A DNA stretch of 27,440 nt from a virus. The notes beneath the pieces were generated by a model. It was given only the letters and a program-made list of their open reading frames with translations, did no database searches and was not told the DNA's origin. Below, piece after piece: positions 1 to 27,440 of the stretch. The stretch lies in the IMG/VR virus record IMGVR_UViG_3300043673_000047, positions 1 through 27,440 of that record. One strand, 5' to 3'. Numbering within the stretch: the stretch's first letter is position 1; each line of letters starts with the position of its first letter. A program made the position numbers and the translations under genes.

Positions 1-396
1 GTTCCCCTTCACCTCTGGATCAAACAGAAGATGGGATACGCGGTCCTCGATGCAGTGCGGGAAGATTTTCACCTCAACCGGCGGAAAAACACTGCCAACA
101 CAGAGATCGTTGAACTCCTCAAAAGCAGAGAAGCGAAGACGGTTGTCTCCCGATCCGAATGGCCTGCCGTCGAGGCGGCCATGAATATAGCCGCCGCGCT
201 GGAGTTGCTGAATCCGAGGGAGCGCGAAGTCATCGAGCGCCGATACTATCGCGACGATTCGCAGGCCGAGATCGCGGTGGCGCTTAGCACTAGCCAGGGC
301 CGCGTGTCGCAGATTGAAAAGGCCGCGTGCGCGAAGATGCGGGGCGCCTTTGCCGGATCGGTTCCCGCCACTCGATACGCCACGGCGGCCGCGTGA
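1..396 (+). CDS. Sigma-70-family factor, left-truncated
   Basis: The frame is open from the first base of the window, so the true start lies upstream. The ATG at 31 is probably internal, because the codons before it (LWIKQKMGYAVLDAVRED) read like sigma region 2 of FliA/WhiG-type factors. The C-terminal half has region 4: LNPREREVIERRYY, then a helix-turn-helix around SQAEIAVALSTSQGRVSQIE, with the usual basic tail. There is little room for region 3 between them. Family knowledge: such factors direct RNA polymerase core to specific promoters. Inference: standing first in the late operon, it could be a phage late-transcription factor. Its stop overlaps the next start (GTGA, 393-396). An alternative is a host-type ECF or FliA-like factor. 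The family is clear; the role is not. Confidence 0.8.
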   Translation, partial: VPLHLWIKQKMGYAVLDAVREDFHLNRRKNTANTEIVELLKSREAKTVVSRSEWPAVEAAMNIAAALELLNPREREVIERRYYRDDSQAEIAVALSTSQGRVSQIEKAACAKMRGAFAGSVPATRYATAAA

Positions 397-572
397 CCGG
401 CGAAGCGTTTGCAGAGGCGCTCTTCCGCACATGGCTGAGATCGCGGCTGGGCGATAAAGACGGTTTCCCATCGTGGGAAGACCTGCCCGCTGACATGAGA
501 GCTACATGGCGCATGGTTAGCAGCGTTGCGCTTGCGCTCCGCGACTCCGTCGACGAACAAAAACAGTTATGA
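393..572 (+). CDS. Small hypothetical protein (59 aa)
   Basis: The GTG at 393 overlaps the stop of the sigma-like gene (GTGA), and its own TGA overlaps the next ATG at 569 (ATGA). It is therefore very likely translationally coupled. An ATG at 327 in the same frame would need a 70-base overlap and gives an Arg-rich, shadow-like N-terminus, so I prefer GTG. The protein is acidic/aromatic, with W-rich segments (FRTWLRSRLGDKD, LPADMRATWRMV) and a helical C-terminus. I recognise no domain. Its placement between a sigma factor and an exported protein gives no specific clue to function. Confidence 0.6.
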   Translation: MTGEAFAEALFRTWLRSRLGDKDGFPSWEDLPADMRATWRMVSSVALALRDSVDEQKQL

Positions 573-928
573 CCATTCCGTTGAAGCTCCTTCTCGCCTT
601 CGCGATCCTCGCCGTTTCCGCCTTCGCGCAATCAGGCGTCCCAGCGGGCGCTCCAACGATAGTCCCGATTCCGAACTACGTGCCAGGCACCGCGCAGGCG
701 GTCCCGATCCCGAACTACGAGGGCGGTGCGGTGCTCGTGCCGGTTACCGAAGGCGCACCGCAGGTTATACCGGATCCGGTATTGGTCACGCCCGCGCCCG
801 TTCCCCTCCCGCCCGTGAAGCTCACGCGGCGCGCGCGATTCAACAATAACGTGAAGACCATTGGCATCGTTACGCTTGTCGTCGTCGTCCTGGCGGCGCG
901 GGTTTACGTCGCGGGGCACGCGTTCTGA
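569..928 (+). CDS. Exported proline-rich protein with C-terminal membrane helix
   Basis: The 119-residue product starts with a clear Sec signal peptide (MTIPLKLLLAFAILAVSAFAQ, likely cleavage after AFA). The middle, about residues 22-85, is rich in Pro, Val and Ala and contains a repeated VPIPNY unit. A short basic segment (LTRRARFNNN) leads into a hydrophobic helix (IGIVTLVVVVLAARVYVAG). The topology is export followed by an inner-membrane anchor or stop-transfer. Phage u-spanins have an N-terminal lipobox and a C-terminal helix, but no lipobox cysteine is present here. A spanin-like role is only a thought, supported weakly by the lysozyme 1.9 kb downstream. The start is set by the ATGA overlap at 569-572. 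Confidence 0.65.
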   Translation: MTIPLKLLLAFAILAVSAFAQSGVPAGAPTIVPIPNYVPGTAQAVPIPNYEGGAVLVPVTEGAPQVIPDPVLVTPAPVPLPPVKLTRRARFNNNVKTIGIVTLVVVVLAARVYVAGHAF

Positions 929-1380
929 CCACCATCGCAAACTTCGGCGTTGTCGCGCCAGGCATCTATCGCGGCGCGCAACCGACCGACGCGCAGTTCG
1001 CGGAGCTGAAGACGCTGGGCGTGAAAGTCGTTCTGGACTTCCGCGAGCCGTGGGGCCGCGCGGATGAAAACAAAGCGTGCGAGGCTCTCGGGATCGCGCA
1101 CGTCAGTATCCCCATCGGCGATATGGTTCTCTACGCCGCTGTCGGCATGACGCCTCCGACCGAAGCCGAACTGGACAAGAGTTATTCCTGGCTCGTGAAT
1201 GCCATGTCCGCGCCGGTATTCGCGCACTGCCAGCACGGCCGCGATCGCACGGGCGGCGTGATGGCCTGGTACCGGATGAAACATCAGGGCTGGACGAACG
1301 CCGCGGCGCTCGCCGAGGCTCTGACATTTGGCATTCAGGAAGAGCCGATCATCAACTGGATCCGCGAATATAAATGCTGA
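925..1380 (+). CDS. Dual-specificity / tyrosine phosphatase-like protein
   Basis: The conserved N-terminal part of the family (NFGVVAPGIYRGAQPTDAQF, LGVKVVLDFRE) lies upstream of the first GTG at 1021. It is reachable only from the CTG at 925, which overlaps the previous stop as CTGA; no ATG, GTG or TTG occurs in this frame after the stop at 847-849. From CTG the protein is 151 aa. The active-site signature HCQHGRDRTGG is present, with nucleophile Cys at about 102 and Arg at about 108 (C-x5-R), and is followed by the usual YRMKHQGWT helix. The family hydrolyses phosphoesters on proteins, lipids or RNA. No signal peptide is seen. It overlaps the lipase gene by 7 bases. It could alter host phosphorylation as a moron; the substrate is unknown. 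Confidence 0.85.
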   Translation: MTTIANFGVVAPGIYRGAQPTDAQFAELKTLGVKVVLDFREPWGRADENKACEALGIAHVSIPIGDMVLYAAVGMTPPTEAELDKSYSWLVNAMSAPVFAHCQHGRDRTGGVMAWYRMKHQGWTNAAALAEALTFGIQEEPIINWIREYKC

Positions 1381-2111
1381 CCATCGACAAAGCGTTCCTG
1401 CTCGAAACCGCGCTGCCTCTCGCCGAGGCGGCATACAACGTCGTTTCCGAAACGCCGGCGCTGCCGGCTGGCTACGCGTTGATTCGGGCCATTAAACTGG
1501 ACCGCCCTCTCGGCAAGATCTCGCCGGACAATCCGTATTTCGGCTTCGTGGCCACCGCCGGCAACGTGGTCTATATTGCAATCCGCGGCACGGAAACGCC
1601 GGACGAATGGATTGACGATTTCGAATCGGTACTTGAGGACGTCGGCGGATTTAAAGTACACGCCGGTTTTCAGCGCCTGCTCGAAGCACTTTTACCGTCG
1701 ATCCGCGCCGCGATCGTGGGCGCGCGCGCCGGCATGCAATTCTGCATAATCGGCCATTCGCTCGGCGCTGCCGCCGCAAGCCTTGTGGCCGCCAGTATCG
1801 CCAGCGGCACCACGCTGCCCGTTACGTGTATTGTCTTCGCCAGCCCGCGGGTCGGCGACGTGCCGTGGAAGACGTATTGCGACGCGAAGGTCACGCTGGT
1901 GCGAGTGTCCAACACGAAGGACATCGTTACGCACGTTCCGCCCCGTCCGCAGTTCATCCACGCGGGCATGGCCGCAGTTTTCGATGGATGGCTGAACGCC
2001 ATCAACATCGGCCAGGCGCTCGACGCGCATTTCGAGCATTCGCTTCAGGCGTCTTACGGACCCGGAATCGCAAAGATGGCCGACGCGCTGGCGCTGATCG
2101 CCCTCACCTGA
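1374..2111 (+). CDS. Class 3 lipase-like alpha/beta hydrolase
   Basis: The 245-residue protein has the hallmarks of the lipase class 3 family. These are a VVYIAIRGTETPDEWIDDFE strand-loop (oxyanion region), the nucleophile elbow GHSLGAAAASL with Ser at about 129, FASPRVGD, a likely catalytic Asp at about 183 in NTKDIVTHVPP, and a candidate His at 219 or 222 near the C-terminus (DAHFEHSL). The family hydrolyses acylglycerols or phospholipids. No signal peptide is visible, so it would act inside the cell or be released at lysis. The ATG at 1374 sits within the end of the phosphatase gene (ATGCTGA), so the two are translationally linked. Inference: membrane damage at lysis or host lipid modification. 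Confidence 0.88.
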   Translation: MLTIDKAFLLETALPLAEAAYNVVSETPALPAGYALIRAIKLDRPLGKISPDNPYFGFVATAGNVVYIAIRGTETPDEWIDDFESVLEDVGGFKVHAGFQRLLEALLPSIRAAIVGARAGMQFCIIGHSLGAAAASLVAASIASGTTLPVTCIVFASPRVGDVPWKTYCDAKVTLVRVSNTKDIVTHVPPRPQFIHAGMAAVFDGWLNAINIGQALDAHFEHSLQASYGPGIAKMADALALIALT

Positions 2112-2114
2112 ATT

Positions 2115-2432
2115 ATGAACACACTCGCAGTAACCAATCAGATCACCACCGAAACTCTTGCTTATGCGCCCGCCCTTCTGGCGGGAGTGCAGGCAATCGA
2201 AACCATCGCGCCGCCGGTATCGGGCCAGACAAAGCAGTCCGTCCTGCTGAACAAGGTCCTCGTCGGTGTTGAGGTAGGAAGCGGCGTTCTCGAAAACTCC
2301 CCAAATCCCACGGTGGCCGGCTGCGCGCTTCTCGTGAATCTGTTCGCCGCGCTCATTAAGGCGTTCAAGACCACGCCGGCCGTTGCCGCAGCGCCCGCAG
2401 TGCTGGCCGCGCCCGCATCTCTGGCCGCCTAA
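2115..2432 (+). CDS. Small hydrophobic protein, possible holin-like
   Basis: The product is 105 residues, rich in Ala, Val and Leu and nearly uncharged. It has one clear hydrophobic stretch (VAGCALLVNLFAALIKAF, about 75-92) and an Ala/Pro-rich tail. The VQAIETIAPPVSG...KQSVLLNKVLVGVE segment resembles short phage proteins of unknown function found near structural or lysis genes. It stands three bases after the lipase stop and five bases before the lysozyme start, which is the usual place for a holin. However, only one weak membrane segment is present and the tail lacks the charged end typical of holins. I regard the holin role as possible, not shown. Confidence 0.6.
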   Translation: MNTLAVTNQITTETLAYAPALLAGVQAIETIAPPVSGQTKQSVLLNKVLVGVEVGSGVLENSPNPTVAGCALLVNLFAALIKAFKTTPAVAAAPAVLAAPASLAA

Positions 2433-2437
2433 GCCAA

Positions 2438-2881
2438 ATGGATCGAAGCGCCCTCGATGCGGAACTGATCCGCGACGAAGAACAGGTTCTTTACCTCTAT
2501 GACGATGCGAACGGCAAGCGCATCGTCAGGGGGTATACCGTGCTCGGCACGCCTACGATCTGCGTTGGGATCAATGCTACTTTTTTCGATGCCGAAGAGT
2601 CGATCTGGCTGCTGCACCACCGGCAGGATATCGCTATCGCGGCGCTCACGAAAGCGTTTCCTCCGTTCGCCGCGCTCGACGATGTTCGCCAGCGCGCGCT
2701 GACGAATCTTTATTTCAACGTTCCCGCCTTCCTGCACTGGACCAACTTCATGGCGTTCTGTAATTCGGCGAACTGGAGCGCGGCCGCGGCGGATCTCGAA
2801 ACCACTCATCCCTGGATCGATCAGGTTGGAGCACGCGGGTTGCGGATCGCAGGTATGCTGCGGGCCGGGACGCCAGCTTGA
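2438..2881 (+). CDS. Endolysin: GH24 (T4-type) lysozyme
   Basis: The 147-residue protein aligns by eye with phage lysozymes. LIRDEEQVLYLYDD matches the T4 lysozyme catalytic Glu11-Asp20 spacing (Glu14 and Asp23 here), and TPTICVGIN matches the Thr26/TIGIG segment. The loop between Asp and Thr (KRIVRGYTVLG) is longer than in T4. The later FAALDDVRQRALTNLYFN and WIDQVGARGLRIAGML segments match the C-terminal lobe (helix before the F-N-x-G region, and ...R...). The enzyme would cleave the MurNAc-GlcNAc bond of peptidoglycan for host lysis. No signal peptide is seen, so it needs a holin or another route across the membrane. Its stop overlaps the next TTG start (TTGA). Confidence 0.85.
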   Translation: MDRSALDAELIRDEEQVLYLYDDANGKRIVRGYTVLGTPTICVGINATFFDAEESIWLLHHRQDIAIAALTKAFPPFAALDDVRQRALTNLYFNVPAFLHWTNFMAFCNSANWSAAAADLETTHPWIDQVGARGLRIAGMLRAGTPA

Positions 2882-3090
2882 CGCCAGAAGCGTGGAAGGC
2901 GTGGCTCGAGGAAAAGGCCACCCTGCTCGAATGTATCGCGAAGTGGGAGCAGACAACTGAGACCTGGAAGCAAAACGCGCAGGCGTGGCACGCCGAGGCG
3001 ATGAAGCAGGCGCGCGAAAACGCGGCGCTGCGGACGTTGCTGAAGAAGCGGCTGCAGCTGCTCGTTGAAGCCATGCCGGAGATCAGTTGA
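2878..3090 (+). CDS. Small coiled-coil protein (70 aa)
   Basis: It starts at TTG 2878 inside the lysozyme stop (TTGA), a four-base overlap that implies coupling. The protein is almost all helix, rich in Glu, Lys, Trp and Ala (WKAWLEEKATLLECIAKWEQ, then WKQNAQAWHAEAMKQ, then a Leu-rich LKKRLQLLVEAMPEIS). This is consistent with a coiled coil. No membrane segment is present, so it is not a typical Rz, although it follows the endolysin directly where Rz-type genes are often found. The function is unknown. It ends nine bases before the convergent hicB gene. Confidence 0.6.
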   Translation: MTPEAWKAWLEEKATLLECIAKWEQTTETWKQNAQAWHAEAMKQARENAALRTLLKKRLQLLVEAMPEIS

Positions 3091-3099
3091 GTTTCAAGT

Positions 3100-3537
3100 C
3101 TATGCCGCGGCGCTACTGACTTGAATCGTCAATTCTTTACCGATCGCGCGGAACGCGGCGTCCAACTGCTCGATCCGGCTGCTGTGCCGGATGTTGAACA
3201 GACGGTCAACGTTCCCTTTCGAAATCCCGAGGCGGCGTGCGAGTTCGGCCTTGCGGATTCCGGATTCGACGAACGCCACATAAAGTTCAGCTTTGACTGC
3301 GGGGAGTGCCGGTAACTGAATCAGCCGGTATTTTTGTCCGCGGTGTTTGCCTGGAGCGGGAAGCGGTTTTCCTTTCTCGATGTAATCGCCGACGATCATC
3401 GTCAGCGCATCGGCTGCCATGGCGGCAGCTTCTTCTTCGGTGTCACCCTGGGTTACGCCCCAGTCGAAATCGGGGAATGTAACCACGAAGCCGACCTTCT
3501 CTTTGTCTGGTTCGAATAAAGCGACGAATTGCAACAT
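3100..3537 (-). CDS. hicB: HicB-type antitoxin
   Basis: The 145-residue protein starts at the ATG at 3537, preceded by GAGG within the end of hicA. N-terminal HicB fold: LQFVALFEPDKEKVGFVVTFPDF, then the family motif VTQGDTEEEAAAMAADALTM. After a basic linker, a C-terminal helix-turn-helix (KAELARRLGISKGNVDRLFN, about residues 100-125) provides DNA binding. The family binds and neutralises the HicA mRNA interferase and represses the hicAB promoter. The frame stays open upstream to 3741, but those residues are the antisense-frame shadow of hicA. The gene is convergent with the lysis operon and stands directly behind hicA (8-base gap). Confidence 0.92.
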   Translation of the reverse strand: MLQFVALFEPDKEKVGFVVTFPDFDWGVTQGDTEEEAAAMAADALTMIVGDYIEKGKPLPAPGKHRGQKYRLIQLPALPAVKAELYVAFVESGIRKAELARRLGISKGNVDRLFNIRHSSRIEQLDAAFRAIGKELTIQVSSAAA

Positions 3538-3545
3538 TGTTTGCC

Positions 3546-3725
3546 TCACTTTCTGATGCCGAGCTGTTTCAGAATCGCGTTGTATGTCCCGGTGCGGATT
3601 TCGGTAGCCGGGTGACGCGGAATCTGTGAAACGCGGTTGCCGAGCATGACCTTCGTATGGTTCGTCCCGTTTTCGAAGGTGCATCCCTGAGACTTCAGCC
3701 ACCGTTTCAGTTCGCTTGCGGTCAT
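3546..3725 (-). CDS. hicA: HicA-type mRNA interferase toxin
   Basis: I translated this 59-residue gene by hand from the ATG at 3725 to the TGA at 3548-3546. It reads MTASELKRWLKSQGC, then a GTNHTKVML segment carrying the His that is catalytic in HicA (about residue 23), then QIPRHPATEIRTGTYNAILK and QLGIRK, which is the family signature from end to end. HicA is a double-stranded-RNA-binding-fold ribonuclease that cuts mRNA and tmRNA and halts growth when HicB is lost. It is first in the operon, as in many hicAB loci. No Shine-Dalgarno is seen. The predicted +1 of its promoter falls at or next to the A of the ATG, so the mRNA may be leaderless. Confidence 0.92.
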   Translation of the reverse strand: MTASELKRWLKSQGCTFENGTNHTKVMLGNRVSQIPRHPATEIRTGTYNAILKQLGIRK

Positions 3726-3730
3726 ATCTA

Positions 3731-3760
3731 ATAGTACTCAAAAGTGAGTACTCATGTCAA
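3731..3760 (-). promoter_or_regulatory. Sigma-70 promoter of hicA
   Basis: On the minus strand, a perfect -35 TTGACA (3760-3755) is followed by an 18-base spacer and a -10 TACTAT (3736-3731). Five bases separate the -10 from the hicA ATG (3725), so transcription should begin at about the ATG. The palindrome at 3733-3752 fills the spacer and overlaps the -10, which is what a steric repression site looks like. Confidence 0.75.
3733..3752. promoter_or_regulatory. Operator palindrome 1 (HicB candidate)
   Basis: This is a perfect inverted repeat with 8-base arms (AGTACTCA / TGAGTACT) and a 4-base centre AAAG. It sits between the -35 and -10 of the hicA promoter. The HTH-bearing HicB is the obvious ligand by family knowledge of HicAB autoregulation. 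A related copy lies at 3768-3785. Confidence 0.7.
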
Positions 3761-3767
3761 GCGAAAT

Positions 3768-3785
3768 GTACTCACTTGTGAGAAC
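3768..3785. promoter_or_regulatory. Operator palindrome 2 (HicB candidate)
   Basis: This is a second copy of the hic operator: arms GTACTCA and TGAGAAC (one mismatch to perfect symmetry), with a 4-base centre CTTG. Its centre is 34 bases from that of the first operator. It ends eight bases before the terminase small-subunit GTG, so a protein bound here could also touch expression of the rightward terminase gene. Confidence 0.6.
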
Positions 3786-3793
3786 GATTTAAC

Positions 3794-4534
3794 GTGAAAG
3801 CGAGAAAGAAAACGCCGCCCGCCGCGCCGGCGAAACCGAAGCGCAAACGCCCGCTCAAATCCCCGTTGCGAAATAAGCAGCGCGCCTTTCTCGCCGCGAT
3901 CGCTATCACTGGCAGTATCAAGCAATCGGCCGAAGACGCGAAGATCGGCAGGACCTCGCACTATAAGTGGATGGACTGCGATCCCGCCTACCCTGCCCGG
4001 TTCGCCAAAGCGATGGCGCAGGGCGATGACGCTTATGAAGACGAGGTTTCGCTTCGCGCGTACAAGGGCGTCTTCGAACCGCTGGTTTTTCAGGGCGAGT
4101 TTTCGTACGAAAAGATTCCGTGCCTGGATCCCGAGACTGGTTTGCAACTCACCACGACTGACCCGATCACGGGGCGGACGATTCTCAGGTTTGACCAGGG
4201 CGAGATTCTCGGCGTCTGGAAGAAATCGGATGCTCTGCTGATGTTCCGCCAGCGAGGCCGGTTCCCGGACCGCTACGGAAGCAACAAGGTCCAGCTCACC
4301 GGCAAGAATGGCGCCGCGCTCATCCCAACCGAAATCCGAGTGACGTTTGTCGATCCAGTCAGCACAATCCCGGATAGTGGAACCGCAGTTTCCGCGCAAG
4401 GCGCAATGCTTGTTCCGCCCGTCGCGCTACAAAATTCTGCACGGCGGACGCGGATCGGCGAAGTCCTGGAGCGTCGCCCGCGCGCTGCTGATCGAGGGCA
4501 CAAAGAGGCCCGAACGCATTCCGTGCTTTCGTGA
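3794..4534 (+). CDS. Terminase small subunit candidate
   Basis: The product is 246 residues from GTG 3794. A very basic Pro/Lys N-terminus (residues 1-30) is followed by a helix-turn-helix-like region, LRNKQRAFLAAIAITGSIKQ...GRTSHYKWM (about 32-65), as in small terminases that recognise packaging sites. The remainder (ILGVWKKSDALLMFRQRGRFPDRYG, residues about 138-162) is also typical of these proteins. The role is DNA recognition and recruitment of the large subunit. The last ~60 residues overlap the large-subunit gene in another frame, and the end (ARRTRIGEVLERRPRAADRG) looks like out-of-frame translation, so the stop may have moved. No good Shine-Dalgarno precedes the GTG. Confidence 0.75.
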   Translation: MKARKKTPPAAPAKPKRKRPLKSPLRNKQRAFLAAIAITGSIKQSAEDAKIGRTSHYKWMDCDPAYPARFAKAMAQGDDAYEDEVSLRAYKGVFEPLVFQGEFSYEKIPCLDPETGLQLTTTDPITGRTILRFDQGEILGVWKKSDALLMFRQRGRFPDRYGSNKVQLTGKNGAALIPTEIRVTFVDPVSTIPDSGTAVSAQGAMLVPPVALQNSARRTRIGEVLERRPRAADRGHKEARTHSVLS

Positions 4535-5309
4535 GTTTCAGAACTCGCTCGCGGATAGCGTCCATCGGCTGCTCGAAGATCAAGTGGCAGAGCTAAACCT
4601 GTCAGGTTTCTACGACGTTCAGGAATCGAAGATCGTCGGCTTGAATGGCACGGAATTCATCTTTGCCGGACTCCGCCACAATATTGCATCCATCAAAAGC
4701 TTCGAGGGTTCCACGAAGGCGTGGATCGAAGAAGGGCAGACCGCTTCGAAGCGCTCGCTCGACGTCCTGATCCCGACGATTTTCCGGACGCCTGGTGCCG
4801 AGCTCTGGATCACCATGAATCCGGATCTTGCGGAGGATGAAGCGTACCAGCGCTTTATCGTCGATCCGCCGTCAGGGGCAATTGTCGAGCAGATGAACTG
4901 GATCGACAATCCCTGGTTTCCGGAAGGCCTTCTCGCTGAGAAGGACTTCATGAAGGCGCGCGATCTTGACACCTACAACAATATCTGGGGAGGTCAGTGC
5001 CGCTCCCGCGTGACAGGCGCTCTCTGGACGAAAGAGATTTTCAATACGCAGCGCGAAGCGGCGCCGGAGAGCGAAGCGGAACGCGAGGTGCTGCTGGCCA
5101 CACTCGCGCGAGTCGTCATCGCCATCGATCCTTCGGGATGTTCCGGCGAAGAGGACAAGCGCTCCACAAGATTGGGATCGTCGCGGCTGGCCTCGGGCAC
5201 GACGGCAACGGCAGAGTCCTCGAGGACGCCTCCGGACGCTATTCGCCGGATGAGTGGGCGAACAAGGCTCTGGGGTTATTTGACCGCTGGAAGGCGGACA
5301 AGATCGTAG
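4347..5309 (+). CDS. Terminase large subunit, N-terminal ATPase part (frameshifted gene)
   Basis: The frame opens after a TGA at 4341. Possible starts are TTG 4347 and GTG 4377 (VEPQFPRKAQ). Walker A is YKILHGGRGSAKSWSVARAL, and the Walker B-like region is SFEGSTKAWIEEGQT. ITMNPDLAEDEAYQRFI and WFPEGLLAEKDFMKARD follow as in HK97/P22-type large terminases. The homologous reading ends in VVIAIDPSGCSGEEDKRS at about 5165. Beyond this, the frame to 5309 is Arg/Ser/Thr-rich shadow sequence, while the nuclease domain continues one frame back. The protein would pump DNA into proheads using ATP. As read here, the gene yields an ATPase without a nuclease. Confidence 0.85.
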   Translation: MSIQSAQSRIVEPQFPRKAQCLFRPSRYKILHGGRGSAKSWSVARALLIEGTKRPERIPCFREFQNSLADSVHRLLEDQVAELNLSGFYDVQESKIVGLNGTEFIFAGLRHNIASIKSFEGSTKAWIEEGQTASKRSLDVLIPTIFRTPGAELWITMNPDLAEDEAYQRFIVDPPSGAIVEQMNWIDNPWFPEGLLAEKDFMKARDLDTYNNIWGGQCRSRVTGALWTKEIFNTQREAAPESEAEREVLLATLARVVIAIDPSGCSGEEDKRSTRLGSSRLASGTTATAESSRTPPDAIRRMSGRTRLWGYLTAGRRTRS

Positions 5310-5656
5310 CCGAGAAAAACTTCGGCGGGGCGATGGTGGAATCGACCATTCGCACAGCGCGCAGGTCGGCGCCCGTCAAGCTTGTGAACGCCTCGCGCGG
5401 GAAGGTCCAGCGCGCAGAACCGGTAGCTGCAATTTATTCGCAGGGTAAGGTGCGCCATGTCGGCCACTTCCCCGAACTTGAACGGCAATACTGCCTGTTC
5501 TCAACCGGCGGCTACGTCGGTGCGAAGTCCCCGGATCATGCGGATGCTGCGATCTGGGCGCTTACAGAGTTGATGCTGGATCCGGAACCGCAGCCGAACA
5601 TTCGCTTTCCGGATATCGGCAGGGAAAGAAACTGGCGCCCGACCAGCAGCTATTAA
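4997..5656 (+). CDS. Terminase large subunit, C-terminal nuclease part (frameshifted gene)
   Basis: Meaningful sequence in this frame begins at about 5165 (HKIGIVAAGLGHDGNG). It continues with VLEDASGRYSPDEWANKAL, DKIVAEKNFGGAMV, LVNASRGKVQRAEPVAA and SPDHADAAIWALTELM, which is the RNase H-like nuclease domain of large terminases with its acidic residues. Residues translated before 5165 are shadow of the ATPase frame. Inserting one base between TCC (5163-5165) and AC (5166) would join the halves as ...EEDKRS-x-KIGIV..., the sequence expected for the family (D-x-R-S-D-x-I-G-I-V). So this is one gene, 4347/4377-5656, carrying a one-base deletion or a sequencing error. Confidence 0.85.
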   Translation: MPLPRDRRSLDERDFQYAARSGAGERSGTRGAAGHTRASRHRHRSFGMFRRRGQALHKIGIVAAGLGHDGNGRVLEDASGRYSPDEWANKALGLFDRWKADKIVAEKNFGGAMVESTIRTARRSAPVKLVNASRGKVQRAEPVAAIYSQGKVRHVGHFPELERQYCLFSTGGYVGAKSPDHADAAIWALTELMLDPEPQPNIRFPDIGRERNWRPTSSY

Positions 5657-5673
5657 AAGACACCTGATCCGAA

Positions 5674-7020
5674 ATGAATATCTTCTCCAGAGCCGCTGGC
5701 TGGCTCGCGACCAAAGCGAACCCGGTGAACCGCAGTCTCATCGTCATGGGGCTGAACGGTCCCTTGTTTACCTCGGCCAACTACGCCGCAATGGCGAACG
5801 AAGGTTATGTCCTCAACGCTGACGTGTACGCATGCGTGAAGGAAATCACCACCGCGGCCAAGGGCATCAAATGGAAGCTATACCAGGGATCGGGACCGAA
5901 TCGCAAGCCACTCGAGGATCACCCGCTGCTCGATCTGATGCGGCGACCGAACGAAAAAATGGGCTGGGGCGCGTACTTCGAGCAATATATCGGCTTCCTC
6001 CAAATCGCAGGCAACAGCTACGTTGTCCGCAATGGCCCGACAAACGCGCCACCCACTGAACTCTTCCCGCTCCGCCCGGATCGCATGAAGATCGACAAGG
6101 GCACTATAAACGAGCCGATCGGCAGCTATATCTATAACGCCGGCGGCGTGGAAACGAAGCTGATGCCGGATCGTTTCGGCCAGACCGTCCTGCATACGAA
6201 GTTCTTTCACCCCACCGACGACTGGTATGGGCTCTCGCCGCTGCAGGCAGCATGCCGCAACGTCGACCAGTCAAACGAAATACAGAAGTGGAATGTTGCG
6301 CTGATGCAGAACGCGGGCCGCCCGTCGGGCGCGCTCGTCACCGATCGCGAGTTGAGCGCAGAGCAGTTCGGCCGGCTGGAAGGCTCGCTGCACGAGAAGT
6401 TCATCGGAACGCAGAACGCAGGGCTGCCGATGGTCCTCGAAGGCGGCGTGACATGGGAAAAGATGTCGCTGACGCCGGCGGAGCTCGACTGGCTGGGGGG
6501 CGACAATCGCACCACGCGCAAGATTTGCAGCGCGTTCGGCTGCCCTCCGGAGCTCGTGGGTATCCACGAAGGCGGCGGCCTGAATGACTCGAACTACATT
6601 CAGGCGCGTAAGCAGTTCTATCTTGAGACGATCCTGCCGCTGATGGACTTCGTCGCGGACGACTACAACAACTGGCTTACGCCGCTGTTCGGCGACGATC
6701 TCACCCTCGACTACGATCGCGACGACATCGAGGCGATTCAGGAAGACCGCGACATCATCTATACGCGGAATAACAACGCGGTCAAGAGCTCGTGGCTCAC
6801 GATCAACGAAGCGCGGCTGAAAGCCGGCTATCCGGCCATTCCGGGCGGAGACGTATTCCTGCTGCCTTCGATGGTGCAGATGGTCGGTATAGACGGAAAG
6901 GTCGTTGTCGCGCCAGCGCCAAAAGCGATCCAGGCGCCAGAGCCGGTACCGGCGAAGAAAGATCAGCCGCTCGACCTTCTGATCAAGAGCACGGACCGCG
7001 TTCGCGCGCTGCTGAATTAG
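5674..7020 (+). CDS. Portal protein (HK97-type)
   Basis: The 448-residue protein has the usual portal order. These are YVLNADVYACVKEITTAAKGIKWKLY near residue 50, a DHPLLDLMRRPN motif near 80, YFEQYIGFLQIAGNSYV, ELFPLRPDRMKID, ILHT-type HTKFFHPTDDWYGLSPL, then a WNVALMQNAGRPSGAL segment and GCPPELVGIHEGGGLNDSNYIQARKQFY. The portal forms the dodecameric vertex channel for DNA entry and the docking site for terminase and connector. It starts 17 bases after the terminase stop. The C-terminus is extended and Pro/Lys-rich. Confidence 0.93.
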   Translation: MNIFSRAAGWLATKANPVNRSLIVMGLNGPLFTSANYAAMANEGYVLNADVYACVKEITTAAKGIKWKLYQGSGPNRKPLEDHPLLDLMRRPNEKMGWGAYFEQYIGFLQIAGNSYVVRNGPTNAPPTELFPLRPDRMKIDKGTINEPIGSYIYNAGGVETKLMPDRFGQTVLHTKFFHPTDDWYGLSPLQAACRNVDQSNEIQKWNVALMQNAGRPSGALVTDRELSAEQFGRLEGSLHEKFIGTQNAGLPMVLEGGVTWEKMSLTPAELDWLGGDNRTTRKICSAFGCPPELVGIHEGGGLNDSNYIQARKQFYLETILPLMDFVADDYNNWLTPLFGDDLTLDYDRDDIEAIQEDRDIIYTRNNNAVKSSWLTINEARLKAGYPAIPGGDVFLLPSMVQMVGIDGKVVVAPAPKAIQAPEPVPAKKDQPLDLLIKSTDRVRALLN

Positions 7021-7046
7021 GCGCGCCGCGAAAAGGAACTACTCAT

Positions 7047-8114
7047 TTGGAATACAAGAACGCTACACAACTCGAAATCAAAAGCGTCGACGACGGCACT
7101 GGCACCTTCACGGGCTACCTGGCTGTCTTCGGCGACGTCGATTCCGATAAGGACACCATTGTAAAGGGCGCGTTCAAAGTCTCGCTCGCTTCGAAGCGCC
7201 TGATTCCGATCCTCTGGCAGCATGTCATCGTAGAACCGATAGGCGTCTGGACTGAACTGAAGGAAGACGATCACGGCCTTCTTGTTACCGGCAGGCTGGC
7301 GATCGATACCGACGCCGGCGCGCGCGCTTATTCACTCCTGAAGATGCTGATGGAGTCGGCGAAACAGTTCGACGCTCGCGGTGTGTTTGCGCTGTCGATC
7401 GGGTACAAGGCAGTTCAGTTCGATCGCATCAAGGGCGTTCGCCACCTCAAAGAAATCAAATTGTTCGAAGGCTCCTTCGTGACCTTCTCGTCGAACAGTG
7501 AATCCAACGTGACTTCGGTCAAAGGCATAAAAGCTATGAACACATTCAAAGAGACGCTGGCGGCGCACGAACTGCGCAAGGATCTGTCCAATCAGCGATG
7601 GACCGTTGAGGACGCCAAAGACGACTCGATGGATTCGATCATGTGCGATCCGGGCATGGACAAAGAGGCGAAGAAAAAGGCTGCGCGCAAGACACTCCAC
7701 GATGCCGCCGACGCCCACGCCGATATCACAGACCAGAAGATTGATGCGCTTCCGGAAGTAGACGAAGCAGCCGATCTGAAGGCAGCCGACACCGACACGC
7801 TCGAAGTGAAGGCCGCGAAAAAGAGCCTCGCCGGCGTGATCTCCATGCACGTGGAAGCGGCGCGCAAGTGCGACCAGGCTATGTACAAGATGCACCAGGG
7901 CCAGGCATTGGCAACGAAAGCCATCGCCGCCGCGCGGATGATGGACTACGCCGCAATCAACGTGGGTGGCGATAAAACGCCGCCGCAGCCGATGGGCGGC
8001 AAGTCGGCGGCCGATCTGGCTGCCGAGGTTAAGGCCGCAGCGGACAAGGTCGAGCACGACGCGTTCATCGAGTCGCTCAAAACAGCACGAGCCAAGCTCC
8101 TGCCTAATGCATAA
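7047..8114 (+). CDS. Prohead maturation protease with long C-terminal extension
   Basis: I chose TTG 7047 because AAGGA lies about 10 bases upstream and the family sequence starts here (LEYKNATQLEIKSVDDGTG). An earlier in-frame GTG at 6792 would overlap the portal gene. The S78/U35 protease motifs are TGYLAVFGDVDSDKD, LIPILWQHVIVEPIGVW (His about 59), FALSIGYKA (Ser about 117) and LFEGSFVTFSSN. The enzyme cleaves the scaffold part of the capsid protein. Residues about 164-355 form a second, highly helical Lys/Glu/Ala-rich region not found in the ~200-residue HK97 protease. It begins at an internal ATG (7536) preceded by AAAGG, a possible separate start for a scaffold-like product. Confidence 0.9.
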   Translation: MEYKNATQLEIKSVDDGTGTFTGYLAVFGDVDSDKDTIVKGAFKVSLASKRLIPILWQHVIVEPIGVWTELKEDDHGLLVTGRLAIDTDAGARAYSLLKMLMESAKQFDARGVFALSIGYKAVQFDRIKGVRHLKEIKLFEGSFVTFSSNSESNVTSVKGIKAMNTFKETLAAHELRKDLSNQRWTVEDAKDDSMDSIMCDPGMDKEAKKKAARKTLHDAADAHADITDQKIDALPEVDEAADLKAADTDTLEVKAAKKSLAGVISMHVEAARKCDQAMYKMHQGQALATKAIAAARMMDYAAINVGGDKTPPQPMGGKSAADLAAEVKAAADKVEHDAFIESLKTARAKLLPNA

Positions 8115-8332
8115 CGCTATTCATTAGCTATTCACTTCCGCGGCCCGGCTCAGGCCAGCCGCCTCGCTCAGCGTTTGATCAACGCCCGAGTCTCACCGCC
8201 ACGTTTTACCCGCGACCCGGATTTGTCCAGTCGCTTCTCGGCACGCTCCACGCTCAGGCGCGCGAGCGGTTCAGCTCAGTAGTTCCCTACCCGAGCGGCA
8301 ACACAAAATCCAAATCAAGGGAGAGCTCCGCA
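8115..8332. other. Intergenic region before capsid gene
   Basis: This 218-base GC-rich gap is long for this operon. I find no plausible reading frame or convincing promoter in it. A weak hairpin (CGCTC at 8251-8255 with GAGCG at 8264-8268) and several GCTCAG repeats are present. A strong AAGGGAGAG Shine-Dalgarno sits at the right end before the capsid ATG. Confidence 0.4.
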
Positions 8333-9586
8333 ATGGAACTCAACGCAGAAATTAAGGTCCTCATCACACAGATGGGCACCGATTTTGAAGCATTCAAAAT
8401 CGCACACGCAGCTGAAGTAAAAGCCGGCCGCACCGACAGTGAAGGCAAGATTGCCGCGATGACGGAAGCCATCACTAAGCAGCACGAGCAGCTGGCCGCG
8501 ATCGAAACGAAACAGAACCGTGTCGTCCTCGCTGGCGATGCGACCGAAGCCGCGCTCGAAGTGAAGGCGCACAAACAGTTCAACGCGCAGTTGTCCGGCC
8601 TGTCCGGCGGCCGCCGCGTGCTGACCGCGGACGAGTTCAAATCGTTCACGGGCGAGTTCGGCGGCTACCTCCGCCACGACACCACCCGCATGGATCAAAT
8701 CCAGGTGAAGGCGCTTTCGCTCGGATCCGATCCGGACGGCGGTTACTTCCTTACGCCTCCGCAGGTCGCCAACCGCATCACCACGCGCGTGTTCGAAACC
8801 ACGCCGATGCGTGACCTCGCAACCGTGCAGCCCATCAGCTCGCACGAATTCAAGATCCCGCAGGATCCGAACTCCGCCATCAGCGGTGGGTGGACCGGCG
8901 AGCTCTCGACGAGGCCCGCGACCGCAACGTCGCAGATCGCCATGAAGACGATCACCGCATATGAGCAGTTCGCGATGCCGGTTGTTTCTCAGCAATTGCT
9001 CGAGGACTCCGCTGTCGACATCGAAAGCTGGTATGCCGACAAGACTGCCGACATCATCGCGCGGACCGAAAACACCGCGTTCGTGACCGGAACTGGCGCC
9101 GCGCAGCCAAAGGGCTTCATGTCCTATGCGTCCGGCACCAACTGGGGCCAGATCCAGCAGGTTGGCACCGGCACCTCCGGAGCCTTCACCTATGCCGGTC
9201 TGCTAAACCTGATCACCTCCCTGAAGGAGCAGTATCAGGCCAACGCAAGCTGGCTCGTGAAACGCGCTTCGGTTGCCAGCATCATGCTGATCCAGGACGG
9301 CAACGGTCGTTATATCTTCCAGCCCATCGTGGGCGGGAACTTCAATAACACCAGCCTGCTCGGCTACAACCTGAAGTATGCAAACGACATGCCGGCGGTT
9401 GGCGCCGGCGCGCTTGCTGCTGCTTTCGGCGATTTCAAACGCGGTTACGTGATCGTCGACCGGGTCGGCATCAGCGTTCTGCGTGATGCTTTCACATCGA
9501 AGCCGAACATCCTGTTCTACACGCGGAAGCGGACGGGCGGGGACGTGGACGACTTCGACGCAATCAAGATCCAGGTCCTGACCTAG
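8333..9586 (+). CDS. Major capsid protein (HK97 fold)
   Basis: The 417-residue protein has an N-terminal helical, coiled-coil-like segment (residues 1 to about 110), matching the delta/scaffold domain of HK97 gp5 that the protease removes. The capsid fold follows: GGYFLTPPQVANRITTRVFETTPMRDLATVQPIS, then WTGELSTRPATATSQIAMKTI, then an AMPVVSQQLLEDSAVDIESWYADKTADIIARTENTAFVTG segment and PKGFMSY. It ends with FGDFKRGYVIVDRVGISVLRDAF and KPNILFYTRKRTGGDVDDFDAIKIQVLT. It builds the icosahedral shell. The start is supported by AAGGGAGAG nine bases upstream. The exact cleavage site cannot be told from sequence alone. Confidence 0.96.
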   Translation: MELNAEIKVLITQMGTDFEAFKIAHAAEVKAGRTDSEGKIAAMTEAITKQHEQLAAIETKQNRVVLAGDATEAALEVKAHKQFNAQLSGLSGGRRVLTADEFKSFTGEFGGYLRHDTTRMDQIQVKALSLGSDPDGGYFLTPPQVANRITTRVFETTPMRDLATVQPISSHEFKIPQDPNSAISGGWTGELSTRPATATSQIAMKTITAYEQFAMPVVSQQLLEDSAVDIESWYADKTADIIARTENTAFVTGTGAAQPKGFMSYASGTNWGQIQQVGTGTSGAFTYAGLLNLITSLKEQYQANASWLVKRASVASIMLIQDGNGRYIFQPIVGGNFNNTSLLGYNLKYANDMPAVGAGALAAAFGDFKRGYVIVDRVGISVLRDAFTSKPNILFYTRKRTGGDVDDFDAIKIQVLT

Positions 9587-9611
9587 ACCGTCCTGACCTG
9601 GATAACAACGG

Positions 9612-9665
9612 TCCCCGCAGTGCGGGGAACATCGGGGTACGGGCGCGGCGAAAGCTTCGCCCGTA
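9612..9665 (+). promoter_or_regulatory. Two tandem stem-loops after the capsid gene
   Basis: Stem 1 has 7-base arms TCCCCGC/GCGGGGA (9612-9618 with 9622-9628) and a 3-base loop. Stem 2 has 8-base arms TACGGGCG/CGCCCGTA (9638-9645 with 9658-9665) and contains an alternative inner stem GCGAA/TTCGC. No T-run follows either. They may stabilise the 3' end of capsid mRNA or attenuate transcription between the abundant capsid protein and downstream genes. Confidence 0.5.
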
Positions 9666-9706
9666 TCAAAGACAAGTCGAAAACCCCTCAGATAAAGGAA
9701 AAAAAA

Positions 9707-10210
9707 ATGGCTGATCGCGATAGCATTAATCGAATCAAACAGGGACGGGTTCCGTCCGCAGGTGCAGCGGCACCGAACTTCGGGCTTCTGCCCGTGGTGC
9801 TGACGGCCACCCAGCTGAGCGCGGCAATGGACCTCGCCGGCTTCCACGGCGCTAACATTGCAGTCCTGGTCGGTGCCTTCGGCACCGCCGCAAGCCCCAC
9901 CGTCTATATCGAGCTCGAACTCCAGGTCTCGGCGGACAACACCACCTATGTTCCCTGCCTCGACACGGACCTTCTGTTCCCGCCAGGCGATGCTGTGCGA
10001 ACCGGCACGGCTACGGGGACGTTCTTCCAGTCGAAGACTACGGGAGCGGCAGATCTCTCGGGCGTCTATACGGTTGGTTACAGGGGACAAATGCGATACC
10101 TGAAGGTCAACGTGCGCCTTACGGGCACCCAGGCCACGGGTACGCCGGTTGCGGTGCTTCAGACCGCCGCATTCCCCGACTATCAACCGACTGCCGGCAA
10201 CGCCACTTAG
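9707..10210 (+). CDS. Putative head accessory/decoration protein
   Basis: The 167-residue product is taken from ATG 9707, which has a strong purine tract with AAAGGA upstream. The frame extends back to 9620 through the hairpins, but that extension looks non-coding. It contains GLLPVVLTATQLSAAMDLAGFHG, VYIELELQVSADNTTYVPC, then YTVGYRGQMRYLKVNVRLTGT and TPVAVLQTAAFPDY. This beta-rich layout is common in phage proteins encoded right after the capsid gene. Such proteins are often found in virions as head decoration or structural components, but I cannot assign a precise family. A terminator-like hairpin follows. Confidence 0.65.
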   Translation: MADRDSINRIKQGRVPSAGAAAPNFGLLPVVLTATQLSAAMDLAGFHGANIAVLVGAFGTAASPTVYIELELQVSADNTTYVPCLDTDLLFPPGDAVRTGTATGTFFQSKTTGAADLSGVYTVGYRGQMRYLKVNVRLTGTQATGTPVAVLQTAAFPDYQPTAGNAT

Positions 10211-10224
10211 TTTTACCCTCGCCA

Positions 10225-10263
10225 CGCGGCTCCGCAGGGAGCCGCGGCCGGCCAGGCTTTTTT
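10225..10263 (+). terminator. Terminator-like hairpin with T-run
   Basis: A perfect 9-base stem CGCGGCTCC/GGAGCCGCG (10225-10233 with 10238-10246) encloses a 4-base loop. It is followed by GC-rich bases and a six-T run at 10258-10263. The T-run is 11 bases from the stem, farther than usual. A second short pairing (AGCC/GGCT) could bring it adjacent. It probably ends or weakens transcription of the capsid block. Confidence 0.6.
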
Positions 10264-10293
10264 GAACTTCCGAATTCCTGACACACCCCAAAA

Positions 10294-10533
10294 ATGAAAA
10301 AGCTCATCATGCTTTCGAGCCACGAAGGCTCGCGCGACGGCATCCACGTACAGTGGTATCTCGTTGGCCGCACCTACGACGTAACCGAATCGCTCGCCGC
10401 TATCTTCCTGAAGGAAGGCTGGGCGAAGGATACTGACGCCGCGGATCCGCTTCCCGTGCTCGAGGCGCCGAAGGCCGAAATCGCGCCCGCGCACAAGCAG
10501 GAGTACTCCGCTAAAAAAGGCCGGAATCGCTAA
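10294..10533 (+). CDS. Small hypothetical protein, head-tail region (79 aa)
   Basis: It starts at ATG 10294, the first gene after the terminator-like hairpin. The core HVQWYLVGRTYDVTESLAAIFLKEGWAKD resembles short phage proteins of the head-tail region that have a strand-turn plus helix (tY-V-sx-x-A-xxL-xxGwA). An acidic, Pro-rich middle and a basic tail (YSAKKGRNR) follow. The function is unknown. It is three bases from the connector gene and likely co-translated with it. Confidence 0.65.
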   Translation: MKKLIMLSSHEGSRDGIHVQWYLVGRTYDVTESLAAIFLKEGWAKDTDAADPLPVLEAPKAEIAPAHKQEYSAKKGRNR

Positions 10534-10536
10534 CCC

Positions 10537-11448
10537 ATGCTTTCTCCCGTCCCATACCGCAGACTGTCGAAGCAGCTCCGCACACGGCGTATCGTTGACG
10601 CCGCGGCAGAGCCCGTTTCGCTTGCCGATTACACCTCCACCATCCGGATGGGAAGCCTGCAGATCCCGCAGGCCGTTTTCGACGTGAAGATCCGCGCCGC
10701 GCGCCGGCTTTGCGAAAAGTACGTCGGCCAGGCCTTCGTATCGCAAACGTTTAACGGAGTGATGGACCTCCCACCAGGGCTCGACTGCGGAGGCGGATCC
10801 ATCGGATCCGTGCTCGCGCGGTTTGCCGGATACAATCCGGTCGCGCTCGAACTGCTGAACGGCCCGCTTCGCCAAGTCTCGGGCATTTATCTCACCGACG
10901 ACACCGCAGCCATTATCACGGTGGATCCGTCTGCCTATTGGGTTTCGACCGCAACGCAGCCGGGCCGCGTCGCGCTTCGCCAAACAGCTGTATGGCCCGA
11001 CACCCTGGGGCGCACGTTCGAGACATTCGCAATCCAGTACACGGGCGGCTACACTATCCCGTTTACCGCCGCGGGCGCCGTTCTGGAGACGCTGCAGCCG
11101 CATGGCATGGTAAACGGCAGTGTTCAGCGCGCCTGGACAACATCGGACGGCCAGCTCTCCACGGGCCTGCTCCCGGGCACTGACTATTACGTTGTTGGCG
11201 CATCGACTTATACCTTCGGTTTGGCCCTCACGCTTGCCGGCTCCGCGATCGTCACGGCAGGCACAGCTGTGGGTGCATCGTTTATCGGAGACCTTCCATC
11301 GAACTTCCTGCGCGCCATCCTCGCCACCGCGGCCGCGGACTTTTACCCCGAGAAAAAGAAGAGCAGCCGGTACGACGTGTCCGAGGCGGGCGCGATTCCG
11401 GACGCCGCAAAAGAAATGCTGGCCACGGATCGCGTGATGAATCTATGA
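10537..11448 (+). CDS. Head-tail connector (gp6-like / phiE125 gp8-like) with inserted domain
   Basis: The 303-residue protein shows the connector pattern: AAAEPVSLADYTSTI, IRAARRLCEKYVGQAFVSQTF, a VSGIYLTDDTAAIITVDPSAYWV core, ALRQTAVWPDT, then IQYTGGYTIPF. Usually an xxVPxxLkxAIL helix comes next, but here about 70 residues intervene (VNGSVQRAWTTSDGQLSTGL, GTDYYVVGASTYTFGLAL). The helix then appears as DLPSNFLRAILATAAADFY. The insert looks like a small beta domain seen in other phage structural proteins. The connector ring joins portal and tail. The stop overlaps the next ATG (ATGA, 11445-11448). Confidence 0.82.
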   Translation: MLSPVPYRRLSKQLRTRRIVDAAAEPVSLADYTSTIRMGSLQIPQAVFDVKIRAARRLCEKYVGQAFVSQTFNGVMDLPPGLDCGGGSIGSVLARFAGYNPVALELLNGPLRQVSGIYLTDDTAAIITVDPSAYWVSTATQPGRVALRQTAVWPDTLGRTFETFAIQYTGGYTIPFTAAGAVLETLQPHGMVNGSVQRAWTTSDGQLSTGLLPGTDYYVVGASTYTFGLALTLAGSAIVTAGTAVGASFIGDLPSNFLRAILATAAADFYPEKKKSSRYDVSEAGAIPDAAKEMLATDRVMNL

Positions 11449-11621
11449 GCCTCGTGAGCAGCATGCGCAAGTGCCCGCTTTGCCGCGTGGAATATATCGG
11501 CGATGTTTCGGGCCACGATTGCGAACGCGATGCGTGGGCAGCCCCGCACCCGCAGCCCATCGGGCCGACAGTGCAGCCGGCCGTAAGTTTTGATGATCTC
11601 CGAAAATACACCAACGCCTGA
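11445..11621 (+). CDS. Tiny Cys-rich protein (58 aa), possible zinc knuckle
   Basis: I read this gene by hand. It starts with ATGA overlapping the connector stop and ends with TGA at 11619-11621, inside the start of the next gene. The sequence has C-x2-C (MRKCPLCRVEY), then HDC about ten residues later, giving three Cys and one His in a spacing that could bind zinc. A Pro-rich middle (AAPHPQPIGPTVQP) and a short helix (FDDLRKYTNA) follow. The coupled overlaps on both sides support translation. The function is unknown. Confidence 0.65.
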   Translation: MSLVSSMRKCPLCRVEYIGDVSGHDCERDAWAAPHPQPIGPTVQPAVSFDDLRKYTNA

Positions 11622-12543
11622 CGCGCCCGACGCGTGGATGAAACCATGGCTCGATGCGTGGGCAACCGACGCGGTCTTGATTCTTCCAGAGGGCATGCAG
11701 TTCGCGCGCAAGGCAGCGCCGCCGCCGGAAGACCCGAAGCTGGTCGATATCTTCAGCCGCCATCAGGTCTGGACCGACACGCTGATCGGCCAATTCGAGC
11801 GATCGCTGAAGAAGATGGTCGATTCCGCCACCGCGGAGACGGTCAAACAACTGGAGGCCGCGCTTTCGATTACGGACGGCGCGATCGATCCGACCGCGGC
11901 GAACGATAAGATTCTGGCCAACGCGGACGCGGTGTTTATGGATGCGCTGAATGCCGAGGGCTACCCGGAGCTGCTGGCGAGTTACACCGGCAAGTTCGGC
12001 GATCAGCTTCCTTATTTGCAGGAGATGCTGAATGCGCTGGGCGAATCGCTCGGCCGAACGCTGCCAGCCGTCGACTTCAGTCCGACAGACCTGAAAGTAC
12101 TCGGGCGCATCGAAGCGACGACAGTCTCGAAGCTCGACCGCCTTTTCGCCGGCTCCGCGGGGATCGCGATGGATAGAGTCATGTTTTCCGTCGCCGGGTT
12201 GCCATTCGAGCAGCTGGTTTCCACCGTAGCGGACTCGATGGGCAAGACGCTGGCATCCGCTCGCACGTGGGCGGACACCGCGGTAAGCACCTGGTACCGG
12301 ACGGCGAGCAGCCTGCAGTTTGATGAAATCCAGAAGGACACGCCGGGCGACAAGCCGCTGAAGTTCCGTTACAGCGGCCCGGAAGATTTAAAGACGCGCC
12401 CGTTTTGCGAGGCGCTCCTGGTCGCGGACAAGTCGTACACGCGCGAACAGATCGACGCGATGAACAACGATCAACTTCCCAACGTGTTCATCACGTGCGG
12501 CGGGTATAACTGCCGGCATCTTTTCATTCTGAGCAAGCAATGA
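11593..12543 (+). CDS. Minor head protein, Mu F-like (head morphogenesis)
   Basis: The ATG at 11593 is chosen over the TTG at 11590. It overlaps the preceding small gene by about 29 bases. Most of the 316-residue protein is helical, with an acidic N-terminus and repeated Leu-rich helices (LIGQFERSLKKMVDSATAET, YLQEMLNALGESLGRTLP). The C-terminal ~60 residues carry the family signature: KFRYSGPEDLKTRPFCEALL, SYTREQIDAMNNDQLP and then GGYNCRHLFIL. Such proteins are minor head components linked to the portal vertex in Mu and related phages. The placement beside the connectors fits. The conserved Cys/His pair (CRH) is intact. Confidence 0.8.
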   Translation: MISENTPTPDAPDAWMKPWLDAWATDAVLILPEGMQFARKAAPPPEDPKLVDIFSRHQVWTDTLIGQFERSLKKMVDSATAETVKQLEAALSITDGAIDPTAANDKILANADAVFMDALNAEGYPELLASYTGKFGDQLPYLQEMLNALGESLGRTLPAVDFSPTDLKVLGRIEATTVSKLDRLFAGSAGIAMDRVMFSVAGLPFEQLVSTVADSMGKTLASARTWADTAVSTWYRTASSLQFDEIQKDTPGDKPLKFRYSGPEDLKTRPFCEALLVADKSYTREQIDAMNNDQLPNVFITCGGYNCRHLFILSKQ

Positions 12544-12555
12544 CGAGGAGCTAAA

Positions 12556-13092
12556 GTGTTCGACAAACTTGTAGACTTGCTCGTCCAGTTTATCGAGCTT
12601 TTTCAGTTCTGGCAGGTTGTCCCGGCATACGCGCAGGCAGTAGTTTTGCGCCTCGGGAAGTTCCACCGGTTGACGGATCCGGGCTTTCATTGGAAGTGGC
12701 CATTCTGCATCGAGATCTCGCACCAGGTCAACGTGGTACCCTCCACGATGGCAGTTGGGCCGCAATCCCTGACCACAAGGGATGGCACAAGCATTGTCAT
12801 CGCCACGGTCGTGACGTACCGAATCTCTGACGTCAAGACTTACTTCCTCGAAATTGAGGGAGCGAGTCAGGTGATAGAAGACGCCACCTATGGTCTGGTC
12901 GCTCAGTTCATCATGGGCCGCACGTGGGATGAGCTTCGCGGCGACACGGATATGGATAACGATTTAAGCATCAAGGTTCGCCGCGCCGCGAAGAAGTACG
13001 GCGTGGAAATCCTCACCGTGCAAATAGCGGACTTCACGCGCAGCCGGTCTTACCGCCTGATGGCGCCGATGCACGAGCACCACGCGCAATAA
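12556..13092 (+). CDS. SPFH / band-7 (stomatin-prohibitin-like) protein
   Basis: The 178-residue protein starts at GTG 12556, with AGGAG six to ten bases upstream. A hydrophobic, amphipathic N-terminus (LVDLLVQFIELFQFWQVV) leads into the SPFH core: YAQAVVLRLGKFHRLTDPGFHW, VNVVPSTMAVGPQSLTTRDG, then IVIATVVTYRISDVKTYFLEI and a VQIADFTRSRSYRLM end. The C-terminal coiled coil found in most stomatins is absent. The family scaffolds membrane microdomains and often controls proteases. A member among virion genes is unusual. It may be a moron, or a membrane-facing factor for assembly or lysis; the function is unknown. Confidence 0.8.
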   Translation: MFDKLVDLLVQFIELFQFWQVVPAYAQAVVLRLGKFHRLTDPGFHWKWPFCIEISHQVNVVPSTMAVGPQSLTTRDGTSIVIATVVTYRISDVKTYFLEIEGASQVIEDATYGLVAQFIMGRTWDELRGDTDMDNDLSIKVRRAAKKYGVEILTVQIADFTRSRSYRLMAPMHEHHAQ

Positions 13093-13107
13093 CCGGAAGG
13101 ACAAATT

Positions 13108-13512
13108 ATGAAAATATTAGTAATCCTCACCTCGCTCGCCGCGCTTTCGCTGCCAGCGATCGCGCAGACGTCATCGACCTGCAGCACGGCTACGATCCCT
13201 GTGTGTTCGCAGCCCACTGGTGTGAATGCCGTGCAGGTCAAGCCACAGGCCATCCCGAACGTTTCTGCGGGCACGGTCACCACGATCGATGCATACCTGA
13301 AGATATTGACCGTGACGAATACGACCGCGGGCGCGCTCACGGTTACGGTCGCGGATCGGCAGGGAACGCCTGTCGCGCTCCTGAAGACATACTCGATCGC
13401 GGCCAACGGCGAGCAAACGTTCATGTTCGATACGCCTTACTGGCTCCCCAGCGGCTTCACGGTTCTCGCTAGTGGCGCCGGCCTAACCTTCTGCGCTGCC
13501 TGGAGTCACTGA
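13108..13512 (+). CDS. Exported small beta-rich protein (134 aa)
   Basis: A strong GGAAGGA lies seven bases before ATG 13108. A Sec signal peptide (MKILVILTSLAALSLPAIAQ, cleavage likely after AIA) is followed by a Cys-containing segment (SSTCSTATIPVCS). A compact beta region then follows: YLKILTVTNTTAGALTVTVA, DRQGTPVALLKTYSIAANGE, then LPSGFTVLASGAGLTFCAAW. The second part resembles a small immunoglobulin-like or jelly-roll repeat in phage structural proteins. The signal peptide points to the periplasm or outside. Standing between an SPFH gene and tail genes, its role is unknown. Confidence 0.7.
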   Translation: MKILVILTSLAALSLPAIAQTSSTCSTATIPVCSQPTGVNAVQVKPQAIPNVSAGTVTTIDAYLKILTVTNTTAGALTVTVADRQGTPVALLKTYSIAANGEQTFMFDTPYWLPSGFTVLASGAGLTFCAAWSH

Positions 13513-13518
13513 GGCGGC

Positions 13519-14061
13519 ATGAGCGCCACCTTCACCAGTTCGAACGGCGGCGATCCTGTCGCGCAGTTCCGGCTGGCAGCGGCCGAGGCCCGATACACGC
13601 GCGCCGATCTGCTCTATGGCGGCAACCTGATCCTCGGCGTAATTCGCGATCGCACTTTCGCCGGCACGGACGTCGACGGCGCCGCGTTCGAGCCCTACTC
13701 GCCCGAATATGCGAAGCGCAAAGCGGGATCCGTCGGCGCCGGCGTTGTGAACCTGTTCGGGGCCGATCACCACACGCACATGCTGAACGCGCTACAGGTG
13801 CTGGTCGATAGCGACGTCTCGTTTGGCATCGGGATCTATTCGAACGATGAGCTCGAGAGTCGGGCGCGCGTGCACAACGAAGGCCTCGAGATCCGGACGC
13901 GGCTCGGGACCGGCAACGGTAAGCGCAAACCGAAAAAAGGCGGCAAGGCCAGCTTCATGATGCCGCGGCGGCAATTCCTCGGCGCCAGCCCCACCGAGAT
14001 CGCCGACGCGAACGAGGCGATGGTCGAGCGCGTGAACGAACGGCTGAAACGGCTGCAGTAG
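13519..14061 (+). CDS. Tail completion / virion morphogenesis protein (gpS-like)
   Basis: The 180-residue product has the pattern of phage virion morphogenesis proteins: GGNLILGVIRDRTFAGTDVDGAAFEPYSPEYAKRK near residues 35-72, NLFGADHHTHMLNAL, then ARVHNEGLEIRTR and KASFMMPRRQFLGASPTEI near the C-terminus, closing with a charged helix. These proteins act in head-tail joining or tail completion. A GAGG sits just before the ATG. A basic insert (NGKRKPKKGG) precedes the MPRRQFLG motif. The gene order fits. Confidence 0.8.
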   Translation: MSATFTSSNGGDPVAQFRLAAAEARYTRADLLYGGNLILGVIRDRTFAGTDVDGAAFEPYSPEYAKRKAGSVGAGVVNLFGADHHTHMLNALQVLVDSDVSFGIGIYSNDELESRARVHNEGLEIRTRLGTGNGKRKPKKGGKASFMMPRRQFLGASPTEIADANEAMVERVNERLKRLQ

Positions 14062-14069
14062 GAGCGCTC

Positions 14070-14237
14070 TTAGAATTCGATGACGTCGCCGTCTTTTATA
14101 TCGGCACGCCTTCGCCCCCATTCGGCGAGGAGCCTCTTTAAGTCTTTTTTGCTTAGTTGCTTGGATGTGGTGACTACTCCGGATGGCCCGTATTTTTCCG
14201 GAGCCGCAATTACACGGTACGTCGCGCAGATTTTCAT
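14070..14237 (-). CDS. Small minus-strand protein (55 aa), unknown
   Basis: I read this leftward gene by hand: ATG at 14237, TAA at 14072-14070. The product begins MKICATYRVIAAPEKYGPSG and continues with a Lys-rich helix (SKQLSKKDLKRLLAEWGRRR) and an acidic end (ADIKDGDVIEF). It looks like a compact strand-helix protein. Its ATG is only two bases from the ATG of the rightward gene at 14240, so each gene's leader lies in the other's coding sequence. GAGAG upstream of the minus start is a possible Shine-Dalgarno. It fills the only gap in an otherwise continuous tail operon. No family is recognised. Confidence 0.6.
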   Translation of the reverse strand: MKICATYRVIAAPEKYGPSGVVTTSKQLSKKDLKRLLAEWGRRRADIKDGDVIEF

Positions 14238-14239
14238 AA

Positions 14240-14812
14240 ATGTCTCTCAATCCCACCACTCCCGCGCAGCGCTGCCGCGCCGCGATTACCTCGCGGCTGT
14301 CAGATCCGATCAGCGGCTTTAACCCGTTTCTCGTGGCGTGTATCGCGGGCACGGATCCGACGATGGTCGGATCCGCTTCGCAGCCATTCGTGATCGACTT
14401 CTCTGACGACTCGCTGAATTACCTGCACGGAAAGTACAACATCTCGGATCTGTTCCTCGACTCGGAAATAACGCTGCCGGCGATCGCCGTATATCAGGGT
14501 GCTTCGCGGCCAGCGGGAGTGCCGGACCAGCTGATCGGGCAAACCTTCTCGGGCTTTGTCGCCTTCGGCGTCGAAGTGCACATGATGTCTGTCGAAGGCG
14601 GCAGCCAGACCGATTTCGATCAGATGGTGTCGGCGGTTCACGACGCGATGATGAACGCGTTTAACGTCTTTGGCGCGACGGATTACGGATCCCGCCAAAT
14701 CGTCTGGAACAACGACATTTCGATGGGCCAGCCTTCGCGGCTGATCGATAAGGACACGGGAACGTATCTTTCGACGCTACCTTTTCGGATCAGCTTCTAC
14801 TGCCCGGTCTGA
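14240..14812 (+). CDS. Putative tail terminator / neck protein
   Basis: The 190-residue protein lies between the tail-completion gene and the tail tube gene, where tail terminator (gpU-type) genes lie in siphophages. Visible segments are TTPAQRCRAAITSRLSDPIS (a helix typical of the N-terminus of such proteins), LNYLHGKYNISDLFLDSEITLPAIAVYQG, a GQTFSGFVAFGVEVHMMSVE stretch, and LSTLPFRISFYCPV at the end. The alternation of strand and helix is compatible with a terminator fold. I rely on position more than on sequence. Confidence 0.6.
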   Translation: MSLNPTTPAQRCRAAITSRLSDPISGFNPFLVACIAGTDPTMVGSASQPFVIDFSDDSLNYLHGKYNISDLFLDSEITLPAIAVYQGASRPAGVPDQLIGQTFSGFVAFGVEVHMMSVEGGSQTDFDQMVSAVHDAMMNAFNVFGATDYGSRQIVWNNDISMGQPSRLIDKDTGTYLSTLPFRISFYCPV

Positions 14813-14839
14813 CGCGAACGTGACCTTCAGCGTGCCGTC

Positions 14840-15187
14840 TTAGGCTGCCTGCACCACGGCGGCAAGCAGGCCTGCCCGATATTCATGATGCGCCGCTCGC
14901 ACGGCCTTTGTCCGCGCGAGAAACTCCGCGGGCGCATTCGTGGCCGCCGCGGGCACGCTCGCGTGAATGGTCGCGGACGGCCATTTCGCCAGCTCGGCAT
15001 CCGTCTCAGCTCCGGGCGGAAAGATTTCGTCCCACAGCTCCTCGGGAAGTAAAAGCGCCGGCGGCGACGCCGCGATCAGCGCGTTCGCGTCTTCCGGTTC
15101 CATTTCGACGATCTGGCCATAGCGCGAAAGCGCGATGTTGCCCGGCAGGATCGTTTCCGACCCGAAAAATCTGTATTTGCTCAACAT
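14840..15187 (-). CDS. Minus-strand hypothetical protein (115 aa)
   Basis: The leftward gene starts at ATG 15187. The N-terminal half reads like a real conserved phage protein (LSKYRFFGSETILPGNIALS, RYGQIVEMEPEDANALIA, LLPEELWDEIFPPG); the second half is Ala-rich and helical (TNAPAEFLARTKAVRAAHHE). The N-terminal half resembles small proteins of unknown function from tail gene clusters. The gene lies opposite to its neighbours, between the tail terminator candidate and the tail tube. The rightward frames across it are Arg/Ser-rich shadows. Function unknown; possible moron. Confidence 0.7.
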   Translation of the reverse strand: MLSKYRFFGSETILPGNIALSRYGQIVEMEPEDANALIAASPPALLLPEELWDEIFPPGAETDAELAKWPSATIHASVPAAATNAPAEFLARTKAVRAAHHEYRAGLLAAVVQAA

Positions 15188-15248
15188 AGCTCAACTCTGA
15201 CACAAAACGCGGCTGTTACCGCCAGGCCCAAAGGAAAAACCCAAAACC

Positions 15249-16304
15249 ATGTCTTATACTTTCATTCCCTCGTCTTCGCGCGACAGAACGCTCTACGCCC
15301 AAATCAGCACCGGCCCGCGCACCATTCAAAACTCTTCCGGTGTCTGGACCACAACAGGCACCCAGCGCGTTCGCTTCAACACTTTCGGACCGAGCGCGGC
15401 CAATGCCGTGAACTCTCCGACATATAAGACAGGCCTGCGTTCGCGCCTGATCGGCCTGCGCGGCCGCCAGGGCGGTTCATGGACACTGCAGAAGCCATTC
15501 TTTCCGTCTGGCGCCGCAGGCACGCGTCCGGATGACGATCCGATCCTGCAGGCGTGCTTCGGAGCCACAGGCACTGTCGTCGCTTCCACCAGCGTGACTT
15601 ACAACCTCACCGACACGCTGAACTATCTGCTGTTCGCGGACTATAACAAGACCCCCGGCGCATCCAGCCCGACCAATCGGTATGTGCTCGGCGCTGTTCC
15701 ACAAAGCCTCAAGCTGACGGGCGGCGGCAATTTCCTCGATATGGAAATCTCTGGCGGCGCGGTCGGCGTGGGCGACAGCGTTAACTTCAGCGGCTATACC
15801 GGCGGCGATCTCCCGCTCACCGGCACACTAACCACGTTCCCGGCCGAACCGACCGTGACGGTCAATGGCAACGTGCTGCCAGGCTTTGGCTCTGGTGCCG
15901 GCTTCTCGATTGGCGGATCGGCACTTGCCGAGGTTCGGGGTACAGCCGAAATCAATATGAGCCTGGGCGTGGAAGCGATTACTGACGCGCTGAACGATCC
16001 GTACACAATCGGCTTCGTCGGCGGCGAGCGTGCGATCAACATCTCGAACATCACCTGTATCGATTCAGACTCGTCACTCCTCAATTCGTTGAAGGTCGCC
16101 GCGTTTACGAAAGCTCCGCAGACGCTGACGTTCGTGTTTGGCAATGTGGCCGGATCGATCGTAACGGTCAATGTTAAAAACGTGCAGATCGGTGCGGGCA
16201 GCTGGCAGGAGTCGGGAGCAGGCCTGAATATTCAGTTCGGGAGCTCGGGCGCGAATGCAACTTCAACGACCGTCACCGACGAGCTTTCGATAGTCCTCAC
16301 TTAA
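15249..16304 (+). CDS. Major tail tube protein
   Basis: The 351-residue beta-rich protein contains RQGGSWTLQKPFFPSG followed by AAGTRPDDDPILQACFGATG, a pattern typical of phage tail tube proteins (K...W.L......P..D..L..A.FG). Near the C-terminus, repeated strands (AFTKAPQTLTFVFGN, GSIVTVNVKNVQIGA) fit the tube fold. Gly/Ser/Thr content is high and basic residues are few. It would polymerise around the tape measure to form the long tail. The two chaperone genes and the tape measure follow in the usual order. Confidence 0.85.
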   Translation: MSYTFIPSSSRDRTLYAQISTGPRTIQNSSGVWTTTGTQRVRFNTFGPSAANAVNSPTYKTGLRSRLIGLRGRQGGSWTLQKPFFPSGAAGTRPDDDPILQACFGATGTVVASTSVTYNLTDTLNYLLFADYNKTPGASSPTNRYVLGAVPQSLKLTGGGNFLDMEISGGAVGVGDSVNFSGYTGGDLPLTGTLTTFPAEPTVTVNGNVLPGFGSGAGFSIGGSALAEVRGTAEINMSLGVEAITDALNDPYTIGFVGGERAINISNITCIDSDSSLLNSLKVAAFTKAPQTLTFVFGNVAGSIVTVNVKNVQIGAGSWQESGAGLNIQFGSSGANATSTTVTDELSIVLT

Positions 16305-16309
16305 TCCCC

Positions 16310-16900
16310 ATGGACTTCAAATCGACTTACACGCTTGAATCGGTCGCCTTCCCGGGCGTCGTCGTCACCCTGAGGCGCATGGGCCCGAAGCGCCGCGCGG
16401 AGGTGGAGCTTTCCGTCTCCGTCGCGCGGGCGAAACAGCGCGAGATGTCGATCCGCCACGAAGACGTGCGGCAGAAGCTGGTCGCGGCGATCGACCTCTC
16501 GCCGAAGGACGCGGAAGGCAAGCCGATCGAAGCGGAACTCCGCGGCGAAACGCTGGTGCTGGCCATGGAGCTACAGGCGGTATCGGATGAGGCATCGGCT
16601 CTGGTGCGGGCGCAGATTCATCCGGCCTTCATCGCCGCGGCTGTGAAATCATTCGGCGGCGCGGAAGCGCTGACGTATGACGGGAAACCGGCGAGCGCCG
16701 CGCTTTTGATTGACTGCGGGCCCGATGAACTCTTCGACGAGTGCATTTCCGCGATTAACGGCAACGGATTTTTACCAGCCGAAGACGCAAGAAATTTACA
16801 ATCGCCCACTCCTTCCGTCGCGCAGGAGGCTGGGCAACCGACGAATTTAATTGCGATGCCTGTGAAGCAAGGCGACTCTATATTGCCCGTCGCTGCGTAG
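16310..16900 (+). CDS. Tail assembly chaperone G
   Basis: The 196-residue product follows the tail tube gene by five bases. It begins DFKSTYTLESVAFPGVVVTL (strand-rich), then a charged helix (RRAEVELSVSVARAKQREMS) and further helical segments (VRAQIHPAFIAAAVKSFGG, DELFDECISAINGN), similar to gpG-type chaperones. At 16792-16798 a slippery AAATTTA lets some ribosomes shift back one frame and make a longer GT protein. The residues after the slip (SPTPSVAQEAGQPTN...) are specific to the short form. Chaperones of this kind coat the tape measure before tube assembly. Confidence 0.85.
   Translation: MDFKSTYTLESVAFPGVVVTLRRMGPKRRAEVELSVSVARAKQREMSIRHEDVRQKLVAAIDLSPKDAEGKPIEAELRGETLVLAMELQAVSDEASALVRAQIHPAFIAAAVKSFGGAEALTYDGKPASAALLIDCGPDELFDECISAINGNGFLPAEDARNLQSPTPSVAQEAGQPTNLIAMPVKQGDSILPVAA
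16792..16835 (+). promoter_or_regulatory. Programmed -1 ribosomal frameshift signal (G to GT)
   Basis: The slippery heptamer A-AAT-TTA (16792-16798) is in the zero frame of gene G. A 5-base spacer follows, then a bulged stem-loop. GCCCA (16804-16808) pairs with TGGGC (16831-16835), and CTCCT (16809-16813) pairs with AGGAG (16824-16828), with a 2-base bulge and a 10-base loop. After the slip the codons are AAA TTT ACA, and the new frame is open to 17277. All three parts of a standard -1 signal are present. Confidence 0.85.
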
Positions 16901-17277
16901 CGCGGCATCCGGAAGACGTCGAGCCGGTAAAGCGCGTGTTCCTGAAAAGGCTTTCTTTCTGGTATCAGTATGGTCCCGATCCACGAGAGTGGTGGGCGGC
17001 CGGTTATCCAATCGACGTAACTTCCTCGAAAGGCGTCAGGCGCGTGCGCGTCGAGCTGGACGAAATCCGTTCGGCCGAATGTCCCAAGAGCCGAATGATT
17101 CGCAGTCCTCAGAGTGATCAATTAATACAGATCTTCCTGCAGGCGGAAGCGACAAACGAAACGGCGTTCGGTTCGGCAGACCGCTGGCCCGGCGCGTTCT
17201 ACGACGCGTGGGGAGTGATGCGCGCGGCCAAGAGCCGCGACGATTCGGCGCAGGAAACGGCTATTAACAGAGCCTAA
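16798..17277 (+). CDS. Tail assembly chaperone T domain, made as GT fusion by -1 frameshift
   Basis: This frame has no good start before GTG 16936, yet meaningful sequence begins upstream: FTIAHSFRRAGGWATDEFNC, ACEARRLYIARRCVARHPED, and then KRLSFWYQYGPDPREWWAAG. This shows it is an extension of G, read after the slip at 16792-16798. The fusion would have about 163 residues from G and about 159 from here. Notable features are two CxxC-like Cys (FNCDACEARR) and aromatic-rich segments. In lambda-like phages the T part binds the tail tube protein while G binds the tape measure. Starting at 16936 would lose the Cys motif. Confidence 0.85.
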   Translation, partial: TIAHSFRRAGGWATDEFNCDACEARRLYIARRCVARHPEDVEPVKRVFLKRLSFWYQYGPDPREWWAAGYPIDVTSSKGVRRVRVELDEIRSAECPKSRMIRSPQSDQLIQIFLQAEATNETAFGSADRWPGAFYDAWGVMRAAKSRDDSAQETAINRA

Positions 17278-17314
17278 CCAAGGTCGGAGCGACACATGCG
17301 CCTCGGACTCGGCC

Positions 17315-17716
17315 TTACGCTGCTCCCGTTCCTGCTGCGCGCGAGGCTTCAGGATGAAGTGAGCTTTGAAGAGCCGCGGCGACCGCGTCCGGATTGCGGT
17401 CGATCACGGTCAGGTATGCGCGGACCGCGCCCTCCGGCTCCGACTTATGCTGCTCCCATTGCTGCAGCGTGCGCGGATTCAGAGCGAACGTGCCAGCGAA
17501 TTTCGCCTGGGACATCCCGATTCGCTCTCGGATCGCTTTTACGTCGACCGCTCCCGGCAAGAAGTAGCTCTCAAGCTGGATTTCGCCGCGGACATGGGCG
17601 AGGACCTCCGTCATCCCTTTAACAAGCGCTCGGCCCAGGCGGGTACTATTCGGTTTTGCTTTTCGCGTTGCGCTCGATTTCTGCTGCGAGTTTTTTAAGG
17701 CTGTTTTTTTCGGCAT
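17315..17716 (-). CDS. HigA-type antitoxin (XRE helix-turn-helix)
   Basis: The leftward 133-residue protein starts at ATG 17716. A Lys/Ser/Thr-rich N-terminus (residues 1-28) precedes LGRALVKGMTEVLAHVRGE, then the helix-turn-helix VDVKAIRERIGMSQAKFAGT, LNPRTLQQWEQHKSEPEGAV and RAYLTVIDRNPDAVAAAL. This is the pattern of antitoxins paired with RelE/HigB-like toxins. It binds the toxin and probably the palindrome at 17993-18011. The start overlaps the end of the toxin gene by 71 bases; a later Met (17614) would remove the overlap but also the conserved ALVKG segment. The C-terminus is Ala/Gly-rich. Confidence 0.85.
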   Translation of the reverse strand: MPKKTALKNSQQKSSATRKAKPNSTRLGRALVKGMTEVLAHVRGEIQLESYFLPGAVDVKAIRERIGMSQAKFAGTFALNPRTLQQWEQHKSEPEGAVRAYLTVIDRNPDAVAAALQSSLHPEASRAAGTGAA

Positions 17717-17984
17717 TGCTCAGATTCTCCTTTTCGTTCTTTGGATAGGCGTCAATCATGTACACGGTTTCGCCGCTCACGAAGTAATAGAAGATCGACC
17801 GGATGCCCGCGCTCTTGCCGCGATTCCCGCGCGCCCGGCGGGCTTTGCGGCATCCGCCAGTTTCGCCCATAACCGGATAGGCGGCGGGATCGGCAGCAAT
17901 CGCGGCTTCCATCGCCATTCGCTCTTCGGACGAAAGCAGTCTTTTTACCTGCTTTTGATATGCCGCAAGAGCGATGATCTTCAT
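17646..17984 (-). CDS. RelE/HigB-type toxin
   Basis: The 112-residue protein starts at ATG 17984 (KIIALAAYQKQVKRLLSSEE). It carries the family block MGETGGCRKARRARGNRGKS, then AGIRSIFYYFVSGETVYMID and YPKNEKENLSNAEKNSLKKL. These match RelE/HigB-2-like ribosome-dependent mRNA interferases. An extension to 18026 would read through the promoter and operator, so I reject it. It precedes the antitoxin, as in HigBA systems. The predicted transcription start is at its ATG. The module lies between GT and the tape measure, genes normally adjacent, so it is a likely moron. Confidence 0.88.
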   Translation of the reverse strand: MKIIALAAYQKQVKRLLSSEERMAMEAAIAADPAAYPVMGETGGCRKARRARGNRGKSAGIRSIFYYFVSGETVYMIDAYPKNEKENLSNAEKNSLKKLAAEIERNAKSKTE

Positions 17985-17990
17985 GACCTT

Positions 17991-18019
17991 AGTATACGTT
18001 AACAACGTATAAAACGCAA
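17991..18019 (-). promoter_or_regulatory. Promoter and operator of the HigBA-like module
   Basis: On the minus strand, a -35 TTGCGT (18019-18014), a 17-base spacer and a -10 TATACT (17996-17991) precede the toxin ATG by six bases. A perfect inverted repeat with 8-base arms TATACGTT/AACGTATA and a 3-base centre (17993-18011) covers the spacer and part of the -10. This is the same design as at hicA. The operator also lies 39 bases before the tape-measure ATG. Confidence 0.72.
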
Positions 18020-18049
18020 GCCTCACAGGGTATTATATTTCGGATTTTA

Positions 18050-21000
18050 ATGGCATACGACATCAGATTCGATGTAAAACAAACCGGCGCGGACACCATC
18101 GACCAGATCTCGTCGAAGATGGCCGTGATGCAGAAGCAGGTCGCGAACGTGGCGACTGAGATGAAGCACACGGCGCAGGCCGTCATTGACGCTCAAACGG
18201 CGATGGATACGGCCATTGCCAGTGGCAACGCGGCCGGGGCAGCTTCCCTCGCGGCCGTTGTAGCAGAGAAGCGGGCGAGCCTCGAAACGCTCGTGGCGAA
18301 GCATCGGGAACTGAAGGCGAGCGTTGACGAAGTCACGTCGTCGTTTACGCGGCAAATGCCGGCGGTTCAGGCGTTAAACGCTGAATTTTCGATGATGGAG
18401 GGAAGACTCCCTACGCGGGCGCTCGGGAGTCTGGCTAGTAGCATAGGAGGCCTTGGCCCTCTCATGCAGGGCTTGTTTCCTATTTTCGCCGCGGGAATGT
18501 TTGTCGACCTTCTCGGTCAGATGATCGGCAAGGTGGGCGAACTTTACAATAAGTGGGATCCGGTAGTCAAAGCGGAAACGCTCGCTCTTGAGCAGATGAA
18601 AAAGCTCAACGCCGAGTACGACAAGCTGTCGAACGAAGATCGCCGTCTCAGGCTGGACAAAATCGAGCGCGACTCGGGAAAAGCCGAACGCTATCGCGCG
18701 GAGTCGAAATTTGCAGGCGCAGATCTCGCCAGTGATTCAGATGCGGTAGACATACTGCTTGGGAAGATCGCGAAGCAAAACGCCATCATCAAAGCGGGAA
18801 CCAGCAATCGGGGTAACTGGGATTCCAAAGGGAAACCGATCGATGACCTCAGTGAAACCGCGCTTGCTGCCGTTAGGACCAGAGACGATGCTCTTGGGCC
18901 TCAGCTGGAGGTTGCTCGCCTTCGGGTAAAGACTGACACCGACCGACAAGCTGACCTCGATTCAAAAGTCACAGTCGCACAGAACGAAGAAGACAAGAAG
19001 GCTGACGCCGCAGCCAAAGCCGCCGCGCGCCCCGGCATTGAAGCCGCAAAACGAAACAGGGCATTTACCGAGGAATCCGTCGTGCGGGCGGCCGACACGC
19101 TGGCGAAAAGCGAAGACGATCCTTACGCGGCAGTGCACACCGAAGTCCAGGAGCGCCTCAACAAGGCCGCGGCATCCGGCATCACTGTGTCTCCGGAAGC
19201 GATGGCTGCGGCCACGCGCGAGACGATTGCGCGGAATACCGAGATCAGCAAGAACCTGATTAAGCGCGCCCAAACAGAAGGCGCGAAATTCCCCGAAGAA
19301 TTAAAGAAACTTGTCAAAGAAGGCGCAGGCAAAGCTGTCATCAATCCTGAAGGCACGATCGTAGATGGCGTCGATCTAAGCGGGGACCTTGGAGTCTCGC
19401 GGGATAACGATGCCACGGCAAAACAGACCGAAACCGACTTTCTATATGGCCAGCGGAAGAAAACCTCCGGCGGGGAGAAAGACGTCTCTGCGGCTCGGGC
19501 TATCGAAAAGAGCGATGCGGAATCGGACGAATACACTGTAACGAAGAGCCTGCAGGAGACTATCCGCGGGAACAGCCTTGCCACGCGCAGCGGCGGGATG
19601 AGCGGATCCCAGGCGGCCGGCTCGGACTACGCGGCGCGGGTCGACGCGAGTAACCAAATCCTCGAAATCGAAAAGAACCGCATTGGCATCATTGCCGACG
19701 CGGACCTCCGCGACAAGGAGATGGAGGTCGCGAAGAAACAGAACGCCGAGTCGCTTTATGAAGCGCAGATTCAGTATGAGGAAGCGCTCGACGAGCTACG
19801 CGAGAAAAACCTCGAGAAATACCAGAAAGACGCCACCAGCATTTTCGACGCGTTAACGGACCGCCAGGTCGGCGCCGGCCGTGCGCTCGGGATGCTGCTC
19901 AAGAAAGATGCGCTGAGCGAAGGCGGAACGCTGTTCGGCAACGTGATGGGGCCGGTATTGCAAAGCGCGGGCCAGGGCGTTGCGGGCGGAGTTCCGGGCA
20001 GCTGGGGGAAGACTCTCAAGGGGACGATGCTCGATCCCTCGAATAAGGCGATTCCGGATGCCGCACAGACATCGATTGTTGCAAACACCTCGGATACCGT
20101 AAGCTGGCTCAAGCAAATCTATAAGGCGGTCTCGGGCGACACGTCCGCGAGCGATCCGACTTCCGCGGATCCCGCCTCCGCGATATCGATGGCGGCATCG
20201 AATCCGTTAACGAATCCGCTGGCGGCTATGTCGGCGATGGCGACGAGTTCCCTGCCCGCGGCACTGAGCACCGGACCACTGGCCACGATCCAGAAAGCCC
20301 TCGGCCTCGCCGGCGGCGGCATCGGATCCGCGCTCAGCGGAAACGGGCTATCGACGTTGCTCGGTTACGGCACCCCGGGCGTAAACGGCCAGCCAGGCAC
20401 CGCTCCAACAACAGGTCAGCAGATCGGCGCTGGCGTTGGCCTTGCGGCCACGCTCGGCGCTGGCACGCTCGGAATTCTCGCGGGCATTCATGCGGGTGGT
20501 GCCGGCGGCGCGCTCACAGCGGCCGGCAGCGGCATCGGCATGGCCGCCGCTGTGACGACGAACGTTGTCAAGGCACTCGGTACGGTGATGACCCCACTCC
20601 TGAGTGCGATACCGATCGTCGGATCAATAGCTGCCATCGCGCTGCCGCTGATCGGCAGCCTGTTCGGCAACGGTCCCGTCCAGCGCGCGAACCAGATCAA
20701 TCAGGAACTCTCAGCCAACCAGTACATCGCTCCGCAGGCGCTGAACGTCACGCAGTCCTCGAACGGCAACTTCACCGACTTTAACGCACGCGGCCAGATC
20801 CGCACGTCCGATTTTTCCGCTGTGCCGACGGTCCGGCAAGGCTCGGTCTGGGAACAGACGCACGGCCTGTTCGGGCCGCCGCCGACGTATTACGACGTGC
20901 CCGGCACGCAGACCGGGCAGTTCAACCCGGCCACCGCGGCTAAACCCACGACCGTGATCAACGTGAACGCGATGGACGTGGCGTCCTTTGCGGACTTCGC

Positions 21001-21100
21001 GGATCGGAATCACATCGCTATCGGCAACGCCGCGGCGAAGAATTTGCAGAACGTGCACGGCTCGCTTGCGACGGAAGTGCACCGGACGGCGAACGGATAA
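18050..21100 (+). CDS. Tape measure protein
   Basis: The 1016-residue product starts AYDIRFDVKQTGADTIDQIS, like many tape measures, with long Ala/Glu/Lys-rich coiled-coil stretches (about 1-110 and 300-640). Hydrophobic segments lie near residues 127-160 (LASSIGGLGPLMQGLFPIFA, MFVDLLGQMIG) and 790-875 (Gly/Ala-rich, with PIVGSIAAIALPLIGSLFG). The C-terminal ~130 residues are polar and Asn/Thr-rich. At about 0.15 nm per residue, a tail near 150 nm would be expected. It sets tail length and helps DNA cross the envelope. The start lacks a strong Shine-Dalgarno (GGA only). Confidence 0.88.
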   Translation: MAYDIRFDVKQTGADTIDQISSKMAVMQKQVANVATEMKHTAQAVIDAQTAMDTAIASGNAAGAASLAAVVAEKRASLETLVAKHRELKASVDEVTSSFTRQMPAVQALNAEFSMMEGRLPTRALGSLASSIGGLGPLMQGLFPIFAAGMFVDLLGQMIGKVGELYNKWDPVVKAETLALEQMKKLNAEYDKLSNEDRRLRLDKIERDSGKAERYRAESKFAGADLASDSDAVDILLGKIAKQNAIIKAGTSNRGNWDSKGKPIDDLSETALAAVRTRDDALGPQLEVARLRVKTDTDRQADLDSKVTVAQNEEDKKADAAAKAAARPGIEAAKRNRAFTEESVVRAADTLAKSEDDPYAAVHTEVQERLNKAAASGITVSPEAMAAATRETIARNTEISKNLIKRAQTEGAKFPEELKKLVKEGAGKAVINPEGTIVDGVDLSGDLGVSRDNDATAKQTETDFLYGQRKKTSGGEKDVSAARAIEKSDAESDEYTVTKSLQETIRGNSLATRSGGMSGSQAAGSDYAARVDASNQILEIEKNRIGIIADADLRDKEMEVAKKQNAESLYEAQIQYEEALDELREKNLEKYQKDATSIFDALTDRQVGAGRALGMLLKKDALSEGGTLFGNVMGPVLQSAGQGVAGGVPGSWGKTLKGTMLDPSNKAIPDAAQTSIVANTSDTVSWLKQIYKAVSGDTSASDPTSADPASAISMAASNPLTNPLAAMSAMATSSLPAALSTGPLATIQKALGLAGGGIGSALSGNGLSTLLGYGTPGVNGQPGTAPTTGQQIGAGVGLAATLGAGTLGILAGIHAGGAGGALTAAGSGIGMAAAVTTNVVKALGTVMTPLLSAIPIVGSIAAIALPLIGSLFGNGPVQRANQINQELSANQYIAPQALNVTQSSNGNFTDFNARGQIRTSDFSAVPTVRQGSVWEQTHGLFGPPPTYYDVPGTQTGQFNPATAAKPTTVINVNAMDVASFADFADRNHIAIGNAAAKNLQNVHGSLATEVHRTANG

Positions 21101-21103
21101 CCG

Positions 21104-21883
21104 ATGTCGTCAACTCCGCTTCCAGTCATCCGCGGGACGTCCGCAGCGAACTATCCGTTTGAGGTTACCTACAGCTTTTTAACCGGAATCGGCCAGTTCC
21201 AGAACGGCGCGCAGCAGCGGTGGCTCCGGCAGCCGGGTGCCCTGATCAAAGTGGCGATTCCTTACGCGCAGCTGACGCAGGCGCAAAAGAATACCGTCAA
21301 AGGCGCGGTCGCCGGCGCCGCTGGTCGGTTCGAGCAAAATCTCGAAATCAGCCTGCCTTTCGGCGGATCGCTCGCGACATTCTTCAATCTCGGCATCGAT
21401 GCCGATGAATGGGCCGCGACCGAATCGAAAACGACGCAGTACAACGGCCCGCTGCGGCTCACGCAATCGATCACACAAAGCCTTTCGTCGGGCTTGTTTC
21501 CCGGCGGCGCGTTTCCCACGCTGGCGAACGGCGCGATCGGCATCCTGCCATACGTGCAAAAGCGGCGTTACCAGACGATCGCCCAGAAGGTGGAGGCGGG
21601 GCCGATTTACACTTTCGCGGAGTTCGGCGGCGGATTGAGCGGCTATCCCGGCGCCGGTGGCTTGAACGGCTGGGAATTCAACGCTTCGATGGTCTCGGAC
21701 GCGGACACGGCGACGCTGGTCGCGCACTTCCTCGCGAACTGGGGGATGGCGTTTTCGTTCACGTTCACGGATGAGGACGCGGTGCCTTACACGAAGACGC
21801 ATTACGCAATGGATGATCTGGTGGTTACTTATCGCGGGGTAAACGATTCGAGCCTGAAGATTGTGCTCGAAGCGACGAATTAA
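21104..21883 (+). CDS. Distal tail / minor tail protein
   Basis: The 259-residue protein starts four bases after the tape measure stop. It reads TPLPVIRGTSAANYPFEVTY, then FQNGAQQRWLRQPGALIKVA (W-R-x-P-x-AL motif), then VSDADTATLVAHFLANWGMA and ends MDDLVVTYRGVNDSSLKIVL-EATN. This resembles phage tail proteins found directly after the tape measure, which form the distal ring joining tube and tip. The final LKIVLEATN pattern is common in that group. Its 3' end overlaps the convergent gene at 21825-22088 by 59 bases. The exact family is not certain. Confidence 0.72.
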   Translation: MSSTPLPVIRGTSAANYPFEVTYSFLTGIGQFQNGAQQRWLRQPGALIKVAIPYAQLTQAQKNTVKGAVAGAAGRFEQNLEISLPFGGSLATFFNLGIDADEWAATESKTTQYNGPLRLTQSITQSLSSGLFPGGAFPTLANGAIGILPYVQKRRYQTIAQKVEAGPIYTFAEFGGGLSGYPGAGGLNGWEFNASMVSDADTATLVAHFLANWGMAFSFTFTDEDAVPYTKTHYAMDDLVVTYRGVNDSSLKIVLEATN

Positions 21884-22088
21884 GAACGGCCCCTTTCCCA
21901 GAGATCCGGACATACGAAACGCACCGGTTGTAGTAGCTGAACCCGCGAACCTCACCATTCGTATAAGTGCGGGCGTTCGGCTGCGCGGGCATGATGTCGC
22001 CCACCGGTATGAACCTGCCATCGGCCTTCGGCACCGCGGGCGCTATCGCCGCCGCGCCCGCCAGCGCGAGAAAATCGCGGCGGTTCAT
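21825..22088 (-). CDS. Small Tat-signal-like exported protein (87 aa)
   Basis: It starts at ATG 22088, overlapping the stop of the upstream gene (ATGA). The N-terminus MNRRDFLALAGAAAIAPAV has the twin-arginine R-R-x-F-L motif, a hydrophobic Ala core and a probable cleavage region. The mature part is short and polar (DGRFIPVGDIMPAQPNARTY, NGEVRGFSYYNRCVSYVRIS) with one Cys. Its first 13 bases are identical to the first 13 of the preceding gene. A longer reading from 22211 is rejected because it runs in another frame through the upstream gene. The last ~20 codons overlap the distal tail gene antisense. Function unknown; third gene of a leftward operon. Confidence 0.65.
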   Translation of the reverse strand: MNRRDFLALAGAAAIAPAVPKADGRFIPVGDIMPAQPNARTYTNGEVRGFSYYNRCVSYVRISGKGAVLNSSLRAQSSGSNRLPRDK

Positions 22089-22489
22089 TGCGGGAACTCG
22101 ACCTCGGCAAGAACCACCAGTATCATCGGTGACCGCCCGAAACCGGCCAGCTCGGTCGGGACGCAGAATCTCACTCCCGTCCCAATGACTCCCCAGCTCA
22201 ATGGGCTCCACGACAGAATCTGGTCGGGCCCGGCGCGCGGAACGTCAACCCCGTTCACCGCAAGATTCAGAACCTTGGCCTCACCGCAACAAACAGAGGC
22301 CCGGCCGTAAACGAAATCGGGAGTGCTGACGGCATCACGGACCTGGCAGGCGAGTATGCGTCGCGTCAACTGCTGCGCGATAGGCGCAAGCTTCGCGACT
22401 TCCGGCGCCGCCGCGGTCAACGCCTGGGCCAGGGCGGGCGCAGCGATCGCTGCGGCTGCTGTCGTCATCAGGAAATTGCGGCGGTTCAT
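22085..22489 (-). CDS. Exported protein resembling a domain of the tail-tip protein (134 aa)
   Basis: The N-terminus MNRRNFLMTTAAAAIAAPAL-AQ is a Tat-like signal (RRNFL) with likely cleavage near ALA-Q. The mature part matches residues about 360-453 of the tip protein encoded at 22680-26930. VLNLAVNGVDVP aligns with VLTVLVNGVEVP, CVPTELAGFGRSP with TVPSELAASGSIP, and both segments finish in FPQ, where the small protein ends. A Cys-rich segment (VCCGEAK) aligns near CVVCMAPN. I see this by eye; it implies shared ancestry. A possible function is a periplasmic decoy or partner of the tip, for instance in superinfection exclusion. The start overlaps the upstream gene (ATGA). Confidence 0.72.
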   Translation of the reverse strand: MNRRNFLMTTAAAAIAAPALAQALTAAAPEVAKLAPIAQQLTRRILACQVRDAVSTPDFVYGRASVCCGEAKVLNLAVNGVDVPRAGPDQILSWSPLSWGVIGTGVRFCVPTELAGFGRSPMILVVLAEVEFPQ

Positions 22490-22665
22490 TGGAGCCTCGG
22501 GCTCGCAGGCTCCAAGTCGTGAAAGCGGAGCGCGCGCAAAAGCCTCACATAGCCCTCTTTGTACTCAGCCCAGATGGCCGGATCCGCCGGATCCTTGCCT
22601 GCCGATTTAATCGTTCGATAAATCAGACCGATTTCTGAGTGGTCAAGGAATCGTTCGCTTTCCAT
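22486..22665 (-). CDS. Small cytoplasmic protein (59 aa), first gene of leftward operon
   Basis: I read this gene by hand: ATG at 22665, TGA at 22488-22486, where it overlaps the next ATG (ATGA). The product starts MESERFLDHSEIGLIYRTIK, contains KDPADPAIWAEYKEGYVRLL and ends with a basic-to-Pro segment (LRFHDLEPASPRLQ). It is helical, with balanced charge and no signal peptide. It opens the leftward operon, with its ATG 14 bases from the ATG of the rightward tip gene (22680). The two genes therefore share a tiny divergent spacer. No family is recognised. Confidence 0.65.
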   Translation of the reverse strand: MESERFLDHSEIGLIYRTIKSAGKDPADPAIWAEYKEGYVRLLRALRFHDLEPASPRLQ

Positions 22666-22679
22666 AGTTCAACCATCGC

Positions 22680-25600
22680 ATGTCCTTCACCATCGAATCC
22701 GGAAAAGAAACCGGCCTCGTCCAGTCGAACGTCGTCCCGAAGCCACTGATTCTCTGCGCGCTCGCGGCGATCAACCCTGCGACGAAGCTGGTGGACTCTG
22801 GCAGCGACGTTACTTACCTGACCACCACGCCCGCGCTCGGCGGCAACACGCTGACGTACAAAGGCAACGTTTACGAAGCGCGTCTGCAGGGCAACCCGAT
22901 CGAGCAGATTCAGGCGCAGTCGCCGCAGGGCTACGACATCCCGGGTTCGATCTCGCTCGTGATCGCGGACGGCGATTTCGCGATCTGGACCACGCACGCG
23001 AACGCGTTCGGCTGGCGCGGCGGCACGCTGACCGTAATCTTTGCGCTCTGGGATATCCCGAGCAACTCTTACTCGACCAACGCATACACGTGGCCGTTCA
23101 TTCTCGACAAGCCGACCGTCGATTTCGGCGCCGGCATCATCAAGGTCACCGGGCAGGCGCGGCAGTCGATGACGCGGCTGACCATTCCGAATTTCGCACG
23201 CCAGAATCGCTGCGGTTATACGTTTGCGTCGACCGCGGCGCAACGGCGCGATGGCCTGACCAATCCGACATCCATATATTGCAGATATTCGCCGGATCTG
23301 ATCTCGATCGGTGGCGTCGGCAATACAACTACGGCGTACCTTACCAATCCGGACGGGTCGCAGCTGACTGACGGCTCCGGCTTCTATGTGATGTGCGATT
23401 ACACGCGATCGTGCGGCTCCGGGCGCGCCACGCGAACGCAGGGGTGCATGGCGCGTCTGGGCAACTATGCATCGACTACGACGTATGGCAGCGGCGGCAA
23501 ACCGTGTGGTCCGGACGGCGATATAGCCAACGATACCGGCAACCGCGCAACAGGCGACTTCACGGGCGATACCTGGGTCGCTCCGCAGGGCTGGTCCGGC
23601 AAGCAGTACGTCAACCCCAGCGCGGGCACGCAGTACGGCTTTAACGCGCCGAACCCCCCTACCGGAACGACCTATTACAACCAGGGCTATGGCACGCAGT
23701 GGGTCAACGCGACCGTACTGGAACCCTGGAGCGGAGCTAATGATCTGATCTCCGAATGTGTGGTCTGTATGGCACCCAACGGTCCGGCTACGGTCCTCAC
23801 GGTCCTCGTCAACGGCGTCGAAGTGCCGTTCAATAACGATCCGAAGTTGAATTTCACCTGGGTGTCTTTGCCGGTCGGAAGCACGTCATCGGGCGGCCGG
23901 GCAGGCATCGTGAGCCAGCTCATGAATGGGCACGGCGATCCGCACGGCTCAATGTGCTGGATCATCATCACCGTACCAAGCGAACTGGCAGCGTCCGGCT
24001 CTATCCCGACCGTGCAGGTTCTCGTGCAGTTTCCACAGTGCCTTCACGCCATGCCGATTGCGACATCGGCTGTATCCGGTGGCGTCGCGGTGCTTACCTT
24101 CCCTGCGGGTGATGTCAATATCGACTGCACGGGGAATTCGCCATTCACTGTCTATCTCAGTGGCAATAGCCTGATCGCCGATGGCGCGTATGGTCTGAGC
24201 AGTTGGACTTCCGGCACGGTCACGCTTGCGGGCACGTTCACAAACGGCACGGGCGCTGGCGGGGGCGTTTTTTATATTCCGCTCAACCCCTACGACCTCG
24301 CGATGCAGGAATCGTCGACGGGCGCGGTCGCGGCCAATCCGGTCTGGGCACTGATGGACCTGCTTTGTTGCTGGGGTCCGTTCACGACTCTCGATATCGA
24401 CGCCGCCAGCTGGTACGCCGCGGCGCAGATATGCGCGGTCCAGATCGGCTACACCGACATCAATAACAACGCGGCCACACACGCGCGCTTCCGCTGCTCG
24501 CTCGCGCTGATCACGAGCCAGCGGCAATCGCTCGCGAAAGCGGTCCTCGCCATTCGCAACTGCGCGTGCATTATTCTGGCGCGCAATCCGGTTAACGGCC
24601 TGCTTCAGTGCTTCATCGAGGGTACGCTCGCCGACCAGCAGGGCGCGCCGATTCCGGGCTCGAACTACTCGACGCCCGTGGCATCGATGCCTGCCACCAG
24701 CACATCGCTGGTGCCGTCGATGGGCACTCCGGGCTACCTCGCCTATCTCTTCGATGGCGGGTCTGCAACAGTACGGGCGTCCATCGAGAAGGGCACGTTC
24801 AAGCTCGGCGGCCGCACACTCAACGACACGCCGAATACAATCGCGTTTCCGTTTCAGGATGAGGCCAACCAGTTCGTGCAGGACACCATCACTACCATCG
24901 ACCCCGATGGTTACGTGACCTCTGGCAATCAGGAAATCCCCGCGCCTTTCGCCGTAATGGGAATCGATAATTTCGATCAGGGCACCCGCGTTTCGAATAT
25001 CGAGCTGGCCAAGGCGCTCTACGGCAATTCGCGCTTCGATGCCCGCGGCACCGAGTTGCCGTCTTTCAGGACGACGGTTAAGGCCGCGCATCTCGCCAGC
25101 CGCGTGGGCTTCATCTGCGGGATCAATTATGCGCAGGCCAGCCTGTCCATGATTCTCGCGCGCCTGCTCTCCGCCACGCCGAATACGGACGGCGAGCACT
25201 GGGACCTCGCGTTCCGCTGGCACTTCGATCAGTGGCACACCGACCTGTACGGTCAGGATCCCCCGCCCTATCAGCGGAATCCGCTTTCCGCGGCGCCAAA
25301 CCGGCTGCCATGGCCACTGAAGCCGGGCTACAGCCCGTATCCCTCGAACGACGCGCTTTATCCGGGCCTCGAAACGATCGGACTTTACACAACCAACGGG
25401 CAGATCACAGTCGCGTCGACTCCGGTCGTGAACGTGACGTCGGCGCTGACCTCAGCGCCGAGGGTTCCCTTGCAGGCCACGGTCGGCTCGGGCGGCGCGA
25501 TCGATGCGGGCAACTGGCTGGTGAGTTTCGTCGGCATCGACAGCGCCGGCGCGAAATCGCAGCCCTCCGCGAACGTGAAGGCGGTCGTGGCTTCGGCCGG

Positions 25601-26930
25601 ATCGACTATCACGGTTTCGAATATCGTCTGGGATTCGCACGCGGTCGATTACGAGGTATACCTCGGCCAGCACTCGCTGAATATGTGGCTGGTCGATCCG
25701 GCGCCCTCGCTCGTGCACAACCCGGTGGCCACCACGATCACGATAGGCGCGGAAATAATCTGGCCCACGGATGGGCCGGGGCGCCCCGACGTCGTCGACA
25801 CGAGCGTGATGCTTCTGGTCACGCCCATCCGGCATGGCGGCATCTGGGGCGACAGCTGTTCGGCGATCGCAGCGGGCGTCATCTCCATTCCTTCATCGCC
25901 CACTGTGAACCAGTGGGCAGGGCGCATTCTGTCGGCGTACGGTTCGGGCACGCCAATCCCCGTAGGAGGCATTGGGCCGCAGACCTTCGCGGGCCTCTGT
26001 TATGCGCGGCCGGGGAATTTCAATGTCACCGCGAACGACACGTCCGGCAATATGACGGTGACGCAGTCTACGTTCGGCGCGGCCGGCGATATTTACGTGA
26101 TGCGCGCGATGGCGAATATCTCGTCGGCCACCACGATCGGGGACTCGGCATTCGTGAATCAGTTCGCTCCGGGCGGCCTCGCCGTCAACGCGGAGTACGG
26201 AAAAGTCGTGTGGATCATGCGCGGCACGGGAGCGGGCCAGAAGCGCAATATCGCGTCGAACACATCGACGACGTTGACGATAACGCAGCCGTGGACTACG
26301 ATTCCGGACGGCACCAGCGTTTTCTCAATCCTCGAATCGGCGCCGTCGCTTTCGATTCCCGGCGCACCGTTCACGAATAACGGCATTGCGGGCGCCGCCG
26401 CCATTCTTGCGGCGATGCAGGTTCCGTTTTCGAGCGCGGGGTCGCAGTCGTTCCTCGTGCAGGCTGTCACCCAGGACGCGCAAGGCAATATCTCGCCCGT
26501 GCGGTTCGCGCCATGGCAGGAAGTCTTTGTGCCTGCGCTTACGAGCGCCGCGTTCGCGCCCGCCTCCTCCTACCTCGTGCCCGTTGTCGCTGGCGTGGCA
26601 ACGCCCGACGCGTCGCAAGCCGTGAACCTGCTGATCCTCACCGCCGCGAATTGCGTTGCGGACGGGAACGGCAATCCATGCATCGCCGTGGCTCCGCCGA
26701 TCAATTACTCGACTACCTCGGGCGTTGAAACGCCATGGCAGTTCATCACGCAGGAAGATCCCGTCGGCGGTACCGGCGGCTATTCCACCATTTTCGACCC
26801 CAGCTACAAGATCGCTTTCGCTGTCGCAAGCACCGCGTCGCCGGCCAACACCCAGTGCCACGTAGACTTCCGCACCAGCTCCGCGGGCGTGACCACGCCG
26901 ACCGGCGCATTGATCGACCAACCCATTTAA
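22680..26930 (+). CDS. Tail tip / central hub protein (gpL-like plus gpJ-like)
   Basis: The 1416-residue protein seems to fuse modules. About 1-175 is a beta-rich tail domain (QGYDIPGSISLVIADGDFAI). About 175-280 is Cys-rich (Cys 178, 201, 239, 245, 256, 276; CDYTRSCGSG, GCMARLGN), resembling lambda gpL, which binds an iron-sulfur cluster. About 280-455 is a Gly/Pro-rich insert ending in a domain shared with the exported protein at 22085-22489. About 540-900 is hub-like (NPVWALMDLLCCWGPFTTLD, FRCSLALITSQRQSLAKAVL), as in gpJ-type proteins. About 900-1060 includes fibronectin-like strands, and the C-terminus carries further beta domains. It would bind the receptor and open the tail. Some domain limits are approximate. 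Confidence 0.8.
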   Translation: MSFTIESGKETGLVQSNVVPKPLILCALAAINPATKLVDSGSDVTYLTTTPALGGNTLTYKGNVYEARLQGNPIEQIQAQSPQGYDIPGSISLVIADGDFAIWTTHANAFGWRGGTLTVIFALWDIPSNSYSTNAYTWPFILDKPTVDFGAGIIKVTGQARQSMTRLTIPNFARQNRCGYTFASTAAQRRDGLTNPTSIYCRYSPDLISIGGVGNTTTAYLTNPDGSQLTDGSGFYVMCDYTRSCGSGRATRTQGCMARLGNYASTTTYGSGGKPCGPDGDIANDTGNRATGDFTGDTWVAPQGWSGKQYVNPSAGTQYGFNAPNPPTGTTYYNQGYGTQWVNATVLEPWSGANDLISECVVCMAPNGPATVLTVLVNGVEVPFNNDPKLNFTWVSLPVGSTSSGGRAGIVSQLMNGHGDPHGSMCWIIITVPSELAASGSIPTVQVLVQFPQCLHAMPIATSAVSGGVAVLTFPAGDVNIDCTGNSPFTVYLSGNSLIADGAYGLSSWTSGTVTLAGTFTNGTGAGGGVFYIPLNPYDLAMQESSTGAVAANPVWALMDLLCCWGPFTTLDIDAASWYAAAQICAVQIGYTDINNNAATHARFRCSLALITSQRQSLAKAVLAIRNCACIILARNPVNGLLQCFIEGTLADQQGAPIPGSNYSTPVASMPATSTSLVPSMGTPGYLAYLFDGGSATVRASIEKGTFKLGGRTLNDTPNTIAFPFQDEANQFVQDTITTIDPDGYVTSGNQEIPAPFAVMGIDNFDQGTRVSNIELAKALYGNSRFDARGTELPSFRTTVKAAHLASRVGFICGINYAQASLSMILARLLSATPNTDGEHWDLAFRWHFDQWHTDLYGQDPPPYQRNPLSAAPNRLPWPLKPGYSPYPSNDALYPGLETIGLYTTNGQITVASTPVVNVTSALTSAPRVPLQATVGSGGAIDAGNWLVSFVGIDSAGAKSQPSANVKAVVASAGSTITVSNIVWDSHAVDYEVYLGQHSLNMWLVDPAPSLVHNPVATTITIGAEIIWPTDGPGRPDVVDTSVMLLVTPIRHGGIWGDSCSAIAAGVISIPSSPTVNQWAGRILSAYGSGTPIPVGGIGPQTFAGLCYARPGNFNVTANDTSGNMTVTQSTFGAAGDIYVMRAMANISSATTIGDSAFVNQFAPGGLAVNAEYGKVVWIMRGTGAGQKRNIASNTSTTLTITQPWTTIPDGTSVFSILESAPSLSIPGAPFTNNGIAGAAAILAAMQVPFSSAGSQSFLVQAVTQDAQGNISPVRFAPWQEVFVPALTSAAFAPASSYLVPVVAGVATPDASQAVNLLILTAANCVADGNGNPCIAVAPPINYSTTSGVETPWQFITQEDPVGGTGGYSTIFDPSYKIAFAVASTASPANTQCHVDFRTSSAGVTTPTGALIDQPI

Positions 26931-26944
26931 ACCAGCAAATCCAA

Positions 26945-27440
26945 ATGAAAACCTTAATCGCCTTTTTCTTCTGCGCGCTCACCGCGTACGCGCAGACGAT
27001 GACCATCGGCACGTGCGCGATGTCTTCCGGCCTCAGCGACGCGACGATCTCGGGCGCTTACGCGCCAGCGGCCGCCAACGCGCAGTACGTGTTCACCTTT
27101 AATGCCGTAGGCACGCCAGACCACTTCGAGTGGTCCAAGAACGGCGGGACGCTCTCATCGCCCATCGCTGTGACCGGCGCGGCGCAGGCGTTTGTTGACG
27201 GCCTTTCAATCAAGTTTGCCGCGACAACCGGGCACACGCTGAACGCGTCCTGCACGGTGAGCGCAAACGCGAATGGTTCGCTTAGTGGTACCTCTTTCGT
27301 GCAGAAAGGCGTCGGTGCAATAGTCACAAGGAATGCGCAAGACAAACTTAGGGAAAATATCAGCGTAGGGGACTTCGGGGCAAAGGGCGACGGCATCACC
27401 GACGATACGGCGGCGTTCCAGGAAGCGCTCAACTCGATAC
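26945..27440 (+). CDS. Tail spike/fibre with Sec signal and pectate-lyase-type domain, right-truncated
   Basis: ATG 26945 opens a frame that runs off the window. A signal peptide (MKTLIAFFFCALTAYAQ) is followed by an immunoglobulin-like segment: YVFTFNAVGTPDHFEWSKNG, SPIAVTGAAQAFVDGLSIKF, then AATTGHTLNASCTVSA. The last visible part, ISVGDFGAKGDGITDDTAAF, is the start motif of the pectate lyase superfamily beta-helix, found in tailspikes that cut polysaccharide. The position after the tip gene fits a spike. An N-terminal export signal is odd for a virion protein that assembles in the cytoplasm. At least 165 residues are visible. Confidence 0.78.
   Translation, partial: MKTLIAFFFCALTAYAQTMTIGTCAMSSGLSDATISGAYAPAAANAQYVFTFNAVGTPDHFEWSKNGGTLSSPIAVTGAAQAFVDGLSIKFAATTGHTLNASCTVSANANGSLSGTSFVQKGVGAIVTRNAQDKLRENISVGDFGAKGDGITDDTAAFQEALNSI

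Follow-up and report, generated by a model that had tools for sequence, protein, structure and literature searches.

The phage exclusion proteins known so far mostly have host receptors or membranes as their targets. Phage T5 produces Llp, a small periplasmic lipoprotein which blocks superinfection through the receptor FhuA (PMC9586334), and P22 encodes the superinfection exclusion protein SieA, which is expressed from the prophage (PMC10883804). The Tai proteins are accessory proteins of prophages and satellites that are aimed at the tail and block its assembly (PMC11364771). Here we describe a leftward operon of three genes beside the tail-tip gene of a soil phage. Comparison of the sequences supports the view that its second gene specifies a protein that looks exported and copies a domain of the tail-tip hub of this same phage. 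In the part of the literature covered, no comparable exported tip copy was found, which is congruent with the statement in the initial annotation that no described system with such a layout is known.

The operon and its surroundings

The stretch of DNA analysed here (the window) is a virus record of 27,440 bases, the initial annotation of which was made from the sequence only. Its structural genes specify a terminase, portal, prohead protease, and capsid, followed by the tail genes. The tip family points to the Acidobacteriota as a possible host group, at about 30% identity. The only close relative found is a 67-kb contig (L003/G001), the tip protein of which is 85% identical to that of the window; searches with the tip, gene 1, the leader DNA, and the upstream tail gene always returned this same contig. 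No tyrosine integrase was found in the window record or in that of the relative, both of which are possibly incomplete. The relevant features are:

18050-21100: gene for a product of 1016 aa, among the tail genes
21104-21883, plus strand: tail gene immediately preceding the tip gene, weak match to DUF2460 (Pfam)
21825-22088, minus strand: gene 3, 87 aa, leader MNRRDFLALAGAAAIAPAV, TIGR01409 match over the cut-off
22025-22093, minus strand: junction-leader DNA unit, CCGCAATGAACCGCCGCGATTTTCTCGCGCTGGCG..., common to the relative, where it occurs twice
22085-22489, minus strand: gene 2, 134 aa, twin-arginine leader and diverged copy of a tail-tip hub domain
22088-22285, minus strand: tip-like part of gene 2, residues 69-134; the GDPxGSM loop found in the tips is missing
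22427-22489, minus strand: gene 2 leader, MNRRNFLMTTAAAAIAAPALA, with ALA as a possible cleavage site, 16.0 bits with TIGR01409
22486-22665, minus strand: gene 1, 59 aa, no leader, conserved in the relative (56% amino acid identity with L003:5798-5968)
22680-26930, plus strand: tail-tip hub protein, 1416 aa, T5 pb3/lambda gpJ type (Foldseek)
23781-24038, plus strand: part of the tip gene for residues 368-453, the source-type domain, a hub region resembling the HDII insertion

The gap of 796 nt between the tail gene at 21104-21883 and the tip gene is filled by three minus-strand genes, as had been described in the initial annotation; the coordinates and both joints, which are CAATGA overlaps (ATGA coupling), confirm this arrangement. 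Gene 3 starts with the ATG at 22088, the GTG at 22211 not being a likely start, and its C-terminal part is antisense to the tail gene ending at 21883. In codon score the own frame of each of the three genes ranks first of the six, though weakly. Purifying selection appears to act on gene 1, as judged by comparison with gene 1 of the relative (dN 0.39, dS 2.1; NG86). It could be assigned to no family of Pfam, PHROGs, NCBIfam, or PADLOC, and the only matches in Acidobacteriota, three weak ones (E about 0.01, 19-20 bits) that all lie in much longer frames, are unconvincing. The PADLOC models of known anti-phage defence systems matched none of the operon proteins, six in all from the two phages, and a search for an operon promoter gave no credible match.

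Elsewhere in the window a HicA/HicB-type toxin-antitoxin pair is found at 3103-3725 (minus strand; Pfam HicA_toxin, E = 4.8e-9; HicB_lk_antitox, E = 3.7e-7), and a RelE-type toxin (PF06296, E = 9.7e-10) with a weakly MqsA/HTH-like partner is found at 17318-18026 (minus strand), just before the gene for the 1016-residue tail protein. An open reading frame of 115 aa at 14843-15187 (minus strand) has a good codon score and no Pfam match; tblastn reveals 45% identity over 110 aa with the relative (L007). The structural region includes a gene for a SPFH/Band 7 domain protein (12556-13089, plus strand; Pfam E = 2.9e-22), which is unusual in a phage and has no match in the relative, and a Class 3 lipase gene is located at 1374-2108 (plus strand; E = 7.8e-25), the relative's version being 84% identical. 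The relationship between the two phages is mosaic: the window's genes for portal, protease, and capsid (4347-9583) have no match in the relative (L006-L009), and the tail genes from about 11590 on match it, most strongly from 15249. The relative's upstream tail gene (L003 4304-5281) contains an insertion of about 66 residues, which is absent from the window copy.

Gene 2 and the tail-tip hub

The tip protein was modeled over 880 residues using 58 aligned tips (mean pLDDT 58). Comparison of this model with the PDB using Foldseek revealed matches to the tail tips of T5 (7zhj; E = 3e-18) and lambda (E = 5.6e-10), and the protein is therefore a hub of the pb3/gpJ type. The stretch copied in gene 2 appears to be the HDII-insertion region of the hub, an assignment which is based upon its position in the model, flanked by the cysteine-rich part on one side and the later hub domains on the other, and upon the literature (PMC10721106), and not upon superposition. 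Residues 399-423 of the model, which include the GDPxG loop, are of low confidence (below pLDDT 50). Homologues of the tip domain are frequent in Acidobacteriota loci and IMG/VR contigs. Many Acidobacteriota MAG contigs and many IMG/VR contigs of about 14-20 kb (L015-L175) carry the same module of adjoining tail and tip genes, possibly a widespread prophage or tail-like element.

BLASTP aligns gene 2 with the tip at E = 3e-5, with 31% identity over 89 columns and a gap of more than 20 residues. The mature product has a Smith-Waterman score of 73 with its own tip (2000 shuffles, 36.8 +/- 5.0; Gumbel p 6e-5) and of 79 with the relative's tip (p 1.4e-5). The resemblance to tip residues 360-453 claimed in the initial annotation is thus significant by alignment and shuffling, with its start placed at residue 368. 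The shared terminal FPQ, which had also been pointed out, is present, but it is partly the junction CCGCAATGA, which is common to the relative's non-tip-derived genes that also end in PQ. With FPQ removed, the scores are 63 for the window's tip (p 8e-4) and 70 for the relative's (p 1.3e-4). Gene 2 scores best against the tip among the 151 open reading frames of the window, the next reaching 59. When it was compared with about 163 homologous tips, those of its own lineage scored 79 and 73, and the others at most 55 (median 34).

We consider it very improbable that a short beta-rich stretch came to resemble the tip by chance or by convergence. Such an explanation would draw upon the gapped alignment, the lack of a DNA-level match, the failure of a generic tip-domain HMM to detect the copy, and the partial junction origin of FPQ, whereas the p values against the two tips, which remain at about 1e-3 to 1e-4 without FPQ, the rank of gene 2 among the window's reading frames, and its specificity for own-lineage tips all argue against it. 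In a phylogenetic tree the copy groups next to the tips of the window and L003 (91/87) and outside the pair formed by these, but its own branch is very long. This points to a putative origin by duplication in the lineage before the two phages split, or by transfer from a close relative. A duplication of the tip fragment at the DNA level was considered and rejected, as there is no significant DNA similarity.

The product of gene 2 does not contain the hub domains HDI-HDIV; its 134 aa comprise part of one region only. The sequence GDPxG is invariant in 58/58 aligned tips, and the segment containing it is missing from the copy, which may not have kept a binding function without this loop. No close copies of gene 2 were found in IMG/VR, among GenBank phages, or in 396 Acidobacteriota genomes (the latter searched without a positive control), nor was a second copy of the tip domain found in non-tip reading frames of the fetched loci. 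The structure model of the copy has a mean pLDDT of 52 and no significant PDB match, and it leans towards the tip fold, having been built on an alignment that included tips. This low-confidence model provides no independent evidence of a fold common to the copy and the tip.

Leaders, junctions, and the operon of the relative

The products of genes 2 and 3 start with MNRR[ND]FL (MNRRNFL/MNRRDFL) followed by a moderately hydrophobic stretch, and the twin-arginine motif RRxFL is present in the n-region of both leaders. While this motif agrees with the earlier description of two MNRR-x-FL products with Tat-like signals, the model scores are marginal: with the NCBIfam Tat model TIGR01409 (cut-off 16.7) gene 3 gives 17.4 bits and gene 2 is just under at 16.0. 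In L003, gene 2 is over this cut-off and gene 3 just under it; with Pfam TAT_signal, gene 3 of the window scores 22.0 against a cut-off of 22.7. The maximum hydropathy over 12 aa is 1.9-2.2 across the leaders (1.87 for that of gene 2). Cleavage could occur between ALA and QA in gene 2 of the window and at AVA in gene 2 of L003; gene 3 of the window lacks a clear site. Inspection of the leaders revealed no lipobox cysteine. Taken together, the leaders suggest export to the envelope.

Were the leader not an export signal, the copy might affect tail assembly from within the cytoplasm, either inhibiting it or serving as a chaperone of the hub. The derivation of the copy from the hub fits this proposal, and interference with tail assembly is an established strategy (Tai, PMC11364771). 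It is nevertheless an improbable one, since MNRR[DN]FL and the hydrophobic stretch are common to four genes in two phages, whatever the cargo, and two of the leaders pass the NCBIfam Tat cut-off. The earlier suggestion that the copy helps the tip to fold likewise fits badly with an export leader.

In the relative, the gap at the same place contains gene 1 and then two MNRRDFL genes. The two exported-type cargoes are paralogous (50% identity over 36 aa), are not derived from the tip, and match nothing else in either phage; no other cargo derived from phage proteins was found. The leader DNA of window gene 3 is 97% identical over 64 nt to that of the relative's second gene, and the relative's third gene has the same leader minus 9 nt. 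Where the two phages have the junction CCGCAATGAACCGCC in common, their genes terminate in ...PQ. Since the leader is 97% identical against 81-82% for the flanking genes, and the cargo is different, we conclude that the conserved entity is a cassette of leader plus variable cargo, with the tip copy as one cargo. Gene 1, the place, and the leader are the stable elements, and the cargo changes.

A three-gene set in the same gap, with gene 1 and the leaders, is thus found beside the tip gene of one relative, and no tip copy is present there. The operon can therefore no longer be regarded, as it was initially, as one built around a tip mimic: the relative possesses it without a tip copy, and tip mimicry alone explains one cargo. 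The operon was seen in two phages only. The flanking tail genes adjoin in 159 Acidobacteriota-type loci (median gap -13 nt), and the five widest gaps among these, on inspection, represent late start codons or broken frames and contain no such genes.

Possible function and comparison with known systems

We tentatively interpret the locus, at somewhat less than an even chance, as an accessory, moron-like leftward operon consisting of the leaderless gene 1 and two Tat-leader proteins, which would be swappable, envelope-targeted, and putatively involved in the exclusion of incoming phages. As far as its general character is concerned, it is probably a swappable envelope-targeted accessory cassette. 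The location beside the tip among the tail genes, the opposite strand, the changing cargo, and the nearby minus-strand toxin-antitoxin cassettes fit such a cassette. Leader-cargo units would be exchanged by recombination at the repeated junction-leader DNA, and their products would pass through Tat to the periplasm or inner membrane. There they might disturb those steps of infection by related phages that take place in the envelope (superinfection exclusion), a putative function that we regard as possible though not likely.

An envelope function unrelated to exclusion, such as lysis timing or cell-surface modification, deserves serious consideration, while falling short of being probable; the tip fragment would then be captured cargo that is otherwise used, or outgoing debris. 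The relative's cargo is not tip-derived, the GDPxG loop, invariant among the tips, is gone from the copy, whose identity to the tip is only ~31% (against 85% between the two tips), and the C-terminus of gene 3 is antisense tail-gene sequence. Furthermore, control of lysis by a periplasmic phage protein is exemplified by T4 RI (PMC8385771). Arguing against this alternative are the reading frames, which are intact, overlap, and rank first of the six by codon score, and gene 1, which is apparently under purifying selection.

For the exclusion reading, the tip-derived cargo could imitate the HDII-insertion region of the hub, its action consisting, for instance, in binding of the plug or of the tape-measure end normally held there; since this region normally holds it, a periplasmic copy could bind that of an incoming phage. 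Exclusion by self-tip mimicry, in which a conserved Tat leader with recombined cargo delivers a copy of the phage's own hub that intercepts the plug or tape measure of a sibling in the periplasm, is in our judgement unlikely. The marginal Tat scores, the low confidence of the copy's model, and the occurrence of the operon in only two phages speak against our interpretation of the locus, as does the absence of the invariant loop from the copy. As no tyrosine integrase was detected in either record, a benefit to a lysogen is not supported; exclusion is also practised by lytic phages. Occupation of the receptor by the copy, as initially envisaged, is not favoured, the copied region being in the hub and not in a receptor-binding fibre. 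If true, a hub-fragment cassette with changing cargo behind a near-unchanged leader would offer a simple route to phage-specific exclusion, and a small soluble protein would make the role of the HDII-insertion region in genome entry testable.

By comparison with P22 SieA, the operon proteins show no sequence relation in family scans, and neither the window nor the relative's record revealed an integrase. Tai, by its description, acts inside the cell, whereas the operon products carry export leaders. The tip matches the pb3 (T5) and gpJ (lambda) hubs by fold, and gene 2 is homologous to part of that tip; unlike these hubs, its product is a single fragment, apparently exported by its leader, and without the invariant loop. 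T5 Llp resembles the operon products in that all are small envelope-placed phage proteins that may block relatives, putatively so in the present case. It differs in being a lipoprotein that acts on FhuA, whereas the leaders of the operon are of the twin-arginine type without a lipobox, and one of the cargoes comes from the hub.
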